DNA from: a virus | Direction: 5' to 3' (one strand) | IMG/VR virus record: IMGVR_UViG_3300037827_000187 | Location: 1-64,000 of that record | DNA: 64,000 nt | Shown: positions 1-64,000 of the stretch, in pieces | Numbering within the stretch: the first letter of the stretch is position 1 | Layout: every line of letters starts with the position of its first letter | The notes under the pieces: model-generated | Databases searched by the model: none | Told to the model about the DNA's origin: nothing | The model's input: only the letters and a program-made list of their open reading frames with translations | Translations under genes and position numbers: made by a program

Positions 1-1626
1 GTTATCGGACACAACATTCTTCAGTTTGATTTGCCCAAGTTGCAAGCAGCGGGTTTCAAAGTCAGCGAAGACTGCCTTATTTATGATACGATGCTCTTGC
101 AGCATCTGGTGTTTCCAGACTTCCCGCATGACCTTGAGTTCGTTGGATCACAGTTCGTCTCCAAGCCAGCCTGGAAGCACGACAAGTCCGGTGGATGGGA
201 ACCCTACTGTTGCCGAGACGTAGACGTAACCCTCCAGTGTTATCATCATCTCCTTCCGATGGTCAAGAAGGAGTCCCTCCTCGGTCTTTATCTCAATGTC
301 CAAGTCCCCTTGGCGCGCATCTGCCTCTTGATGCAGCAGACAGGATTCAAAGTTGACGGAAACCAAATCCAATATGTTCGGGATAAACTCCTCAAGCAAT
401 CAGCCGAACTCGAGCTTGTACTCCCCGAGTTCCTTCGCAGTTGCGTTCTCCCAAGTCGAACACGAGTGCTTGCGCCTCCGGGAAGCGTTGGAAAATCTGG
501 AAAACCGGTTAAATATATTATGGTCGCTTCGACCAAACCGTCCGTTCCATGGCGTAGTCCATCAGTCAAGCAGCAGTTCCTCTACGGAAACGGTCCCGGA
601 TGCCTCGGGATGGAGCCTGTCAGAGACCTCAAATCCGGAAACATAACCACCGGGAAGATGGCCATAGCGAAGATTTATGGGAAGACCAGGAATGAAGCGG
701 TGTTGGCACTTGGAAGACTTAATAAGATTGATGAGACTCTTAGCACATTTGCCAAAGCAGATATGGTTAAGATCAGCCGTATGTACCCACATTTTAATGT
801 TCACGGTACCGCAAGTGGGCGCCTATCAAGCAGCGATCCTAACCTTCAAAATATTCCTGAAAGCGCCCGATGCATTTATGTCCCGTCTCACCCAGGATGG
901 AAGATTGTTGACGTGGACTATTCAAATATCGAAAACCGGCTCACTGCGATTCTGGCTGGGGATACCGAACGGCTCCGGAAGTACCAAGATCCCCAGTATT
1001 CCGACTATAAAACACTCGTTACACGGGCCTATGGAATTCCTTATGAAGCCGTAGAGAAAGATAACAGCCGCGAAGCTCCCTATGGGAAGTGTAAGGCCAT
1101 CGTCCTGGGAATCAATTATGGGCTAGGTGCCCAGAAGATCTCCAAGATGTATGATATGGAACTGGCGGAAGTTAACCGGCTAATGCAAACATGGAAGAAC
1201 GAGATCAAACTCACAACACTGTGGCAACAAAGGACAGCAGCGGAAGCCGCGAAGTTCGGTGTCCTGAAGACACCCTTTGGCCGAAAGAGATGGTTCTGGA
1301 CTTCATCCGCTTACACGGAATCGCTGAGTTTCTTGCCACAGAGCACAGCCGCCGACATCATCTTCAGGGCCATGATAGGCCTAATGTACGAGAGGATTGG
1401 CTGGCCAGAGGAGAAGGTTGCCCGTGTTGTCAGGATCTATAAACCCATCCCGCTGCGTGCTCAGTTACTGCTTCAGGTCCATGATAGTCTTGTGTTCGAA
1501 TGCCCTCCTGATATTGTCGACGATCTTGTTGCTACTGTTAAGCTTGTTATGGAGCAACCGTGGCCGGAACTTGGTGGGATGGTGATACCAATAAGTGTGA
1601 AGGTTGGGGATGCGTGGGGAGACTAG
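1..1626 (+). CDS. DNA polymerase, family A, with 3'-5' exonuclease domain (5' end missing)
   Basis: Template-directed DNA synthesis at the phage replication fork, with proofreading. The reading frame is open from base 1, so the N-terminus and Exo I motif lie outside the window. Visible residues: Exo II HNILQFD at the very start, Exo III Y69-CCR-D73; polymerase motif A DYSNIENR with Asp306; motif B K365-x7-Y373-G; motif C HD at 494-495 (QVHDSLVFE). The polymerase palm and fingers are therefore complete. Tyr at the motif B position normally taken by Phe or Tyr is the type associated with weak dideoxy discrimination (family knowledge). It is followed directly by a dispersed repeat and a putative phage promoter. 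The first ATG-like codon inside the window is not the true start. Confidence 0.96.
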   Translation, partial: VIGHNILQFDLPKLQAAGFKVSEDCLIYDTMLLQHLVFPDFPHDLEFVGSQFVSKPAWKHDKSGGWEPYCCRDVDVTLQCYHHLLPMVKKESLLGLYLNVQVPLARICLLMQQTGFKVDGNQIQYVRDKLLKQSAELELVLPEFLRSCVLPSRTRVLAPPGSVGKSGKPVKYIMVASTKPSVPWRSPSVKQQFLYGNGPGCLGMEPVRDLKSGNITTGKMAIAKIYGKTRNEAVLALGRLNKIDETLSTFAKADMVKISRMYPHFNVHGTASGRLSSSDPNLQNIPESARCIYVPSHPGWKIVDVDYSNIENRLTAILAGDTERLRKYQDPQYSDYKTLVTRAYGIPYEAVEKDNSREAPYGKCKAIVLGINYGLGAQKISKMYDMELAEVNRLMQTWKNEIKLTTLWQQRTAAEAAKFGVLKTPFGRKRWFWTSSAYTESLSFLPQSTAADIIFRAMIGLMYERIGWPEEKVARVVRIYKPIPLRAQLLLQVHDSLVFECPPDIVDDLVATVKLVMEQPWPELGGMVIPISVKVGDAWGD

Positions 1627-1628
1627 CT

Positions 1629-1648
1629 CCTCGCTAAAAACGGGGTTA
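1629..1648 (+). repeat. Dispersed CCTCGC-AAAA-CGGGG element, copy 1
   Basis: CCTCGC-TAAAAA-CGGGGTTA begins 2 bases after the polymerase stop codon, in the direction of transcription. CCTCG can pair with CGGGG (one G-U pair) as an RNA hairpin. Its GTTA end overlaps the -35-like box of the promoter motif that follows. Confidence 0.85.
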
Positions 1649-1675
1649 CTATTCCAGAGTCTAGGGGGTCTAAAT
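1645..1675 (+). promoter_or_regulatory. Putative phage promoter, GTTAC-N16-GGGTCTAAAT (copy A)
   Basis: GTTAC, exactly 16 bases, then GGGTCTAAAT. The ATG of the next gene follows 4 bases later, so a transcript started about 7 bases after the -10-like TCTAAA would be leaderless. Four other sites in the window have the same two boxes and the same spacing. The TCTAA element resembles ECF-sigma -10 sequences. Confidence 0.7.
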
Positions 1676-1679
1676 AAGC

Positions 1680-1994
1680 ATGATAGACATTAAATCAGGA
1701 GATGTGGCCTTCATCCAAACATCTCAAGAGCCGGTATTTGTTCTAAACATCGGACCGGGCACAAGTCTTCAGCAGTATCCCCAATTAACGGGGACGGTAG
1801 CTACGGTGCGTCGGCCATCTGAAGGGGAGCAAGGGATTAGACATTCGATTGAATACTTCGCCATCGAAGAACTTGAGAGCCTCGCTTCGCGACAGGTCCG
1901 TCAAATAAAAGAAATGGAAGAGATGCAGAATGCCTTCGAGAAACGGTCCGGTAAATCAACTAAGCCTGCGGGCGACATACCCCTGCCCAATTGA
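1680..1994 (+). CDS. Hypothetical protein, first gene of the replication operon
   Basis: 104 aa, not recognised. It begins with MIDIKSGDVAFIQTS, a beta-rich segment followed by a charged helix (residues about 60-95, RQIKEMEEMQ) that may be a coiled coil. The start is the ATG 4 bases after the promoter motif. There is no Shine-Dalgarno sequence, which fits a leaderless message. The next gene overlaps its 3' end by 65 bases. Confidence 0.75.
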   Translation: MIDIKSGDVAFIQTSQEPVFVLNIGPGTSLQQYPQLTGTVATVRRPSEGEQGIRHSIEYFAIEELESLASRQVRQIKEMEEMQNAFEKRSGKSTKPAGDIPLPN

Positions 1995-2115
1995 TCTTGA
2001 GGGGCTCAATCCTCGGGACCGGAAGTTGATAGATAAGTGGGGCTTCCGGAAGTGGCTCAATTATGTAGCCGATCAACAGGAGCGACGTGGGAGCAAACTT
2101 CGAAGAGGTGCTTAG
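1930..2115 (+). CDS. Small basic hypothetical protein
   Basis: 61 aa from ATG 1930, overlapping the upstream gene by 65 bases and the downstream ATPase by 29. The C-terminal 40 residues (DLEGLNPRDRKLIDKWGFR onward) look like a real basic helical protein. The first 20 residues are less convincing, so translation may begin nearer 1990. Function unknown. Confidence 0.5.
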   Translation: MPSRNGPVNQLSLRATYPCPIDLEGLNPRDRKLIDKWGFRKWLNYVADQQERRGSKLRRGA

Positions 2116-3253
2116 ATGCTTGCCAAAGGACAGTTGGTTTTCGACATGGATGCAGTCTTGGCCTCTGGCCGAACCGCCAAAAAGTTATATCTTGTTCTCG
2201 GGGATGAGCATGCTGGGTGCAGCGCTGGGCCGTTCGACTTGGTTCTCGCTAGACGTACATACAGTGTATCCCCTTATGAACCTCCTACTGATTGGACCGT
2301 CGGGGATTGGGAAATCTACCGCGCTGAGAGATATGGCAGTGAATTGGCTGATCCAGCCCCTACCAGACAACGCGATGAAACCAAACGTCCTATCAGGGAA
2401 GATGACAAAGGAAGCACTCCATCAAGATTTGATGGTCCAACCAAAGTCGATCATAATGGCGAGCGAGCTGGCCAATCTGTTCAGCAAGGAGAAATACCAG
2501 GAAGGAATGTTACCATACGTTACGGATCTCCTGGACTTAGCGCCGACTCGTATTCGGACGAAAGGGGACAACAGCCAAGTTATACAAAGGCCCGAATGCT
2601 GCATCGTTGGTGGTTCAACGAAGGCGTGGCTGCAAGATATGTTACCGAATACGGCGGGAGAGGGTGGGTTCTTGCCCCGATTCCTGATCGTGAAGGAGGA
2701 TTACAAAGCCCAGAGAGTAGCGAATCCTCGGAAGCACATGTCGGAAAAACAGCGCTCGGCATTAGATCAGCATCGGACAGTGATGCAGTACGAGTTCCAC
2801 CGATTGATGAGAATGTCCGAAGGACCCGTTGATTTCGAAGACTATGATGCCTCAGACACTTATGAATACTGGTATCAAACTTATCAGCCAGACACTGGGG
2901 CTTTGGCTCCGTTTGCTGCTCGCGCTGGTGCTCATATCCTTCGGATGGCGTTATTGTTGGCCGTTAGCTGTGGGAGGGATAGTATACGGGTTGATGACGT
3001 ACTTTGCGCTATACAGCTATATATGTATACTGCAACCAAGCTCCAAGAAGTCATCGTGCCAATGTCCCCCCAAGGAAAACTCTTGATGAAGGTTCTGGAC
3101 ATAATCGGTGAGCAAGGGATGAGTGATGTTCAAATAAGAAGGGCAATGAGGAATCATTGTGGGGCGGATGATACTGATAGGATCATAAACAACTTGTTGA
3201 AGTCCAAGGAGATCAGGATCGCTGATGGAATCTTTCACCGAACGAGTGTCTAA
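2087..3253 (+). CDS. DUF3987-like P-loop ATPase, possible helicase/primase-helicase component
   Basis: 388 aa. Walker A GPSGIGKST lies at residues 70-78. A strand ending in an acidic residue (SIIMASELANLF, Glu127) is a plausible Walker B. The stretch to about residue 205 (YVTDLLDLAPTRIR, CCIVGGSTKAWL, GFLPRFLIV) follows the order seen in DUF3987 proteins of phages and prophages. The C-terminal 70 residues look like a winged helix (MSDVQIRRAMRNH). It starts with GTG at 2087 inside the previous gene. Lying next to the polymerase, it is likely a replication ATPase; the exact helicase activity is inferred. Confidence 0.75.
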   Translation: MGANFEEVLRCLPKDSWFSTWMQSWPLAEPPKSYILFSGMSMLGAALGRSTWFSLDVHTVYPLMNLLLIGPSGIGKSTALRDMAVNWLIQPLPDNAMKPNVLSGKMTKEALHQDLMVQPKSIIMASELANLFSKEKYQEGMLPYVTDLLDLAPTRIRTKGDNSQVIQRPECCIVGGSTKAWLQDMLPNTAGEGGFLPRFLIVKEDYKAQRVANPRKHMSEKQRSALDQHRTVMQYEFHRLMRMSEGPVDFEDYDASDTYEYWYQTYQPDTGALAPFAARAGAHILRMALLLAVSCGRDSIRVDDVLCAIQLYMYTATKLQEVIVPMSPQGKLLMKVLDIIGEQGMSDVQIRRAMRNHCGADDTDRIINNLLKSKEIRIADGIFHRTSV

Positions 3254-3488
3254 GGGTAATGTGGATAAGTTGGCCATCATCCTTACTAATCAGGATGACG
3301 ACGTAGTCAAAATCCACGTAATGGTCAAGTTGATTGGTGAACGCTTTGCCTACGAGGCGGTATTCAAGAGTTCCCTGGATATCATGGATCCTGATTCATC
3401 CACACTTGATCACTTCTTCCGCGAGGCGAAGAAACGTATGCGCGAGGTACTAGAGGGCAAGAAAGAATTAAACGCAATTATAACCTAG
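3225..3488 (+). CDS. Hypothetical protein
   Basis: 87 aa, translationally coupled to the ATPase gene (29-base overlap). An alternating hydrophobic N-terminal half (KLAIILTNQDDDVVKIHVMV) is followed by a charged helix (HFFREAKKRMREVLEGKK). No family recognised. Position suggests a small replication accessory protein. Confidence 0.65.
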   Translation: MESFTERVSKGNVDKLAIILTNQDDDVVKIHVMVKLIGERFAYEAVFKSSLDIMDPDSSTLDHFFREAKKRMREVLEGKKELNAIIT

Positions 3489-3494
3489 GAGCCT

Positions 3495-4268
3495 ATGCCA
3501 AATAAAATAAAGCGATACGTGGTTGGAGCTGATCTTCATTTTCCCAAGATCTCCAAGCCAACTGTAGAAGCATTCTTTGATGTGATTAAAGATATTAAAC
3601 CGGATGGGGTGATCCTGCAAGGGGATCAGTTCGACAATGAAGAGATCAGTCATCACAATGCAAACAAGCCCCTCTACAAGGAACGCCGTTCGTTCCTAAA
3701 GAATCAGGAGGCCTTTGATGATGAGTTCCTTACACCTCTTGAGAACATGACTTCAGATTTTTGTGAACTCATATGGATTATTGGAAATCACGATGACTGG
3801 GAGTTTCAATTTGTTGAATCGCATCCAGAGCTTGAGGGAGTGGTGGATCGAGTGGCGGCGCTGCACTTGGTGGATCGAGGGTGGGAGATTGTCCCCTTGG
3901 GACACGCCAAGAAGATTGGAGAATTGAATGTCATTCATGGGGAGATCCTCACTGGAATTGGAAACCAAGCAGGAATGTATCCGGGACGAAAGGCTGTTGA
4001 GATTTATGGAAGCAATGTTCTCGCAGCCCATACCCATGCCCCCCAGTCATTCTCCAAGATTAGTCCTGTGGAAGTCAAGAAGAAGTATATGGGATGGATT
4101 GCACCAATACTTGGCGCAACTAATCCAGGATATTTAAGGAACCGGCCCACGGCATGGCTTAATGGTTTTACGATTGTAGAGGTTAGAGAGAAGGGATTGT
4201 TCAACTTGTATCCGGTGATTGTTGTTGATGGGGAGTGTTCGTATGGGGGGAAAATCTACGGAGGGTAG
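3495..4268 (+). CDS. Calcineurin-like metallophosphoesterase
   Basis: 257 aa with the full metal-binding set: D13-x-H15 (GADLHFP), G43-D44-x-F-D-N, GNHD at 97-100, H148-G, and AHTH at 178-181. This predicts a di-metal phosphoesterase acting on nucleic acids, nucleotides or phosphoproteins. Phage members are often near replication genes, as here, but substrate cannot be read. ATG at 3495 has TAGGAG upstream. The next gene starts directly after the stop. Confidence 0.93.
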   Translation: MPNKIKRYVVGADLHFPKISKPTVEAFFDVIKDIKPDGVILQGDQFDNEEISHHNANKPLYKERRSFLKNQEAFDDEFLTPLENMTSDFCELIWIIGNHDDWEFQFVESHPELEGVVDRVAALHLVDRGWEIVPLGHAKKIGELNVIHGEILTGIGNQAGMYPGRKAVEIYGSNVLAAHTHAPQSFSKISPVEVKKKYMGWIAPILGATNPGYLRNRPTAWLNGFTIVEVREKGLFNLYPVIVVDGECSYGGKIYGG

Positions 4269-4688
4269 ATGAATATATATTTGGCTGCATCTTTCAAACT
4301 AAAGGATGAGCTTCGTGAATATGCTAAGGAACTTCGACGCCTTGGCCATGAAGTAACGTCTCGTTGGTTACGAGAGCGCGCGCATCCTAAAACTCAGATG
4401 AAACCAACTGATGACTACGGGGAGCATGCTTTGCGCGATCTAGAAGATATTGACCGTTCAGATCTGTTTGTGATATTCAATGTTGATCCCCGGAAAAATA
4501 TCAAGCGAGGTGGCAAACACTTTGAAGCAGGTTATGCATATGCAAGCCGAATCCCTATCATCGTTATTGGTCCCAACGAAAATATCTTCTATTGCCTACG
4601 AACCATCACCAAATACAAATCCTGGGAGGACTTTATTGGAGACCGATCCGAATGGAATTGGGAGGAACCAGCCCGGCGCGAAGCTTGA
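4269..4688 (+). CDS. Nucleoside 2-deoxyribosyltransferase-like protein
   Basis: 139 aa. The Rossmann-like start MNIYLAASFK, the acidic DIDRSDLFVIFN segment (61-71), the GGKHFEAGYAYA motif (81-92) with a conserved Glu86 and the IVIGPNENIF stretch (98-107) are the hallmarks of the nucleoside 2-deoxyribosyltransferase family. Members exchange or hydrolyse the N-glycosidic bond of (deoxy)nucleosides. Together with the following diphosphohydrolase-like gene it suggests remodelling of the host deoxynucleotide pool. ATG 4269 has GGAGGG upstream. The next gene overlaps by 53 bases. Confidence 0.88.
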   Translation: MNIYLAASFKLKDELREYAKELRRLGHEVTSRWLRERAHPKTQMKPTDDYGEHALRDLEDIDRSDLFVIFNVDPRKNIKRGGKHFEAGYAYASRIPIIVIGPNENIFYCLRTITKYKSWEDFIGDRSEWNWEEPARREA

Positions 4689-4968
4689 TGCGGGCAAAGT
4701 TCCGGTGCTTAGAGGAGCACTTCAATACTTTCCAAGAGCTATCAAAGAGCTGGCAAAGATTTCCGAGGTAGGCTCAAAAAAGTATTCTTGGAAGGGATGG
4801 GAGAAAGTGCCGGATGGAATAAATAGGTATGGTGACGCATTAGCTAGGCATCTCTTGGCAGAAGAAATTGAGGGACCGATTGACGCAGATACCCAATGTC
4901 TCCATGCTGCCCAGGTAGCATGGAATGCGATGGCAAGATTGGAATTGATCTTAAGAAACGCATCTTAA
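4636..4968 (+). CDS. dATP/dGTP diphosphohydrolase-like protein (DUF5664 type)
   Basis: 110 aa from TTG 4636, chosen because GGGAGGA sits at the right distance upstream; an earlier in-frame ATG lacks one. The body (GAKLDAGKVPVLRGALQYFP, then KYSWKGWEKVPDGINRYGDA and HAAQVAWNAMARLEL) matches the small helical protein annotated in phages as the N-terminal domain of dATP/dGTP diphosphohydrolase (DUF5664). It may hydrolyse specific dNTPs to balance the pool. It is the last gene before a terminator. Confidence 0.78.
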   Translation: METDPNGIGRNQPGAKLDAGKVPVLRGALQYFPRAIKELAKISEVGSKKYSWKGWEKVPDGINRYGDALARHLLAEEIEGPIDADTQCLHAAQVAWNAMARLELILRNAS

Positions 4969-4986
4969 TCTCTTGGCAGAAACAAA

Positions 4987-5012
4987 AAAGCCCCGGTTTT
5001 ATCCGGGGCTTT
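4987..5012. terminator. Bidirectional rho-independent terminator
   Basis: Perfect 10-bp stem AAAGCCCCGG / CCGGGGCTTT around a TTTTAT loop, with A-rich and T-rich flanks, so it works on both strands. It separates the converging plus-strand replication operon and the minus-strand virion arm. Confidence 0.95.
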
Positions 5013-5029
5013 CTTATTGCACGTTCCTG

Positions 5030-5404
5030 CTATTTTAGACGCTTGCGTTCACCTGTGTATTGATACTTGTTCTCTTTGCGCGCGAAGGGTCGAAAGGGAT
5101 TGAAGTCCAAAGGAACCAGATCATTCCATTGCATCCATCTGAACCATGCCGAGCCTACAGAATAGAATCTATAAGGGGCCGTAGTCTTAGTTGTCTTGAT
5201 AATCCACGCGATGTAGGCTTCAACATCACTTCGAAGAATGTCAGTGGGTTCTTTGTCTGGGCCAAAGAATTTGACCATTCGATCAAGGATGCGACTGTAA
5301 TTTAACCATGTCTGCCTATTACGAAGGCTTAACTCATATGGAGCTTGACACTTGATCAATGTAACAGGCGGCTCGATCACTACCTTGCCATCTTTAAGTT
5401 CCAT
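5030..5404 (-). CDS. Stand-alone SAM-like core-binding domain of a tyrosine recombinase
   Basis: 124 aa. Residues 30-115 (SLRNRQTWLNYSRILDRMV, DILRSDVEAYIAWI, YRFYSVGSAWFRWMQW, PLDFNPF) have the pattern of the N-terminal four-helix core-binding domain of phage integrases. No catalytic R-H-R-Y domain follows: the frame stops and a terminator lies just beyond. It is either a degenerate integrase or a DNA-binding protein built from that domain. A putative promoter (5464-5494) lies 60 bases upstream. Confidence 0.65.
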   Translation of the reverse strand: MELKDGKVVIEPPVTLIKCQAPYELSLRNRQTWLNYSRILDRMVKFFGPDKEPTDILRSDVEAYIAWIIKTTKTTAPYRFYSVGSAWFRWMQWNDLVPLDFNPFRPFARKENKYQYTGERKRLK

Positions 5405-5463
5405 AGGAAAAAGGGGCCGCCACTCCCGACCCCATGCGGAGACCTAGTAAAGTCTCGTCATAG

Positions 5464-5494
5464 ATTTAGACCCCGGCAGGACTGTAAAGGTAAC
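5464..5494 (-). promoter_or_regulatory. Putative phage promoter, GTTAC-N16-GGGTCTAAAT (copy B)
   Basis: On the minus strand GTTAC-N16-GGGTCTAAAT, same spacing as the other copies. It lies between the stop of the 1542-aa gene and the recombinase-like gene. Right after it comes a five-codon reading frame, ATG to TAG (MTRLY), so a leader peptide is possible. Confidence 0.65.
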
Positions 5495-5496
5495 AT

Positions 5497-8400
5497 CTAT
5501 TTGCCAAGTTCTTCGAGTTTGCGTTCGGCTTCTTCTTGCTGTTCGGGGAGGAGCTTGGGGAGGGTGTCCAATTTAAGAAGGGGAAAGAGCTGAGCTTTCT
5601 CCTCGGGCTTAGCATACTTGGATAGGATATCTAGTTGATTGGTCAGGGGGATGGATTTGAATTCCCGCTGGAACGGAGACAGATGATCCTCAGACTCGTC
5701 TATCAGCTTCATTGCGTCATCACCAGTTATACGGCCTGTGGCCAAGGCTCGGCCTAGACCCTCACCATCGAACTTCCCGTGGTCCATTTGATACCGAAGC
5801 TGATACATGGTTTGGCGGCGGGTGAACTCGGCAGTGGTTCGAGGGCCAATAGCCCACTGGCGCTTGGCGTAGTCGAAGGTTTCTTGCTCGGCCTTGGTCT
5901 GGCCTACCCACTTGGGAGCAGGGAAGAAGCCCGCTTCGCCCGCAGCAAAGTGCTCGGCTGTACTGCGCCAGTCACCAGCAGACTTGTCATACTGTTGTAA
6001 GCCACTTTGAAAAGGCAGAGGAATGTTGTGCAGGGTGAGATACTTGCCTAGCTCGGCAGCCTGCTGAACAGGGGTATCGCCCTTGTGCCGGATCTCCGTG
6101 CCATAGTAATCTTGGTTGGTCCACATCTCATATGTTTGTTGCATCAGAGGATGGATCTTATTGAGGAAGCTGTCTCCCTGACGTTCGCTTTGGTTCAAGG
6201 AACGGATGGCAGAGAAGGCTTCCTTGTGGTAACCTGGCAGGGAGATCTTGGCTCCCTCAGGACCTGGGTAGAAATAATCTTCCAGCTTCTGTGGAGCCGC
6301 ACCAGTCATGCCATAGTGCATGATAGCGCCCATGGTCCCGACAACCATCGGGAGGGCCATGACATAAGCGGCTTTGGCGGAGAGATCTGTGGGCTTGCCG
6401 CCCAGGGCCTGGGCTGCCTTACCTACGCCGAACTTGCCAACATCCAAGGTACCACCGAAGAGTTCGGACAAAGTTCCCCAGTTCCATCCGACGGATCGCA
6501 CCGTTAATTGGGCCAGGTCCCTGGCGGTCTTATTCCAGAACCGATTGTCATATCTAAGCAGACCAAAACGATTGTCTACAGAATCCCAGGTTCGCCCAAC
6601 CTCAGTGCGGATCTGATCGGGGCTGGCCCCCTTAGACAGGAGACTATCATACTGCTCCATGGCCATTTTGGTGAAGGCGCCCATCTTTAGATTGGGAACA
6701 TAGTTCTGCATCAACCACTTAGAGGAAAACTCCGCCAGGGCAGGTAACCCCGTTTTTAGCGAGGATACTACGTCTCCGTCCTTGAATGCCTTCTTGAAGG
6801 CAGCCGTCCGCTGACCTTCCTGGAGGAGGTTCTGAGAACCTATCCCACCACCCACATCCTCCATTAGATCAGCATACTTGCCCAGGAAGGGATAGGTGCC
6901 AGGGACGGTCCACTCTTCTCGCATCATGTTGCCGAGGCGGTAGGTGTCGATCGAGGAGGGGACGATGCTCAAGCCCTTCATCATGGAACCAAAGCCCTTC
7001 ATGGGCTTGCCATAGTTGAACATCTGCTGGAGGCCCAGGGCGACATCACTAGTGGCCGCACCAGCAACGGAGGTAAAGGTAAAGTGGAAACCACTGAAGC
7101 CAAGCTGGATCATGTTCTGGGTGTCGGCCAGGTTTCGGAGGGGATCATATATTGCGTTGCCCCTCAGCCCGGGTTTCATCCACCGATTAAAGATCTTGGC
7201 GATGTCTGGGTGAGCCCAGTAGTTGCCGTATTCCACCAAACCCCCCTGGCCGGGGACTCGTGGCTTGAATATAGAGTCATCAATCATCCGCCAGCCCTGG
7301 GGACGGGTTGCCCCGACCTTGGCCCACTGGACTAGACTCTTGTCTTTGAACTCCTCGAAGGCCTTGTGGGCGCTGATGTACTTGACGATCTGGTTCATCA
7401 CCAGCATCTGCATCTTGACAGGGTTGTTGGTAACGGGCTCTGCCCCGTGGCCGATGCTCTCATCAATCCAATCATTAACACGCGACCTGGTGAAGGCCTT
7501 GCCTCCTTCAAAGGGTTGCTTAGAAAGGATCATGCTTTGAGCCGTCAACTGACCATTCTTCCCTTTAAACAATCGTCCAAAGTAGTTCTCGATACCCGGG
7601 CCAAACTTATCAGGATTGATTTGCTGAAGGGTAGGCCAGAGGATGTTCTGGTAGATGTCCTGAAAGCTATCAGCCACGGCCTGATCCTGGGCATTGAGGA
7701 AAGTTGACCCAGGCTTGCGTTCGGCGGCGTTGTTAAACCTAATCAAGTCTTGGATCGAGTCACCCTCATGGCTCATCATAACTTCGTGGAACTTGGTGTA
7801 GAGCTGATCTATGGAGCGGGCGCGCTCACCGAACACACTACGCATGATGTTCCGGCCTTGTTGCCCCTCGGGAGTTATGGATCCCCCTAGGGTCTGAAGG
7901 ATATTGCCTACTATGTGGTTCGTCCCAGAGACCGCTCCTGCGGTCTTGTTCCACATGTTGAAGGCGCCCTTTTCTCGTTCGATCTTATTGCGGGCCATGG
8001 TCTCGGCGGTTCCCTTGGCCATTCCCTTCTTCATGTAGTTCTGGACTAGGTCATTGTAGAGGGTGGAATCTGCTAGGCCTTGTTCTGGTGTAGGCTGGGC
8101 AGCTTTTACATCCTCGCTCAAAACGGGGTTCGCTGCTCGGTCCTCGATCCTACGTCCAAGGTTCTGTCCAGGCGAGGCTAGACCTCGACGTTCCATGTCC
8201 TTGTCGATGGTTTCCATGGCCGCAGGATCGGTGACCCGCATGGCGCCCTCTAGCTTCTGTAAGGGAGGAAGGGGTTCTATCGGGGATCTCTCGGCGGGAG
8301 GAACGGGTTCTCCTGGTCCCTTGGTTGCTTCGGCGGCTTGAACGGGTTCCGGACTCTCGCGGGGCGTGGGCTTCTCGGCGGCTCCCCGAACTTCGGGCTG

Positions 8401-10125
8401 CGCGGATGTTTGATTGTCCAAGCGTTCGACACGGAACTTGCCTGCTTTCTCGGTGATCTTAAAGTTGCCCTTGCCATACAACTTGACTCCGGCTTGGGTA
8501 GCGGAGCGGGCATAGTTGAAGGCTTTCTCTTCGATGGGGACCTCGGGTTTGGGGGGCTTGACTCCCTCCTTGGAGAGGACCATGTATCTACTTATTGTAG
8601 AGGGATCTATCTGCTTGCCCTTGGCAATGGCAGCTGCCACCTCGGATGTCTTGGTGTGTTCGTCCATCACGGAGAGCATCCTGTCAGTAAGGTACTTCGC
8701 TCCCCACTGGCGAACGATCATCTCCTTGGCATCCTTGGGTTTGGCGCCTTCGATGAACTGTTGGATGTCTTGGGGAAGGGTGTCTACGAATCCTTTGGGG
8801 ATGGTGGGCAACTCATGCCCGGCGATCTTGGTGAACTCTGCTCGGCTGATCTGATCGGCCCCTGGCTTTAGTCCAGAGAAGGATAGTTTACCTTGGATGA
8901 GATCATTGGTTACGTTACGAGCGCGAGCAAGCTGGGCACCCTTCTCATCAAGGTTAGTGCGCAGGGATGCTAGGGTGGCGTCTACATCCTCACGGGTGGC
9001 GTACTGCCCCCATGTGGTAAGGGCACGCAGCCCCTCGGTTTTAACCTGGTCTATGCGGACAGGATCCGCTCCGGCTTCCTTTAACTTGGCTACATCATTC
9101 ATGGCGATTTGATACCGCTGCATGTGACGATTGGCCATGGTTGGAGCATCTGGATAAGGCGAACGATCCACCATGGTTTGACCGGTTCCGGTCAGGGTGA
9201 GCTTGCGCTTGAGATAGTCGGGCTTCTCGCCTGCGGCAAACTCTGGGGATTCAACGGTCTTGGTAGATTCTAAACGAGCAACCTTACGACGCAGGGCCTC
9301 GTAGTCTGCACTACCGGGAGTGGGTGAAGAGGGGGCTGCCTCCACAGGTGCGGGCTTAGGAGCCTCAATCCTGGCCTCAGGTGTCTTGGGTGTTTCAATC
9401 TTAGCAGCCTCTCTAATAGGGGCAGCGTGGGTTTCCCCCTTGACAGATTCAATCTTGGTAGGCTCAACACGAGCCTCTCCTCGAAGCCAACTACCAAGGC
9501 CGCTAGTTAATCCACCGGCAGCAGAGCCAGCTACTCCCCAGAATTCCTGAGCCTCAGGTGATGCACCAGCAGCCTTGGCCGCACGGCTTCCTGCCTCACC
9601 GCCCACTATGGAACCGCCTAGACCAGTCGCCATGGCCACTGGGGCTTCAAGTCCTCCGGCGATCATCAAGGGAGTCGCGGCTTCAAACAAGCCACTAGCC
9701 GCATGCGCAGTGCCTTCAGCCAATGGCCGAATGGGATGCATGGGATTGAGTTCGCGGGCCGAGGCAACTTCTCCAACACCTTGCGCAATCTTGGAATAAC
9801 CACCAAGACCCAAGGCATCTCCCGCGCCTACACCTCGGGAAATTCCATAAGGGGTTTGTGTATTCACCAAGGGAAGCTTGCTTGCGGTATCAGCAATGCG
9901 ACTCCAAGTAGAAGGCTCATAGGAATCGCTTGTGGCTCCGGGGATCGGACCCAGGGGCCTTTGCAAAGCAGGGAGCTGCGGACTCGCAGGCCCCGAAGGC
10001 AATTGAAGCTCCGGCCCCCGCTTGGGAGGATAGAGCTTCTGCATTGCTTGCGTGATCTGATCCCGACTCATCGTGTCCGGGAAGTCGATGAAACCTTCCG
10101 GACCTTGGATACGTTGATTGGGCAT
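5497..10125 (-). CDS. Very large internal virion / ejection-type protein
   Basis: 1542 aa. The N-terminus (GFIDFPDTMSRDQITQAMQ) resembles the short conserved segment that begins many podoviral internal virion proteins. Residues about 60-200 contain small-residue hydrophobic stretches, 230-330 are Pro/Glu/Ala-rich linker, and the rest is helical with Gln/Asn-rich parts. No lysozyme, protease or polymerase motif is visible. Size and position at the end of the structural arm point to an ejection protein. It carries two copies of the dispersed repeat inside the coding sequence. Start overlaps the preceding stop (TAATG). Confidence 0.65.
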   Translation of the reverse strand: MPNQRIQGPEGFIDFPDTMSRDQITQAMQKLYPPKRGPELQLPSGPASPQLPALQRPLGPIPGATSDSYEPSTWSRIADTASKLPLVNTQTPYGISRGVGAGDALGLGGYSKIAQGVGEVASARELNPMHPIRPLAEGTAHAASGLFEAATPLMIAGGLEAPVAMATGLGGSIVGGEAGSRAAKAAGASPEAQEFWGVAGSAAGGLTSGLGSWLRGEARVEPTKIESVKGETHAAPIREAAKIETPKTPEARIEAPKPAPVEAAPSSPTPGSADYEALRRKVARLESTKTVESPEFAAGEKPDYLKRKLTLTGTGQTMVDRSPYPDAPTMANRHMQRYQIAMNDVAKLKEAGADPVRIDQVKTEGLRALTTWGQYATREDVDATLASLRTNLDEKGAQLARARNVTNDLIQGKLSFSGLKPGADQISRAEFTKIAGHELPTIPKGFVDTLPQDIQQFIEGAKPKDAKEMIVRQWGAKYLTDRMLSVMDEHTKTSEVAAAIAKGKQIDPSTISRYMVLSKEGVKPPKPEVPIEEKAFNYARSATQAGVKLYGKGNFKITEKAGKFRVERLDNQTSAQPEVRGAAEKPTPRESPEPVQAAEATKGPGEPVPPAERSPIEPLPPLQKLEGAMRVTDPAAMETIDKDMERRGLASPGQNLGRRIEDRAANPVLSEDVKAAQPTPEQGLADSTLYNDLVQNYMKKGMAKGTAETMARNKIEREKGAFNMWNKTAGAVSGTNHIVGNILQTLGGSITPEGQQGRNIMRSVFGERARSIDQLYTKFHEVMMSHEGDSIQDLIRFNNAAERKPGSTFLNAQDQAVADSFQDIYQNILWPTLQQINPDKFGPGIENYFGRLFKGKNGQLTAQSMILSKQPFEGGKAFTRSRVNDWIDESIGHGAEPVTNNPVKMQMLVMNQIVKYISAHKAFEEFKDKSLVQWAKVGATRPQGWRMIDDSIFKPRVPGQGGLVEYGNYWAHPDIAKIFNRWMKPGLRGNAIYDPLRNLADTQNMIQLGFSGFHFTFTSVAGAATSDVALGLQQMFNYGKPMKGFGSMMKGLSIVPSSIDTYRLGNMMREEWTVPGTYPFLGKYADLMEDVGGGIGSQNLLQEGQRTAAFKKAFKDGDVVSSLKTGLPALAEFSSKWLMQNYVPNLKMGAFTKMAMEQYDSLLSKGASPDQIRTEVGRTWDSVDNRFGLLRYDNRFWNKTARDLAQLTVRSVGWNWGTLSELFGGTLDVGKFGVGKAAQALGGKPTDLSAKAAYVMALPMVVGTMGAIMHYGMTGAAPQKLEDYFYPGPEGAKISLPGYHKEAFSAIRSLNQSERQGDSFLNKIHPLMQQTYEMWTNQDYYGTEIRHKGDTPVQQAAELGKYLTLHNIPLPFQSGLQQYDKSAGDWRSTAEHFAAGEAGFFPAPKWVGQTKAEQETFDYAKRQWAIGPRTTAEFTRRQTMYQLRYQMDHGKFDGEGLGRALATGRITGDDAMKLIDESEDHLSPFQREFKSIPLTNQLDILSKYAKPEEKAQLFPLLKLDTLPKLLPEQQEEAERKLEELGK
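6745..6764 (-). repeat. Dispersed CCTCGC-AAAA-CGGGG element, copy 2 (inside a gene)
   Basis: Minus-strand CCTCGC-TAAAAA-CGGGGTTA, identical to copy 1, in the sense direction of the 1542-aa gene, where it encodes SSLKTG. An exact 20-base match in coding DNA argues for selection or insertion. Confidence 0.85.
8112..8130 (+). repeat. Dispersed CCTCGC-AAAA-CGGGG element, copy 3 (inside a gene, antisense)
   Basis: CCTCGC-TCAAAA-CGGGGTT on the plus strand, antisense to the 1542-aa gene, in a disordered linker (NPVLSEDV). Confidence 0.8.
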
Positions 10126-11426
10126 TAGTAGTGTACAGTTCCTGTTGCCGGGTCATAAGTCCCGACAGCACCTCCGGCTGCGCCACCCATAGGATTGGGG
10201 TTCATGATCTGTTGGCGTTGTTGGTTGATTTGATCGAGCTGGGTTTTGCGACGGCTGTCAACTTCGCTCTTAATATCTTTAAGAAGAGTCTTCTGATGGG
10301 CCGCTACCCACTGGGGATCTCCTAAAAGGGAAAGCCGGACTTGCTGATCGAAAGCTTTAGAGTTGGTTTGCTTGAGCTGATCATCAAGAGGTTTGATGGC
10401 TTCTTTTTGTTGGGGGGTCATGCCACCAACACTACTAGCCTGACCCAGTGGAACTAAGTTCGTGGTGTCCATCCCAGGGCGAAGTTCAACAGTTTTGTGG
10501 GTGGTTTTGTCCACCATCAAAGCTTGTTGCTCGCGCTGTGGCCGTTCAGGCATCTGACTCTTGTCTCGCCATTCCTTTTGCCATGCTCCTATCTCATTAG
10601 ATCCAGGCATAGTACCTTGATGAGTATCCATATACTCTGTTTGCTTGGCGTCAAAGAACCGCTTAGCGGGATCTAACTCTGCCATCTTCGATGCTTTAGG
10701 ACTGAACATCGGATTAGGGGTTAGATTGGTTTGCCCGGTGGTGTTGTCGGTAGTAGCAATATACGGATCCATTTGGCTCACACCGAAGGATCGGAAGTCA
10801 TGGTCCGGCCGCCCAAGCTTTTGATTCTCGGCCCTTAGATGTTCAATATCTGCGGCTTGTAGATCTCGATGTTGCTGTCTGTCTATGATTCCTTCCATCA
10901 TGTTAGCTGCTTGGAAGGGGCGCTCGAACTGCTTATTAATCATTCCCTGTCGAGCCATGCGGCCCTCAATCAAGCCCCCAGCAACATTGGATATACCTTC
11001 TCCCCAAGTGTCTGCTCCCCGCGTAGCGGCAGCCCCGAAGAGACCACCTTCCAGCATCCCGGCTACTTTAGGATGCCGTCCAAAGAAGCCCGTGTTGGGC
11101 AATATCGCATTAGGATTGACATCCTTCGGGGCGATGGGGCTTAGACCATATTGGCCTAGATAACTCTGGGCGGCTTGCCTGGCCGCAGGGTCATAAGTAA
11201 ACTGGGAATAATCCGGCTGCCCGGCTTCTTGTCCGAGCATTGAGGAGAGCATGGGATTAGCTCCCAGGCCTCCTCCGTGACCGTAGCCCGGCTGTCTCAT
11301 ATGCGGCACATCTGATCGTTGCATCCGATCAGACATACTCATCATACGCATCATCCGGTATTCATTCATACCAGCTGTGTCTTGGAGACCGCCGTAAGCT
11401 TCGAAGGGGTTACTAGGATTTGCCAT
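10125..11426 (-). CDS. Internal virion-like structural protein
   Basis: 433 aa from ATG 11426, which follows the upstream stop by one base. An earlier in-frame start would overlap the upstream gene completely and is rejected. The N-terminus is Met/Arg-rich (YRMMRMMSMSDRMQR), the centre contains a Gly/Ala segment (GGLFGAAATRGADTWGEG), and the C-terminus is Gln-rich and helical. No family is recognised. Composition and neighbours suggest a protein ejected with the DNA. Confidence 0.6.
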   Translation of the reverse strand: MANPSNPFEAYGGLQDTAGMNEYRMMRMMSMSDRMQRSDVPHMRQPGYGHGGGLGANPMLSSMLGQEAGQPDYSQFTYDPAARQAAQSYLGQYGLSPIAPKDVNPNAILPNTGFFGRHPKVAGMLEGGLFGAAATRGADTWGEGISNVAGGLIEGRMARQGMINKQFERPFQAANMMEGIIDRQQHRDLQAADIEHLRAENQKLGRPDHDFRSFGVSQMDPYIATTDNTTGQTNLTPNPMFSPKASKMAELDPAKRFFDAKQTEYMDTHQGTMPGSNEIGAWQKEWRDKSQMPERPQREQQALMVDKTTHKTVELRPGMDTTNLVPLGQASSVGGMTPQQKEAIKPLDDQLKQTNSKAFDQQVRLSLLGDPQWVAAHQKTLLKDIKSEVDSRRKTQLDQINQQRQQIMNPNPMGGAAGGAVGTYDPATGTVHY

Positions 11427-11427
11427 A

Positions 11428-12117
11428 TTATTGGAACATCGCCATTTGAAGTGGGTTAAAACCCGAAGATCCAGGAACTGTCCCGAAGACTCCGGATGGC
11501 CCGGAAGGTGCGCCTGCAAAGACAGACCCTCCACTCGAAGGTATAGATTGCGGAGCTTGTGGACTAGAACCTCCACCCCCAAAGAGACTGCCGAGACTGC
11601 CCATGTTGCCTGTGGCCATCCCAAGTCCAGCTCCCAAGAGCTGAGGCAACCAGGTACCTGTCCCGGAAGTGGTCGTGGTGCTGTTTGAGGTTCCGGTACC
11701 ACTTGATCCAGTGATCTGCGGCGAGAAGCTCATAGCTTGACCGGTGGCTCCCATCTGTCGATTGAAAGCATTCATGATGTTTGACAAGTTCGCTTGGGAC
11801 ATCATAGATAGATTGGATCGTCCGGTTTGAGCCTTCTGTGCGCCCAACCATCCAGCTCCTGCTTGGCCCGTTAAACCAGAGACCTTCTGATTTTGGCCGA
11901 GAACTCCCATGGCTTGTTGGCCCATGGCACTAGCACCAGCTTGCCCTTGACTACGCCCAAGATTGTAGAAAGGATTATTAAGGGGGTTGTTCATGTACTG
12001 TTGAAGTACATTACCGCCTCCTTGGGTCAAGGCGTTATAAATACCTTCAGCCCCTGGATTAAATTGTAGGGCATTGGTGCTAGATTGATTGCTATTCGTG
12101 TTCTGCTTTGTGGACAT
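11428..12117 (-). CDS. Low-complexity Gly/Ser/Gln/Asn-rich virion protein
   Basis: 229 aa, dominated by Gly, Ser, Asn, Gln and Thr. A region with repeated GQA/GQQ steps (residues 50-100) and a hydrophobic glycine-rich segment (LPQLLGAGLGMATGNMGSLG, about 155-175) are typical of small podoviral ejection proteins that may form a membrane conduit. Start ATG overlaps the previous stop (TAATG). Confidence 0.6.
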   Translation of the reverse strand: MSTKQNTNSNQSSTNALQFNPGAEGIYNALTQGGGNVLQQYMNNPLNNPFYNLGRSQGQAGASAMGQQAMGVLGQNQKVSGLTGQAGAGWLGAQKAQTGRSNLSMMSQANLSNIMNAFNRQMGATGQAMSFSPQITGSSGTGTSNSTTTTSGTGTWLPQLLGAGLGMATGNMGSLGSLFGGGGSSPQAPQSIPSSGGSVFAGAPSGPSGVFGTVPGSSGFNPLQMAMFQ

Positions 12118-12452
12118 TAGATAGTCACTTTGTAACGGAACTCCGGTTCTTTGGAGACCCTCTGGCCCCCAAAGTGTTCGACGATCTTTAGATAAGCTTC
12201 ATCTTTGACAGGGACTTGGAAGTAGTATTCCGTTACTCCCGCCCCTTTCATAATGTTTTCAATTCCCCAGATAAACTTGTACATCTTAGCATGGGAAGCC
12301 CCGTTATAAAATACCGGGTCAAGTTCATTACAAACCTTCCACACTGCCTTCATTTCTTCCATGACCATGACCCGGGACATTGGGGTTAGGTCAGACTCTG
12401 CTGCTATGGATTTAACTTCCTCTTCAGTTGCTAGACGAATCTTTTCCAGCAT
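12117..12452 (-). CDS. Conserved-looking hypothetical protein of the tail region
   Basis: 111 aa, acidic helical N-terminus (MLEKIRLATEEEVKSIAAES) then a mixed fold (VTEYYFQVPVKDEAYLKIV). The outline is like a small GNAT-type acetyltransferase of the kind seen among phage structural genes, but the acetyl-CoA loop is not clear, so function is left open. Confidence 0.6.
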   Translation of the reverse strand: MLEKIRLATEEEVKSIAAESDLTPMSRVMVMEEMKAVWKVCNELDPVFYNGASHAKMYKFIWGIENIMKGAGVTEYYFQVPVKDEAYLKIVEHFGGQRVSKEPEFRYKVTI

Positions 12453-12459
12453 ACTCCTC

Positions 12460-12675
12460 CTATTTGAATATGAAATGGATAGCCGTGGAGATCCCAGTAC
12501 TAACCCCTAGTACCATCCCTCCGATTGTCCACCGTGCTTTCTTGAGATCTTCAACGTCCTCTTCGAGTCTGCCGACTCGACCGGGTTGCCCGTTACCTGC
12601 AAGTGATGTTAGTGTAGCTTCTATTCGACCCAAGGCCTCAGATACATGTTGTTGGAACTGTTCATTGTTTTCCAT
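12460..12675 (-). CDS. Coiled coil plus membrane anchor, holin-accessory (XhlA-like) protein
   Basis: 71 aa: an N-terminal coiled coil with spaced Leu/Ile/Val (HVSEALGRIEATLTSLAG, VGRLEEDVEDLKKA) followed by one membrane segment (IGGMVLGVSTGISTAIHFIF) at the C-terminus. This is the architecture of XhlA-type lysis accessory proteins. It lies away from the lysin gene, so a tail or membrane role is also possible. Confidence 0.6.
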   Translation of the reverse strand: MENNEQFQQHVSEALGRIEATLTSLAGNGQPGRVGRLEEDVEDLKKARWTIGGMVLGVSTGISTAIHFIFK

Positions 12676-13202
12676 TAGAAGTTCTTGTAACTCATTCCTG
12701 AGAGGTCTACCCCCCCGCGACTACCACCACCCCCGGCAGTCCCAGTCTGGCCAGCTGTGCCGGTAAACAACTGACAGATAATAAGCACATTGAAGTTCTG
12801 ATGAAGCACAGCAGCATTCGAATTAATAACCATCTGCTGATGAACAGGATCCCAACCAGTCCAGTACCAAGTGCTGGCACTAACTACTTTACTACCCGCT
12901 GCAACCCCGTGGGTGTGGACTACACTCGGAGACGTTGATAGTTTAGTAGGGACCAAGGTTTGAACACTGGCATTTTTGTCCTGGAGAAATCCCTTGGTCC
13001 AGCTGAGAGTTAATGTGCCCCCGGTCCAAGTGAAGACTATGTTATTGGTTGTCGGAGGGGCATGCAAATAATCTAATGCCACTGCTTGAAAGCCCAGGTT
13101 GCCAACCGCGTTCTCTAATGCACCTGTCCGCTTGACCAGGTTATCTATCTTGTCGATCTGGAGATTAACTTGATTAAGATCGACCTTGACGATGCGAGGC
13201 AT
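12675..13202 (-). CDS. Putative tail-associated protein
   Basis: 175 aa from ATG 13202 (TAATG overlap with the upstream stop). A helical N-terminus (DLNQVNLQIDKIDNLVKRTG) leads to a beta-rich, Thr/Ser/Val body and a Gly-rich C-terminal tail (TAGGGGSRGG). Looks like a small trimeric tail or baseplate component. Not assigned to a family. Confidence 0.55.
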   Translation of the reverse strand: MPRIVKVDLNQVNLQIDKIDNLVKRTGALENAVGNLGFQAVALDYLHAPPTTNNIVFTWTGGTLTLSWTKGFLQDKNASVQTLVPTKLSTSPSVVHTHGVAAGSKVVSASTWYWTGWDPVHQQMVINSNAAVLHQNFNVLIICQLFTGTAGQTGTAGGGGSRGGVDLSGMSYKNF

Positions 13203-15634
13203 TAGATAGTGTTCCAAGGAGTGAAGCGAAGATTGTAACCATTAAGAAACTCCATCAAGTTATTGGAGCTTTGAAAGAGAATCTGATAATAACGATCCGT
13301 GGAAGTCTGGGCAGCCAAATAAACCTTGAATTCGCCAAAGGGACTCACAACAAGAGGGGCGTTGCTAACTATCGTATTAGGCGTATCAAAAAGGTTTTCA
13401 TTGGACGCCCCGAAGATGCTTACCAGTATTGAAGTATCTCCTGTAACTTCAAGTTCATCCAAGACTTTCTTGGCAGCGGGCGCGCCAAAGTGCATCCACG
13501 AAGTCCTTGCGCTAACAGGTATCACAGTTCCGTTGTCACTGGTTGCCGTCTGTTGATATTGATAGATATTCATATTATTGCCTGATATGAATAACCATTG
13601 AGGAACTCCTGCGGCATTGATATTGAAGAATGAAGCAACTGCTCCACCCGCAGGCTGCCAAATATACCAGTGCTGCCCTCGCATGTCGTAGACAAGAGTG
13701 GTGTCACAATAGGTTGTTTGAGCTATAGGAACGGAAAGGATGTAAAGATCAAACTCCCCGTCCGATACAAACATGGCATGCGCCAGAGTAGCACCTTGGG
13801 AATTAATGCTATTGAGAACATCCTGGACAGGCTTCCCTACATCCGTGTAGGTATTGAAGTCACTTCCGATAACTCGAAAGTCTGGTGTTAACCACATGCA
13901 TCCAGCTGGTGTTCCTTGTTGGAAGACAATTTGCCAGACATCCTGATTGATCAATCCTACTTGAGGATGGACAATTTGGGGAGCCTGAAAGTTGGTAGGA
14001 TCATTTCCAAGCAAACGCCGGATGTGGCTTTGAGTCCCTATGTAGAGGGTAGTACCATCTGTCAGAAGCCCAGAGACTGTCTCTGCTCCTTCAGAGATGT
14101 CAAAGTAATTACTGAGGGGCCAGCACTCTTCATACTTTCCTGCGATGAAGCCATTGGGCAATGTGAGTTCAGCAACTGACTTTGAGAAGAATATATTCTG
14201 GCCGTTAGCCATCCAAAGTCGCCCTTGATGTTTGATGGCTAGATTACCATTGATGCTGGTGGGCGGGGTGTTGTTAGTTACGCCAAATTCATTTCCAAAT
14301 TGATCTGTAAACAGATACTCTTGCTGAAAGATCAAGGTGCCATCTGGGGTATTGTCCGTATAAGTTGTAGTAGCATTGGGGATGCTTGCCAAGAAGTACA
14401 GGATTGAGGGATCGCCGCCATCTGCTGTGGCTAGAATAATCTTGGAGTCAACTTGAGTATCACTAGATACAGGGATCGTACTCAACGCTACTACCTGTGA
14501 TGTCAAGGGGCCTGTGCTGCCACTGGCGGCATTCAGATCACTGAACTGTCCAGTTATACTATTCTGAAAGACGCAATAATAAATGCGGCCAACTGTTAGA
14601 GTGATATTGCCTGCGCCACCGGGGGTTTCTGTTATAGCAGATAACCCGCCGTTGTAAAAGATCTTGATCCGGACATAGTCCAGGGAATAAGTAACACTCC
14701 CAAGAGTAGAAGGATTAACAATAATCAGAACGCCGAAATTGGTAACACTATTGAAATCACTGGGTAGCCAACTGCCTCCCCAAAGATTAGTCATCCCGCC
14801 GTAAGTAACGAATGCGTTGGTTCCACTAAAGGACGCTGTTATATCAGATCCATATACTGTTCCGGCTTTTACGAGGGTGACCGTTGCACTGTTGGAAGTA
14901 GGCGAACTGGCCTTCCCCTTAATATCAACTTCGATACCTGTGATGACAGCATTACTTGGAATCCCGCTAAATCCAAAAGTATCCGCTGAGATAGAAGCGT
15001 TGTTTGGATAGGATATTGTAGCGGTAGTAAAAACTCCATCGTTGGCTTCAATGTTTGTTGGATTGGTAAAGCCACTAGAACTCGGAATATTTGAAGGACC
15101 ATTCGGTCCCGCCGTTAAAGCACCAGTATTGTTTACCATACTGATACCCCAATTAGAGGTGCCCCCGGTAGCTGCGCCATTCCATTTGGTTAGATCTGCG
15201 GCAGTTCCGTCATAGAAGTATTGGTAGCTCCTGGAAGTTAAAGAGCGGACCTTGGCAGCAGGAGGGCAGGTAGGACCAAATATACCGGCATTGTAGACTG
15301 CGCCGGTTTCAGTAAAAGCTGCAACTTGCTGGGGAGAAGAAACAACAATCGTTCGAAGATTGTCTTTGTCTCGCTGGAAGTTAGTCATCCAGTTTATAAA
15401 TGCTGGGGGAGTGCCAAAGGGATTGAAACCCCAGCGTCTATTAAGGATGCCTGCTGTGACGGGCATCACATTGGTGATGGCTTGCCACTGAGATTGATCC
15501 TGGGCCGGGGGTTCCGTATGGGAATCTTGCCCCGTGGCAGTAAAGCTATCCCTTATGTAACGCTCCGGTTGAAGAGGGGCGTCCTCTGGATTGAGGGGAT
15601 CGAAGGGACGAATTGGGGTATTATACCAGGCCAT
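13202..15634 (-). CDS. Tail stabilisation / hub-like structural protein
   Basis: 810 aa, almost entirely beta-rich. The C-terminal half (GRLWMANGQNIFFSKSVAE, DGTTLYIGTQSHIRRLLG, DLYILSVPIAQTTYCDTT, YDMRGQHWYIWQP) reads like the repeated strands of a beta-propeller hub protein found below the connector in podoviral tails. An insertion of about 200 residues near the N-terminus (120-330) is Thr/Ser/Asn-rich and carbohydrate-binding-like. Start ATG lies 8 bases after a dispersed repeat. Confidence 0.65.
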   Translation of the reverse strand: MAWYNTPIRPFDPLNPEDAPLQPERYIRDSFTATGQDSHTEPPAQDQSQWQAITNVMPVTAGILNRRWGFNPFGTPPAFINWMTNFQRDKDNLRTIVVSSPQQVAAFTETGAVYNAGIFGPTCPPAAKVRSLTSRSYQYFYDGTAADLTKWNGAATGGTSNWGISMVNNTGALTAGPNGPSNIPSSSGFTNPTNIEANDGVFTTATISYPNNASISADTFGFSGIPSNAVITGIEVDIKGKASSPTSNSATVTLVKAGTVYGSDITASFSGTNAFVTYGGMTNLWGGSWLPSDFNSVTNFGVLIIVNPSTLGSVTYSLDYVRIKIFYNGGLSAITETPGGAGNITLTVGRIYYCVFQNSITGQFSDLNAASGSTGPLTSQVVALSTIPVSSDTQVDSKIILATADGGDPSILYFLASIPNATTTYTDNTPDGTLIFQQEYLFTDQFGNEFGVTNNTPPTSINGNLAIKHQGRLWMANGQNIFFSKSVAELTLPNGFIAGKYEECWPLSNYFDISEGAETVSGLLTDGTTLYIGTQSHIRRLLGNDPTNFQAPQIVHPQVGLINQDVWQIVFQQGTPAGCMWLTPDFRVIGSDFNTYTDVGKPVQDVLNSINSQGATLAHAMFVSDGEFDLYILSVPIAQTTYCDTTLVYDMRGQHWYIWQPAGGAVASFFNINAAGVPQWLFISGNNMNIYQYQQTATSDNGTVIPVSARTSWMHFGAPAAKKVLDELEVTGDTSILVSIFGASNENLFDTPNTIVSNAPLVVSPFGEFKVYLAAQTSTDRYYQILFQSSNNLMEFLNGYNLRFTPWNTI

Positions 15635-15642
15635 CTATTATC

Positions 15643-15663
15643 TAACCCCGTTTTGGGGCGAGG
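15643..15663 (-). repeat. Dispersed CCTCGC-AAAA-CGGGG element, copy 4
   Basis: Minus-strand CCTCGC-CCCAAAA-CGGGGTTA immediately after the stop of the connector-like gene, in the direction of transcription and just ahead of the hub gene start. Confidence 0.85.
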
Positions 15664-15665
15664 AG

Positions 15666-16862
15666 TTACGGTACAAGGAAGCCAAGATCCAACGTCTCCA
15701 CATCCTGAAGTGTGTTGCCGGTAGCAGCCGCATCCACCTGGAAATAACCCGGGCCACGTGCCATGAAGTTTATGTCACGGATGATCTTCGTTAGACCGTC
15801 CTGATAGAGGGAATACCACCGAAGCGCTTCCTGGGGCCGGGTAAGATACATGAATGCCAGGGCATTGACACCCGCTATTACGACGTGCTTGTAGTCATCC
15901 GGGATCTGGATGACCTGACTGGCGCTAGTTAATTGGATGCGTTGGCGAAAATAGCGGAACTCAATGACATATCCGCCCAGGGGCTGGACGTTGTTCTGAG
16001 TAGGGACTTCAGGGCCAGTGGTTGTAAGCCCGCTGGTGGGTTCCACCCAGGGGACGGATGTTGAGATCAGGGAGGCTTGGAGGGTTAGGTTACCCAGGGG
16101 AATAAAGTCCCGCTCATTCGTGGCAGCGGATGCTGCATAGACATTGTATCTATCATATTGAACACCAGCTGAGTCGGGCTGGACCCCAAGCTGGCTCAAG
16201 GGCTCGCTGGGTGGGTTGACCTTCAACAGGACATTCGCCGGGAGGTAAACCTGGGTAGCATACGGTGCCGTGGACTCGTTGCCAAAGGAATCCACAAAGG
16301 TCACGGTAACAAAGTACAAACGAGCGGGTAAACTTCCTCCGATTGTATTTGTGCAGATCGGTGTCTCGGGCTGGGGCTGGTAGGTGTTTTGGTTGTCGGG
16401 AGCGGGATATATATTAAGTACGTTGGGAGACTGGGCATCTTGTCTCCAGAGATCAGGTCTACCAGGCCTTGAGGTAGAGTCAGGAAATGACAATTGAACA
16501 ACTGTGGGGGCGTCATCTGTCTTGCCAAGCTTGCGGAAGTTGGAACGGTCAATGACGGACTTGTCGTTGATGCTGCGAAGATCAGTAAGATTGAGGAGAG
16601 TATCAGCAGCATTGAAGGGTCCAGTGTTGATGGGGCCAACCCAGTAGTTTGTTACTCCTGATTGGGTGATGAAGGATTGAGGAGGAGCAAGGAGAAAGAT
16701 CCACTTAGATATCCCAAGCATCTCCAGGGAGACTCGATTGACATAGTCAAGCAGGAGAGCATTGCTCGGGGGATTGGTCCCCGACAGAGTCTGGCGCACA
16801 TCCTGGGCAGTGGCATTCATGATGCTCTGCGCTTGGGTAGTCGTGGAGAATAAAATCGGCAT
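15666..16862 (-). CDS. Head-tail connector / adaptor-like protein
   Basis: 398 aa from ATG 16862 (TAATG overlap). The helical N-terminus (IMNATAQDVRQTLSGTNPPS, ALLLDYVNRVSLEML) and the C-terminal helices (DYKHVVIAGVNALAFMYL, WYSLYQDGLTKIIRDI) resemble podoviral adaptor proteins sitting under the portal. The centre (about 175-290) carries an inserted fibronectin-type beta domain (LPARLYFVTVTFVDSFGNES). Confidence 0.6.
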   Translation of the reverse strand: MPILFSTTTQAQSIMNATAQDVRQTLSGTNPPSNALLLDYVNRVSLEMLGISKWIFLLAPPQSFITQSGVTNYWVGPINTGPFNAADTLLNLTDLRSINDKSVIDRSNFRKLGKTDDAPTVVQLSFPDSTSRPGRPDLWRQDAQSPNVLNIYPAPDNQNTYQPQPETPICTNTIGGSLPARLYFVTVTFVDSFGNESTAPYATQVYLPANVLLKVNPPSEPLSQLGVQPDSAGVQYDRYNVYAASAATNERDFIPLGNLTLQASLISTSVPWVEPTSGLTTTGPEVPTQNNVQPLGGYVIEFRYFRQRIQLTSASQVIQIPDDYKHVVIAGVNALAFMYLTRPQEALRWYSLYQDGLTKIIRDINFMARGPGYFQVDAAATGNTLQDVETLDLGFLVP

Positions 16863-17470
16863 TAGTCTTCTTCCCACAGGAGGGACATGGTCCACTCCCC
16901 ATCGATGTTCTCTAGTTTGGTTATGGACTCCGGAGGAGGACCACCCTTAACAGGAACATCACCAATGTTGCGATCGCCCAGCACAGAAGGAAGCGCCAGG
17001 AGATTCCGCGAATGCACGACACCCACAAGGATTTCGTCTTCGTGAACAGTGGCATAATAGAGCATCCTATCGAGCCCTGCCGCCCATCGGTAATAGAAGT
17101 CGCAATAGCTTTCCCCTCGGGGAGCTTTGATGTCAGGATGATCCTGGAGCCAGTCCATCAAGGGAGCTACATCCTTAATCGGTTTGCCACTTAGATCTCC
17201 CAGGTTCCATGGTAAGAGAGAGTTCTCGGGGATCACCTTGGCGTGGCGGGGATCCGCCACGACCATGGCAGTCATCATGGCCCTTTGAAGGGGAGAACTT
17301 AATACTCGCTGAATAGGGTAGTCCATGGCTCGGAGAAACTCCGCTGCCTCCTCAACCCCCCGCTTCCCCTCTACTGAGAGAGGTATATCGGAGTATCCCC
17401 GGATGGCTTCATTCTTGGGATCATTGAGTGGGGTTTCCCCGTGTCGGACTAGGAGGATGGTAGGGTTCAT
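16862..17470 (-). CDS. Histidine phosphatase superfamily (phosphoglycerate-mutase-like)
   Basis: 202 aa. Catalytic LLVRHGET (R9-H10-G11), SSPLQRA with Arg63, Glu120 in PRGES and the second catalytic His153 (VGVVHSRN) are all present, so an active phosphatase is expected; substrate unknown. ATG 17470 is preferred over a TTG 12 bases upstream because GCGAGGA, part of a dispersed repeat, forms its Shine-Dalgarno sequence. An enzyme of this type between lysin and connector genes is unusual. Confidence 0.9.
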   Translation of the reverse strand: MNPTILLVRHGETPLNDPKNEAIRGYSDIPLSVEGKRGVEEAAEFLRAMDYPIQRVLSSPLQRAMMTAMVVADPRHAKVIPENSLLPWNLGDLSGKPIKDVAPLMDWLQDHPDIKAPRGESYCDFYYRWAAGLDRMLYYATVHEDEILVGVVHSRNLLALPSVLGDRNIGDVPVKGGPPPESITKLENIDGEWTMSLLWEED

Positions 17471-17473
17471 ATT

Positions 17474-17492
17474 CCTCGCCAAAAACGGGGTC
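17474..17492 (+). repeat. Dispersed CCTCGC-AAAA-CGGGG element, copy 5 (doubles as a ribosome binding site)
   Basis: Plus-strand CCTCGC-CAAAAA-CGGGGTC, opposite to local transcription. Read on the minus strand its GCGAGGA is the Shine-Dalgarno sequence of the histidine phosphatase gene. Confidence 0.8.
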
Positions 17493-17908
17493 TACTTATA
17501 GAAATCATGGTGGCCAATCGAAGCAACCTTGGTCATGCTTGCTGCCCACTTGGGCAGGACAACTGAGGGATTAAAGTAGTGGGTTGCGCCGTTGGTTATA
17601 TCGGGTACCGTTTTAAGGTAGATTCCCTCGGCCAATAACATGGCTTGTTCGAATTGAACATCGCCTTGGACGGGCCATTGGACCAACATCGGGTCGCCTG
17701 GAGCGGTAAGACTTGAGAATTGCCAAGCCTTCTCGATAACCTGGTTATAGGTTAAGGCTCCGGTGACTCGATTTCTTATGACGCAACCCACAGCTTGCAT
17801 ACCGACCTGGCCTTCACCCCGGGCTTCACGCCAGAGTGTGAGGGCTAACACGGCTTTATCCCAATCCGCCCAGGTCATGTATTTAGGTGGTCGAAATCCC
17901 GCTCGCAT
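17492..17908 (-). CDS. Cell wall hydrolase, SleB/Hydrolase_2 family (endolysin)
   Basis: 138 aa. TLWREARGEGQVGMQAVGCV with catalytic-type Glu28, then NRV, WQFSSL and a C-terminal GATHYFNP signature define the SleB-like lytic transglycosylase fold that cleaves peptidoglycan. ATG 17908 is chosen; ATG 17878 is possible. Longer in-frame extensions run through the upstream gene and are rejected. No signal peptide, so release would depend on a holin. Confidence 0.88.
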   Translation of the reverse strand: MRAGFRPPKYMTWADWDKAVLALTLWREARGEGQVGMQAVGCVIRNRVTGALTYNQVIEKAWQFSSLTAPGDPMLVQWPVQGDVQFEQAMLLAEGIYLKTVPDITNGATHYFNPSVVLPKWAASMTKVASIGHHDFYK

Positions 17909-18227
17909 CAACTGGATGACTGCCCACTTGTGCTGCGGTCTTGGAACCGAAGTACACAGCGTTTTCGGCTGCGAGATCTCGGTTCGGTTGAAGTAGTCGA
18001 ACGCATGACCGGTTAAATACTTTAACACGATCGCGAACGTAAGCAGCAATCGGAGGGGGGACCTTGTAGGTTTCCCCGGCTTCGAACACATGCTTGTTGA
18101 TGGAGACGATGGGGAACTCCTTGCCAAGAGGATCTTCGTCAGGGATAGTGACGAACTCCCAATTGGTCTGGTCGGTTTCCCAGGCGTCGACTGCGGCAAC
18201 ATCCTTTGCAGTTTTAGCTAGAGACAT
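17883..18227 (-). CDS. Hypothetical structural-region protein
   Basis: 114 aa. The centre (FVTIPDEDPLGKEFPIVSIN, KHVFEAGETYKVPPPIAAYV) looks like a small beta-rich capsid-associated or minor protein as often found downstream of phage capsid genes. Overlaps the lysin gene by 26 bases. Confidence 0.65.
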   Translation of the reverse strand: MSLAKTAKDVAAVDAWETDQTNWEFVTIPDEDPLGKEFPIVSINKHVFEAGETYKVPPPIAAYVRDRVKVFNRSCVRLLQPNRDLAAENAVYFGSKTAAQVGSHPVDASGISTT

Positions 18228-18228
18228 G

Positions 18229-18453
18229 TTAAGCTCCGTGTCCGCTTACGCCGGTGTAGCCCGAATCTCCGTGACCAGAGCCAGATTGCTCAGAAGTCTC
18301 GGGGCTTTCTAGCCCTGCTCCGCCAGGAAGCTGGCTTAGCATTGGAGACCGCATTCCTTTGTCTAGTTTCTGGTCGAGATGGGCGTGTCCTTCAGGGCGA
18401 TGCATGTTTCGAATGCTATCACCAGGACCTGCTTGCTCGAATGAATGACCCAT
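18229..18453 (-). CDS. Small hydrophilic hypothetical protein
   Basis: 74 aa, rich in Gly, Ser, His and Glu and probably disordered. It starts 23 bases after the hairpin that follows the capsid gene and ends one base before the next start. Function unknown. Confidence 0.55.
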   Translation of the reverse strand: MGHSFEQAGPGDSIRNMHRPEGHAHLDQKLDKGMRSPMLSQLPGGAGLESPETSEQSGSGHGDSGYTGVSGHGA

Positions 18454-18475
18454 AGTATTGTCCTCGTGTGTTGAT

Positions 18476-18497
18476 GGGGGAGGGGTGAACCTCCCCC
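18476..18497 (-). terminator. Strong hairpin downstream of the capsid gene
   Basis: Perfect 8-bp stem GGGGGAGG / CCTCCCCC with a 6-base loop, a few bases after the capsid stop codon. No U-tract follows on the minus strand, so it may stabilise the capsid message or terminate only partly. Confidence 0.65.
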
Positions 18498-18503
18498 AAG
18501 GGT

Positions 18504-19523
18504 TTAGTTAGTGATGCTATTCGCACCAGAGCTACGAACGCGCCGTATCCAGTTTTGGTTGGTGATCACCGATTTAAAGGCGAACTTCCACCCAATCTTA
18601 CGGGATTGCTGCAAAGGATCCAACTGGCCACCAGGGGCGACCACATAGACCCGGAGGTTTTGCAAGTCAGTGATCTGATAAGCAAAACGGGCAATACCGA
18701 AGCTAGAATAGACTCTCGAAGACTGACCAGCCGTTGTTTGGGAGGTAGCTGCGAAAGCCGGGCTGTTCGAACGGATGACTCTGAAGCCACCCAGCATTCC
18801 AACTTCACCCCGCCAGATCTTCTCTGGAGAACGGAATTGGTTGGAAGCCTTGAAGTCCGGATCCTTCAGGAGGCCAGCGTAGACCTGAGGAGGAGTGACG
18901 AATACATATTCGCCCCCTTCAAAAGGTCGGCCGCCTTGATCCTGGAGGGCCGCATCGAGTTCAACGAGATCGACGTAGGCCACAAGATCCGAACCAAGCA
19001 GGGACGTATCACCGGCCCTGTTGTTCGGGTAATAGGTGTTCGTTGCACCATTGAGGACGTTGAAGATCAGCTGGTCGTAAGTTTCAGCCGCCTGCAAGCC
19101 AAGGATGTAGATCGTGCGCTCAATCACATTGTGACGAGCGGTGATCTCAGCCAAGTCAGACAGACGAACCACGGATCCATACTGCTCGATCGTCGCTTCA
19201 ATCTGGTTTAGGGTTAGACCAACAGCGTCGGGCGGGATGCCTTCAGTCAACTGTGTCGGGGTAGCAGCAACCGTCAACTTCTCTTCGCGGACGAAACGAA
19301 TCGTCTTCGAGGAGTTAGAAGGCAGTGGATGCTTGTCTCCGAATTGGTCGAGGATGGTATTGAACTCGGCCACTTCCAAGAGACGGGCAGACATGTAGGT
19401 TATCAACTCAGCAGCAGTTGAGCCCGCATTGCCTGCCGATCCCGCTGTAACAGTGACTACATCCGGACCGAAACCGAAGGCAATAAACAGCGCGTCAATT
19501 AAAAAAGACAAATAGCGGTTCAT
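18504..19523 (-). CDS. Major capsid protein, N4-gp56 family
   Basis: 339 aa. DQFGDKHPLPSNSSKTIRFV, TPTQLTEGIPPD, the Q-YGSVVRLSDLAE segment and LGLQAAETYDQL are the succession of conserved segments of N4-gp56-type HK97-fold capsid proteins. The N-terminus (YLSFLIDALFIAFGFGPDVV) is unusually hydrophobic and may be removed or may be a scaffold contact. Between scaffold and a strong hairpin, as expected for a highly expressed gene. ATG 19523 has AGGAAA upstream. Confidence 0.9.
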   Translation of the reverse strand: MNRYLSFLIDALFIAFGFGPDVVTVTAGSAGNAGSTAAELITYMSARLLEVAEFNTILDQFGDKHPLPSNSSKTIRFVREEKLTVAATPTQLTEGIPPDAVGLTLNQIEATIEQYGSVVRLSDLAEITARHNVIERTIYILGLQAAETYDQLIFNVLNGATNTYYPNNRAGDTSLLGSDLVAYVDLVELDAALQDQGGRPFEGGEYVFVTPPQVYAGLLKDPDFKASNQFRSPEKIWRGEVGMLGGFRVIRSNSPAFAATSQTTAGQSSRVYSSFGIARFAYQITDLQNLRVYVVAPGGQLDPLQQSRKIGWKFAFKSVITNQNWIRRVRSSGANSITN

Positions 19524-19544
19524 GTTTCCTTAGGATTTGGCCCG

Positions 19545-20468
19545 CTACAGACCAAGATCACCCCAGTTTCTATCTCCAATTCCTCGGGCTTGCTGATCTT
19601 GAATCAGCGCTTTACGTGCCTCGCGGTTGGTAGTCCAGTCTTGGGGATTTGGCCCGGGGGCTGGTGGAGTTAGAGTAGAGGTGTTCATGGTACGGGTAGT
19701 CGGGGGATTTTGGACAGGTGCGGCCACTGGGGCCGCTTGAGTCTGACTCGCCTGTCGGTTCAAACCCTGATTGATTAAGTAGAGAGACTTGTAGACTTCT
19801 GGAAGTCGCTCTGCTGCCTGGGGATTGCTCTCCCCAATCTGTAGCATTTCCTTATAAAGGGGGATGCTATCTACAGTACGTTTGAAATCCGCGCTTCCAA
19901 TAAAAGCTTGGAAGTCAGGGATCTCAGTTGAGACCTGCCGGATTGCGCGCTGCCGGGCGGACTCAGCCATGAGGGGAGCATAGGGGGCCAGGACAGATTG
20001 AACTACCTCGGTCTGGTACTCATGCTGGACCTGCTCATAGGCTGCTTCATCGCGGCGCTGGACAGCGTCGGACAAAGCTTGGTAGTACTTCTTACCATTG
20101 CCTAAGTACTTGTACTGTGATTGGGCTGCCGGGGCGGGAGCTTGTGACTCCTGACGGACAGCGGGTCGTGGATCATTAGGGTCAAAACCTTGCTCAGTGA
20201 GAAAGGCTCTATATCGTGCAACCAACTGGTCCTTGTATTCAAGGCCCTTGGCTGCTTCCTCAGCAGTTTTATAAACCGAGTCTCCGGCTTTAAGGAAGAC
20301 TTGGTCTGCTTGTGGCGCCTGCGGAGGCTGTGTTCCCTGCACTGCTTGTGGCGGTGCTGCGGGTGGTCCTTCGGGTGGGAACAAATCATCGAAGGATACA
20401 TCTGCCCCCGGGGCTCCGTTCATGGGTACATATCCTAAACTAGCTGAGGGGGAAACGTCGTTTGGCAT
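19545..20468 (-). CDS. Putative scaffolding protein
   Basis: 307 aa, Pro/Gln/Ala-rich disordered N-terminus (DDLFPPEGPPAAPPQAVQG), a central helical region (residues 110-230) and a basic C-terminus (KALIQDQQARGIGDRNWG), the layout of capsid scaffolds. It is directly upstream of the capsid gene, 21 bases apart, which supports the assignment. Confidence 0.75.
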   Translation of the reverse strand: MPNDVSPSASLGYVPMNGAPGADVSFDDLFPPEGPPAAPPQAVQGTQPPQAPQADQVFLKAGDSVYKTAEEAAKGLEYKDQLVARYRAFLTEQGFDPNDPRPAVRQESQAPAPAAQSQYKYLGNGKKYYQALSDAVQRRDEAAYEQVQHEYQTEVVQSVLAPYAPLMAESARQRAIRQVSTEIPDFQAFIGSADFKRTVDSIPLYKEMLQIGESNPQAAERLPEVYKSLYLINQGLNRQASQTQAAPVAAPVQNPPTTRTMNTSTLTPPAPGPNPQDWTTNREARKALIQDQQARGIGDRNWGDLGL

Positions 20469-20518
20469 AGTATGGTCCTTTGTGAGGATACTACAGATTT
20501 GAGCTTGTGGCTCAGAGA

Positions 20519-20887
20519 TTAGGCACCGATGAGATCAAGGCTGGCTTTCATTCGTTTGAATTCAGCTTCCTCGTCTACAACGGCTGGGCGCGTGCTAGGC
20601 TGAGATTGTGTCAGAGCCAGGACATCACGCTCAATGAATCCGGCCCAGTAAATCCCGGCCTGGATATATCGGAGTTGAACCTCGGTGAGATTCAAGCCCT
20701 CTTTTAAAGAAGTTTCAAGCGCGGTACGCTGGAAGCGCAGGCGCTGCATAAGGTAGATGAAGCCGGGGTGGTTATTAAGAGCTTTGATAGATTCTCGAAG
20801 GTCTCCTGTGATCTCCGGGAGCTTGCTTCCCTTCTCGACTTCAACTATATGATAATGATGGTGATCGTGGTGAATGTCTTTGAACAT
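20519..20887 (-). CDS. Hypothetical protein with a His-rich N-terminus
   Basis: 122 aa. MFKDIHHDHHHYHIVEVEKG is an unusual metal-binding-like N-terminus; the rest is helical (IKALNNHPGFIYLMQRLR, TEVQLRYIQAGIYWAGFIE). Lies between portal and scaffold genes, so probably an assembly or minor virion protein. Confidence 0.65.
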   Translation of the reverse strand: MFKDIHHDHHHYHIVEVEKGSKLPEITGDLRESIKALNNHPGFIYLMQRLRFQRTALETSLKEGLNLTEVQLRYIQAGIYWAGFIERDVLALTQSQPSTRPAVVDEEAEFKRMKASLDLIGA

Positions 20888-20903
20888 GTTCCCTCTCTTG
20901 ATC

Positions 20904-20924
20904 TAACCCCGTTTTGAAGCGAGG
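20904..20924 (-). repeat. Dispersed CCTCGC-AAAA-CGGGG element, copy 6
   Basis: Minus-strand CCTCGC-TTCAAAA-CGGGGTTA two bases after the stop of the upstream 87-aa gene, in the sense direction, continuing as GATC like copy 7. Confidence 0.85.
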
Positions 20925-20926
20925 AG

Positions 20927-21190
20927 TTAATGCACCCCATATTTAAACTCATTGATCTCTGTTTTAGGATACCCAGAATTGCGGATCATTATATCCCAGT
21001 CATACAGAGCATCGGAATTAGATGCATTGCCCGCCGAGTCGGGTTGAAATTCCGGTTGCTGATCGGCAAGTCTTTTTTCCTCGGCCCGAGCCTCCCCCTC
21101 ACGACCGGGACCGATTACATTGCTTTGGTGCTTGTCAGCTCTCCCGACTTGAGGTTTATACGGCCTGAAATCTGGTTGTGAGGTATCCAT
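20927..21190 (-). CDS. Small hydrophilic hypothetical protein
   Basis: 87 aa, charged and probably disordered in its first 60 residues, with a C-terminal DALYDWDIMIRNSGYPKTEI segment. Its start overlaps the portal stop. Function unknown; portal-scaffold position suggests a packaging or assembly factor. Confidence 0.6.
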   Translation of the reverse strand: MDTSQPDFRPYKPQVGRADKHQSNVIGPGREGEARAEEKRLADQQPEFQPDSAGNASNSDALYDWDIMIRNSGYPKTEINEFKYGVH

Positions 21191-23295
21191 TATTCTCCTT
21201 CGGGGACTTCGCCCATCCCCTCTAGTCCGAATCCGCCTGCGCCCATTGACTGAGCTAGTTCGCGGATCGGACCGGTGAGTCCTGCCCCTGGTATCTTGCC
21301 TTCGAATTGCATCGTCCGAGGACGCCCGTCTTTGCCTGTGGTCTTCTGAGGCGCGGACTGTCCAACACGAGCTTTGCCTTCTGTCTGGAGCATTGCCTCC
21401 ATCATCATCATGTCAATCTGTTGCTTCTGTTGCTGCATCTGCATCATTTGGACCTGGGGCGGGGCAAGGAGAAGCTTGTTGATGTTACGGATCTCGAAGG
21501 CTTTGTACAGTTCTTTGGCTGTCTCGTAGGGGTTTACATAGGGGGCGAAGACCGGGCTCTGGGACATGATGTTCATGAGGGCCATGATGTTACGCTGGCG
21601 GAGCATTCGGTTGGAGGCGTAGTTAGCGGCGACCAAGTCGAAGTCCAGGGTGCCAATGAGTTCCTCTGGCTGGAGGGTGATCCACTTTTTGATAGAAGGG
21701 TTCTCACCAGTAATCTGAACCTCGATGGGGTCAGAGATGTATTGCTGGACCATCGAGGCGCACATTGTCAAGAGGGGCTGGAGGATGTCCAGTTCGAGAT
21801 TGCGAATGAACATCTTGAAGCGATAGTTGGACTCCTGCATTACTGAGGAGATGCCAGTGGCAGTCTTGTTGTTGGTCGGGGATCCGGTTCCCTTGGAATA
21901 GAAGTCACTCACGCCCGAGGCTGTCTCGATCATGTTCTTGTAAACATCCATGACCTGATAGTCGCCTGCGGCAGGGGTAAAGAAGGGTAGGGGCATGATC
22001 ACCTTGGTGGGGTCGCCTGTTACACCGACCTTGCCACCTGGGACGTTGAAGCTCTGGAGCGAGTCCATGTCAATGTCGGCGTTGGTGTCATATGCATACC
22101 GACGATTGATCGATAGATTCCAGTTGTCGGTAATCATGTTCAGGAACTTATTGAGGGACTCCGTTAGGTCGGAGATGATCTCAATGGCTCCCAGGCCGAA
22201 GATCTCATTGGGAAGTTTGACATAATCCGTATAGAGGATCGGAGCCTTCTTATGCATGAATGGGATCTCGCCATGATACAGGAGGAGGGGGACACCTGCG
22301 TAAACCTTCCGCTTGAATGGACTATAACCAGCGGCTCGATAACTAGCGCGGAGATCCTTCCAGGAGATCGCCTCTGCATCCTCACCATACGTGAGGATAG
22401 TCTGGGTCTGCGCGTATTCGTCCCAAACTTCGGCAATCCGGATAATAGTATCCATCGGGTCTTCTGGAGCGCGCACATTGCTACTAACGCGCTGAACAAG
22501 CTTCTGAAAGCTGTCCGGGATATACAGGGGCTTCTTTGAGGCGTCCTGCTGGGCGGCCTCTAGAGACATGTTCTGCTCACGGACCATTTGGCCGAGGGTG
22601 CGCTCGGTGAGGTGGGCGACGATGCCCCCATCGGGATCGAGGAGCAAGTCATAAACATCTATGGCGGTGAACCGGGGACGGCTGCGCGGGACTTGCTTCT
22701 GGGCTGGTTGATAACCCAGAATAACAGGTTGCAGCATAGGCTGCATGGTATCTGGATTGATCGTGGGTTGAACAACCACTTGACCATTGTTATCAAGTAG
22801 GGGGATTGGCTGGCTATAAGTAACCAGATCATAATCCCAATCCCAATCGACCTTGATAGCGGCATTACCATAGATAACAATGTTGCGAACCAGGGACTCG
22901 AAGGCTTCGATGAACTGACTGCGCTTCAAAAGGCGAAGCAGGACCACCTGCATCTTCTCGGCGGCGGGTTCATCCTGGGCGCTGCGCCCTTTGGTTTCTA
23001 ACCAGTCCTCGTAGGAGAAGAATGCGTCGAGGACCCTGGAGACGATCGTCTCGACATTGCTGAAAGGATACGGAACAAATGAATTGGATCGGGGTGTAAC
23101 ATTGTCGGGATAAAAGCGTTGATCGCGCTGTCCGAGATATTGTTTGTAGAAGAACGCTCGTCGTTGATCATATTGTTTCCTGAAATACCTCATCCTCCGC
23201 AGGTGATTAATCGCCTTGTTGGTTATGTCGGCGTTCGGATCATCGTAGGTACTTACGAAGGGGGTGACGGACGGATTGTTATATTCTAGCGGCAA
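21190..23295 (-). CDS. Portal protein
   Basis: 701 aa. The N-terminal third (FRKQYDQRRAFFYKQYLGQR, VETIVSRVLDAFFSYEDW, LVRNIVIYGNAAIKVDWDW) and the later GLGAIEIISDLTESLNKFLN and NNKTATGISSVMQES helices are typical of large podoviral-type portal proteins forming the dodecameric DNA entry vertex. A Met/Gln-rich C-terminal helix (VQMMQMQQQKQQIDMMMMEA) likely forms the barrel. Position upstream of scaffold and capsid agrees. Confidence 0.9.
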   Translation of the reverse strand: MPLEYNNPSVTPFVSTYDDPNADITNKAINHLRRMRYFRKQYDQRRAFFYKQYLGQRDQRFYPDNVTPRSNSFVPYPFSNVETIVSRVLDAFFSYEDWLETKGRSAQDEPAAEKMQVVLLRLLKRSQFIEAFESLVRNIVIYGNAAIKVDWDWDYDLVTYSQPIPLLDNNGQVVVQPTINPDTMQPMLQPVILGYQPAQKQVPRSRPRFTAIDVYDLLLDPDGGIVAHLTERTLGQMVREQNMSLEAAQQDASKKPLYIPDSFQKLVQRVSSNVRAPEDPMDTIIRIAEVWDEYAQTQTILTYGEDAEAISWKDLRASYRAAGYSPFKRKVYAGVPLLLYHGEIPFMHKKAPILYTDYVKLPNEIFGLGAIEIISDLTESLNKFLNMITDNWNLSINRRYAYDTNADIDMDSLQSFNVPGGKVGVTGDPTKVIMPLPFFTPAAGDYQVMDVYKNMIETASGVSDFYSKGTGSPTNNKTATGISSVMQESNYRFKMFIRNLELDILQPLLTMCASMVQQYISDPIEVQITGENPSIKKWITLQPEELIGTLDFDLVAANYASNRMLRQRNIMALMNIMSQSPVFAPYVNPYETAKELYKAFEIRNINKLLLAPPQVQMMQMQQQKQQIDMMMMEAMLQTEGKARVGQSAPQKTTGKDGRPRTMQFEGKIPGAGLTGPIRELAQSMGAGGFGLEGMGEVPEGE

Positions 23296-23315
23296 TTTTC
23301 CTCTTTAATTACTGC

Positions 23316-25106
23316 TCATGGATAGCGCTCCGCGAAGCAATCTACCTCACCAGTAGAGGATACATTGGCGGCTGCGGCTGTGTCGGCGGCAATTTGGATC
23401 GAGAATCCTGCACCTCCAACCGCACGATTAAGGGTAACAATATGGGGCTGGCCAGTCATGGTGCCGACCAGGGAGCAGGAGAGAGCATAGTTGTTATCTG
23501 GTAGCTGACCGTCCCAATTGATCTGGGCCGAAGTGCAGGTTGCCCCGATTGAACCAGCAGTTGGGCAACTGCCCCCAAGCGTGCCCACTATAACCTTTCT
23601 TGCGGAACTCGCGAACTGCCCGATGGTTGATGTAACTTGGTTTGTTGAATTCGCGAGAAGATATGGGCCAACGCTGTAGGTATTGAAATACTGCGGACCA
23701 ATTATAGTGTCAGCAGGCTCGGCAGTACAACCAGCATTGACGTTTCCGATATGCGTCCCATACTTGAACAGATTTGTACTAGTCCCGGAGATATACTTGT
23801 TGGCGAGAAGCATATTTGAACCGGAATCAATAATACGCACGCCATCGATTTGATTGCCTGTCACTGAGGCTTCGGTATTGAACGTATTGCCCATCAGGAA
23901 GGCGTTGCCTAAAATATTACACGAAGTGCCATTGTAACCATTGATAACTACGTTGCTTTGCGTGTTCTCACAGGGAAGAGAACCACTTCCACTCCCTCCA
24001 GAAGCACATACACCCACGCTCGCGATTGCTGTAAACCCATTACCAAAGAGGAACAATCCGCCATGCAGGAACGCCGCGAGGCTTGAATCTGAATCTACAT
24101 TTGCTAGTACTTGCGCTGCATTGTTATTTGAGGAATCCGAATCAATCAACCAAACAACGGAATTGGTTGTCGTGAGGCCGTTCCCAGAATTTTGTTCAAA
24201 GAACGAGTGATTAATATGAAAGTCGGTAGTGTTGCGGATGACCAATCCATCACCATTAAGTGAACGATTGAATGCTACGCGATCTAATCTTCCGCCTTGT
24301 GCTTGATTGGCCGTCGTCGTACTTGTGATGGTGGCATCGTGACTGCCACATTCGACGAAGGATGAGGCCTGAATAAACATATGGTCACGCGCGCCGCCCG
24401 AGGTATCGACGGAAAGGCAGACGGTGGAAGGGTTGGTTGGATTATTGCCATTGAGTTGGATATCGTGAATCTCGACGTTCGCTCCATCGATGGAGACCAT
24501 CGTCGTGAGGTTCGTCGAATTCGCTTGCTTAATCACTACCGCTTGGTTAGTCAACGAGAGTACATCTTCGTTTACACTTGACGGAATACCATTAATTGAA
24601 GCTCCGGTTTTGAGCGTGATCGGAGCGGTTTGAATCCACGTTCCGCCTTGAATGAAGTCCAAAGCATGATAGGTATTAATCGTCGGTGCGGTGGAGATCG
24701 TAAGTCCACAAGCTTGGTTAACCTTAATTCGCCCAGGAACTGCGCCAAGCACCGCATCTGCACCCACAATATGCGCGCCGCAATCGGTACCGCCAATAGG
24801 CGCAACCGAGTCGGCATAGACTATTCCTTCTATATTGGCGGCACTGACCGTACCGGTAAAAAGTGCAGTACCTGAAACTGTTAGCCCGGCGATGGTTGGG
24901 GCTACGCCAAGCACCATTGGACCCGTGCCTGTGAAGGTACCAAGGGCAGTTCCATTGAGAGTCAGGCCGGATGTAAAGGTTACGGCTCCATTGAAAGTAT
25001 TATTACCTGTGAAGATATTATTGAGCGATAGCCCTGGCTCTACAACAGTTTGGCCAAAGGCTGCTGCACCCAGAAGAAGTATCGTAGCTAGAAGTCTTTT
25101 GATCAT
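23316..25106 (-). CDS. Secreted beta-helix tail-spike-like protein with signal peptide
   Basis: 596 aa. Starts MIKRLLATILLLGAAAFGQ, a standard Sec signal peptide with a basic n-region, hydrophobic core and AFGQ end. A fibre-like repeat zone (NNIFTGNNTFNGAVTF, LTLNGTALGTFTGTGP) follows; residues 115-480 look like a right-handed parallel beta-helix (VEIHDIQLNGNNPTN, LVIRNTTDFHINHSFFEQN) as in pectate-lyase-like tail spikes; the C-terminal beta cap ends EVDCFAERYP. A cleavable signal peptide on a tail-spike-like protein is unusual. Confidence 0.75.
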   Translation of the reverse strand: MIKRLLATILLLGAAAFGQTVVEPGLSLNNIFTGNNTFNGAVTFTSGLTLNGTALGTFTGTGPMVLGVAPTIAGLTVSGTALFTGTVSAANIEGIVYADSVAPIGGTDCGAHIVGADAVLGAVPGRIKVNQACGLTISTAPTINTYHALDFIQGGTWIQTAPITLKTGASINGIPSSVNEDVLSLTNQAVVIKQANSTNLTTMVSIDGANVEIHDIQLNGNNPTNPSTVCLSVDTSGGARDHMFIQASSFVECGSHDATITSTTTANQAQGGRLDRVAFNRSLNGDGLVIRNTTDFHINHSFFEQNSGNGLTTTNSVVWLIDSDSSNNNAAQVLANVDSDSSLAAFLHGGLFLFGNGFTAIASVGVCASGGSGSGSLPCENTQSNVVINGYNGTSCNILGNAFLMGNTFNTEASVTGNQIDGVRIIDSGSNMLLANKYISGTSTNLFKYGTHIGNVNAGCTAEPADTIIGPQYFNTYSVGPYLLANSTNQVTSTIGQFASSARKVIVGTLGGSCPTAGSIGATCTSAQINWDGQLPDNNYALSCSLVGTMTGQPHIVTLNRAVGGAGFSIQIAADTAAAANVSSTGEVDCFAERYP

Positions 25107-26278
25107 TCAGATAACACTGTGATGATGCTCGTATCTTCATCACTTACAAACTGGTTACAAACGCAACACCAGCATCGAAAGTCGGCCATTACTTGGACAC
25201 CTGCTCCTCCACAAGTGTTGCAAATAACTCCATCTGCAAAAGGAAATGAGGACATGGTTACGTCAAGGATTCCGGGGACTGAAGTGTCTCTGCTAGATGG
25301 AGGGGGAGTATAAACTTGATACAAGGATCCTGTGTCCGTTATTTGAAGACTCCAATAACTACCATCAGATGCAAAGCCTTGATACGCAGAGGGTGCAGTG
25401 GCATCAGCGCCAATTTGTGTTTGTTGCGTAGTGCCTTGAGGACTAGCCTGCAAGTTCCATGTAAATGAGGGTGAATTGATGTGGACCGCCGCAGGAGTAG
25501 TAAAAAGCACTGGACTTACGGCGATCTGGCCGCCCGGAATAAATACTATTGAATATGCTTTGCCGGTGTTTACTTGAGGAATTAATGGAGTACAAGAATG
25601 GGTTATTCCACCCCCTCCTCCCCCACCACCTGTTTCACTGAATGCGGCGGATACTCCAGTACAATAATCCGAAGGACTTACAGTAAAGGTTGCTTGTTGG
25701 GTTCCGGTGCTTATTAGGTAAGCTCCTGCTGCTTCAATGTTTCTGACTCCAGATGTATTGATAATATCTGCAACCCATCCTGCGGTAGTACAAGCAGTGA
25801 TAACTCCACTTCCACCTGCACCAACATCATTTGTTCCAGAAGAATTTACAAAGAATGTACTTTGACTTATGGTTCCACTTGTACTAGCACAAGTGAAACT
25901 TGATACAGGAACATTTGTTTCTTGAGACCCTACAGTTTGAGCAGTTGTTATTCCGGTACCTGAGATTTCATATACGATGATTGCCGGGATTCTGCCGCTA
26001 AAAAGTTGCGAAAAGGTTATGCTAGTTGCAGCTAAAGTGGTATGAAGGATATGAATGCCTTCGTAGGAATTGCCATTAGATGAACTTTGAAGATGCGTTA
26101 AAGATTCTCCGGCATTGGTAGCTAGGGCGATTTGAACCCCGAAAGCAATCGCTGCTTTGTTTATCATTACAACGGCAATTAACCAGTTGCCGATAGTAGA
26201 CGTTCCAGATAAACTGAATGTTCCGGTAGTTAATTGTCCTGTATTAGGATAGACCGTTTTGTTAACAAGAGAGATCAC
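25103..26278 (-). CDS. Tail-fibre-like beta protein with Cys-rich C-terminus
   Basis: 391 aa, no signal peptide. Residues 1-215 are a beta-sandwich domain (SIGNWLI-type start, AATSITFSQLFSGRIPAIIV, QATFTVSPSDYCTGVSAAFS) that recurs in the two largest neighbours. An eight-glycine linker follows, and the C-terminus has CNTCGG and CWCCVC clusters that could bind zinc. Overlaps the next gene by four bases (ATGA). Confidence 0.65.
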   Translation of the reverse strand: MISLVNKTVYPNTGQLTTGTFSLSGTSTIGNWLIAVVMINKAAIAFGVQIALATNAGESLTHLQSSSNGNSYEGIHILHTTLAATSITFSQLFSGRIPAIIVYEISGTGITTAQTVGSQETNVPVSSFTCASTSGTISQSTFFVNSSGTNDVGAGGSGVITACTTAGWVADIINTSGVRNIEAAGAYLISTGTQQATFTVSPSDYCTGVSAAFSETGGGGGGGGITHSCTPLIPQVNTGKAYSIVFIPGGQIAVSPVLFTTPAAVHINSPSFTWNLQASPQGTTQQTQIGADATAPSAYQGFASDGSYWSLQITDTGSLYQVYTPPPSSRDTSVPGILDVTMSSFPFADGVICNTCGGAGVQVMADFRCWCCVCNQFVSDEDTSIITVLSE

Positions 26279-26536
26279 TTAATCGGTAGAGACTGGTTTC
26301 CACGCAGGCGCAATCTGTTGAATAGGCCGACCCCTTCGCCTGTCGACCACCTCGTGGTCCCCGTGGGTTTTCATGCAGTGCTCACACCAGATAGTGCCGT
26401 CGGCATACGTTCGGCAAGCCTTGCGTACCTTGCGACACACATGGGGGGCTGGGTAGACTTCGGTCATGTTGACGTTCAGGGGCATTCGCCGGTTAGGCGA
26501 GGGCACTCGACGATCGATGATCTTAATTGAGGGCAT
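26279..26536 (-). CDS. Small Cys-containing protein
   Basis: 85 aa from ATG 26536 (TAATG overlap with the upstream stop). Basic, with CRKVRKAC and TIWCEHCMKTHGDHE, a plausible zinc-binding C-x6-C-x9-C-x2-C arrangement. Function unknown. Confidence 0.6.
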   Translation of the reverse strand: MPSIKIIDRRVPSPNRRMPLNVNMTEVYPAPHVCRKVRKACRTYADGTIWCEHCMKTHGDHEVVDRRRGRPIQQIAPAWKPVSTD

Positions 26537-26868
26537 TAGCCTGCTGCTACCATTGGTTGGATCCAATAGTTAATTGAACCTGCGCCAGGATTAAAGATTC
26601 TAATTCGATCATGCTGGGCAGTGAGTTGGTAGACCGCCGTCACGCCAGATGGTATGCGATAGTCAGTAGCAGCTGCGGCGGGCATCCCCGAGTTGCCGAA
26701 TCTAATATTAATATCTCCGTTGGCATTGATTGCAAACAAGGAGTTCTTTTGGCCAGCGAGAAGTTCCGCCGTAGAGGTAGTACCTCCTAGCGTGGCGCTA
26801 AGATCCGCAGTATTGGTATTGGCAGTTGCCCCACCAATTGGATTGAAAATTGCTGCAAATGTTGACAT
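26536..26868 (-). CDS. Small virion-surface-like protein
   Basis: 110 aa, beta-rich. ININFRFG-type strand (DINIRFGNSGMPAAAATDY), then RIPSGVTAVYQL and DRIRIFNPGAGSINYWIQPM are typical of small phage proteins that sit on fibres or capsids. ATG 26868 is 10 bases downstream of the preceding gene's stop. Confidence 0.6.
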   Translation of the reverse strand: MSTFAAIFNPIGGATANTNTADLSATLGGTTSTAELLAGQKNSLFAINANGDINIRFGNSGMPAAAATDYRIPSGVTAVYQLTAQHDRIRIFNPGAGSINYWIQPMVAAG

Positions 26869-26878
26869 AGTTAAAGTC

Positions 26879-29800
26879 CTAGTTAGTGAGTACTGAACCT
26901 GAAGTCATCTTACCGCCTTGAATACTATTGGTATTGGAAGGCACGGTTGTAAGAGGAGCAATCGCCACTCCCTCAACGATGTAAGCACCGCTTGTCCCGT
27001 TGAATGCTGGAGTCTGGGCTACGCCCGCCCCACCTGAGAGGACTTGGTACTCGGCAGAATTGCCTACGCCGTCTGCGGCTCCTAGCGTCCAAGGTGCGGT
27101 CGCAGTCGTGGCACTGCCAAGCAAACACGCTGCCCACACAGATTCATTGCCCAGTGGCGGAGTAATGTTGGCCGCTGTCTGGTTGCAAGTGCTTGCCGCG
27201 CCGGAGTTTGACCCAACAGCGTTGAAAGTAGTCGTTCCGCCGGTCTTGTCATTACCCGAGAACTCTCCTCCCAACACGATTGAAAAATTGTTACAATCGC
27301 TTGCTCCGGTGAAAGTTGCCACGAATGGATCTAGGGTAGTATCAGGCGCAATCGCTACAAACGTAGCCCCCCAACTATTCGATCCCGTACTAGCGGGCGC
27401 AATTCGTTGCGTGATAGTCCAGCCCGGAGAGGTTAAGGTGATGCCGCTGATCGGGCTTGCTGTCGGATGGCACTGGGCAAAGAAAACCACGGCATCCCCG
27501 ACTGCGTTTGCTGCACAGGAAAATGAGCCTGAGCCTGAAGCAGCAAAGAACTTATTGGCTGGGACGCATCCATTCGGGACATAGGCCATGACGGGCGTGG
27601 TAAAAGTTTGATCGTTGCCGTAAGCTGTGCCGACTGAGTTTGTAGCCTTGGCTCGATAGTGATAGGTCGTTCCGGGAGAAAGTCCGATAAGCGAGCTATT
27701 CCACGGGGTTACCGTGCCGTCTGAAGTGCAGGGTGCCGTGGGATTAGAACTGAGTCCGTAGCACGTCCCTTCCGAGGTCACTGCCGCGCAACCTCCAGTA
27801 CAGACATAGCTATTGCCCACGATGTTGACCGAGGTCGCTTGTAGGAAGGAGGTCGTTGTGCTTGTGGTCGCCGTGGGCAACGTAACTGCTGCGACGGTGA
27901 ATGTCGCTGTCGCTGTTGTGCTGTTGTCAGTGATTGTTTCGGTGGCATTCGTCGATCCCGCAGTGAGCACCGCTGTTGCCGTGGTGTTCGAGGTTATCGT
28001 GGCTGTCCCGAGACTCGCCCCTGTGCCTCCGCTCTCACTAAATAGGTTGCTGGTCGTGTAATTCCCATTCCCTGTATCCGTCTGCCAAAGCGTGTTGGTT
28101 CCGGTCATAGTCAGTGTGGGCGTGGTGTTTGCCGACCCCGAAGTGGGAGAGATAACCAAGGTTGCTGCGGACACCGAAATCGTGGTACTGATCGAGTCAG
28201 TGGTATCTGTGATCGTCAGCGTTCCCGTGCCCGAGCCGGTTGTGATCTGAAGAGTTTCAGAGGTTGAGGAACTGTTCGACTTGCTAACCAGGGTTGCCCC
28301 GGTCACTCCCGAAATCGAGAATGCCGTGCCGCCCGTCCAAGAAGTACCGCTGCCCGTTAGTGCCACGGCAATATTCTTGCTGTGCTGAGATGGGATTATG
28401 GCGGGAGTGGCAAAGAAGCTGGCACCGGCTGATGCGAATTGATACGCCCCGGTATCCCATGTGCTGCCGCGAGCGTTCTCAGTGATCGCAGGGCAAGTCA
28501 GCTTGTGGTTTGTGGTGTTGTAAGAACAGGCAAAACCAGTCCCACTTGAGCAGGCGGTCCCAGCAGCCGCATTAAGCCCGGTGATCGTTGAGCAAACAGA
28601 AGAAGCATTCCCCCCGGCGTGGACAGTTGACACCGATCCGGTTTGAGGGGCAAAACCGTTGGCATCATTGTAGCCTTGCCCATTGGCAGTCGAGAGCGTC
28701 TGTAGAATGTCATTTGTGAATGGGGCTGGCGTGCTGCATACGCTTCCATTTGTGCAGATAAATCCCGCCGTGTCCGAACCGATTCCGTGATTGTTGCCGA
28801 AGAACACTGTCGCTGGACAGTTAAAACTACCATTCGGAGGGCCGTCGCAAGAACTTCCCGAAGAGAAATTAGTGCCATTGCTACACAAGTTGGTGTCTTG
28901 TCCGCACTCAATGGTGTTGTTGAAAATGTAGTAGGTGCCGTAATTCACATTGTTGTGACCGACAGGACCGATCCCAGAAAAACCAACGTTGTTAGCATAG
29001 TTCACGTTATTGAAGGCGTACATCACGTTGCCCGTGATGCTGCTGCCAATGTTGTTATTGAACCACATTCCTCCGCCTGATCCCGCTCCCTGTGCCGGAG
29101 ACAGACTGAAGGCATTCGTAAGCAAATTGTTGTAAATGAATTGAGTGGTACACTCTGCTGGGCCTTGAATGGATAGCAGGTTAATGTGTCCAATCACACC
29201 TTGCCAAGCATCGCTCTGGGGAGAGTTATTGAACCAGTTGTCATGCCAATTACACGCAGCCGCACTTGAAGCATCTGCGACCCAGGCAAGATAATTGTTG
29301 TAGATACAGGAAACATGACCATAAAAATAATGAATCATGTCCTTCGTGGTATCAGACCCATCAGCTATATTGTCATGGTAGCAACTGCCGGTTGAGGAAC
29401 TGTCGTCACTGTATCCAACAGGGCTGTCGTAGTCACCATTAGCTGCTGTATCGTGCGACCATCCGTGGACATACATACGTTGAAAGTGGGAATTTTGAGC
29501 GCCCGTGAAATGAAACAAGGTGCCTGAAGTATTACTATTCCCGGCCCCGTTTCCTATGGTCTTTGACCCAGTGACCTCGATGTTGTCAAAGACGGTGTAG
29601 TTTCCCCAGTCGCATAATAGAGCGCAATTGGATGGATTGGCTTGACCGTAAGCACCGATAAAGCTAAGGTTCTGCATATTGAAGATCGGTCGCGCCCATG
29701 ATCCCCCAACAAACCAAGTAATATCAAACCCGATGTACATGAGATGACTAGCATTGCCGCTCCATCCCGGTGCCCAATATATTCCTAGCTCAGAGTTCGT

Positions 29801-30103
29801 CCAGGTATCCCCGCCGCGCATTATCATCCCCGTACCCGCAGCAGGTGTTACTGATGCGCAGGTAGCCGTGCACCCAAACATACCTGGAACATGAAGAAAT
29901 GGGGTGCTTTCCGACGTGCCGTTGTTGCTGTCTGAAGCACCGGCCTGCTTGGAGGCGTAATAGCAATTGGTCACACCCATGCTGGACAGTGTGACGTTGA
30001 AAGGTTGCGCCGTTCCGTAGTTTGCCCCAGTCGGGCACGTGCCCCCCGCACCAAAGGCAGGCAGAGCGAATAACAGAAACGGAATGAGTCGAAGTAGTTT
30101 CAT
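26879..30103 (-). CDS. Giant secreted beta-helix/Ig-like tail-associated protein with signal peptide
   Basis: 1074 aa. Signal peptide MKLLRLIPFLLFALPAFGAG, then a beta-helix-like region (about 60-480; repeated YIFNNTIEC, NNNIGSSITGN, MYAFNNVNYANN steps). Residues 560-720 are Thr/Ser/Gly-rich Ig-like or bacterial-surface repeats (TPTLTMTGTNTLW), 740-840 a fibronectin III-like unit (GLSPGTTYHYRAKATNSVGT), and 850-1060 a copy of the beta-sandwich seen in its neighbours. Adhesin- or spike-like; secretion is inferred from the N-terminus. Confidence 0.7.
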   Translation of the reverse strand: MKLLRLIPFLLFALPAFGAGGTCPTGANYGTAQPFNVTLSSMGVTNCYYASKQAGASDSNNGTSESTPFLHVPGMFGCTATCASVTPAAGTGMIMRGGDTWTNSELGIYWAPGWSGNASHLMYIGFDITWFVGGSWARPIFNMQNLSFIGAYGQANPSNCALLCDWGNYTVFDNIEVTGSKTIGNGAGNSNTSGTLFHFTGAQNSHFQRMYVHGWSHDTAANGDYDSPVGYSDDSSSTGSCYHDNIADGSDTTKDMIHYFYGHVSCIYNNYLAWVADASSAAACNWHDNWFNNSPQSDAWQGVIGHINLLSIQGPAECTTQFIYNNLLTNAFSLSPAQGAGSGGGMWFNNNIGSSITGNVMYAFNNVNYANNVGFSGIGPVGHNNVNYGTYYIFNNTIECGQDTNLCSNGTNFSSGSSCDGPPNGSFNCPATVFFGNNHGIGSDTAGFICTNGSVCSTPAPFTNDILQTLSTANGQGYNDANGFAPQTGSVSTVHAGGNASSVCSTITGLNAAAGTACSSGTGFACSYNTTNHKLTCPAITENARGSTWDTGAYQFASAGASFFATPAIIPSQHSKNIAVALTGSGTSWTGGTAFSISGVTGATLVSKSNSSSTSETLQITTGSGTGTLTITDTTDSISTTISVSAATLVISPTSGSANTTPTLTMTGTNTLWQTDTGNGNYTTSNLFSESGGTGASLGTATITSNTTATAVLTAGSTNATETITDNSTTATATFTVAAVTLPTATTSTTTSFLQATSVNIVGNSYVCTGGCAAVTSEGTCYGLSSNPTAPCTSDGTVTPWNSSLIGLSPGTTYHYRAKATNSVGTAYGNDQTFTTPVMAYVPNGCVPANKFFAASGSGSFSCAANAVGDAVVFFAQCHPTASPISGITLTSPGWTITQRIAPASTGSNSWGATFVAIAPDTTLDPFVATFTGASDCNNFSIVLGGEFSGNDKTGGTTTFNAVGSNSGAASTCNQTAANITPPLGNESVWAACLLGSATTATAPWTLGAADGVGNSAEYQVLSGGAGVAQTPAFNGTSGAYIVEGVAIAPLTTVPSNTNSIQGGKMTSGSVLTN

Positions 30104-32325
30104 TGTCCCTTGAAAGCTATGGCTGAAGCTGAAGCTTTATCGCCGCTGCCGGAATCGGTCCAAGTTGGTGCGGTTCCTGTAGTCGTATTGATTGCCGCCG
30201 CATAACCGGAACCGAATCCCGCAAGGAAATCTTCAAAAGTCGTGTACCCAGCCCCGCCCGTGATGGCGGTAATGTTGTTATTTTGGGGCTGGATTGATTG
30301 AATGATCACATCCTTGGTTCCGTTGAGCGTGAGTGCAACACCGGGGCAACTAGTACCTGTGCAGGTTTCCGTGGTGATCTTGCCTGCTGCGTCGTAAAGT
30401 ACAGTACTACCGGACCATGCTAGCTCCCATACGTCGGCACCCCAATTTACCGAAGCCGAACTTGTGGAAGCCAGGTTGACCGTGAGGCTAGTCCCACCGG
30501 AGGCGGGAGCAAGGTTGTATATGCAGTAATTTTGAAAGTTGATTCCCGCGCTGGGATTCCAATCGGTATAGCAGCCGCCATCATTAATCCACTGCCCTCC
30601 GCTGATTCCCGAAATAGACGTGAACATCGTTGGGGCATTGTTGTTGTTTATGCTTAGGGTAACGACAAGCATGTGTCCCGTACCAATCGCCGTAAGCCCG
30701 GTCAAAGCGCAAGTGAGCGTATTCGAGCAGGTATGATCGTAGCTCTTATGCTGAATGACGGACCATGTTCCCGCACCTGAACTCGCGTTTGTGGACATAA
30801 GCGCCATACCGTTCGCTATGAATGAACCGACGCCAGAAGATGTATTGGTGTCGTGCGTCCATGTCCACGTTTGCGAAGCCGTTGACGTTGCGTTATAGAA
30901 ATCCCCGACCCCAGCATTCAAGTCGCAATGAGATGGATTGCTGATGGTTGTGTAGTAGCAATTCTGTTGGTTAGCCCCGCTGGGCGCGGACAATCCCGTA
31001 TAACTGTCCCACTGCGACCCGATCTGCCCAATCATCACTTCGTTCTGGTTTGTTGGGGTGCCACTAAAACTGGTGACGTTGCCCGACCCGCCAGTCTTGT
31101 TCTGTTCTCCAAAGGTTTGCGCTAATCCGCTAGGTCCGAATCCAATATCCAAAGGATTGGTGTTACCTGCTCCGCAAATATCGTGCATCCAGAAGGAAGT
31201 GCCATTTCCTCCGCTCGATCTGGGATTCATTGTCCAAGTTACGCTGTAAACTCCTGGTGAAACGCCCGAAGCTAACCACGCATTCCCTACCGCATTGAAA
31301 TCATCGGTCGCTTGGCTAAGGGTAGTGCTGCCAATTTGCTCGTAAGTATTCGTTCCGTCACTTGCAGATGTGGCATAAGCGCAATCCCCGCTAAATCCGC
31401 TACCATTGCAGCCCGAGTTACTCAACACCGCGATGGCATTCCCGGTGATGGGGTATTTAAGGGCTACCGTCGAGGCTGTCTCGTTCTGCGTATTGTCGTG
31501 CTGGACGTAGCAGACACGCACACCAGACGGAGGGGCCGAACCCGCCGAAGCCGATTTAAAAGCCACTGAGGCAGCAATATAATTGGTGGTTGGAGCCACC
31601 GTAAAGGTTGGAGAAAAACCTACGGTGTCATTATAAACCCCGTATTGCACGCCCGAGCCGAAGGTATCAGCAATCATGGCCGAGCGCAACGTCCATGGCA
31701 TATTTGTTTGATTAGTCGTACTAATCGAAGTGAGCTGGGTGCCATTGGTCACCGCTCCGAATTGAAAAACCAAATCATTCACGGCGGTGAGGGCAGGCAG
31801 CGCGCCAGAGGTAACAGAAGTACCACTACTCGCCTGACAGGCAACTTGGTCGAGGGCGCCAATATTGTAAAATTCATAAAGTTGCAACTGAGGATGATGG
31901 CGAGCAGCTAGAGTGACAGCGACCTCCTGTACTCCCGCACGGATTCCGGACACGTACCACACTTCTCCCACTACCCCGTTGGTCGCATCGGTGCAGCTTG
32001 TGGCCTTGATGTAGGTATTACCGCCAATGTTGTCCGACCATGTCACAGTTTGCGCTGTTGTATCGTAGCGCAGCCAGAGTAGAAGCGTGTTGCCTGAAAT
32101 CGTTGGATTGGGCAAAAAGCTATCTACGACTGTGATCGTATCCGTGATACCTGGGGGCGGTGCTTGCGTCACCGGCATTCCAGCACCATTATTAGCAAAC
32201 GCCGGAGCAACATTAACCGCGCCAGGCTTCGTTGATCCAACAGGAAAGGTTGATCCCGCAGGAATCGTGCTCTGCGCAAAGAGAAAGCTAGCTGACATTA
32301 ACACAAATGTGAGAAGCCTTTTCAC
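30100..32325 (-). CDS. Giant secreted fibre-like protein with signal peptide
   Basis: 741 aa from GTG 32325, which overlaps the upstream stop (TAGTG) and begins a clean signal peptide (KRLLTFVLMSASFLFAQ). An upstream in-frame extension would bury that signal and is rejected. Three related beta-sandwich units follow (each ending in a strand such as YIAASVAFKSA, GMALMS or SASAIAFKG), about 220 residues each. Probably a host-surface or glycan-binding fibre. Confidence 0.7.
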   Translation of the reverse strand: MKRLLTFVLMSASFLFAQSTIPAGSTFPVGSTKPGAVNVAPAFANNGAGMPVTQAPPPGITDTITVVDSFLPNPTISGNTLLLWLRYDTTAQTVTWSDNIGGNTYIKATSCTDATNGVVGEVWYVSGIRAGVQEVAVTLAARHHPQLQLYEFYNIGALDQVACQASSGTSVTSGALPALTAVNDLVFQFGAVTNGTQLTSISTTNQTNMPWTLRSAMIADTFGSGVQYGVYNDTVGFSPTFTVAPTTNYIAASVAFKSASAGSAPPSGVRVCYVQHDNTQNETASTVALKYPITGNAIAVLSNSGCNGSGFSGDCAYATSASDGTNTYEQIGSTTLSQATDDFNAVGNAWLASGVSPGVYSVTWTMNPRSSGGNGTSFWMHDICGAGNTNPLDIGFGPSGLAQTFGEQNKTGGSGNVTSFSGTPTNQNEVMIGQIGSQWDSYTGLSAPSGANQQNCYYTTISNPSHCDLNAGVGDFYNATSTASQTWTWTHDTNTSSGVGSFIANGMALMSTNASSGAGTWSVIQHKSYDHTCSNTLTCALTGLTAIGTGHMLVVTLSINNNNAPTMFTSISGISGGQWINDGGCYTDWNPSAGINFQNYCIYNLAPASGGTSLTVNLASTSSASVNWGADVWELAWSGSTVLYDAAGKITTETCTGTSCPGVALTLNGTKDVIIQSIQPQNNNITAITGGAGYTTFEDFLAGFGSGYAAAINTTTGTAPTWTDSGSGDKASASAIAFKGQ

Positions 32326-35300
32326 TATGGATTCACGCTCACGATGTAAGGTATATCTACCACTGTTGTCGCTGGGGTAAAGGCAATGTTCGCAATAGCA
32401 GGACTGGCGGGTAAAGCGGCGGCTGATGCAGTGCAAACATCTGTTGTATCAATACCAATATTGTGAGCGGTTTGACTACCTCCACCACCAAAGGTTGCAG
32501 CACCACTAGCTGCCGCAGTTGTGTTAAGAAGGACATATGGAACAAAGGTCGATGCTATGTCTGTGCAAAATGCTTCATAATAATAACCGGGAACCATTGT
32601 AAAAGCGGTTACAGAAGTGTTTGCTACCTGCCCCGCTGTCGCAGTTGATTGTTGACCGCAGTCCCATACTGGAGCGGCACTGATAGTCGTACCATTGAAA
32701 GAATAGATACCAACATGATAGTGATCAGCAGCTATGCTAGTTTGGACGCCAGTCAAGCAAGTCGTACCAAGCTTTCGAGTTACATCATTGTAGAATCTGT
32801 ACCAATGAGTATTAAGGGCAGTATTGGCGGCTACACCACCAGTGGTTACATTCTCACCAGGAGAAGTTCCTGGGGCGCCAACCACGAAGGAGCACTTTGA
32901 TAAACATCCAGCAGGAGCAACTCCTTCATCTACTGTTCCATTAATAATGTGGAAATTGCCAGTAGCATCTGCGTACCAACCTGCATCTGTTGAAGCGAGG
33001 CCAGAATAGATAGATCCACCTATAACATATTCACCACCACCACAGGTACTTCCACTTGGACAACCAATATTGGGGCCAGTACCAACGATGACATCTCCTG
33101 TAGAGTTAAATGCTTGGGCGACAGTTGTGTCTCCTGTCAATCCTTTGTCATCGCATTCTAAGGTTATACCAGCTGGAATCGTACAAATAATACCTACTGT
33201 ACTTGGAGTGCCAGTAGATGCGGTTCTATACACTGCATAATAATCAGCATTCGTCACCGCCGTCCAAGTGACCTTGGGCCAGTTAGTGCCATTGATAGTA
33301 GTTGGTCCAGTAAACGCGGTCGTTGCACCTAGCGCGGTGCGGGTAGCTCCGACTAAAGCAACTATTCCATATGTATAAGTTGCTCCGGTACCAGAGCCTC
33401 CACCAAACACAACAGTAGGAGCAGAAGGATTGCTTAGGGTATTGGTTTGAACACCCCAACTCGCTTGATAAGGAACCTGGACAAATGAACTAGCTGGAAT
33501 ACCATTACAAGTGTCTACAGCATTGTTGTGTGCAATGTTATAAATACTTGAGCCATTTGGCCCATTGGTCTCAAGGATTTGATGACTCCAACAATCTTGT
33601 GAAGTGGCGGCAGCAATTGTTACCGTGCCCCCATTGGGATTTGGGCTGTACCAAGCTGTACCAGACCGGATATCATAAGGTGAGTTTTGGGAAACAGAAG
33701 CCGTTGCAGCAGTTACGTTCTGAATGTTTAAAGCAAACTGAGTACCTGCGGTCTGCGTGATGATCTCATTGCCCTGACTGGTAATTTGAAAGATAGTTGG
33801 ACCTCCGTTAACATGGTAATCAATCATGTTACCCGTGAATCCACTGGGGGCGTTTATGCCTTCCATTGTACCGTTGGTACTAAAGGTAGTGGGGCCGGAG
33901 GCGCCCGCATTAAGATATGTTTGTGGAAAGCAGGTCGTGCCCGTGCAAGAAGATCCACCAGCAGTTGCAGGAGCGCCAGTTACTGTGAGACCTGGACTAG
34001 AAGCTGCACCGGCAGAGGTAAAGGTACCGGTTGAAGAAGCATTGACAGTGGTAAATTGCCCTGAGGATGGGGTGGTAGATCCAATAGGTCCAGGCGCCGC
34101 AAACGTCGTGCCATTCAAGAATGCGGCATTTAGATTAGGAACCGCTGTAGTACTTGTTACTGTAAAAGGAGGTGTTCCAATTGCTACTGTTGAAACCAGG
34201 ACAGGAGCCGACAAGTAGTTACTAGACACAATCGCATTACTAGTAGTGCCAGCGATTGCAGGCCAGGTCAAGGTGGCAGTGCCACTGGTGGATCCTGCGC
34301 CAGTAATGACGCAACTTACTGAAGTTGCGGTACCGCAAGATTCCGTGCCAGCAAAAGACAAGTTGCCTGCTGCCGTCACATTGGCTTTAAGCGTTCCTGG
34401 AGTATATGTAGTACCAGAAGTGGAACCTCCGGAATAGATACGCAAGATATCTCCAGTACCTGAGACATCGTAAATTATCTCGCCAATACCCCCTGTAGAG
34501 GTTCCAACTGCACCGACAAGTAAAGCAACAGATGTATTATTGTTGGTTGAATTGCCGTTTTTGATTACTTGTGGGGCAGTGAGATTAGCAGTTTCAACTC
34601 CTGTTCGAGTGATACCATCACCAGTCGCTGCCTCTGTCATTGTGGTTATAGCAGCGGAGCCCGTAAGTTGATCTTCAGATAATGATTTACCAGTAAAAGT
34701 AGTGGTGCTGCTGGGGGTGACGTTGGCTGCGCCAGAATCAGCAATGCCACCGTTAGCATCTCCAACCACACTATCACCATTAGTGAAGGAACCTGAGGCT
34801 GTAACGATAGCCGTGTCAGTTCCAATAGATGAGGTGATATTAGCTGGAGTAGCGTTTTGAATTGAAATAGCACCGGCTGCGGTAACATGTGCCGGGGCTA
34901 CGGCAGTCATTGCACCACCACCACTTGAAGTTACGCAAGTAGCACAACCCAGTTTACTGGTTACAAATGCAAGCGGGGCATTCACCCCAAAGTACTCTTC
35001 AGTTCCAGGAGAACCAGTTGGATTACCCCAAAGGGTATCGGCAAGGGCACTTCCCAAGGTGGCGGTGACGGCTCCGGTGGAAGCGCTGTTGCTGAGAAGG
35101 GCTCCATCTCCAGTAAAGGATGTCACACCTGAAGAAGTACCACTCGACCAGGTACATGCTGAGATATTAGCCGAAGGAGTGGCGCAACTAAGGAATTGCC
35201 CGCCCGAAGGGGCAACGGTGGGGGGCTGCAATAGATAACTAGTAAATGAAGCTGAGAGAGGCGCGGTCCATCCGAAAACATTGCTGCCCACTACCGGATT

Positions 35301-37910
35301 GGTGGTGTTGCCAGTAAGTTGGAAGGATCCAGCATGCGTGCCATCACTTAAAGCTGAAACCGGTCCAGCAAAGGAACCAGCACCAGCAGCCGTCACTGTG
35401 GCATTGGTACCGCAGATATTGAGGGTTCCCCCAGTAGCCGTGGCAGTTAGAGTGCAGGCGCCACTGGTGACTCCATCGACATGGAATGTATAACTAGCAA
35501 TCGAGGGAGAAAAGAAATCACTACCAGTGAGTTTGCTTCCAACCAATAGCCCAGATCCAGATGTGCAACTGTAAATTGGATTCCCCGAAGTGTCCGTCTT
35601 GTACATTGTCAAGGAATTATCAGTGCAAGCAACGGTATTTTGGTCATCCAAAACGGAATTGGTACTACCACTTGGTTGCTGAACAATAGCTTGGACGCTT
35701 AAACCTGAGGTAGTAAAACCATCATTCATGATATGAACGAGGTTTGTGCCAGAGAAGTTAGCAACATTAGGCATGCCAAGAAGACTGGTAATACTAACGC
35801 CATGAGTATTGTGGTTAGCGCCAATCTCTATAGCATCTATGCAATGTTCTAGGTGCCCTCCTTCAAGAACCATGGTTGAGTAATCGTTACCAGAAACACC
35901 ATCGCCATCTATATAAACACAGGCGTTGCCTTGATTTCCAGCGGTGTAACTGCCATTGGTAATTGAGTATCCATGCACGCCTTTTCCACCACCAGTGGCA
36001 TAGTAGATTCCGGCCGTAGCAGGAGTGTTACCAGTTGAAGAACCAAGATCATTGGTACGGAGGTCATCATAAGGGCCGCTCTCAGTTGCTCCTCGTTCGA
36101 CAGCCAGGGCGATGCCCGCGCAGGTGACGCAAAAAATTCCGCGAGTGCCGGAGTGCTCGCCTGCATTGACGTTCTGAACACCAATCAAACTAGGAAGATG
36201 CTCTCCGTTAATCTGGATGTCAAACACATGCATTCCAAAGCTTTGTGAGGCCTGGGAGCCAGGATTCGCGACGGTTGGAAGATAAGGCCAGTTGGGACTA
36301 CCGAATCCAATGAGGGGAGTGTAGAGGAATCCTGTGGCAGAGCCACCATTTGAAGTTGTGCTGGGAACTGACACAGTAAACGTATTGGCAGTCGGAACAG
36401 CCACAACCGTGCGCAACATGTTGTTGTTGGCAGTTGCGGATGCACTGATCCCGACTAGCTCACCAACATAGATATTTTGACTGTTTGCAGGGCCGCCCGT
36501 TGAAACAAGGGTCTGGGTGACCGTGACGGTCATCGTATTGCCACTAACCGAGGTGCCTGTAATAGTCAAGGGCCGAACTGGAAATGGCGTAGTACAATTA
36601 ACAAAAGGAGAAGGAGTATGAAGACCTGTACAAGGAAGGATTACACTGTCTGTTTTACTGGTCCCGATAATCCCATAGAATTGATTAGGAAGAATGATGG
36701 CCGGAGTGCCCACAGTAGAGGCGGTACAGTTGCTTCCGCAACCTCCAGTAAGTGTATTGCCATCTGTGAAGAAGCCAGCAGCAGGGCCATCAATGGCAAT
36801 ATTCACATTTCCAAGCAGGAGTCTCCCTGGAACTGATACTGCTCCTCCTGTTCCTAAAGCAGTCACACCATATAACATTGTGGTAGGATTGGAGTTTGCT
36901 TGCAGACAAACTTGATTGTTAGTAAACATTCTGGCATCGAGGACACCAGGGCCATTGGCTGCAATCTCATCTGCCATAGCAAGCTCAATTGCTTCGCAGA
37001 TGTCACCGGTACCACACGCCCCACCACTGAAACTATTGCCAGGACAATATGCACTTACATCACGCCCAGTGTCTCTGGTTGCGTAAGTTGTACTTCCAGT
37101 TTGATTTATTAAGGCCAGGCCTTTGGTTCCAGACGGCAAGCTCCCTCCACCGCCCGTGCCACAATCCGCAGCTGTAGCGCTCAACACACCTGAAGTTTCA
37201 TGCACACAAAAAGGACCACCGGTCATGTTGGTGGTCAGGTTGCCTGTGAAAGATCCGGTTGTAAAAGCACCGGTAGAAGGGGTTGTACCGCCAATAGGAC
37301 CAGGGGAAGGAAAAGAACTAGTCGAACCGTTTAGGGTAACGGATGTTCCTGCAATGGTAATTGAAGGACAGGTTGCGCCAGCTGCACAAGTAAGAGTACC
37401 GCCGCTTTGAATGGTTAAAGTAGCTGCACCGGGGACATTTTCACCCCCCGTGACGGTAGTCACCCCAGTAACACCAAGAGTTCCAGCTACAGTTTGATTA
37501 TTAACTGCCAGTGTATGAGACCCGACAGTGTAGTTAAAATTTGCGTTATCTTGAGTAACCGCGCCACTAGCACCAGCAAAAGGAACGCTGGTACTAGTTA
37601 AAGTGCTGCTTCCGGAATACAGGACATTTGCACCAATGAGACCGGTGCTTGCTGGCACCAAGGTACCACTCGCCCCAATCACCAAAGCATTGGTGTTAGT
37701 CCCGGCGCCTACTGTACTGAAATTGGGTGAACCTCCGCAAGCTCCTCCTGAGTCTTGAAGAGTCGTGGCATTTAACCAACTGGCACAATTGTTCGCCACG
37801 GGTGAGCCATTAATCTTAGCTCCAGCCCCTCCACCACCAGAGAACTGGCTTTGACCCAAGGCCAAGCCTGTCAACAGAACCAAACTCGATAATAGAGACT
37901 TAATCTTCAT
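32325..37910 (-). CDS. Giant tail-fibre-like protein with signal peptide (1861 aa)
   Basis: 1861 aa, the largest protein in the window. Signal peptide MKIKSLLSSLVLLTGLALGQ. The body is Thr/Ser/Gly/Ala-rich with repeated fibre modules such as IGGTTPSTGAFTTGSFTG and its relative IGSTTPSSGQFTTVNA, a beta-helix-like stretch (about 450-760), and a C-terminal beta domain ending in VVDIPYIVSVNP. Composition is that of phage tail fibres but the signal peptide implies export. Its start lies inside the last codons of the upstream gene. Confidence 0.7.
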   Translation of the reverse strand: MKIKSLLSSLVLLTGLALGQSQFSGGGGAGAKINGSPVANNCASWLNATTLQDSGGACGGSPNFSTVGAGTNTNALVIGASGTLVPASTGLIGANVLYSGSSTLTSTSVPFAGASGAVTQDNANFNYTVGSHTLAVNNQTVAGTLGVTGVTTVTGGENVPGAATLTIQSGGTLTCAAGATCPSITIAGTSVTLNGSTSSFPSPGPIGGTTPSTGAFTTGSFTGNLTTNMTGGPFCVHETSGVLSATAADCGTGGGGSLPSGTKGLALINQTGSTTYATRDTGRDVSAYCPGNSFSGGACGTGDICEAIELAMADEIAANGPGVLDARMFTNNQVCLQANSNPTTMLYGVTALGTGGAVSVPGRLLLGNVNIAIDGPAAGFFTDGNTLTGGCGSNCTASTVGTPAIILPNQFYGIIGTSKTDSVILPCTGLHTPSPFVNCTTPFPVRPLTITGTSVSGNTMTVTVTQTLVSTGGPANSQNIYVGELVGISASATANNNMLRTVVAVPTANTFTVSVPSTTSNGGSATGFLYTPLIGFGSPNWPYLPTVANPGSQASQSFGMHVFDIQINGEHLPSLIGVQNVNAGEHSGTRGIFCVTCAGIALAVERGATESGPYDDLRTNDLGSSTGNTPATAGIYYATGGGKGVHGYSITNGSYTAGNQGNACVYIDGDGVSGNDYSTMVLEGGHLEHCIDAIEIGANHNTHGVSITSLLGMPNVANFSGTNLVHIMNDGFTTSGLSVQAIVQQPSGSTNSVLDDQNTVACTDNSLTMYKTDTSGNPIYSCTSGSGLLVGSKLTGSDFFSPSIASYTFHVDGVTSGACTLTATATGGTLNICGTNATVTAAGAGSFAGPVSALSDGTHAGSFQLTGNTTNPVVGSNVFGWTAPLSASFTSYLLQPPTVAPSGGQFLSCATPSANISACTWSSGTSSGVTSFTGDGALLSNSASTGAVTATLGSALADTLWGNPTGSPGTEEYFGVNAPLAFVTSKLGCATCVTSSGGGAMTAVAPAHVTAAGAISIQNATPANITSSIGTDTAIVTASGSFTNGDSVVGDANGGIADSGAANVTPSSTTTFTGKSLSEDQLTGSAAITTMTEAATGDGITRTGVETANLTAPQVIKNGNSTNNNTSVALLVGAVGTSTGGIGEIIYDVSGTGDILRIYSGGSTSGTTYTPGTLKANVTAAGNLSFAGTESCGTATSVSCVITGAGSTSGTATLTWPAIAGTTSNAIVSSNYLSAPVLVSTVAIGTPPFTVTSTTAVPNLNAAFLNGTTFAAPGPIGSTTPSSGQFTTVNASSTGTFTSAGAASSPGLTVTGAPATAGGSSCTGTTCFPQTYLNAGASGPTTFSTNGTMEGINAPSGFTGNMIDYHVNGGPTIFQITSQGNEIITQTAGTQFALNIQNVTAATASVSQNSPYDIRSGTAWYSPNPNGGTVTIAAATSQDCWSHQILETNGPNGSSIYNIAHNNAVDTCNGIPASSFVQVPYQASWGVQTNTLSNPSAPTVVFGGGSGTGATYTYGIVALVGATRTALGATTAFTGPTTINGTNWPKVTWTAVTNADYYAVYRTASTGTPSTVGIICTIPAGITLECDDKGLTGDTTVAQAFNSTGDVIVGTGPNIGCPSGSTCGGGEYVIGGSIYSGLASTDAGWYADATGNFHIINGTVDEGVAPAGCLSKCSFVVGAPGTSPGENVTTGGVAANTALNTHWYRFYNDVTRKLGTTCLTGVQTSIAADHYHVGIYSFNGTTISAAPVWDCGQQSTATAGQVANTSVTAFTMVPGYYYEAFCTDIASTFVPYVLLNTTAAASGAATFGGGGSQTAHNIGIDTTDVCTASAAALPASPAIANIAFTPATTVVDIPYIVSVNP

Positions 37911-38184
37911 GTTCGATCTTCATTTCGAATTGGGGTTTAAAGTCCCATTCGCCTTTTTCAATTTTTTCTTTGGCGTGCATAATAGCAGATTCCAGGATGT
38001 CAATGGTTTCAGGCTTGGCCCCTGTTTGAACCCACTGGGCATAATAATAGGCCGCCCAACATTCCTTACATCCATGTGTAAGCGGAGGACGGCCTGAATA
38101 CCAATAATTGTGATCGGAGTGGCCGACGACGAACTCATCGACCTCTTTGCCATTTTTAAGACGTGTGACGCCCGTGATGTCCAT
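37900..38184 (-). CDS. Small His/Cys-containing hypothetical protein
   Basis: 94 aa. HSDHNYWYSGRPPLTHGCKE, with Cys and His residues, precedes a helical charged C-terminus. The last codons overlap the start of the giant fibre gene by 11 bases. Function unknown. Confidence 0.6.
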   Translation of the reverse strand: MDITGVTRLKNGKEVDEFVVGHSDHNYWYSGRPPLTHGCKECWAAYYYAQWVQTGAKPETIDILESAIMHAKEKIEKGEWDFKPQFEMKIEHED

Positions 38185-38193
38185 GTGGTGATC

Positions 38194-38213
38194 TAACCCC
38201 GTTTTGTGCCAGG
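38194..38213 (-). repeat. Dispersed CCTCGC-AAAA-CGGGG element, copy 7 (variant)
   Basis: Minus-strand CCTGGC-ACAAAA-CGGGGTTAGATC directly after the stop of the upstream gene. Here CCTGG replaces CCTCG, which weakens the possible hairpin but keeps the right half. Confidence 0.7.
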
Positions 38214-38214
38214 A

Positions 38215-38469
38215 TTAGATATTTATACACCCAGCAGTTGTCAAGTCGTGAAGAACCGTGGCACCAGAGACCGTATCCCAAAGACCACCATCACCGTCGA
38301 CTTCGACGGCGTGGCCATTTGAGATCACCGTGATAGCAGCAACCGTGTTGCCATTGGCGTTGGTTCGAGTCAAGGGCATACGTTGATTGGTGTAGTTCTG
38401 GACGGGCATGTTGCCCCCAGAGACTGTCACGATGCCACCGTTGTTTACTTCGTTGTATCGAATGCTCAT
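38215..38469 (-). CDS. Small virion-like protein of the DGxxWD family, member 1
   Basis: 84 aa. The C-terminal VEVDGDGGLWDTVSGATVL segment is shared with the three genes upstream. Beta-rich, no signal peptide. Likely a small decorating or fibre-tip protein. Function inferred only from neighbours. Confidence 0.65.
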   Translation of the reverse strand: MSIRYNEVNNGGIVTVSGGNMPVQNYTNQRMPLTRTNANGNTVAAITVISNGHAVEVDGDGGLWDTVSGATVLHDLTTAGCINI

Positions 38470-38575
38470 TTTAAACTCCTAAAATAGTCCGGGACCTTAA
38501 TCGCTCGCAGCAGAGGCAGGAGGAGGGGCTCGAGCGTTGGCGCGAAAGAGGGGACGCGCGTCGTGTCCCGGAAAT

Positions 38576-38875
38576 TCAACTTGAAATCATATCGTTGCCA
38601 GTCGCGAGACTGGTGAATTCAGGGGGAACATTGCAGGGCGTAGTGGCGGCAGCATCCCAGAAGCCACCATCCGAGTCGCGTTCGACTACATCGTTGACTG
38701 CGCAACCGTTGGCGACCATCGCCCCATTGAGGGACTTCACGGTGACTGTTAGACCCGAGGGGCGAGGAAAAGTTGTCACATACACCTGTGCCCCAACACT
38801 TGCTGCTACGTTAGTCTGGGTTTGAGTTGTGCCAATTCCAATCGAGTTGGTCGAGTTTGCGCGGTTAGTGGGCAT
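38576..38875 (-). CDS. Small virion-like protein of the DGxxWD family, member 2
   Basis: 99 aa. VVERDSDGGFWDAAATTPC matches member 1 in position and pattern. Start overlaps the upstream stop (TAATG). The 105 bases between this gene and member 1 hold no complete gene. Confidence 0.65.
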   Translation of the reverse strand: MPTNRANSTNSIGIGTTQTQTNVAASVGAQVYVTTFPRPSGLTVTVKSLNGAMVANGCAVNDVVERDSDGGFWDAAATTPCNVPPEFTSLATGNDMISS

Positions 38876-39138
38876 TAGACCGGATCTTTGAAGTTGGTAG
38901 AGTTGACATCAAGAGCCTGGTTCTGGGTATAATCCCATACACCATAGTCTGCACCCAGTGACACTACATCACTCGTGGCTGTGCCAGATTGCTGGGCGTT
39001 GTAAGGCCCGCCCTGGTTGGTGACAGTCTTGAGCTTTTCACCAGTCATCATCTGGACGACCTGGGTGGTAGAGCCTTGGCTTTGCCCAAAACTAGACATT
39101 GTGAGGTTGGAATTTAAAGTTCGACTTGCGGCTGACAT
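38875..39138 (-). CDS. Small virion-like protein of the DGxxWD family, member 3
   Basis: 87 aa from ATG 39138; longer in-frame starts would overlap the upstream gene. The motif is more diverged: VSLGADYGVWDYTQNQAL. Ends in DVNSTNFKDPV. Confidence 0.62.
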   Translation of the reverse strand: MSAASRTLNSNLTMSSFGQSQGSTTQVVQMMTGEKLKTVTNQGGPYNAQQSGTATSDVVSLGADYGVWDYTQNQALDVNSTNFKDPV

Positions 39139-39140
39139 AA

Positions 39141-39386
39141 TTATTGTCCGTTCTTGGAAAAGGTAGTTGTTCCAGCGCTGGTGTTCTGGATTGAGACATA
39201 AGCGCCCGAGGTGTAATCCCACAGGGCTCCGTCTGCCCTGGATACTAGGGGGTGGGAGTTGCTAATTAGAATGGGGGATTCCGTCGGAATAAAGTAGGAA
39301 GCGCCCCCGCCTGTTACACTCTCCACGAGGCTCGTGTCTGCGGTCGCTGAGGCGACGTTATTCAGATAACTTGGGTTGACTGGCAT
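39141..39386 (-). CDS. Small virion-like protein of the DGxxWD family, member 4
   Basis: 81 aa from ATG 39386. LVSRADGALWDYTSGAYVSI is the family motif. It lies two bases upstream of member 3. The gene order points to tandem duplication followed by divergence. Confidence 0.62.
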   Translation of the reverse strand: MPVNPSYLNNVASATADTSLVESVTGGGASYFIPTESPILISNSHPLVSRADGALWDYTSGAYVSIQNTSAGTTTFSKNGQ

Positions 39387-39675
39387 TACTGTGCTCAATT
39401 TGAAGACTCCGTATTTGAAGGGCCGCGAGGGCCAATTTAGCTCCGGTGAACATCGAGAGAAGGGTGGGGCTCGGTTGGAACATACCCAGCAGCATAACAT
39501 TCGAGACCAAGAGGATCGCGACGGCAGCCGTGATACCCTCGGTCCGTGCCACATAGCGGACAAGGGGATTGAGTTCTACGTTTATCCCATACTTCCTCAT
39601 CCGTTTCCCGGAGAGGTAAAGATCGAGGCCAATTAATAGCAAACATAAACTATCTAAGATTAGGAGCTGCGGCAT
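39358..39675 (-). CDS. Membrane protein, three predicted segments
   Basis: 105 aa from ATG 39675, which has GGGAG upstream; ATG 39708 has none. Hydrophobic stretches LLILDSLCLLLIGLDLYL, ITAAVAILLVSNVMLLGMF and a weaker one at LLSMFTGAKLALAAL suggest three helices, as in DUF5658-type proteins. Overlaps the next gene by 29 bases. Holin or membrane-remodelling role is possible but not shown. Confidence 0.6.
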   Translation of the reverse strand: MPQLLILDSLCLLLIGLDLYLSGKRMRKYGINVELNPLVRYVARTEGITAAVAILLVSNVMLLGMFQPSPTLLSMFTGAKLALAALQIRSLQIEHSNASQPKLSE

Positions 39676-39823
39676 TGCTGTAACTCCCGCCGAAGTTCTC
39701 CGGGACATTGGCCTGGAGACGATCGGCCCGGCCAGCCATGGGTTGATAGGGTTGAGGCTCTATTTCGTTGCCGAAGCCTACATATTCAGGAGACTGCGTC
39801 TGACTGAGCCCAGGATAGTTCAA
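39650..39823 (-). CDS. Small protein, paralogue of the next upstream gene
   Basis: 57 aa from TTG 39823, with GGAGG six bases upstream and a TTGA overlap with the preceding stop. Its QPYQPMAGRADRLQANV segment matches QPYVPAAGRADRLGANI in the 90-aa upstream protein, which strongly supports that both are translated. Confidence 0.6.
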   Translation of the reverse strand: MNYPGLSQTQSPEYVGFGNEIEPQPYQPMAGRADRLQANVPENFGGSYSNAAAPNLR

Positions 39824-40092
39824 ATAACACCTCCACCGAGGGAGTTCATCTGGGGACCCTTGGTGTAGATGTTAGCCCCTAGCCTATCGGCTCGCCCGGC
39901 TGCGGGCACATAGGGTTGATACATGTCAGCTCCGCCAGTCTCAGGCTTGTAGCCGGTGCCATCGGCCCCACTATTGGTGCCGCCCATCGGTGCCGTCGAT
40001 AGGGCATTAGCCTGGGCTGAGGTGGGATCTGCTTTGCCATAAGGAGCAGCATTGCCCATCCCAGAAGGAATCGAATTGAGGGGATCATGCAT
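39820..40092 (-). CDS. Small Gly/Ala-rich hypothetical protein
   Basis: 90 aa, probably disordered first half, then YQPYVPAAGRADRLGAN near the C-terminus, shared with the following small gene. Function unknown, structural region. Confidence 0.6.
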   Translation of the reverse strand: MHDPLNSIPSGMGNAAPYGKADPTSAQANALSTAPMGGTNSGADGTGYKPETGGADMYQPYVPAAGRADRLGANIYTKGPQMNSLGGGVI

Positions 40093-40331
40093 TAGAAGCC
40101 TGCGTCAGTGTCGGAGGCCGAGTCATGCTGGGCCTCGCTGGAGCCATAGTGATAACTGGCTCCTTGGCACTCGTCCATCCGAGATCGATCCTGGTCTCGG
40201 CCTGGATTGGCTCCTTCGAGCTTGGATACCGAGCCATCCATGTAGGAGGGTTCCAGGGACTGGGCAGGAGGCCCAATCTTAGGAGCTTCTTCCCCAAAGG
40301 GCTTTGCTAAACTAGTTAAGGTGTCCATCAT
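40092..40331 (-). CDS. Small hydrophilic hypothetical protein
   Basis: 79 aa (ATG 40331, or 40328 directly after). Acidic, Ser/Asp-rich C-terminus (SEAQHDSASDTDAGF), probably disordered. Overlaps both neighbours by a few bases. Confidence 0.5.
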   Translation of the reverse strand: MMDTLTSLAKPFGEEAPKIGPPAQSLEPSYMDGSVSKLEGANPGRDQDRSRMDECQGASYHYGSSEAQHDSASDTDAGF

Positions 40332-40677
40332 GATCGCTATCTAGGCTCCATTGATCAGCCTGGCGAACTCGAATCGGGGCCGTGGGATCATAACTATCAC
40401 CGTAGGCATCGATGTCAACTTCGTAACATTTGGTTCCTTCTCCAGATGTATCCCCCTCGCAAAAAACGGGGTTGTATGGAGGCGTGAGAAACCCACTCGG
40501 ATTAAGATATCCAACCTTAAACATAGGAGGGGCCGGAGACATTCCAGAGCGGTTTTCACCTTCCTCGGAATGAATTGAGCCCACTTCCTGGGAACGTCGG
40601 TCGGCTGCGGTGCTGGAATCAGTCCTCGATTGATTTGAGGACCGATCCCCGGCTTGAAGGGGATGGGGATCGCTCAT
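40312..40677 (-). CDS. Hydrophilic hypothetical protein
   Basis: 121 aa. Disordered N-terminal half; a more ordered C-terminal half includes PPYNPVFCEGD, CYEVDIDAYGDSYDPTA. Contains repeat copy 8 in antisense, encoding YNPVFC. Ends in DSDHDGHLN. Function unknown. Confidence 0.55.
   Translation of the reverse strand: MSDPHPLQAGDRSSNQSRTDSSTAADRRSQEVGSIHSEEGENRSGMSPAPPMFKVGYLNPSGFLTPPYNPVFCEGDTSGEGTKCYEVDIDAYGDSYDPTAPIRVRQADQWSLDSDHDGHLN
40455..40473 (+). repeat. Dispersed CCTCGC-AAAA-CGGGG element, copy 8 (inside a gene, antisense)
   Basis: CCTCGC-AAAAAA-CGGGGTT on the plus strand, antisense to the 121-aa gene. Confidence 0.8.
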
Positions 40678-41195
40678 GCGATTCTCGCAAGATAGATCAT
40701 AAGGCTCAAATCGACCAGAGCAGTCGTGGCGGTCGCACCGAGATAAGCATTGATGCGGCTATTTGGAAGCACAGTCAGATTGTCTATGTTGGTATTGATA
40801 GTTAAATTTGAAGGGGTATTGGCAGTCAAGGCAGTATTGAGGCCATAATTTGAGGCACTGAGAATATTGGAGCCCGATTTGTCAGCAGTTCCGGCAGGAA
40901 CATTCTCAATAAACAAAGTGGCCGCACCAGAAGCAGCCGTGCCATAATAAATACTAACACCGAGGACTTGATATTTTGAGCCCATTGGAACCAGAGCACT
41001 AGCTGCTGAAGGATTCGGAGGGGCAATAAAAAGTGTATAGACGTGTGCAGCAATAATAGTAGCTGCATCCCCGACCAAGGAGATTGGTTCCATTACCTGA
41101 AAAGCTGTAACTGTTCCCGCACCGGCTCCATTTGGAAACTCGACGCCTGCGCTGGGGCCAAAAAGCCCTAAATTATCTCTAACATTAAAACTCAT
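40674..41195 (-). CDS. Small virion structural protein
   Basis: 173 aa, beta-rich, Ala/Thr/Asn-rich (TIIAAHVYTLFIAPPNPSAA, GVSIYYGTAASGAATLFIEN, INAYLGATATTALVDLSLMI). Resembles small capsid-cement or fibre proteins. Overlaps neighbours by 4 and 11 bases. Confidence 0.65.
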   Translation of the reverse strand: MSFNVRDNLGLFGPSAGVEFPNGAGAGTVTAFQVMEPISLVGDAATIIAAHVYTLFIAPPNPSAASALVPMGSKYQVLGVSIYYGTAASGAATLFIENVPAGTADKSGSNILSASNYGLNTALTANTPSNLTINTNIDNLTVLPNSRINAYLGATATTALVDLSLMIYLARIA

Positions 41196-41448
41196 GATCC
41201 TGTTCCTTTTCTTTGTCTTTTAGGAATTCAGCGGGAGCCGTAGGACTAGCAATCTGCTTGGGATGAAATGACACTACACCACAAGCTTTACAAACATTGA
41301 TCACCCAAAGCACCCCGTCTTTTTGAATATAAACCACTTCGGCCACGTAGACCGAGTGTTTGCCTTCGCATTTCCTGTTATCCACAGGCGCTCCTCCGGA
41401 GAAACGAAGGGGGATTAATCCCCCTTGTATGTTTGTTGCATTAGCCAT
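41185..41448 (-). CDS. Small zinc-ribbon-like protein
   Basis: 87 aa from ATG 41448 (TAATG overlap). KCEGKHSVYVAEVVYI and NVCKACGVVSFHPKQ give a plausible C-x-n-C-x2-C-H metal site. Function unknown. Confidence 0.6.
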   Translation of the reverse strand: MANATNIQGGLIPLRFSGGAPVDNRKCEGKHSVYVAEVVYIQKDGVLWVINVCKACGVVSFHPKQIASPTAPAEFLKDKEKEQDHEF

Positions 41449-41831
41449 TAGGGGCAAACGATAAAATCAATCGTGTAGCTGGTGGCTGCGAAGTTGGCCG
41501 CCGCAGTGACAACGAAACCTGTGGTTGTAATACTAGTCACGCCGACAATAAATACCGTTGCCGACCATGTACCAGCGGCAGAACCGGTTGAACTCGCGGT
41601 GGCCATGACCATTGCAGGCTTCGCGGCTACCGGAGGATTGCCAGGAGTGAAGAAGGGAGTCTGGGTACCATCAATATAACTGATGGTGACGGTGGCTGTG
41701 GAGGCATCACCAGTGAACGTAGCAGAGCCACGATAGGCGAGTTCCTTAGAATCCGCGCCTCCGAAGGCCATTTGCTGAAATGTAAATGCGGGTCCACTCC
41801 CGACCCATGTGGCGTTAGCTGCATTACTCAT
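41448..41831 (-). CDS. Small virion structural protein
   Basis: 127 aa, beta-rich (ASTATVTISYIDGTQTP, GTWSATVFIVGVTSITTTGF). Looks like a capsid or fibre accessory protein. Function unknown. Confidence 0.62.
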   Translation of the reverse strand: MSNAANATWVGSGPAFTFQQMAFGGADSKELAYRGSATFTGDASTATVTISYIDGTQTPFFTPGNPPVAAKPAMVMATASSTGSAAGTWSATVFIVGVTSITTTGFVVTAAANFAATSYTIDFIVCP

Positions 41832-41847
41832 TATTTTTCCTTTTTAG

Positions 41848-42030
41848 CTAAGTATACGAGTTTAGTTCAGACCGCCTCGTACGCGGTCGTGTGTAGATCG
41901 GCCTGGGCTGGTAGGTTTTAATCTCCGGCTCGGACTCGATAAAATCTCCCTTCCCCGTGTATGAAAAGGACTTATCCGTAGGATGCTTCTCTTCTTTTAC
42001 ACGGGGGAGGAAATCAGTTCTAATATTCAT
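41848..42030 (-). CDS. Small basic hypothetical protein
   Basis: 60 aa, charged and Pro/Arg-rich at the C-terminus (TYQPRPIYTRPRTRR). Four-base overlap with the upstream gene supports translation. Confidence 0.55.
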   Translation of the reverse strand: MNIRTDFLPRVKEEKHPTDKSFSYTGKGDFIESEPEIKTYQPRPIYTRPRTRRSELNSYT

Positions 42031-42338
42031 TTGGTCATCTTGCGGGTCTCAAATTTGCTCAGATTATCAGCAGTGAGCATATCTGTTGGGACTGTTAGAG
42101 AAAGAAAGTTCTTGGCCTGGAGATCCGTTAGTGATAAATACATCGCAGTTGCGGCGTCTTTGAGGGCCTGACCCTCACCTGTAAAGGTAGCCCACTTTGC
42201 ATCGCCCGAACGCCACATCGATGTTATCCAGGTACTGTAAGCAGCACTTACGAAGGAGTTTATTACTTCACGTTCGAGTTTAGCAGTTGCTGCTCCCTCA
42301 AACATCGAGATAGGATCTGGAAAATCAATTAAGCCCAC
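42027..42338 (-). CDS. Hypothetical helical protein
   Basis: 103 aa, mostly helical with a Trp-containing core (YSTWITSMWRSGDAKWATF). Overlaps both neighbours. Function unknown. Confidence 0.6.
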   Translation of the reverse strand: MGLIDFPDPISMFEGAATAKLEREVINSFVSAAYSTWITSMWRSGDAKWATFTGEGQALKDAATAMYLSLTDLQAKNFLSLTVPTDMLTADNLSKFETRKMTK

Positions 42339-42639
42339 CGGACTTCTCCTCTAATTGTTCAACTGTTTTTGCTCGTTCTACATCTCCTGCTTGGGCCTTA
42401 GGGCCGTGGTCCTTCTGAAAGAAGTTCAGGAAGCGCGACATCAACTTGCCCCAAGTCTTGCCAGACTCGTCAGCTCTTGCGGCACGTGAGCTAATGGTCT
42501 CATCGGGGTTTCCCCCTGTCACTACATTGGCGAATTGATCCAATCCTACTAGATCCTTGTGCAAGTAGCCTTCTTTGGAGGCTCGGCCCTCCTGATAAGC
42601 TACTTGCTCGGGAGTAAGAGGTGTGACAGGATCAGACAT
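42325..42639 (-). CDS. Hydrophilic hypothetical protein
   Basis: 104 aa, charged; KTWGKLMSRFLNFFQKDHG forms a possible amphipathic helix. Ends overlapping the next gene by 14 bases. Confidence 0.6.
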   Translation of the reverse strand: MSDPVTPLTPEQVAYQEGRASKEGYLHKDLVGLDQFANVVTGGNPDETISSRAARADESGKTWGKLMSRFLNFFQKDHGPKAQAGDVERAKTVEQLEEKSGGLN

Positions 42640-42978
42640 TCAGGCTTTCTTTTTAGCAAGAGCCGCCTGGAAGGCCGGAACTACTGCCTTGGCTGCATCA
42701 ATTGCCGCCTGATCAACACCGGCATTCAGGAAGTTCTGCTCAGCCGCAGAGCCACTAGCACTAAGTGCACTAGCAACTGCTTCAAGAACAGTATTCGCAG
42801 CCGTAGCAATAGCCGCAGCATTAGGGACTACTAGCGAGGCCAGGGCCACCACTTCAGGTTCGACGCCTGCAATTTCTTTTTCAATCACGGGAACTTCATT
42901 TGCAGCTTTTACAATGGCTGCTTTTACTAGTTCATACCCTACTTTAAGGTCGTGGGCCAGACCGCTAAATAATGACAT
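42640..42978 (-). CDS. Ala/Val-rich helical protein
   Basis: 112 aa. Ala/Val-rich with a hydrophobic middle (VVALASLVVPNAAAIATAAN), also seen in small phage membrane-active or holin-region proteins. Start overlaps the next upstream stop (ATG at 42978). Confidence 0.6.
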   Translation of the reverse strand: MSLFSGLAHDLKVGYELVKAAIVKAANEVPVIEKEIAGVEPEVVALASLVVPNAAAIATAANTVLEAVASALSASGSAAEQNFLNAGVDQAAIDAAKAVVPAFQAALAKKKA

Positions 42979-43202
42979 TACTTATTCTCCTGGGATTTGG
43001 TACTTCTGTAATAAAGCGCAACCAAGGCAACGATAGTAGCTACTATGTCCTTGTCGTCTTTAGGTAACTTATTATAAGTGGCCATGACAAAATCATGGAA
43101 CTGAGGGGAAGTATAGTAAGCTCCGATCAACGCCGTGATCACCGCTGCCACGCTGTGAGTGGTGATCGAATACTTTGCGAGAAATGCTTGGAGCTTGTTC
43201 AT
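42978..43202 (-). CDS. Putative holin
   Basis: 74 aa with two hydrophobic segments (THSVAAVITALIGAYYTS, DIVATIVALVALYYRS) separated by a short charged loop and a polar C-terminus (STKSQENK), the layout of class II holins. Directly downstream of terminase rather than lysin. Function inferred from topology. Confidence 0.6.
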   Translation of the reverse strand: MNKLQAFLAKYSITTHSVAAVITALIGAYYTSPQFHDFVMATYNKLPKDDKDIVATIVALVALYYRSTKSQENK

Positions 43203-43212
43203 GATTGTAAGG

Positions 43213-43232
43213 GGACCCCGTTTTTTGCGAGG
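43213..43232 (-). repeat. Dispersed CCTCGC-AAAA-CGGGG element, copy 9
   Basis: Minus-strand CCTCGC-AAAAAA-CGGGGTCC two bases after the terminase stop codon, in the sense direction. GTCC end instead of GTTA. Confidence 0.85.
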
Positions 43233-43234
43233 AG

Positions 43235-44749
43235 TTAAGTATAACTATTCAGCGCTGCTTGTTCTCTCTTGCTAGATACATCTCGAGGATGAAGTCTATT
43301 CCGATGCCCTTTAGGATGCATGCAACACAAATACTGTGTCGCATTCATCAGATGATCGCCTCTCTTAAGGGGTTTATCCTTGGATTGACCTTTTTGCTCT
43401 CCAGCCTGGAAAAAATCCCACACATAACTCCCAATCTCAGAAACAAAACTATGCAGACCCTTGAACACAAACATCTTTGGGTGCCGTGCCGACTTGTCGA
43501 GAGTCGCTGCCAGATACTCACGCATGGCATTTAGGCCGTAATCCTCGAAGGCTACGTCCGCAGAGCGGACCGGAATGCCGCTATCTCGATAAAGTTGGAG
43601 GCCGGTTTTGTGAGTTTCATTGTTTCTTTGGGAAGCCCACTTGGGATCCAGGAGCCAGATGTCTATTTGATCATCCTGGTTCTTCAGGAGGATGTTCTTT
43701 GCATGATCCGAGACTATCTTGTTTGATTCATAATACTCACGATAGAGGTATATATTGTCCGTTCCTGGTTCGATAGCCGCCCAAATTCCGGCTGTAGTTC
43801 CAGTAGCTGCGGGGTCAATTGATACGATGCGTCGCCATTCTCTTGGTAGTTTAATTGGATCGACCACATGTACACTTGGCTTCCACATTGGGTAAACAAG
43901 GCCTGATCGTTGGATAAAATCGCCATAAAGTCTGGCGGCTTCTTCGAAGTGTCCACTCCACTTCTCCTGTAATTTAACTTTCTCCTCAACAGGAACGTAA
44001 GGATTTTCGAGAACACTCAACTTAACAAAGACCACGTCTTTGCGACCTTGCTTCATATCCTCGTAAAGATCGAATACCCAAGGGGTGCGAACGCCAGAAG
44101 CAATATCAATAAGTGGTGTAAGGGTGAGTAGGAGCTTTCCGGCGCAATCAGCGGTTCGTTGATAGCATTCGTCGAAGACATTGGCTTCGCATTCCTCGTC
44201 AATGTGAACTAGATCTACTGAGGCTCCCTGGAATTTTTCTCGGCCTGCGTCAGCTGACTTTCCGGTAATGATGGAGCCATTCTTAAAGTAGACTTGGAAT
44301 TCTCCATCCACGACCTTTTCGATAACTTCAGGATCCCGAGGGAGGAGAGGGGGATGATTTCGTCCGACGCGGAGCTTTTCATGCCAAATGACATTCTTTA
44401 GAACTCCATAGTCCAGTCCTACGAGCCAAATGTTGTTCGGCGGGTCTGGGATAGGGAGGTCTTTGACATACTCATAGGCAGGTTCTCCTATGAAGTATTC
44501 CTTCCCTAAGGCCCAGGCTACGTCGATGAACACCCCTTCCTCGGTCTTGCCAGATCTGTTGCCTCCTAGGATGCCAAAGATCTTGACCTCGGGGGTGAAT
44601 AATGGGAAATGGCGCGCCTGTTGGTCCTGGGCGTGCCAATATTTTACGAAGTTTTCTTTCCTGCGCTTCTGATCGAGGGCATCGAGGATGGCCACTCGCT
44701 GTTCGGGAGCAAACCTTCTCAAGGTTTCGAGGGCATCAACCTTGCTCAC
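43235..44749 (-). CDS. Terminase large subunit
   Basis: 504 aa. Walker A GGNRSGKT at 62-69, Walker B LVHIDEE with D184-E185, coupling motif LLTLTPL (207-213), nuclease aspartates in SIDPAATG (Asp312) and WLLDPKW. This is the ATP-driven DNA packaging motor and headful or end-cutting nuclease. It precedes the holin-like gene; small-terminase-like gene lies just upstream. Confidence 0.96.
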   Translation of the reverse strand: MSKVDALETLRRFAPEQRVAILDALDQKRRKENFVKYWHAQDQQARHFPLFTPEVKIFGILGGNRSGKTEEGVFIDVAWALGKEYFIGEPAYEYVKDLPIPDPPNNIWLVGLDYGVLKNVIWHEKLRVGRNHPPLLPRDPEVIEKVVDGEFQVYFKNGSIITGKSADAGREKFQGASVDLVHIDEECEANVFDECYQRTADCAGKLLLTLTPLIDIASGVRTPWVFDLYEDMKQGRKDVVFVKLSVLENPYVPVEEKVKLQEKWSGHFEEAARLYGDFIQRSGLVYPMWKPSVHVVDPIKLPREWRRIVSIDPAATGTTAGIWAAIEPGTDNIYLYREYYESNKIVSDHAKNILLKNQDDQIDIWLLDPKWASQRNNETHKTGLQLYRDSGIPVRSADVAFEDYGLNAMREYLAATLDKSARHPKMFVFKGLHSFVSEIGSYVWDFFQAGEQKGQSKDKPLKRGDHLMNATQYLCCMHPKGHRNRLHPRDVSSKREQAALNSYT

Positions 44750-45014
44750 GCCGCTGCCTTTCGATCCTATCGGCTATGCGGGTCCACATATGGGCCTCGG
44801 CCCGAGCTTCAGGCGTGCCCAGTTGGACCAGACTCACCTGGTGTAGCCAAATTTGTTCCTCCAATACCTCGCTTGCTATCACTCCCGGTGAGGCGTTCAC
44901 GAGCTTCTGCAATGTCTCTAGCGGTAAGTCCACTAAAGACATTGATGTTTGAGTCGGCTCCGCTCCATCCTTCGAGTTTTCCGAGTTTTTCAATGAGAAC
45001 TCCTGCCTTGTCAT
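44736..45014 (-). CDS. Small protein between the terminase genes
   Basis: 92 aa from ATG 45014 with GGGGA upstream; ATG 44942 would give 68 aa. The C-terminal half is a clean charged helix (LVQLGTPEARAEAHMWTRIA, DRIERQRREQG). Overlaps the small terminase frame by 206 bases and the large terminase by 14, so only one of the two overlapping frames may be used over the shared stretch. Confidence 0.5.
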   Translation of the reverse strand: MTRQEFSLKNSENSKDGAEPTQTSMSLVDLPLETLQKLVNASPGVIASEVLEEQIWLHQVSLVQLGTPEARAEAHMWTRIADRIERQRREQG

Positions 45015-45303
45015 ATTCCCCAGCCTTCATCAGATGATCGATGAGGACCTCCAGCTTGCCAATCGCTACGCTCTTTGACCGCGAGGGGTCATTCGCGACA
45101 GCCGCAAAGTGCTTGTTTTGTTCGACCCGGAAGATTTCCTGGAAGTCTTGCCGCCGTGCAATCCTCTCGACCTCATCCGGATCCAACTTGAGGTCCAATT
45201 CCACGGCGGCTTGCTTCAAACTTTGATTGCCACGCACCATTGCCCGAGCCAGATCCGCGAAGCGGTCCAGCATTCGGTATGTGGTTTGGGATTTATGTGG
45301 CAC
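44809..45303 (-). CDS. Probable terminase small subunit
   Basis: 164 aa from GTG 45303. Residues 14-60 (FADLARAMVRGNQSLKQAAV, ELDLKLDPDEVERIARRQDF) fit a helix-turn-helix followed by a helical oligomerisation region (VLIDHLMKAGEYDKAGVLI), as in phage small terminases that recognise the packaging site. Upstream of the large subunit. A promoter-like motif ends 11 bases before the start. Confidence 0.7.
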   Translation of the reverse strand: MPHKSQTTYRMLDRFADLARAMVRGNQSLKQAAVELDLKLDPDEVERIARRQDFQEIFRVEQNKHFAAVANDPSRSKSVAIGKLEVLIDHLMKAGEYDKAGVLIEKLGKLEGWSGADSNINVFSGLTARDIAEARERLTGSDSKRGIGGTNLATPGESGPTGHA

Positions 45304-45313
45304 GTTGTCACTT

Positions 45314-45344
45314 ATTTAGACCCCGGAGAGCCGAAAAAGGTAAC
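45314..45344 (-). promoter_or_regulatory. Putative phage promoter, GTTAC-N16-GGGTCTAAAT (copy C)
   Basis: Minus strand TGTTACC-TTTTTC then GGGTCTAAAT, with the same 16-base spacing. The small-terminase GTG follows 10 bases after the motif. Together with copy D it would drive the whole virion arm. Confidence 0.75.
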
Positions 45345-45360
45345 ATTCTGGTAAATTATT

Positions 45361-45678
45361 TTACCATGGATCCCCCCAAGGATTGAGATCGGCCTTCGTG
45401 AGAACAGCTGGTGCAACCCCTTCTTGGAGCTTTTTATCTTCTGCAAGCCAGGGGGAGGCTTGTTTTACCCTTTCTTCTTGTTTTGTTGCACTTAACTTCT
45501 TTTTTGTCTGATATCGTGAGCAGTATAAACGGATCTTTGCTCGGCATCCTTGACAACGCTTAAAACGCTTCTCTTCTCCTAGCTCATGACCGCATCCTGT
45601 ACACAGTCCAGTGACGGATCGATCATCAATTATGGGAGGAAATTGGTGAGAACACTTCGGACAGGTGGTAGTTTTCAT
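45361..45678 (-). CDS. Zinc-ribbon protein, first gene of the minus arm
   Basis: 105 aa with CPKCSHQF, CTGCGHEL and CQGCRAKIRLYC, three CxxC-type pairs that would hold one or two zinc ions, then a basic helix (YQTKKKLSATKQEERVKQ). Possibly a transcription or packaging regulator. The ATG comes 4 bases after the promoter-like motif. Confidence 0.75.
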   Translation of the reverse strand: MKTTTCPKCSHQFPPIIDDRSVTGLCTGCGHELGEEKRFKRCQGCRAKIRLYCSRYQTKKKLSATKQEERVKQASPWLAEDKKLQEGVAPAVLTKADLNPWGDPW

Positions 45679-45682
45679 ATTG

Positions 45683-45713
45683 ATTTAGACCCTCCACTAT
45701 AGAAAAAGGTAAC
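45683..45713 (-). promoter_or_regulatory. Putative phage promoter, GTTAC-N16-GGGTCTAAAT (copy D)
   Basis: Minus strand TGTTACC-TTTTTC then GGGTCTAAAT four bases before the zinc-ribbon ATG, spacing 16. Predicted leaderless. Confidence 0.75.
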
Positions 45714-45796
45714 AAACATTTATAGAGGCTATATTCCTATATATGGGTTCTACAGAAAGTTAACTCCTTACTGCTCAATGAGTTAGAAGGAGGAGA

Positions 45797-45854
45797 ATGT
45801 CTCTCTCTTCTACCCCCATATACAAAACAATAGACCCCATAGAGAGAGAGACAT
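45797..45854. promoter_or_regulatory. 58-bp inverted-repeat element covering a start codon (copy 1)
   Basis: ATGTCTCTCTC (45797) and GAGAGAGACAT (ending 45854) form a perfect 11-bp inverted repeat around 36 bases. The left arm contains the start codon of the 70-aa gene. A very similar element occurs at 62803. May regulate translation, or bind a protein, in the divergent region. Confidence 0.6.
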
Positions 45855-46009
45855 ATATAGAAAGATACATAAGTACTATAATTATCAATAGGTTAGAGGG
45901 AAAATGGGTTATATTATATATCCCGATACATAAGATAGTGCGACAATATAGATTGGATTTCTATATTTTTCAGTCGACAGCCCAGACCAGTATTCATGGC
46001 CACCCCTGA
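45797..46009 (+). CDS. Small hypothetical protein of the divergent region
   Basis: 70 aa. AGGAGGAGA lies directly before the ATG. Ile/Tyr-rich, basic (PIERETYIERYISTIIINRL, GKWVILYIPIHKIVRQYR). AT-rich sequence favours such codons, so chance is not excluded, but the start context is strong. First plus-strand gene, possibly early. Confidence 0.45.
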   Translation: MSLSSTPIYKTIDPIERETYIERYISTIIINRLEGKWVILYIPIHKIVRQYRLDFYIFQSTAQTSIHGHP

Positions 46010-46421
46010 TGACGTTAGCTTAAACCTCGACTGGCGTCGAGTTAACAGCATTAGATGAGCATACACTACATGCTTGGGCTTAGATACGCCCGGCAAGTCC
46101 TTTGTTTTCAGTGGTTTGAGCCGCTATTGCCCGGCCGGGCTTTGGAATCAAGGGTTTGCGGTTTGGTCATCCGACCGGATGTTGGAGGCCGTTCGGTTGG
46201 ACCGGCTCAGTAGCACCGTGAGTGCCCCATCTCGAACACCTGCTCTCCTTGGACGACAGCCATACCCGAACCGACGGGTGCCGAGTCCACTACCGGAGAT
46301 ACGGCCTAGGTCAAGGGCCAACAAACAACCAGCACGACGGGCTAGACTGCTGGTCTGCTACCGAGTCAGTATGGGACTCTACACTAGGCTCTAGGGGACA
46401 CTATCCCACTGGAGCAGGACA
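46010..46421. other. 412-base stretch without a convincing gene
   Basis: Two open frames exist (TTG 46074 to 46394 and GTG 46222 to 46425), but both translate into Arg/Pro/Ser-rich sequence without a good ribosome site. The DNA holds several short palindromes: CTCGAC-TGGC-GTCGAG near 46027, GCCCGGCCGGGC near 46130 and repeated GGTTTGG/CCGGATG steps. A structured RNA or regulatory region is possible. No tRNA seen. Confidence 0.5.
46404..46421 (+). promoter_or_regulatory. Repeated translation leader CCCACTGGAGCA, copy 1
   Basis: TCCCACTGGAGCAGGACA directly before the ATG at 46422. The same leader precedes the genes at 46763 and 49068. GGAG serves as the Shine-Dalgarno core. Confidence 0.65.
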
Positions 46422-46688
46422 ATGATGCACACTCAAGCGCAGTTAGATGCAATGAGCATGGACGAGCTTAAGGCCGCGATCAGCGCAATACAGACTGAGA
46501 AGGCTGTGGCCAAGGCTGGCAAGCTCACATTGACACGCAGTGACAAGAGCGGCGGGCTGATGTTATTGGGGCTTCGCAAGTTCCCGGTGACATTCCACGA
46601 TGAGGAATGGGAAATGATCTTGAACAAGGCCAACGAGATTCGGATGTTTATCAAGGCCAACCCAGAACCAGCCCGAAAGATAGGATGA
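46422..46688 (+). CDS. Hypothetical early-type protein
   Basis: 88 aa (ATG 46422 or 46425). Helical N-terminus (MDELKAAISAIQTEKAVAK), then a beta segment (GKLTLTRSDKSGGLMLLGLR) and a helix (EEWEMILNKANEIRMFIK). Contains a KFPVTFHDEEW motif. No family recognised. Confidence 0.7.
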   Translation: MMHTQAQLDAMSMDELKAAISAIQTEKAVAKAGKLTLTRSDKSGGLMLLGLRKFPVTFHDEEWEMILNKANEIRMFIKANPEPARKIG

Positions 46689-46691
46689 GTA

Positions 46692-46711
46692 AGGCGACGC
46701 TAGTGTCGCCT
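46692..46711 (+). terminator. Intergenic hairpin AGGCGAC/GTCGCCT
   Basis: 7-bp stem, 6-base loop, four bases after the stop of the preceding gene. No U-tract. A near copy occurs after the next gene at 47116, suggesting an RNA-processing or stabilising hairpin. Confidence 0.5.
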
Positions 46712-46743
46712 AGAGCCTAGCAGCCAATATCCAAGGGGATATC

Positions 46744-46762
46744 ATCCCACTGGAGCACCAAA
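46744..46762 (+). promoter_or_regulatory. Repeated translation leader CCCACTGGAGCA, copy 2
   Basis: ATCCCACTGGAGCACCAAA directly before ATG 46763; the similarity to copy 1 extends upstream (GGGGA-A-ATC). Confidence 0.65.
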
Positions 46763-47110
46763 ATGAACACACTACAACAGCACCATGCAGACTGGCAAGC
46801 TGGCCTCATATCCGATCAGGATATGGCCATGTATATCGAACTCGACAGGCTCGAGCACCTGGCTCACATAGAGTTTGAGTGTCGAACAGCAGTATGCCGG
46901 TCAAATGGTAACCTTGAGGGCGGCAAATACCAGATCAGCACGCCCAAGGAACTAGCCGAGTTCATGAACAACATGGCAGACAAGGCTGGCCAATTACTAC
47001 GGGACCGAGAGCTTGGTGGGGTATGGCACCAAGTGGACAGTAACAACAAACTCTGGTTCATAGCAATCGGGCCACATGGCAAGATTCTCGATGAAACACA
47101 GCTTAATTAG
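46763..47110 (+). CDS. Hypothetical early-type protein
   Basis: 115 aa, helical N-terminal half (HADWQAGLISDQDMAMYIEL), C-terminal beta (GGVWHQVDSNNKLWFIAIGP). Contains a PKELAEFMNNMADKAGQLL helix. No family recognised. Confidence 0.7.
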   Translation: MNTLQQHHADWQAGLISDQDMAMYIELDRLEHLAHIEFECRTAVCRSNGNLEGGKYQISTPKELAEFMNNMADKAGQLLRDRELGGVWHQVDSNNKLWFIAIGPHGKILDETQLN

Positions 47111-47115
47111 GGCTG

Positions 47116-47136
47116 AGGCGATAGATGATATCGCCT
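47116..47136 (+). terminator. Intergenic hairpin AGGCGATA/TATCGCCT
   Basis: Perfect 8-bp stem with a GATGA loop, 5 bases after the stop of the preceding gene, paralogous to the hairpin at 46692. No U-tract. Confidence 0.55.
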
Positions 47137-47163
47137 TGGATATTGGCAGAAAGGGGAACCACA

Positions 47164-47331
47164 ATGATGGACATTAGCACCGCTCTAGCAGTTAGATGGC
47201 TGTGTAGCCTCGCGGCTTATGGCCCGGCGCGCACAACCGACGATCGCGTCATAGCGATTAACCATGCGGCCGAGATAGCCCATTGTCAGGCAATGTGCAA
47301 TGGGATCATGTTGTATGCCACCAGAGGCTAA
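47164..47331 (+). CDS. Small hypothetical protein
   Basis: 55 aa from ATG 47164, which has GCAGAAAGGGGAACCACA upstream, a leader shared in part with the gene at 48181. Contains Ala-rich helix and two Cys (AHCQAMC). Possibly early. A longer in-frame start lacks a ribosome site. Confidence 0.6.
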   Translation: MMDISTALAVRWLCSLAAYGPARTTDDRVIAINHAAEIAHCQAMCNGIMLYATRG

Positions 47332-47333
47332 TT

Positions 47334-47353
47334 CCTCGCGCAAAACGGGGTTA
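47334..47353 (+). repeat. Dispersed CCTCGC-AAAA-CGGGG element, copy 10
   Basis: CCTCGC-GCAAAA-CGGGGTTA two bases after a stop codon, in the sense direction. Confidence 0.85.
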
Positions 47354-47429
47354 GGGGCTGATGCACCAGCTTGCTGGAGATAGCTGGTGGATTGGCCCCG
47401 TGTATCTAAAGGGGCTTCCAAGGAGCATT

Positions 47430-48053
47430 ATGGATCCCAACGAAGTAGTACAGCAGGAAGAAACAACTGTAGTTGAACCAATCACCCCGGAGACGTTTCA
47501 GGCGCGTATTACAGAGCTTGAGACGCAGTTGACACAAGCCGTGGCAGACCGTGACGCTGCGGATCAGCTCCTGGCTGAGATTGACAACGCACAGCCAGAG
47601 CCATCAGCTTACAAGCTGGCCAACACCAATCCCCACAAGGTGCCCTTTGTTTCGGGCGAGCTTCGGCCTGCTTTTGCGAAATGGCTGGTCCCTATCATTG
47701 TGAAGAACCTGGACCAGTTCTACAAGGGTAATGGGGCCAACACCACCATCGGGCAGGATGCATTGATATTCAATAACCCCGATGGATCGAGCCTCAAGGC
47801 CAGCTTGAGCCTGAATCATTGGGAGCCGACATCAAGAACTGCCAAGGGCAAAACGGCGGACAATACGCCGGAGACATACGCCATTAGCCCGACCGAGTTC
47901 GGCATACTTGATGCCGCGATAGCCAAGGCCGAAGCAGCCAAGGACACACCAGTGCAAGTAAGGCTGGCGACCATCAAAGCCGTTGCGAAAGCAATGGGTA
48001 ATAGGTTGGGCTTCGACGACCTTGTGCTTGTCAAGCAGCTAGCTAAACGCTAG
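47430..48053 (+). CDS. Hypothetical protein with coiled-coil N-terminus
   Basis: 207 aa from ATG 47430 (AAGGAG upstream). Acidic N-terminus, coiled coil over residues 22-55 (QARITELETQLTQAVADRDA), then a globular part (ALIFNNPDGSSLKASLSLNH) and a C-terminal helical part (VQVRLATIKAVAKAMGNRLG). No family recognised. Likely an early protein. Confidence 0.7.
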   Translation: MDPNEVVQQEETTVVEPITPETFQARITELETQLTQAVADRDAADQLLAEIDNAQPEPSAYKLANTNPHKVPFVSGELRPAFAKWLVPIIVKNLDQFYKGNGANTTIGQDALIFNNPDGSSLKASLSLNHWEPTSRTAKGKTADNTPETYAISPTEFGILDAAIAKAEAAKDTPVQVRLATIKAVAKAMGNRLGFDDLVLVKQLAKR

Positions 48054-48180
48054 GCTTGTCCGGGTGGATCAAGTGCTCCAGCTTGGTCCATCAGGGATGT
48101 GCCTAGCACATCACATGAACAAGGCTGTTGAAAATGGGGGGAGATGCATCTACCCCCCATCAGCCAGAAAGGGGAATGTG

Positions 48181-48351
48181 ATGGCCAAGCGTAGAAGGCT
48201 GAAGATTGTAGTGAGAAACGACGTTAAACCATATCGGCCCATTGTGTGGAAATCACCCACCATTGCAAATGGCTGGTACGCCAACCAACGCAGTTGCGCA
48301 GATTATCCTGTGCTGTTTCAGGTAATCAAGGGAGGCAAACATGCGGCCTAG
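48181..48351 (+). CDS. Small basic hypothetical protein
   Basis: 56 aa from ATG 48181, with CCAGAAAGGGGAATGTG upstream. Basic N-terminus (MAKRRRLKIVVRNDVKPYR). May bind nucleic acid. A longer in-frame start is less likely. Confidence 0.6.
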   Translation: MAKRRRLKIVVRNDVKPYRPIVWKSPTIANGWYANQRSCADYPVLFQVIKGGKHAA

Positions 48352-48420
48352 ACAGCATGGTAATCCCGAAATACTCCACAACACCTGTGTGATACATTAT
48401 CCGTATTACCAGGTGCAACC

Positions 48421-48777
48421 ATGACCCAAGCTGAGTATGATGCTGAGGTCAATGTAATAGAACAGGAGCAGGCGCGCTTGACAGCTCTAATGAGCGTGGC
48501 TGATCTGGTACCTAAGGATTGGGCATTGAGTGGATTCACATATAAGCACAAAATGAATCTGCTTGATGCCCAACTTGACAAGCTGCTCAAACAGCTACGT
48601 TTTAGTCGATTCATGCTGGCGGAGCGGCAGAAGGAGAAACGCAAGAAACGGGAATCCAATGGCAAGCATCGCACGCTATGGTCTCCTGTGGATGCTGACT
48701 TAGCCCTGGCTCTCAAGCAAAAGGGCTTCAATGTACGATGTATTGGGGTAAGTAAATGGGAGGTGCAAAGTGCTTGA
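48421..48777 (+). CDS. Hypothetical coiled-coil protein
   Basis: 118 aa, helical and charged: residues 1-75 include EVNVIEQEQARLTALMSVAD and HKMNLLDAQLDKLLKQLR, then a basic segment (ERQKEKRKKRESNGKHR). C-terminal DLALALKQKGFNVRCIGVSK looks like a small fold. Overlaps the next gene by 8 bases. Confidence 0.65.
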   Translation: MTQAEYDAEVNVIEQEQARLTALMSVADLVPKDWALSGFTYKHKMNLLDAQLDKLLKQLRFSRFMLAERQKEKRKKRESNGKHRTLWSPVDADLALALKQKGFNVRCIGVSKWEVQSA

Positions 48778-48961
48778 CTATGAATACGTCAAAGTTCAAG
48801 GGGAAGTTATCACTGTACACTGCAACAATCCTATATGTGGCCATACAATTGGGGCTACCTTGAAATCACTGGACGCGCCATTAGGTGTGTGGGATTGTCC
48901 ACAATGCCATTGGCCCATCTTCACAGGGCAAGAGTTGTATCCCGAATTGTATTTCAGCTAG
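48770..48961 (+). CDS. Small zinc-ribbon protein
   Basis: 63 aa from GTG 48770 with GGGAGG upstream. CNNPICGHTIG and WDCPQCHWPI form a two-knuckle zinc ribbon. Possibly an RNA-polymerase- or nucleic-acid-binding adaptor, a common use of such small phage proteins. Confidence 0.68.
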   Translation: MLDYEYVKVQGEVITVHCNNPICGHTIGATLKSLDAPLGVWDCPQCHWPIFTGQELYPELYFS

Positions 48962-49049
48962 CTGTGCTGTGGGTGCATCCGGTCGAGTCTGGGGTCAGCC
49001 CTTCCCCTGCTCCACCTTGGATTCCTGGGTGCATCCACAGGGCAACTAG

Positions 49050-49067
49050 CCCACATGGAGCAACACA
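49050..49067 (+). promoter_or_regulatory. Repeated translation leader, copy 3 (CCCACATGGAGCAACACA)
   Basis: Same leader type as before the genes at 46422 and 46763; here it precedes a 26-codon frame, which argues that this very short frame is translated. Confidence 0.6.
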
Positions 49068-49148
49068 ATGTTTAACATCGAAGGCGAAGCAGATGAGCAG
49101 AAAACAGCCGAAGTGCCAGCCGAGCAAGCCCCCGTTGACAACCAGTAA
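49068..49148 (+). CDS. 26-residue acidic peptide
   Basis: MFNIEGEADEQ then KTAEVPAEQAPVDNQ, 26 aa, net negative. No fold is expected. Supported by the conserved CCCAC-TGGAGCA leader and by the terminator at 49216. Role unknown; an early host-interaction peptide is conceivable. Confidence 0.45.
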   Translation: MFNIEGEADEQKTAEVPAEQAPVDNQ

Positions 49149-49215
49149 TTACCAGGACGATGACAGCGGCATTGACTATCCCGCTTGATTTAACTCAACG
49201 GCGCCGATAGTCCCT

Positions 49216-49240
49216 GGGGGCCTTGTTAGGCCCCCTTATT
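49216..49240 (+). terminator. Rho-independent terminator
   Basis: Perfect 8-bp stem GGGGGCCT / AGGCCCCC with a TGTT loop, followed by TTATT. Ends the 46.4-49.1 kb early-type block. Confidence 0.85.
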
Positions 49241-49250
49241 CTCTCCAAGC

Positions 49251-49270
49251 GGACCCCATTTTTAGCGAGG
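49251..49270 (-). repeat. Dispersed CCTCGC-AAAA-TGGGG element, copy 11 (doubles as a ribosome binding site)
   Basis: Minus-strand CCTCGC-TAAAAA-TGGGGTCC. On the plus strand its GCGAGGAG is the Shine-Dalgarno sequence of the gene at 49279. Confidence 0.75.
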
Positions 49271-49278
49271 AGAGTGGT

Positions 49279-49602
49279 ATGAAAATGCGTTGGTGGATTG
49301 TGTTAGCCCCATTTCTAATATATTACGGGGGTATTGGGCTGAACCTATTGGCCGAGGTTACCAATCATGGCCAAATGCCCGTGGTATTATCCGACTGGAC
49401 AACGGAGCGAGAGTTAAACTTTCACCATGCGCCCTTGACCAAGGATACCCATCTAAAGATCCTGTGCGATTGGATTCCTATTTGGTGGTTAGGGGAAATG
49501 ATGAGTCTCGGGGATGCCTTTATGGGGATTGGGGAGTGGATTCAGCCTTATATGATCGGGGCGTGGATTGGCCTGCTAATCTATCGGAGGGGAGAATACT
49601 GA
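49279..49602 (+). CDS. Membrane protein (DUF5317-like)
   Basis: 107 aa with an N-terminal membrane segment (WWIVLAPFLIYYGGIGLNLL), the NHGQMPVVLSDW motif seen in DUF5317 proteins, and a C-terminal segment (YMIGAWIGLLIYRRG). Probably an inner-membrane protein. Function unknown. Start uses the GAGGAG supplied by repeat copy 11. Confidence 0.7.
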   Translation: MKMRWWIVLAPFLIYYGGIGLNLLAEVTNHGQMPVVLSDWTTERELNFHHAPLTKDTHLKILCDWIPIWWLGEMMSLGDAFMGIGEWIQPYMIGAWIGLLIYRRGEY

Positions 49603-49763
49603 TGAAAGCCAAGATTGAGAAGCTGAGTCGCAAAGCGCACGAGCTGAAGAAATCACGAGCGGGCCACGAGGAGTGGGAGATTCGCAAGCGCTTCAAGCGC
49701 AAGGGGCAGATGTGGGTTTGGGAAGATCAAACAATGCAGAAAGGGACATGGGTGAAAATATGA
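49602..49763 (+). CDS. Small basic protein
   Basis: 53 aa, TGATG overlap with the previous stop and GGAGGGGAG upstream. Lys/Arg-rich (EKLSRKAHELKKSRAGHEEW), with a QMWVWEDQTMQKG end. Likely nucleic-acid or membrane-associated. Confidence 0.6.
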   Translation: MKAKIEKLSRKAHELKKSRAGHEEWEIRKRFKRKGQMWVWEDQTMQKGTWVKI

Positions 49764-50017
49764 GCCGATGCATCCGTAATGGCGTTGTATTCAAGCGACA
49801 CAACCGAACCAAGAGCAAAGATGGTTCTTGGCAGCCTTGCATTCATTGTGGTCAACCCGAAGCGCCACAAGCGACGGAGGTCCAAGATGACCAGGGAACA
49901 AGCAGCAATATTGAAGCGGCAAACTTTGCGATACCAGTTGGAACAGAGGCAGATCAAGAGTTCTTCGAGTCCTCTGAGTACACAGGGGCCGAAGTCAACA
50001 CGGGTGTCACGGAGTGA
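49760..50017 (+). CDS. Small hypothetical protein with one CxxC
   Basis: 85 aa from ATG 49760 (ATGA overlap). Basic N-terminal half with QPCIHCGQPEAP, acidic disordered C-terminus (TEADQEFFESSEYTGAEV). Confidence 0.55.
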   Translation: MSRCIRNGVVFKRHNRTKSKDGSWQPCIHCGQPEAPQATEVQDDQGTSSNIEAANFAIPVGTEADQEFFESSEYTGAEVNTGVTE

Positions 50018-50026
50018 TGCTCACCT

Positions 50027-50042
50027 AGGAGCCGTGGCTCCT
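50027..50042 (+). terminator. Possible terminator hairpin
   Basis: AGGAGC-CGTG-GCTCCT, 6-bp stem, then TTGAATTTGTG, ten bases after the previous stop. The U-run is weak. The next 210 bases hold no convincing gene but several GC-rich inverted segments (CCGGAG, CCCGGAG). Confidence 0.5.
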
Positions 50043-50252
50043 TGAATTTGTGTCCCGGAGTTCACGACCCTCCAAAGGTACGTGGGCTTGGCTAGGGCCA
50101 AAAGGACCCCGGAGTACATACGACCCATTGAGTTGGGCTGCTCCGGGAGTCCGCTACATTCGTCGCGGCTGATTCGTGACGGACTGCTTTTGGACGTTGA
50201 AGTAGCTGCAACCTGGGTCTTCGTCAGTCCGGGAAGAAAATGTCCCAAAAAT

Positions 50253-50474
50253 ATGGAACAACTCTATCTAAGTCGGCGTAACCTCCTCACACTGTTGAGC
50301 AAGCTTGATCGAGTCAAGCGTGGCGAGGGTAGTATGTGCACACTCGTCAAGCAGGATCTTACACATCCCAAGTATCCAGCCTCAGTCGTGGTTCGATTGA
50401 CAGCCGTAGAGGATGAGGATTATTACACAGACAGGCTTGCTGGACAGGTACATCCTGCTGATGAGCCTCGATGA
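50253..50474 (+). CDS. Small conserved-looking phage protein
   Basis: 73 aa from ATG 50253. MEQLYLSRRNLLTLLSKLDR then CTLVKQDLTHPKYP and VEDEDYYTDRLAGQVHPAD look like a small phage protein with conserved Tyr and acidic residues. An upstream GTG (50082) would add an unconvincing N-terminus. Function unknown. Confidence 0.62.
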   Translation: MEQLYLSRRNLLTLLSKLDRVKRGEGSMCTLVKQDLTHPKYPASVVVRLTAVEDEDYYTDRLAGQVHPADEPR

Positions 50475-50623
50475 TTCCCACTCGACACATCATCAAGGTG
50501 GCAGATAAACGGTATATGGTGACTGAGGGGAATCAGATTTGGTATTTTGAAGTAATACGAAGTGAGGAAGAAGCGGAGCCTGAAGCGCCTGTTGTAGTAC
50601 CAGAAGGGCATTTTGACAATTAA
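50471..50623 (+). CDS. 50-residue hypothetical protein
   Basis: Coupled by an ATGA overlap to the previous gene. MIPTRHIIKVADKRYMV then a beta strand (NQIWYFEVIRSEEEAE) and an acidic Pro/Val-rich tail. A short single-domain protein just upstream of the amidoligase locus. Confidence 0.5.
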   Translation: MIPTRHIIKVADKRYMVTEGNQIWYFEVIRSEEEAEPEAPVVVPEGHFDN

Positions 50624-50627
50624 TATT

Positions 50628-50647
50628 CCTCGCTCAAAACGGGGTTA
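50628..50647 (+). repeat. Dispersed CCTCGC-AAAA-CGGGG element, copy 12
   Basis: CCTCGC-TCAAAA-CGGGGTTAGATA four bases after a stop codon, in the sense direction, 40 bases before the first amidoligase gene. Confidence 0.85.
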
Positions 50648-50687
50648 GATAGCCTCCCTCAAACATCCATCGTGAGATGGAGGCTGC

Positions 50688-52019
50688 ATGGAATTACCAC
50701 TGCGTAGAATTGTACCGGGGAGTGTGGTAAAACTCCCCGTTGATCTCATTCAACAGGCAGGCGGAGCCGAACTAGGGATCTTCATGGGGGCTGAGTATAC
50801 TGATCAGCCTACAAAGACTGTATTTCCCTATGTTGAGGCCCTGGTGGGGCAAACATTCCAAATGAATGCTCTGCCTGAGAGACCTGAGGCTGAAGGATGG
50901 GAAGTTGTAGAGGATCCAATAGTTCTGGGGAATTTTGCGAAGCGAGAGCTGTGGATTCCCCACCTGGATGTAATGTCAGGGACGGATCCTGAAATATTCT
51001 GCACGAATCATGGTGGGGATATTGTGCTTCCAGCGTGGAAGTATCTCCAATCAGAGGCAGAGTGCGAGACTTGGTATAGCAGCCTTGATGAGGCTGATCC
51101 AAAGAGATTCTGGGATGGTGTGCAGGCGGAATGGTGCCCACCGGCTAGCCGAGTTATAGGGAAGGTGTTGGAAGGTATTCACAATGGGATGCGGCAGATA
51201 AGGATTGCGGCCCGTAGGGTTGATCCTGATGCTCAGTTGAGCATTAGTTCAACTGTGGAGTTGACAGAGGACCAAGTTAAGCGGGCTAGCCCTGCTCATC
51301 TGGCTTTCCGATGCAGCCCTAGCATGAATGTTTATGAGGATCAAGGGTTTGATCCACCGAATCCAATTGAATTCAGAGAACGCTACGCGGGAGGACATCT
51401 GCATGGAGGAATCACCCGAAGATTTACGGCGCCGGTTATCGGAGAGATTGTCAAGGCTTTTGATGGAGTTATTGGCGTTGCAGGGGTTAGCCTTGCAGCC
51501 GGGATGGACGATCCGAGACGCCGCCGTTACTATGGGCGTGCGGGAGAATTCAGATTACCATCCCACGGTATCGAATACCGTGTCCTTTCTAATTTCTGGC
51601 TCTGTAGTCCGGCGATCACAGAGTTAGTAATGAGTCTGTTTCGTCAGGTAATGAGCTTTGGGGCCTCCGGGCTTTATCGAGTAGCATGGAAAGCGGATCA
51701 AGAACGAGTCCGCGAGGTCATAAACAATTGCGACGTAGATCAAGCACGAGCAATGCTCGCAGAAAACCGCGCAAGTCTAGCCGTGCTCATCAAAAAGTGC
51801 GGGTGGACACCAGAGGCAAGCGCGTTCGCGCTAGAAACGCTGTTAAACGGCGTAGCGTATGCAGTAAAAAATCCCGCCGACCTAATGAAAAACTGGCATC
51901 TGGAGGACAATCAGTGGGAAAAATACGGAAAGCACTCGGGGGGTGGGTGGGAGAGTCATATATCCAGCCAGTTGTACCCTGCCCACTCTGCCACGGAACA
52001 GGCTGGGAAGTTAGTTTAA
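50688..52019 (+). CDS. COOH-NH2 ligase (phiEco32-type amidoligase), copy 1
   Basis: 443 aa. Predicted to join a carboxylate to an amine using ATP, with the glutamine-synthetase-like fold of the amidoligase superfamily. Visible pattern: SGTDPEIF, DGVQAEWCPP, the GGHLHGG metal/substrate motif, and IEYRVLSNFWLCSP, in the same order as the two other copies (56034, 61183). The N-terminal 95 residues are specific to this copy. ATG 50688 has GGAGG upstream. The zinc-finger gene that follows starts 106 bases inside this gene. Substrate unknown: peptide, cell-wall or protein tail modification are all possible. Confidence 0.85.
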   Translation: MELPLRRIVPGSVVKLPVDLIQQAGGAELGIFMGAEYTDQPTKTVFPYVEALVGQTFQMNALPERPEAEGWEVVEDPIVLGNFAKRELWIPHLDVMSGTDPEIFCTNHGGDIVLPAWKYLQSEAECETWYSSLDEADPKRFWDGVQAEWCPPASRVIGKVLEGIHNGMRQIRIAARRVDPDAQLSISSTVELTEDQVKRASPAHLAFRCSPSMNVYEDQGFDPPNPIEFRERYAGGHLHGGITRRFTAPVIGEIVKAFDGVIGVAGVSLAAGMDDPRRRRYYGRAGEFRLPSHGIEYRVLSNFWLCSPAITELVMSLFRQVMSFGASGLYRVAWKADQERVREVINNCDVDQARAMLAENRASLAVLIKKCGWTPEASAFALETLLNGVAYAVKNPADLMKNWHLEDNQWEKYGKHSGGGWESHISSQLYPAHSATEQAGKLV

Positions 52020-52357
52020 CGGGGGCCATGAGGCCTGGATCAAGGGCGCGCCTGCGTGATATGTGCATGCTTTGTGAGGGGCGGCGTGTAGTCCCGCAAG
52101 AGGTGTGCAGAGGATGTGGACGACCAGCTTGGGTCCAAACTCCAATCATCTCATTTTGTGGTGAGGATACTTGCCTACAAAAGTTGATCGAATTCATTAA
52201 TCCCAAAAAGGTCAAGATGATTGACATTGTGGAGAAGAACAAGAGCCGCTTTGAGAAGATGAAAGGCGGAGCTGAACAACAGGTATTTGACATCGTCGCT
52301 GCGGCCCGGAGATTGGGTCCTGATGATGAGGAAGATTTCACGAGGTATTGCTGCTGA
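51914..52357 (+). CDS. Zinc-finger protein with DnaJ-like CxxC pairs
   Basis: 147 aa from GTG 51914, chosen because GGAGG lies seven bases upstream. CPLCHGTGW, CMLCEGRR, CRGCGRP and FCGEDTC give four pairs, of which the first has the DnaJ-type CxxCxGxG pattern. A charged helical C-terminus (DIVEKNKSRFEKMKGGAEQQ) follows. Overlaps the ligase gene by 106 bases. May bring a partner or RNA to the amidoligase; inference. Confidence 0.7.
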   Translation: MGKIRKALGGWVGESYIQPVVPCPLCHGTGWEVSLTGAMRPGSRARLRDMCMLCEGRRVVPQEVCRGCGRPAWVQTPIISFCGEDTCLQKLIEFINPKKVKMIDIVEKNKSRFEKMKGGAEQQVFDIVAAARRLGPDDEEDFTRYCC

Positions 52358-52455
52358 TGGCACATTTACTTGACATTGGATTATTTATCCTTTTGGCGGG
52401 CGCCGGTGCTGTCTTGATTGCAATAGCGTATCGGATCGCGACGGACTGGGATTAA
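52357..52455 (+). CDS. 32-residue single-span membrane peptide
   Basis: TGATG overlap with the zinc-finger gene. MAHLLDIGLF then a hydrophobic run (ILLAGAGAVLIAIAY) and a short polar RIATDWD end: one membrane helix. Lies inside the amidoligase locus and resembles the 29-aa membrane peptide at 58627 in layout, so both are candidate substrates or partners of the ligases. Confidence 0.55.
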   Translation: MAHLLDIGLFILLAGAGAVLIAIAYRIATDWD

Positions 52456-52609
52456 CACAAGTTCTTCGTCCGGTTTCAGCAACCACACGAAACGGGCTTT
52501 GCTTATGCTCACGAGGAACCTATTGCGGCTCGGAGGGCCGGAGGGGATAGCCCCTTGGATAGGCGCTTTGTTTGCATCGGTTAGTTCTTAAGGAAGCGGT
52601 TGGAAGATT

Positions 52610-52714
52610 GTGGCCTCTGTGGGCGAGGCAGATGAGCGGCTATTGACGCAGGTGGAACTCCTGGTTGAGTCGTTGCTCCCAAGATACGCAGGCCAACAAA
52701 CCTCCGGGTTTTAG
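52610..52714 (+). CDS. 34-residue hypothetical peptide
   Basis: GTG 52610, preceded by GGAAG, to TAG 52714. MASVGEADERLLTQVELLVE then SLLPRYAGQQTSGF; acidic helix. Evidence is only the frame and the ribosome site. The preceding 150 bases contain no clear gene. Confidence 0.3.
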   Translation: MASVGEADERLLTQVELLVESLLPRYAGQQTSGF

Positions 52715-52860
52715 TGCGGCGTTCTTGCGAGCTTCTTGTCCGGCCTCCCGATAGTAAAACATGTCACAAAGCTAGCCGGGGAATTAGGTCTCTAATTGAG
52801 GCGGAGATTTGCACACGTGTTGGCAATACTGAAACCGGATGGAGGAATAAGGAGGGCAGG

Positions 52861-53028
52861 ATGGAAAGCGCAGATTTACGGGAGGTAGCGCTACGACTCG
52901 CGGAGCGAGGCAAAAGTTTCTTCGGTAACAAGTTGGAGGAGCATGAAATACCCAAAAAGGATTATCCGCCGAGTTATCGTTTTGATGGAGGATGGCCTGG
53001 ATATCCTCGATCGAGCGACCGACAATAA
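52861..53028 (+). CDS. Small hypothetical protein
   Basis: 55 aa from ATG 52861, preceded by AAGGAGGGCAGG. Helical basic-acidic N-terminus (MESADLREVALRLAERGKSF), tail Pro/Gly-rich. The next gene starts 86 bases before its end, so the tail may overlap two frames. Confidence 0.5.
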   Translation: MESADLREVALRLAERGKSFFGNKLEEHEIPKKDYPPSYRFDGGWPGYPRSSDRQ

Positions 53029-53122
53029 CTTTTTAACCAAAAAGCAGATCCTGGAGTTGGAAAAGGGATACGACTGTCTCTTGGAGGCTCAGATTCTGCT
53101 CAAGGAGGGCAGGAAGAAATGA
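52943..53122 (+). CDS. 59-residue hypothetical protein
   Basis: ATG 52943 with TTGGAGGAGC upstream; ends in an ATGA overlap with the next gene. Charged and helical (YPKRIIRRVIVLMEDGLDI, KKQILELEKGYDCLLEAQ). Overlaps the previous frame by 86 bases. Confidence 0.6.
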   Translation: MKYPKRIIRRVIVLMEDGLDILDRATDNNFLTKKQILELEKGYDCLLEAQILLKEGRKK

Positions 53123-53466
53123 ATTACGGTGGATTAGGATGCTGCGGGGTTGGTAGTGTGATGGGGTTCCCCTATGACACGATGGTGGGGAATGGTACTG
53201 ACTATGAAGCCAAGCGCCTGGAGGATCTGGAGGCGGCGCTAAAGAAGCCTGCAATTGGTGACGAGATTTATGCAATCCCCAAGCTCGGTGCCCAGCTCGC
53301 CGTCGTGACAGCGGAGCAAAGCCGAGCCAAGGCCATCCTCATCAAGTATGGCTTCAAAGAGGTGGCGAAGTTCAAATCCACCCACGGGAATGGCAAGGAT
53401 CTTTTCCTCCTGGTAAGGGGGGACACCGTGGAGAAGATCATCAAGAAGAAAAAGAAGGTGCTTTGA
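53119..53466 (+). CDS. CC-motif family protein, member 1
   Basis: 115 aa. Begins with GLGCCGVGSVMGFPYDT, ends with a QSRAKAILIKYGFKEVAKF and KDLFLLVRG pattern that recurs in the next two genes. A 3-alpha/beta-type small fold is likely; the CC and Asp-Thr could be a metal or redox site. Function unknown. ATGA/TGATG links couple the three genes. Confidence 0.65.
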   Translation: MNYGGLGCCGVGSVMGFPYDTMVGNGTDYEAKRLEDLEAALKKPAIGDEIYAIPKLGAQLAVVTAEQSRAKAILIKYGFKEVAKFKSTHGNGKDLFLLVRGDTVEKIIKKKKKVL

Positions 53467-53828
53467 TGGAGACGACTGTCTTTCCGAGATGTTGTGCGCT
53501 CAATATCCTCTCGGGGTTTCCGGCCGATACGTCTATATCCCTGGATGAGTTGTTGGCGCAAATACCCCAGAAAATCAAGGACCATGAAACCGGAGTCTAC
53601 GGGGTGGGTTATTGTGCCCTATCGGGCTACTCACCATATATCCGGGCGCACGTGCTTGCTGTTTCGGGGAAACAGCTCAAAGCCAAGGCGAAGTTGGAGA
53701 CCCTGGGATACAGGCTTCTTGGAAGCTGTTTGAGTGCCCACTCATCCAAGGATCCTTACAGTCTTGGCTATTACCGAATTTATCTCATGGGAAAGGGTTT
53801 TGACCTTCCCGGAATGGAGCCCAAATGA
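53466..53828 (+). CDS. CC-motif family protein, member 2
   Basis: 120 aa from ATG 53466. RCCALNILSGFPADT is the family N-motif; the C-motif is LKAKAKLETLGYRLLG and YYRIYLMGKG. Probably a diverged tandem duplicate of member 1. Confidence 0.65.
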   Translation: METTVFPRCCALNILSGFPADTSISLDELLAQIPQKIKDHETGVYGVGYCALSGYSPYIRAHVLAVSGKQLKAKAKLETLGYRLLGSCLSAHSSKDPYSLGYYRIYLMGKGFDLPGMEPK

Positions 53829-54100
53829 CATCACGAAAATTCATGATGTGTTGTTCAGCGGCGGAGTTGGGAGGTTTGTGGATGGACACCAGTGTCCAGG
53901 GTATCTTGGACACACTGATGCCCAACAAGCTCTTGCATATTGCAACCGTAGTCCCCAAGGTACAAGCAGCGGCATTTGATCATTTGAAAGGCGCTGGATT
54001 CAAGAGCGTCGGAACATATAAGGGCCGCGACGGACGAGTCCATCTTATGGTAAAGGGTTTGACCAAGCACAACGCTCGGTCAAAACAAGAAGCCCAGTAG
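53825..54100 (+). CDS. CC-motif family protein, member 3
   Basis: 91 aa from ATG 53825 (ATGA overlap). MCCSAAELGGLWMDT and VQAAAFDHLKGAGFKSVG, VHLMVKG are the family motifs. Slightly shorter in the centre. Confidence 0.65.
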   Translation: MTSRKFMMCCSAAELGGLWMDTSVQGILDTLMPNKLLHIATVVPKVQAAAFDHLKGAGFKSVGTYKGRDGRVHLMVKGLTKHNARSKQEAQ

Positions 54101-54111
54101 TAAGGGGCTTC
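54089..54111 (+). terminator. Possible terminator at the end of the CC-motif genes
   Basis: GAAGCCC and GGGCTTC form a 7-bp stem with a 9-base loop that includes the stop codon of member 3, followed by ATTTCG. Weak U-tract. Confidence 0.4.
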
Positions 54112-54407
54112 ATTTCGAGCAGCGAAGTGACACCACACAAGTTTGATGCGCAAACGCGCTCCTTGTCCAATGCCACCTCAAAGTAACACTGCGAGATAGT
54201 GCGTTAGGTGAGCGCTCCTTCGGGGGCCTGTGCCGTAGTGGGAAGAGGCTACAGGATCGGATTTCACTAGTGGTCCCGTCTTGTATGTTCGCACGAAAAG
54301 CTCAACTTTCCCACGATACCCCAAGCGCCTGAGGCATGTTCAGGCTTTAGGGCTTGGTCCAAGGCAGGACGGGGGAAACCCCGTCCTTCTGGTTCCCAGG
54401 AGGGGAC
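54112..54407 (+). ncRNA. Candidate structured RNA or long 5' leader
   Basis: No gene in 296 bases. Visible nested pairings: GCGC-AAAC-GCGC near 54146, CCTGTGCC with GGC-T-ACAGG around 54230, CAAGC enclosing GCCTGA-TCAGGC and closing with GCTTG near 54320-54355, and a perfect 9-bp stem AGGACGGGG-GAAA-CCCCGTCCT (54366-54387) 20 bases before the next ATG. Could be a regulatory leader or a phage ncRNA. Confidence 0.45.
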
Positions 54408-55163
54408 ATGAACGTACCACTTTGGGTACTGAAAGCTTCGTTTAGACCCTATGGGTCAAAGATGCCAGAGAGACCCGTGACATTGAATCCTTATGCGCCG
54501 GTGCATGGCTATGGGTCGGTGTGGCATCCCGAATCACTGTGTGCACAGTGCGCCCTGTCTATCAAGGGGACAGATTGGGTGTTTAGGAGTGGAAGTTACG
54601 TGCACAGGTTGTGTGAGACAGACTTTGTAAACAAGTCATCTATCAAGCTGGGGCCAAGCACGCTTGAGTCTCCCAGACGTAGCCGTCGAAGGGCCGGGTT
54701 TCACAAACAATCCGATGAGCCTGATCCTATACCGGATGGCAATTTGGGGGATTCAGAGTATCGGTTCTGGATTGGCACCGAGCAAAATCCCTCAATGTTC
54801 GCAATGTGCCGGGCCTGTCGGTGCTCAGTTTATGGGGAGAAGGACCGGAATGAACACAAGAAAGATGCTCGATATTGGGTGGGCAGTGATGCCTGCACTC
54901 AACAACTCATCGAGGTTTATCGACGCTTGCTAGGCAAGAAAGAGTGTGTGATTTGTCACAAGCATACTACATGGAAGAAATGGGGAGTGCCAATCTGTGG
55001 CAAGGAGTGTGAGCGCGCATGGAAGTTCAGTCAAGTGTGGCACACAGCGGTGAAGGACACCCTGGACGAGGTTCGGAGGAAGCTGTACGCGGAAGTGGCC
55101 ACGAATCTAAAGTCTGGTGGCTCCGAAACTTCGGAATCCATGTCAATTCTACCCCCCGATTAA
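54408..55163 (+). CDS. Zinc-binding protein of the amidoligase locus
   Basis: 251 aa from ATG 54408, AGGAGGGGAC directly upstream. Cys pairs: LCAQCALSIKG, FAMCRACRCSVYG, CVICHKHTTW and ICGKECERAW, i.e. several treble-clef-like zinc knuckles. A basic linker (RSRRRAGFHK) separates them. It may be a nucleic-acid or peptide-substrate binding protein. The following frame starts inside its 3' part. Confidence 0.65.
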   Translation: MNVPLWVLKASFRPYGSKMPERPVTLNPYAPVHGYGSVWHPESLCAQCALSIKGTDWVFRSGSYVHRLCETDFVNKSSIKLGPSTLESPRRSRRRAGFHKQSDEPDPIPDGNLGDSEYRFWIGTEQNPSMFAMCRACRCSVYGEKDRNEHKKDARYWVGSDACTQQLIEVYRRLLGKKECVICHKHTTWKKWGVPICGKECERAWKFSQVWHTAVKDTLDEVRRKLYAEVATNLKSGGSETSESMSILPPD

Positions 55164-55300
55164 CATTGTATGGTTGGGTGTCTTTGCCAGAATGGGAAGT
55201 TTGGATTATGAAAGAGGGTAAGCCGGTTAGAACACTTTCTTATGATCCAAATCTAGCCAAGGTGTGGGAGTTGCTTGTGGAAGTGGTGGATGCCCAGTGA
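55019..55300 (+). CDS. Small hypothetical protein, start uncertain
   Basis: 93 aa if ATG 55019 (AAGGAG 11 bases upstream) is used, which would overlap the zinc protein by 145 bases; the convincing part (LTLYGWVSLPEWEVWIMKEG, KVWELLVEVVDAQ) lies after 55166, where a TTG could start a 44-aa version. Ends in a GTGA overlap with the next gene. Confidence 0.45.
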   Translation: MEVQSSVAHSGEGHPGRGSEEAVRGSGHESKVWWLRNFGIHVNSTPRLTLYGWVSLPEWEVWIMKEGKPVRTLSYDPNLAKVWELLVEVVDAQ

Positions 55301-55824
55301 AGAACTTCGGAGAGTTTCGGAAGATGGCGAATGATTATCTACCAGAAAAGTTGTTTTCACCAAAGCCATTTCCTGGCCCGTATCCTACGAGGTGGGTTGT
55401 TGGATTGAATCATCGAATCCCAAGGACTGATAGAGATGAGACGTTCAGTTACTTTGGCAGGCCTTGCAAGCAGGTTGTCCAACACATACAACCCTTTTTT
55501 GCATATGATGCTTATCTTATCTGGACAGAGTTTGACCAGAATGGCGTGATTCAAAAGATTGACTGCGCGCTTCCCTTGATGGATTGTTATCCGGTGGCCC
55601 GGTATTGGCAGCCAGAGGGAATTCAATACTATTATCCCTTCAGTCAAGGACTGACCTTGGCAGAGATATGGCTTCGCGAAGTAGTATCCACGCGGATGAT
55701 TGTTAAACCACGGGCCTATACCTGTTATATGCCGTTTGCGCACAAAGAGGGGGTACAGACGGCATATAATCTAGTGAAAGGACACGAAGAATGGCTTCAA
55801 AAGGCAAACATTCAATACAAGTGA
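55297..55824 (+). CDS. Hypothetical protein of the amidoligase locus
   Basis: 175 aa from GTG 55297 (GTGA overlap), or ATG 55324. Aromatic-rich (NDYLPEKLFSPKPFPGPYPT, PFFAYDAYLIWTEFDQNGV, IQYYYPFSQGLTLAEIWL). A compact alpha/beta protein, not recognised. Confidence 0.65.
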   Translation: MKNFGEFRKMANDYLPEKLFSPKPFPGPYPTRWVVGLNHRIPRTDRDETFSYFGRPCKQVVQHIQPFFAYDAYLIWTEFDQNGVIQKIDCALPLMDCYPVARYWQPEGIQYYYPFSQGLTLAEIWLREVVSTRMIVKPRAYTCYMPFAHKEGVQTAYNLVKGHEEWLQKANIQYK

Positions 55825-56033
55825 TTGACTTCGGGAAGCTGAAGCCTCCTGTGAGCAAGGCTGCGCGTTATAAAGCAAAGTGCGTCAATTGTGGCCGGAA
55901 TCACTATGAGAGCGTGCCATTTTATGGCTTTGTGTGCAAGCCTTGTGGATTCGAGAATGATGGGATCTATTCTGTGGCCGTCCCAACTCAAGCAAGGCCA
56001 GGATATCCGATCAAACCGGCAGATGAATTCTAA
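55791..56033 (+). CDS. Small zinc-ribbon protein
   Basis: 80 aa; KCVNCGRNHYES and FVCKPCGFEND form a two-knuckle zinc ribbon. Overlaps the preceding gene by 34 bases and abuts the second amidoligase gene. Confidence 0.65.
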   Translation: MASKGKHSIQVIDFGKLKPPVSKAARYKAKCVNCGRNHYESVPFYGFVCKPCGFENDGIYSVAVPTQARPGYPIKPADEF

Positions 56034-57566
56034 ATGAGTGAATGGATCACAAAACGAGAGGCTTTTTATCGGATGGCTATCCAGCAGGGATTGGCCGGGT
56101 CAGAGCAGCTTGATACGGTGTTTCCCCTGGGATATAATGTCCCAGAGCTACGCCTGCGTAAGTGGCTACGACGCTTGATCTGTTCGCCATCGCATCTGCT
56201 TAATGGGCGAAGGATCGTGAATAGATTCAAACTGGGGGCAGATCCGGAGTTCATTTTTACTTATCAAGGGGCACGAGTTAATGCCTCAGGGTTGAATCTT
56301 AAGCAAGGGCAAGCTTTTGGGGCAGATAACAATGGGCGCCTGACAGAGATTCGACCGTATCCTTCAAGGAGTTCTCTTGATGTAGTGGCCTCAGTTCTGG
56401 ACACATTGAGGTGGATGGTCATCCTGAAGCCCAAGACAAAGGATCTAGCTTGGGAATCAGGAGCCTTTCTTCAAGACGATGGCTTAGGAGGCCATGTTCA
56501 CTTTGGACGCAAGAGACCACACCGAGATCAAGAAATTACCGCCCTTGATTGCATTGAGGAACTGCTGTTATCTCTCGGGGCCTATCCAATCAACGATGTT
56601 ATCCGACGCCGACGCGGAGATGCTCATCGACAAATATATGGTGCTCTCCACGACTTTAGGCTCCAGGCCCATGGTTATGAATACAGGACTTTTCCCAGTT
56701 GGCTGGACAGCCCCGAACTGGCGTTCATGACCATTACGTTTGCGAAGCTGGCGGTGCAGAACCCTCTGATTTGTCAAGGGATGCAAGTTTCCACCCAGGC
56801 TGTGCTAAATCTTCAAAAGTTGAAGAATCTCCTGGCTTATTATCGAGACATTGACAATGATGCTCGGTTGCTCCTCATCATGCTCAATCAAGGATTGTTC
56901 CCTCAACACATTGGAGGGGATTTTCGAGGACGATGGGGCATACCAGTAATGGTGGAAGTTGCCAAAGAACACGGAGTAAGCGTGATCCCTCCGGCGATTA
57001 AGCCAAGGCCGGAGACAATCAAGGAACTGACGGAGCATTTCGCCTTTGGGAAACCTTTGGGATTTTCAGGCAAGATGACTCCAACATGGATGCCTTATAC
57101 TATTCCACCTGGCTACACCATGTGCATAAATAATGTTGTGACGGATCAAGCAAAGGGATTTGGGGAGTTGATTTGGGATCTGTGTGTATCAAAGAACTTC
57201 ACGATTAACTTCACAGCCGGAGGGGGGCGAGACATTGAAGCGCCAGGACGAGGGGGCATTACTGTCGCGAGCAATATTGCCAAGCTGTTGCCTGAGGGAT
57301 GGCAACGAACATTGCACGGCGTGAAGATTGGAAAGCAACGGGATAACAGCATTGCGCTGGCCGCGTCCACGCGAGAAGGACCTCAGGCCCGGTTAACGAA
57401 GGATATATTGACCAGCGGGGCTTTCCCGATATGGCGGGCCAAGGATCTTCAACCGGATTCCTATGAGCAGTGGGCCAAGCACGCAAAGCCTGCCTCAACA
57501 AAGAAACCTGCGGCATCGAGAAGCAAGTTGTTGTATAATACCAGCCCGATTCCGGGTATGGTCTGA
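56034..57566 (+). CDS. COOH-NH2 ligase (phiEco32-type amidoligase), copy 2
   Basis: 510 aa. LGADPEFIFTYQG, NNGRLTEIRPYPS, GGHVHFGR and GYEYRTFPSWLDSPEL reproduce the family order (DPE, E-R-P, GGH-x-H, EYR-SWL-P). The C-terminal 200 residues include an additional PETIKELTEHFAF and GGGRDIEAPGRGG segment. Directly upstream of the glutamine amidotransferase gene, so the amine donor may be glutamine-derived ammonia. ATG follows the previous stop without a gap. Confidence 0.85.
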   Translation: MSEWITKREAFYRMAIQQGLAGSEQLDTVFPLGYNVPELRLRKWLRRLICSPSHLLNGRRIVNRFKLGADPEFIFTYQGARVNASGLNLKQGQAFGADNNGRLTEIRPYPSRSSLDVVASVLDTLRWMVILKPKTKDLAWESGAFLQDDGLGGHVHFGRKRPHRDQEITALDCIEELLLSLGAYPINDVIRRRRGDAHRQIYGALHDFRLQAHGYEYRTFPSWLDSPELAFMTITFAKLAVQNPLICQGMQVSTQAVLNLQKLKNLLAYYRDIDNDARLLLIMLNQGLFPQHIGGDFRGRWGIPVMVEVAKEHGVSVIPPAIKPRPETIKELTEHFAFGKPLGFSGKMTPTWMPYTIPPGYTMCINNVVTDQAKGFGELIWDLCVSKNFTINFTAGGGRDIEAPGRGGITVASNIAKLLPEGWQRTLHGVKIGKQRDNSIALAASTREGPQARLTKDILTSGAFPIWRAKDLQPDSYEQWAKHAKPASTKKPAASRSKLLYNTSPIPGMV

Positions 57567-57599
57567 GAGAAAGTCCTGGGATGCCAGGAAGGAGCTGAC

Positions 57600-58598
57600 A
57601 TGTGTGGAATATGCGGCATCAGGCGCTTCGGCCCTGAGCCTATTACTCCGGATCAGATTAATATCATGCTGATCCAGAATGAAAAACGTGGTATGCAAGC
57701 CACCGGAGTTGCCCTCCAACAGGCGGATGGGTCAATTCAAGTTTGGAAGAAGGATGAGCCTGCCTGGAGGTTTGTTACACTGCCGGGATTCAAGGAGTTC
57801 ATTGCGGCGAACTTGCATCCTGAGACCCTTACATTCATTGGGCATACGAGGGCCGCAACGAAAGGACTGCCGTGTTTCGACAAAAACAACCATCCGATGT
57901 GGCACGGCGAGACAGCGATGGTCCACAACGGAGTGATTCACAACGACGACGACCTGTTCAAGGAGTTCAAGCTGGAGCGGAGTGCCGAGACCGACTCCGA
58001 CATCATCCGCGCGATCTTGGATTGGAAGGGGTTCACGCGAGAGGGTCTCACTACCTTGAACCGAATCCGTGGGAGTGCAGCGTTTGCCGCAATTTCCACA
58101 AAGTTCCCTGGAAAACTCGTTCTAGCGAGGAGCGGTTCTCCCCTTCAGTTAGCTGCGACTAAGAATCAGCTCCTCTGGAGTAGTGAACGGGAGCCAATCT
58201 TCCACGCCCTGCGGGACTATGAAAAGAAGTTCGGCGTCTGGATGCGGCGAAACCTCGTGGAATGTGATATGATGCCGATGAACAATGATTCGGCATATAT
58301 ATTCACAGATCGGCCCGAAGCCGAGGACGGTGTGGAATTTTATCCCGAAGATCCCTCCACCGGAAACTGGATGGAATGGCACCAAGAGTTCAAGAGTGCC
58401 ATGACCTATACCACCCCGACCTACCGTCCCCACGAGACCTACAATGTCACAAGGATCAAGAACTACGGGGAGACGAAGATTGATATTATTCTTTGCCCCA
58501 ATACAAAGTGCCGGGCTTGGCTGCCGGTTACTCCGGCCCAATTACAGAACCTGAAGACCGTCCGATGCGGGCAGTGCAAAGGGAAGTTGGCTGCATAG
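57600..58598 (+). CDS. Class II glutamine amidotransferase with C-terminal zinc ribbon
   Basis: 332 aa. Nucleophile Cys2 (MCGICGIRRFG), GMQATGVALQ, GHTRAATKG, HNGVIHND and AETDSDII are the conserved segments of Ntn-type glutaminase domains as in GlmS and asparagine synthetase. It releases ammonia from glutamine, here probably for the neighbouring ligases. The last 50 residues add a zinc ribbon (LCPNTKCRAW and VRCGQCKGK). GGAAGGAG precedes the ATG. Confidence 0.93.
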   Translation: MCGICGIRRFGPEPITPDQINIMLIQNEKRGMQATGVALQQADGSIQVWKKDEPAWRFVTLPGFKEFIAANLHPETLTFIGHTRAATKGLPCFDKNNHPMWHGETAMVHNGVIHNDDDLFKEFKLERSAETDSDIIRAILDWKGFTREGLTTLNRIRGSAAFAAISTKFPGKLVLARSGSPLQLAATKNQLLWSSEREPIFHALRDYEKKFGVWMRRNLVECDMMPMNNDSAYIFTDRPEAEDGVEFYPEDPSTGNWMEWHQEFKSAMTYTTPTYRPHETYNVTRIKNYGETKIDIILCPNTKCRAWLPVTPAQLQNLKTVRCGQCKGKLAA

Positions 58599-58626
58599 AT
58601 CCTAGGCGCCGATCACAGGAGGGCCT

Positions 58627-58716
58627 ATGGACTGGTTCCAGTTGAGAAACACGATCATAGCACTCGTGGTGTTGGGGGCGATAATAGAAGTGAGACGAAG
58701 ACGGAGGATGATGTGA
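58627..58716 (+). CDS. 29-residue membrane peptide with Arg-rich tail
   Basis: ATG 58627 with CAGGAGGGCCT upstream; ends by overlapping the ATP-grasp start (GTGA). MDWFQLRNTIIALVVLGAI is a membrane helix, followed by EVRRRRRMM. Its place between the amidotransferase and ATP-grasp genes makes it a candidate substrate or anchor for the amide-forming enzymes (inference). Confidence 0.6.
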   Translation: MDWFQLRNTIIALVVLGAIIEVRRRRRMM

Positions 58717-59453
58717 TTGAGCTAAGGGCAAACAAGGGGCCAACAGGTCGTCTGTTGAGGCAGTTGTTGCAGCAAAAGGGGCTGCTGGCGCGGCCAGGCC
58801 AAGCCCGAGGGGTAGTCAACTATGGACACGGGGGCGGAAGCGAGCTTCCCACACTAAATGCACGCGCGGGGACATTCAACAAATATGTCGAACTTCAAAG
58901 GCTTCATGAAAAAGGGGTCCAGACGGTGCCATTTGCCCGTACTCGGGCGGAGCTTAATGGCGTGGCGCTTGCTCGTCGTATTCACCATACACGGGGAACG
59001 GATATTGTCGTTGTGCGGGATGGCCAAGCGCATCGTGGTGGTGATTTTTACACTTCGTTGATTCCCAAGAGGAGGGAGTTCAGGGTGTGGGGCTTCCGGC
59101 GAAAGCCAATTGCCTGCTACGAGAAGGTCTTGACTTATGCACGGAAGCTTGGACTAAGAGGGAGAAGCCGTGAAATTTGGAACTGGCGAAACGGATACGC
59201 GTATAATTTTCTCCATCCTGATGGAGTACCCGCCGCCCTCAAGGCCTTGGGTGCTCAAGCCGTCGACGCATTGGGCCTGGACTTTGGGGCGGTTGACATT
59301 ATCGAAGGAGAAGGGGGACGTTTATACGTTCTGGAAGTTAATACTGCGCCTGGGGTCGAAGGGCCACGATGGGGACTCACCAGCCTTGTGAACCACATAG
59401 CACTGTGGGCCGCAGGCGGATACAAACGGCGCAACGGAGAGGCTAAAGCATGA
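58713..59453 (+). CDS. ATP-grasp ligase (RimK/YheC-like)
   Basis: 246 aa from GTG 58713. The fold signatures are HHTRGTDIVVVRDGQAHRGG and FYTSLIPKRREFRVWGF (lysine/arginine ATP-binding region) and DFGAVDIIEGEG then LYVLEVNTAPGVEG (the Mg-binding Asp-Glu-Asn set). ATP-grasp enzymes ligate a carboxylate to an amine or thiol through an acyl phosphate. With the amidotransferase and COOH-NH2 ligases it matches the predicted phage peptide-modification gene set of phiEco32. Confidence 0.88.
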   Translation: MIELRANKGPTGRLLRQLLQQKGLLARPGQARGVVNYGHGGGSELPTLNARAGTFNKYVELQRLHEKGVQTVPFARTRAELNGVALARRIHHTRGTDIVVVRDGQAHRGGDFYTSLIPKRREFRVWGFRRKPIACYEKVLTYARKLGLRGRSREIWNWRNGYAYNFLHPDGVPAALKALGAQAVDALGLDFGAVDIIEGEGGRLYVLEVNTAPGVEGPRWGLTSLVNHIALWAAGGYKRRNGEAKA

Positions 59454-59980
59454 GTACCAAGGTGCGAGTGATTCTTCAACATGATGGGCATTATGTTGAG
59501 GGTCAAAGGGCGATACGGCAGCTCCGGAAGTGCGATGGTTTGTGGGGGAAGAAGATTGATCCCACGCTCAAGGGTCCGGCACGAATTATAGCCCTTTTTG
59601 AAAACCTTCGAGGGGGTTATCATAGAGATGAACTGTGGATCCTAAGAGAACCCCGCAAAATGCCTCGGAAGAAAAGCAAATATATTGGATTTGCTCGGTA
59701 TGCGGGGATTGGCAAAAAGATCTATTCCAAGAAAGACACACTTAAAGCGGAGGCCCAAATAAGAGCCGTCGCAAGGAGAATCCATGGTAGACGTGTCCAA
59801 CCTGCCCGTGCAAGGCAACTCGCGGGTCGTCTCAACTTCCCCCCCAGGGGAAGAGTGCCGTTGCAATTTGATGACCTTGCCCCACTTCAAGCACCAATGC
59901 CAGCCGCGCCAGGACAAATGCGGTGGCACGTTGTCCAAGACGTGCCCAGGGACTTCATTCGTCAAAGAGACGAAGGATAG
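59450..59980 (+). CDS. Basic hypothetical protein
   Basis: 176 aa, ATGA overlap with the ATP-grasp gene. Basic N-terminal two-thirds (KKIYSKKDTLKAEAQIRAVA, RRIHGRRVQPARARQLAGRL). The C-terminal third shares DNA with a gene in another frame (59784). May bind the peptide substrate or nucleic acid; unproven. Confidence 0.6.
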   Translation: MSTKVRVILQHDGHYVEGQRAIRQLRKCDGLWGKKIDPTLKGPARIIALFENLRGGYHRDELWILREPRKMPRKKSKYIGFARYAGIGKKIYSKKDTLKAEAQIRAVARRIHGRRVQPARARQLAGRLNFPPRGRVPLQFDDLAPLQAPMPAAPGQMRWHVVQDVPRDFIRQRDEG

Positions 59981-60188
59981 AGGTACAGGATGGTTCTGCG
60001 GGCATCATCTTCGATATATATTCCCGATGTGGGTTCTTATTGATGGAGTCCCGGTGGCCACCTGCGATGATTGTTTTCTCGACGACCTTTGGAACCAGAA
60101 TATGGTTCTGGGAGACACGGAGGATATCCCTAGTGTGGAAATGGATGACATCATTAGTGAAGCGCCCCTTGATACCTCAGGAGTTTGA
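59784..60188 (+). CDS. Cys-rich hypothetical protein, overlapping frame
   Basis: 134 aa from ATG 59784, preceded by AAGGAGAATCC. ECRCN, HQCQPRQDKCGG, KTCPG, WFCGHHL and ATCDDC are candidate zinc ligands. Overlaps the previous gene by 197 bases; one of the two may be shorter than given. Confidence 0.55.
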   Translation: MVDVSNLPVQGNSRVVSTSPPGEECRCNLMTLPHFKHQCQPRQDKCGGTLSKTCPGTSFVKETKDRGTGWFCGHHLRYIFPMWVLIDGVPVATCDDCFLDDLWNQNMVLGDTEDIPSVEMDDIISEAPLDTSGV

Positions 60189-60603
60189 TTTCACTCGTGC
60201 AGCTTATCAGTATTATTGCACTTTCCTGCACGGGACGATTCACTCTGCGGTGTTCCAGGGGCAGTGTAATCCTGTGCCCCGACAAGGGAGCACGATCTTC
60301 GTCTCTCTAAACAATGGCCGCGTGGGACGATATTATCTGTACTATGTGAATCCCCTGCGAGATTATAGCTATGGCTTTCGGGCTATAGGAGATTTCCAAG
60401 GCTACAAGGAGGACTATGCCGATCGAGTGGGAGACTTTAAAAAGAAAGCTGATGCTCCCTTTGGGCAAGGTGCGCCATTACCAAGAGGAGGCGCGACGAC
60501 GCATGATATTGACGCTTGGGGGCTACGATCCGGTGACCGTCCGGTTTCTGTGTTACAGGGCAGGCCTGCTCTCCGAACAGACTCTAACTGGCTCATTCTC
60601 TAA
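60157..60603 (+). CDS. Hypothetical aromatic-rich protein
   Basis: 148 aa from GTG 60157. FDFTRAAYQYYCTFLHGTIH and RVGRYYLYYVNPLRDYSYGF look like a folded beta-rich domain. The last 60 residues (GQGAPLPRGGATTHDIDAWG) lie where another, better-supported frame starts, and may be spurious. Confidence 0.5.
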   Translation: MKRPLIPQEFDFTRAAYQYYCTFLHGTIHSAVFQGQCNPVPRQGSTIFVSLNNGRVGRYYLYYVNPLRDYSYGFRAIGDFQGYKEDYADRVGDFKKKADAPFGQGAPLPRGGATTHDIDAWGLRSGDRPVSVLQGRPALRTDSNWLIL

Positions 60604-60838
60604 AGAGATGAAGCCCCTGGTGAGGGGCTCGATTAAAGCAGTAAGGGTGGCGATTGCCAAACTCAATGACCCAAGCTCAGTCACTAAACGAAGCATACAA
60701 GAGATGGAAGAACGCATCAAATGGCGAAGCCGAGAACCTGTTGTCATTGCTTGTGAAATCGTTGGAGAAGCTCGCCCTGTCCATTTGTTGGCGCAAGATT
60801 CCGGATCTGCGGAGCGAGTTCCCGTGGGTGGTCAATGA
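60416..60838 (+). CDS. Basic helical hypothetical protein
   Basis: 140 aa. AAGGAGGACT directly before ATG 60416 is one of the best ribosome sites here. Helical basic protein (YQEEARRRMILTLGGYDPVT, EMKPLVRGSIKAVRVAIAKL). Its last 58 residues overlap the sigma-factor gene. Might be an anti-sigma or DNA-binding protein; no proof. Confidence 0.55.
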   Translation: MPIEWETLKRKLMLPLGKVRHYQEEARRRMILTLGGYDPVTVRFLCYRAGLLSEQTLTGSFSKEMKPLVRGSIKAVRVAIAKLNDPSSVTKRSIQEMEERIKWRSREPVVIACEIVGEARPVHLLAQDSGSAERVPVGGQ

Positions 60839-61193
60839 AGCAACGTGGAGGGCGATCAGTGGTGAAGGCAAATTCGGAGGCAAGAGTCAGTTTTCGGTCT
60901 GGTTCTATCGGATCGTGGTCAATGAGTGTAACCGACTTCTTAAGCGCACACAGAAACTTCGGGAAACAACTGTCGGGTTGGACGACATACCCTTATTTGG
61001 AAAATCTAAGACTGATCGCGGTGACGCATTACAGGGAGTCTTACAAGGAATCGGTTGGCCGGATCAAACCCTCATTGCGTTAAAGGCGGAGGGCTGGAGC
61101 ACCCGTGAAATCGCCGGGATGCTGGATACAAGCGAAGCTGCTGTTAAGATGCGCTGGAGTCGGTTGAAGGGGAGATTAAGAGATGCCGGATAG
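60666..61193 (+). CDS. ECF-type RNA polymerase sigma factor
   Basis: 175 aa from ATG 60666. Region 2-like segment FSVWFYRIVVNECNRLLKR corresponds to the FxxWLxxIAxNxxxDxxR signature of ECF sigma region 2.4; region 4-like helix-turn-helix EGWSTREIAGMLDTSEAAVK then MRWSRLKGRLR is clear. It would redirect host RNA polymerase to phage promoters; the five GTTAC-N16-GGTCTAA sites are the natural targets (inference). phiEco32 also encodes an ECF sigma, a further parallel. Starts within the previous frame. Confidence 0.87.
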   Translation: MTQAQSLNEAYKRWKNASNGEAENLLSLLVKSLEKLALSICWRKIPDLRSEFPWVVNEATWRAISGEGKFGGKSQFSVWFYRIVVNECNRLLKRTQKLRETTVGLDDIPLFGKSKTDRGDALQGVLQGIGWPDQTLIALKAEGWSTREIAGMLDTSEAAVKMRWSRLKGRLRDAG

Positions 61194-62196
61194 CTTTTTT
61201 AATCCGTTTGATGGGCTGGCCGCGCAACAAGGGCAACAACAGGCTGCTCAACAACAACAAGTCTTTTATTCATCGCCGATACAGCAGGCGATGAGCGAGT
61301 TATTTAGCCACGGGAGTTTTGTCTACAAACCGACGCCCTTGACTCCTGAGCAAGAAGTTCAACGAGCCCGGCGCAACGAGGCCTTCTATCGAATGGCCCG
61401 GCTCGAAAGAGAGCGTGAAGTAGAACAAGAAAAGATCGAAGAAGCGGAGGAAGGTGTGGTTCTCAATACATTTTTAATTGGATGTGATCCGGAGTTTGTT
61501 GCACTCGATGGAGCTAATCATGTCATTAATGTAGGGCATACGTTGCAGCACATCGGAGAAATAGGCTGGGATCACAGCGGAAATGTCATCGAAGTGAGGC
61601 CCAAGCCTGCCAAGGGGGCATTTGCCCTGGTAAGAAGGATGCAGAAGCTACTAAAGGATCCCCGACTGGAAGGCCTTGGATGCGCCAAGCTCCGAGCGGG
61701 AGCTTATGTACCGCCCTATTTACTTGGGGGGCATATTCACATTGGGGGTGTGTGTTCACGAGATCAAGAACATCTCAATCGCATTACCGCCATGGATGCC
61801 GTCACCCGGCTTCTCGAACACCTTGACATTCTACCAACAAAAGAGTGTATCGAACGCCGCAAGAAAGGCGCGGACGCTGGCTACGGGAAGTTTGGCGCGG
61901 TCCGGTATAAGGCCGATGGCCACTTTGAATATCGAACCATGGCTAGCTGGCTGCATGATCCGCGCGTGGCCTATATATGCTTGACTGCGGCCAAGCTTGC
62001 GGCGGTGGCGCCAATCGAAACGAGAACTGCCCTCGAAAAGGCTACAAGCTTCGCGGCTTTGCAAACATGGGCCGAGAATTACAAGAAGGATGACAACGTC
62101 AAGAGGATGCTGCGTTTGTTTGAAAAGGGCCATCGGAGCTTGGTTAAAGATCCCGATGTGGACTTTCGAGGACGATGGGAGACCTTAGGACTATGA
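61183..62196 (+). CDS. COOH-NH2 ligase (phiEco32-type amidoligase), copy 3
   Basis: 337 aa, the smallest copy. A Gln-rich N-terminal tail (AAQQGQQQAAQQQQ) and a charged helix precede IGCDPEFVALDG, SGNVIEVRPKP, LLGGHIHIGGV and GHFEYRTMASWLHDPRV, the family pattern. Overlaps the sigma gene by 11 bases, so both are co-transcribed. AGGGGAGA precedes the ATG. Confidence 0.85.
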   Translation: MPDSFFNPFDGLAAQQGQQQAAQQQQVFYSSPIQQAMSELFSHGSFVYKPTPLTPEQEVQRARRNEAFYRMARLEREREVEQEKIEEAEEGVVLNTFLIGCDPEFVALDGANHVINVGHTLQHIGEIGWDHSGNVIEVRPKPAKGAFALVRRMQKLLKDPRLEGLGCAKLRAGAYVPPYLLGGHIHIGGVCSRDQEHLNRITAMDAVTRLLEHLDILPTKECIERRKKGADAGYGKFGAVRYKADGHFEYRTMASWLHDPRVAYICLTAAKLAAVAPIETRTALEKATSFAALQTWAENYKKDDNVKRMLRLFEKGHRSLVKDPDVDFRGRWETLGL

Positions 62197-62474
62197 CAGC
62201 GCATGTTGCAATGGTACTCAAGGATCTGGCAGTTGCCTCCAGTTGTCTTAGTTCAGCAGGGGCGGGGTTCTTAGCGCGTACTTTGTATGAGAAAGAGCAT
62301 CCCCGTGAGCACGATCATGTTTTGCATGGCTGTGAAGGCTGCCATGCTATGTTTCAAGACGGGATGCATCTAGGAATGCAACGTATGCCACGAGCTCAGG
62401 AAGCCGAACGCCTTCAATATCGACTCAACATCATCCAAGGCGTCCTCGATCGGCTTCACGTAGAGGTCAAATGA
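62193..62474 (+). CDS. Small Cys/His-containing protein
   Basis: 93 aa from ATG 62193 (ATGA overlap); ATG 62175 is possible. HGCEGCHAMFQDGMHLG provides C-x2-C-H and histidines; a helical C-terminus (EAERLQYRLNIIQGVLDRLH) follows. Function unknown. Confidence 0.6.
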   Translation: MTAHVAMVLKDLAVASSCLSSAGAGFLARTLYEKEHPREHDHVLHGCEGCHAMFQDGMHLGMQRMPRAQEAERLQYRLNIIQGVLDRLHVEVK

Positions 62475-62764
62475 GCCGACGCAGATTGAGTGCTAACCAG
62501 ATCCGTAGGCGACACGAAAGAATGTGTCGATGGAAGGTTAAGTTTGAGAGTGAGGCGCTGGCGCAGATTGCCTTGGCAGATGCTCCCAATTGGAGCACCC
62601 CGGAGAGGCTGACTAATCTTGGGCTTTATATATGCACGGCATGTGGATACATTCACATCGGGCATCAACCTAAATGGACTAAGACTAACGGGCCTGTTGT
62701 AAGCGGACCCCGTTTTGAAGCGAGGAATGAAATACAACCACCTCCTATTCAACCGGTGTCATGA
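62471..62764 (+). CDS. Small zinc-binding-like protein
   Basis: 97 aa. Basic N-terminus (SRRRLSANQIRRRHERMCRW) then a helix and YICTACGYIHIGHQPKW, a plausible C-x2-C-H-H site. Contains dispersed repeat copy 13 near its end, which encodes VSGPRFEARN. ATGA overlap with the previous gene. Confidence 0.65.
   Translation: MSRRRLSANQIRRRHERMCRWKVKFESEALAQIALADAPNWSTPERLTNLGLYICTACGYIHIGHQPKWTKTNGPVVSGPRFEARNEIQPPPIQPVS
62705..62725 (-). repeat. Dispersed CCTCGC-AAAA-CGGGG element, copy 13 (inside a gene, antisense)
   Basis: Minus-strand CCTCGC-TTCAAAA-CGGGGTCC, antisense to the 97-aa gene. Confidence 0.8.
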
Positions 62765-62802
62765 CACTGTATGACCTAACCCCTTTAAATACATACATAT
62801 AT

Positions 62803-62859
62803 AAATGTCTCTCTTTTATCCTCTGGATCTAGGGTATATTGGGGAGAGCAGAGACATTT
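62803..62859. promoter_or_regulatory. 57-bp inverted-repeat element covering a start codon (copy 2)
   Basis: AAATGTCTCT (62803) and AGAGACATTT (ending 62859) form a 10-bp inverted repeat around 37 bases in an AT-rich intergenic stretch (ATACATACATATATAAATG). Same arms and nearly the same size as the element at 45797. The ATG at 62805 lies in the left arm. Confidence 0.6.
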
Positions 62860-63005
62860 TTAAACCCCTCATTCAGAAGGACTTACAAAGGAATGTCACG
62901 ATCCAAGAATTAATCCACGAAGTGTTACCAAATCCCGCCTACCGAGGTCTAAACATACGAGATGCAAAGTCTCCATATTCGACACGGCCAAGCCGTGACC
63001 ATTGA
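62805..63005 (+). CDS. Doubtful 66-codon open frame
   Basis: MSLFYPLDLGYIGESRDIFK begins like the 70-aa frame at 45797 (MSLSSTPIY), and both start in an inverted-repeat arm. No Shine-Dalgarno. A promoter-like motif lies within it at 62924, and the well-supported next gene starts inside its 3' end, so coding is uncertain. Confidence 0.3.
   Translation: MSLFYPLDLGYIGESRDIFKPLIQKDLQRNVTIQELIHEVLPNPAYRGLNIRDAKSPYSTRPSRDH
62924..62954 (+). promoter_or_regulatory. Putative phage promoter, GTTAC-N16-AGGTCTAAAC (copy E)
   Basis: GTTACC, 16-base spacing, then AGGTCTAAAC; the ATG at 62962 follows 7 bases later. The only copy with a final C instead of T. It would drive the 93-aa gene and the nuclease. 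Confidence 0.68.
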
Positions 63006-63243
63006 TTGGCTCGACTCCAAGGCCCTGGGAGGATGGCAGCGACAGACATTCACCACGCCTGGGACCGTCCGTAGCCTTGGATATGTGGTGGCCACGGATG
63101 ATGTGGCCATTGCCATAACAACCAGCATAGAAGAGACAGGGTGCCATTATGATCCTCTTAGTATACCGTGGGGGTGCATTACTCGGATCGATATCATGTC
63201 CGAAGATTATTCCAGAGAAGGCCCCGCAGAGCCCCTCGCCTAA
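62962..63243 (+). CDS. Small conserved-looking phage protein
   Basis: 93 aa. VTIDWLDSKALGGWQRQ, GYVVATDDVAIAITTS, SIPWGCITRIDIMSE resemble the pattern of a widespread small phage protein (W-x-D-S, then a second strand set, then IP-x-x-x-I). Predicted leaderless start. The stop codon lies inside dispersed repeat copy 14. Confidence 0.65.
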   Translation: MQSLHIRHGQAVTIDWLDSKALGGWQRQTFTTPGTVRSLGYVVATDDVAIAITTSIEETGCHYDPLSIPWGCITRIDIMSEDYSREGPAEPLA

Positions 63244-63253
63244 AAACGGGGTC
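63234..63253 (+). repeat. Dispersed CCTCGC-AAAA-CGGGG element, copy 14
   Basis: CCTCGC-CTAAAAA-CGGGGTC overlapping the stop codon of the preceding gene, sense direction. Confidence 0.8.
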
Positions 63254-63302
63254 CAGTCCGATGGTGACATGGGAGGACTTGGGGGAAAGCCAATGAGAAG
63301 CA

Positions 63303-64000
63303 TTGACCGAGACGACTGAGCTTTATGGTGGAGAAGTAATCCTGGAGTTCAACCCAGGAAACCACCAATACCGAGTGATCATCCGAGGCCGCAAGTATAA
63401 ACCTCTTGCGGTCACGCGGATTTGTTCAATTGTAGACAAGCCTGCCCTGATCTACTGGGCCATAGATAACACACTCGATGTAGTCAAGGCCGCTATTGGT
63501 AGTGGCGCTGAGTATAGCGAGACTTATCTAACGGAGGTTTACCGTGCCGCACGCAAGTCCAGTCAAGGCATCAAGAAGCTGGCCGCAGATGAAGGAAAAG
63601 AGATACATCAAGCTATTGAGGGCATCCTTAGAGGAGGCGAGAGCCTCACAGGACAGTGTCCGCAAGCAGATGGCGTGGTTGAGTGGCTTCGACGCAACGG
63701 ATATGTTGTGGTTGAAGTTGAGAGGCGAGTATATTCGCGCCGTCATCGCTACTCGGGAACTCTCGATGCTATTGCTGAGACTGACGAAGGGCTCTGGCTG
63801 CTAGATTGGAAGACGGGAAAGCACATCTATGCTGAGCATCGTCTTCAAACTGCTGCCTATGTTAAAGCCTGGGAAGAAGAAACCGGGCGCCCCATCAAGG
63901 GGCGTATCATCCTCCACACCCGGGATGAACAGATTCGACCGTATGTTGTTCCCGTGGAAGCCCTTAAAGGGGACTGGTCCGCTTTTCTCGGAGCTAAACG
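63303..64000 (+). CDS. RecB-like PD-(D/E)XK nuclease (3' end missing)
   Basis: 232 codons to the window edge, frame open. Start TTG 63303, the only start after an in-frame TGA at 63294, with GAGAAG upstream. Residues about 8-30 (GGEVILEFNPGNHQYRVIIR) and VTRICSIVDKPALIYWAID form the N-terminal subdomain; RHRYSGTLDAIAETDEGLW and LLDWKTGKHIYAEHRLQTAA carry the catalytic D-xn-D-x-K pattern (LDA, DWK) of RecB/Cas4-type exonucleases. Probably phage recombination or host-DNA degradation. It would precede the polymerase if the genome is circular. Confidence 0.85.
   Translation, partial: MTETTELYGGEVILEFNPGNHQYRVIIRGRKYKPLAVTRICSIVDKPALIYWAIDNTLDVVKAAIGSGAEYSETYLTEVYRAARKSSQGIKKLAADEGKEIHQAIEGILRGGESLTGQCPQADGVVEWLRRNGYVVVEVERRVYSRRHRYSGTLDAIAETDEGLWLLDWKTGKHIYAEHRLQTAAYVKAWEEETGRPIKGRIILHTRDEQIRPYVVPVEALKGDWSAFLGAK

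Follow-up and report, generated by a model that had tools for sequence, protein, structure and literature searches.

The window analysed here is a 64,000-nucleotide stretch of an uncultured podovirus record (66,025 bases in full), and it carries, in the early region of the phage, a cluster of amide-bond-forming enzyme genes interspersed with zinc-finger genes. The features are given below, and fractions of 20 refer to the set of virus records that share the cassette, the source record included.

50688..52019, + strand: LIG1, a PF14395 COOH-NH2 ligase (Pfam 38.5 bits; PHROG 3815, 3e-29)
51940..52357, + strand: ZR1, a small zinc-finger protein with conserved cysteine pairs (18/20 records); its start is approximate, and the mechanical ORF opens at 51686, within LIG1 in another frame
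54354..55163, + strand: ZR2, a protein with two zinc-finger-like motifs, close upstream of LIG2 (20/20 records; motifs aligned)
55791..56033, + strand: a small zinc-ribbon protein whose gene immediately precedes LIG2 (CxxC pairs; weak Pfam and NCBIfam zinc-ribbon matches)
56034..57566, + strand: LIG2, a PF14395 ligase of a separate clade (Pfam 82.7 bits)
57600..58598, + strand: GAT, a class II glutamine amidotransferase (Pfam GATase_6, 1e-16)
58713..59453, + strand: GRASP, a RimK/LysX/ArgX-like ATP-grasp ligase (PHROG 2e-20; weak by Pfam)
60654..61193, + strand: SIG, an ECF-type sigma-70-like factor that overlaps the start of LIG3 (TIGR02937, 1.5e-10; 18/20 records)
61183..62196, + strand: LIG3, the third PF14395 ligase, in a sister clade of LIG2 (Pfam 86.9 bits; 15/20 records)

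The initial annotation had placed COOH-NH2 ligases at 50688, 56034 and 61183, and each of the three is an intact ORF at these coordinates (443, 510 and 337 residues for LIG1, LIG2 and LIG3, respectively) that passes a search with PF14395; a six-frame search across the whole 66,025-base record found exactly these three. Their scores exceed the curated Pfam cut-off of 25 bits, with E-values of 1e-9 (LIG1), 3e-23 (LIG2) and 2e-24 (LIG3), and are therefore far beyond chance. The motifs that had been read from the DNA are largely borne out: each of the three proteins has DPE, GGHxH and EYR, and of the alternatives E-R-P and AEW the former is present in LIG2 and LIG3, the latter in LIG1, but the longer (Y/F)EYRTxxSW signature holds for LIG2 and LIG3 and not for LIG1, which has IEYRVLSNFW. 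In separate 11-sequence alignments of each ligase, the catalytic carboxylates and histidines (DPE, D..E, GGHxH, R and EYR) are invariant, the sole exception being H186 of LIG3, which is kept in 10/11 sequences. The predicted GS/GCS fold is seen for LIG2 in a structure model; for the other two ligases it follows solely from profile homology. The suggestion that the ligases would also match the amidoligase family PF12224 failed: there is no match in the record or its close relatives (positive controls did match), and profile searches likewise gave no sign of LIG2 or LIG3 being a disguised member of that family.

LIG1 groups with the canonical phage ligases in the tree and matches their profile in profile-profile comparison (99.9%, E 3e-34); judged from its sequence, it is the counterpart (ortholog) of the phiEco32/LUZ24-type phage ligase. 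The cores of LIG2 and LIG3 are homologous to each other (33% identity in the BLAST match; 100%, E 1e-42, for LIG3 against LIG2 in profile-profile comparison), and on the same kind of evidence the two form a clade separate from the canonical ligases, one that was not found among 50,697 phage records. Used singly as queries against IMG/VR, LIG1, LIG2 and LIG3 returned no matches; single-protein queries were insufficient, and relatives there were retrieved only after LIG2 and LIG3 had been aligned. The order LIG1, zinc-finger protein, LIG2, GAT, GRASP is common to 19 further virus records, such that the cassette is present, with its order conserved, in 20/20, and LIG3 follows GRASP in 15/20, mostly adjoining the sigma-factor gene. 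The three ligases are old orthologous groups, each conserved separately and in fixed order; the tree and the gene order rule out a recent tandem duplication, and they lend indirect support to the earlier proposal that three ligases have three distinct roles. No relatives of LIG2 were found in bacterial and archaeal genomes, which therefore offer no clue to the host.

The AF2 model of LIG2 (pLDDT 83.8, pTM 0.87) matches YbdK (1e-5), the Pup ligase PafA (1.6e-4), glutamine synthetase (GS) and GCS in the PDB; Foldseek TM-scores are low, at 0.2-0.3 over the whole query, although E-values and matched proteins agree with one another. The modelled fold thus resembles the YbdK/gamma-glutamylcysteine synthetase/GS/PafA superfamily, and ATP-dependent carboxylate-amine chemistry would be expected of it, but identity to these proteins is 10-15%, the family is another one, and LIG2 bears an extra C-terminal extension of ~200 residues, which is conserved and lies outside the catalytic core. 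Such an extension would suit a model in which LIG2 and LIG3 act mainly as structural partners of LIG1 rather than as separate enzymes, and so would one relative (L052), whose LIG2 ORF is intact without the DPE and GGHxH residues; LIG2 catalysis is therefore not a requirement for all members. We nevertheless regard a mainly structural role as highly improbable, given that the catalytic residues of LIG2 are invariant across 11 sequences and that in LIG3 only a single histidine, in a single sequence, departs from this.

The class II glutamine amidotransferase that had been noticed among the ligases is confirmed by its GATase_6 match and by comparison of its family profile with the GlmS glutaminase (E 1.6e-23; 6e-23 in a second search). 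GAT consists of a glutaminase domain and a C-terminal zinc ribbon and has no synthetase domain, and its alignment conserves Cys2, R84, N110-G111, D134 and four cysteines. The N-terminal Cys, R84, N110-G111 and D134 are shared with GlmS-type class II glutaminases, whereas the sugar isomerase domain of GlmS is missing and the zinc ribbon takes the end of the protein. The lack of a synthetase domain, a weak match to EgtC (9e-6) and the occurrence in many relatives of gamma-glutamyl cyclotransferase (GGCT), which fits gamma-glutamyl chemistry, point towards metabolite recycling or a small-molecule pathway, in which GAT would be a gamma-glutamyl hydrolase resembling EgtC of ergothioneine synthesis and the ligases would make gamma-glutamyl compounds. 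This is doubtful, as the GlmS glutaminase is by far the better match to GAT, and three ligases plus an ATP-grasp enzyme exceed the needs of simple recycling.

GRASP, also anticipated by the initial annotation, is identified by its PHROG match, by a profile match to RimK (E 6e-13) and by its predicted fold (AF2 pLDDT 92; Foldseek 8e-12 to ArgX and 3.5e-11 to RimK), with Pfam giving a weak match; it is 33.5% identical to the phiEco32 ATP-grasp protein by tblastn. In fold and profile it resembles RimK, LysX/ArgX and graspetide (PsnB) ligases, but it is shorter and has no known carrier or precursor peptide. RimK and ArgX/LysX, its closest counterparts, act on protein-borne carboxylates, and the top PDB match is ArgX in complex with the zinc-ribbon carrier LysW. 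Together with the Pup ligase among the LIG2 fold matches and a zinc-finger protein, ZR2, in 20/20 records, this raises the prospect that GRASP places glutamate or another amino acid on a host or phage protein and that LIG1-3 and GAT build or cap the chain. A conserved zinc-finger protein would perhaps be the target in such a scheme. We hold a protein acceptor to be rather unlikely, if worth keeping in mind: none of the zinc-finger proteins scanned matched the LysW family in Pfam or NCBIfam, the ZR1 and ZR2 alignments contain no conserved C-terminal glutamate tail, and RimK-like folds also have small molecules as substrates. A LysW-type amino-group carrier was rejected on the first two of these grounds. 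A bolder variant, a phage protein-tethered, template-independent peptide assembly line in which ZR2 (or ZR1) would serve as carrier or adaptor while GRASP and three specialised GS-fold ligases in turn build and amidate a peptide, seems to us very unlikely.

Zinc ribbons were correctly foreseen among the ligase genes. ZR2 contains the motifs CxxC..H..C and CxxC..C..C, ZR1 resembles the DnaJ zinc finger at a Pfam E-value of 6e-5 that falls under the cut-off, and the small protein at 55791..56033 was not detected by BLAST among relatives. SIG scores 41.0 bits against TIGR02937, slightly under the cut-off of 42.9. The tiny membrane peptides described at the outset correspond to two plausible ORFs in the window (52348-52455 and 58627-58716), but these are not conserved there in relatives and were discarded as parts of the conserved module.

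Passages of PMC5498523, citing Iyer 2009 and Hardies 2013, call the phiEco32/LUZ24/RIO-1 gene set a 'peptidoglycan modification cassette', and there, as in passages of PMC10580990, peptidoglycan modification and exclusion of other phages are proposed from comparative genomics only. The initial annotation had termed the system established; published inference does exist, but nothing beyond inference was found, and the literature covered, which does not extend to the founding Iyer 2009, yielded no biochemical test or product of a phiEco32-type cassette. Applied here, the proposal would have the glutamate-containing stem peptide of cytoplasmic wall precursors amidated and extended, the resulting surface change blocking later phages. 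D-Ala-D-Ala ligases also match GRASP, though less well than RimK does, and the conserved set includes no recognisable wall-binding or transport gene; we regard a peptidoglycan acceptor as possible, but tentatively so. Modification of DNA bases was judged unlikely because no nucleotide-modifying enzyme was seen among the genes scanned, a non-exhaustive set.

We favour the reading that this early-region cassette makes several amide bonds, step by step, during infection, and give it a probability of about 0.72, a figure that applies to the machinery and not to the acceptor. Three GS/GCS-fold ligases, a synthetase-free class II glutaminase and a RimK-like ATP-grasp enzyme stand together in fixed order across the 20 records. 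By analogy with their families, each ligase would activate a carboxylate with ATP and join an amine to it, GAT would free ammonia from glutamine for one ligase, yielding a terminal or side-chain amide, and GRASP would add an amino acid to a carboxylate in the manner of RimK on ribosomal protein S6. LIG2 may perform the step that falls to the PF12224 amidoligase in phiEco32-type phages, and a further step may be contributed by LIG3 in most of the virus family. The acceptor, the least certain part, would be a glutamate-containing peptidoglycan precursor, as proposed in the literature, or a protein.

The phiEco32-type cassette has been under discussion since 2009, and it is widespread in phages, with a LIG1-like ligase in 291 phage records. 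The present virus family retains the shared core (LIG1, GAT and the RimK-like ATP-grasp enzyme) and exchanges or adds other ligases, which shows what is indispensable and what is exchangeable in the cassette, puts 'one ligase, one bond' to a test set up by nature, and brings forward the unstudied zinc-finger proteins ZR1 and ZR2 as candidate partners; the product, if found, would account for an early-infection investment that is common among phages.

The link to phiEco32 drawn at the outset stands as regards a shared predicted system, but the known cassette comprises one PF14395 ligase and one PF12224 amidoligase. Like the phiEco32, LUZ24 and RIO-1 cassettes, the one described here belongs to a podovirus, lies in an early region near replication genes, and combines the LIG1-orthologous ligase with a class II amidotransferase and a RimK-like ATP-grasp enzyme. 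It differs in that the PF12224 amidoligase is absent and LIG2 occupies its place before GAT, in carrying LIG2 and LIG3, two extra PF14395 ligases from a clade of their own, in a module that also encloses ZR1, ZR2 and a gene for an ECF sigma-like factor, and in a GAT of 332 residues, as compared to 470-677 in the canonical phages examined. The canonical ~200-residue companion that precedes the amidoligase is found by its profile in 8/8 controls and not in this record, and ZR2 is unrelated to it by profile comparison. The canonical cassette also includes GGCT, which about half of the relatives carry, in most cases between LIG1 and ZR2; a search of all 66,025 bases of the present, perhaps incomplete, record did not find it. 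With PF12224, the companion and GGCT missing from the record, the pathway may therefore differ from the canonical one. By its predicted gene content, the three-ligase cassette is a previously undescribed, divergent variant of the phiEco32/LUZ24 type.

The window's cassette is a real, conserved and previously undescribed variant of a known predicted system. As the initial annotation had claimed, it encodes three PF14395 COOH-NH2 ligases, whose open reading frames (443, 510 and 337 aa) all score above the Pfam cut-off, and a six-frame search of the whole record found exactly these three PF14395 proteins. The amidotransferase and ATP-grasp ligase said to accompany them are also present, both between LIG2 and LIG3. 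The features are:

50688-52019, plus strand: LIG1, PF14395 ligase
51940-52357 (approximate start), plus strand: ZR1, zinc-finger protein
54354-55163, plus strand: ZR2, zinc-finger protein
56034-57566, plus strand: LIG2, PF14395 ligase
57600-58598, plus strand: GAT, class II glutamine amidotransferase
58713-59453, plus strand: GRASP, ATP-grasp ligase
60654-61193, plus strand: SIG, ECF-type sigma-70-like factor overlapping the LIG3 start (relative in 18 of 20 records)
61183-62196, plus strand: LIG3, PF14395 ligase

The enzymes of the cassette are conserved, keep their catalytic residues and have the folds expected of their families. The DPE, GGHxH and EYR motifs reported earlier occur in all three ligases. 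In an 11-sequence alignment, LIG2 residues D70, E72, D98, E105, H154, H156, R192, R209, E216 and R218 are invariant, and their equivalents are kept in LIG1 and LIG3, save for one LIG3 histidine that is substituted in one member. Structure prediction, proposed as a check, yielded a LIG2 model (pLDDT 83.8, pTM 0.87) that matches GS/GCS-type ligases, including YbdK-type ligases (1e-5), PafA (1.6e-4), bifunctional glutathione synthetase and many glutamine synthetases; among viral models it matches the CW02 COOH-NH2 ligase (4e-7) and amidoligases. The low TM-scores across the full query probably reflect an alignment confined to the core. The C-terminal part (~residues 305-485) is conserved and has no assigned domain. 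GAT pairs a GlmS-like glutaminase domain with a zinc ribbon at its C-terminus. GRASP, which matches Pfam weakly (0.02), PHROG 2599 at 2e-20 and, as a family profile, RimK at 6e-13, is a RimK-like ATP-grasp enzyme; its AF2 model (pLDDT 92) matches ArgX, RimK, LysX, D-Ala-D-Ala ligase and PsnB.

Searches of IMG/VR with single ligase sequences found no relatives; these were first reached with a LIG2+LIG3 alignment, and family alignments then extended the set. The order LIG1 - ZR2 - LIG2 - GAT - GRASP is kept in all 20 distinct records (window counted), with the LIG1 of record L052 lying beyond the compared stretch and located by searching that whole record. PF14395 ligases, ZR2, GAT and GRASP occur in all 20, ZR1 in 18 and LIG3 in 15, the remaining five (L034, L035, L036, L037 and L041) having two ligases only. 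As the relatives' proteins are ~24-62% identical to those of the window, this conservation is old and selected. One exception, seen in a metagenome assembly (L052), is a LIG2 relative (4640-6202) whose reading frame stays open over 521 codons but has other residues in place of DPE and GGHxH. This apparent pseudoenzyme retains the C-terminal part, which suggests that catalysis can be lost while that part, or a structural function, is preserved. Separately, three phage records of 137-210 kb (L064, L066 and L067) carry, in the stretch examined, only one PF14395 ligase plus GAT, joined by GRASP in L066 and L067, and are possible minimal versions of the module.

The full record (66,025 bases, most of it within the window) encodes an A-family DNA polymerase, portal/head-tail adaptor, major head protein and terminase, and we take the virus to be a podovirus. 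Its structural genes lie on the minus strand, where three large proteins (1861, 778 and 1074 aa; 26879-37910) lack PHROG matches. The cassette sits on the plus strand among small genes, a setting usual for the early genes of phages. No DNA-level relatives of positions 40000-64000 were found among 50,697 phage records. Sigma-70-type promoter-like sites are rarer in 46000-64000 than in shuffled sequence (5 vs 15.6, sd 3.8), which might fit a sigma factor encoded by the phage itself. A small hydrophobic protein (DUF5317, 4e-11) is encoded immediately upstream of the cassette, at 49279-49602. The ORF at 50082-50474 is 60% identical to one in record L017, far above the other genes shared with it, which suggests recent exchange. 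Downstream, a small protein of unknown function (62962-63243) is conserved in 16 of the 20 records.

By analogy with GS, GCS, RimK and GlmS, LIG1-3 and GRASP would form acyl-phosphates and then amides, with GAT supplying ammonia. A Pseudoalteromonas phage study names the canonical set a peptidoglycan modification cassette, able to form three unusual linkages, and suggests superinfection exclusion as its function (PMC5498523), a proposal repeated elsewhere (PMC10580990). A wall precursor is a tentative choice of acceptor; a protein is slightly less probable, and a small molecule is unlikely. For phage SU10, mass spectrometry identified the ATP-grasp enzyme, GAT and YtfP (GGCT-like) among the early proteins (PMC4281155). 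Our literature search, which did not cover the founding paper (Iyer 2009), found no biochemical test of the cassette.

The canonical order in KBNP1711, Bjorn, an Alcaligenes phage and phiEco32 is PF14395 ligase, ~200-aa protein, PF12224 amidoligase, GAT and ATP-grasp, with a gamma-glutamyl cyclotransferase (GGCT) nearby in KBNP1711, phiEco32 and Bjorn; the LUZ24-like phage UFV-P2 has the same enzymes (PMC3890496), and CVT22, KZY1 and VpJYP1 arrange them otherwise. PF12224, which the initial annotation had suggested, is absent from the window's record and close relatives, whereas controls carrying it did match. In profile comparisons, neither LIG2 nor LIG3 matched PF12224 proteins. The ~200-aa protein is absent as well, and ZR2 is not homologous to it. 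GGCT was not found in the record but occurs in roughly half of the relatives, usually in the interval from LIG1 to ZR2; the window has at this place (53119-54100) three small neighbouring genes with weak mutual similarity. In a ligase tree (quick method, SH-aLRT supports only), LIG1 and the canonical phage ligases split from LIG2 and LIG3 (support 100), the family's LIG3 and LIG2 clades having supports of 95 and 87. Profile comparisons agree: LIG1 matches canonical ligases at 3e-34, and LIG2 matches LIG3 at 1e-42 and canonical ligases at 3e-8. Judging from gene position, LIG2 may stand in for the PF12224 step. A 97-kb phage record (L060:7842-17960) combines a LIG3-type ligase with PF12224 amidoligase, GAT, GRASP and GGCT, which makes these ligases resemble interchangeable modules added to a common core. 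The core idea of the cassette is not new, but the interchangeability of its ligases, the presence of a third one and a zinc-finger partner kept throughout make an old question about it easier to test.
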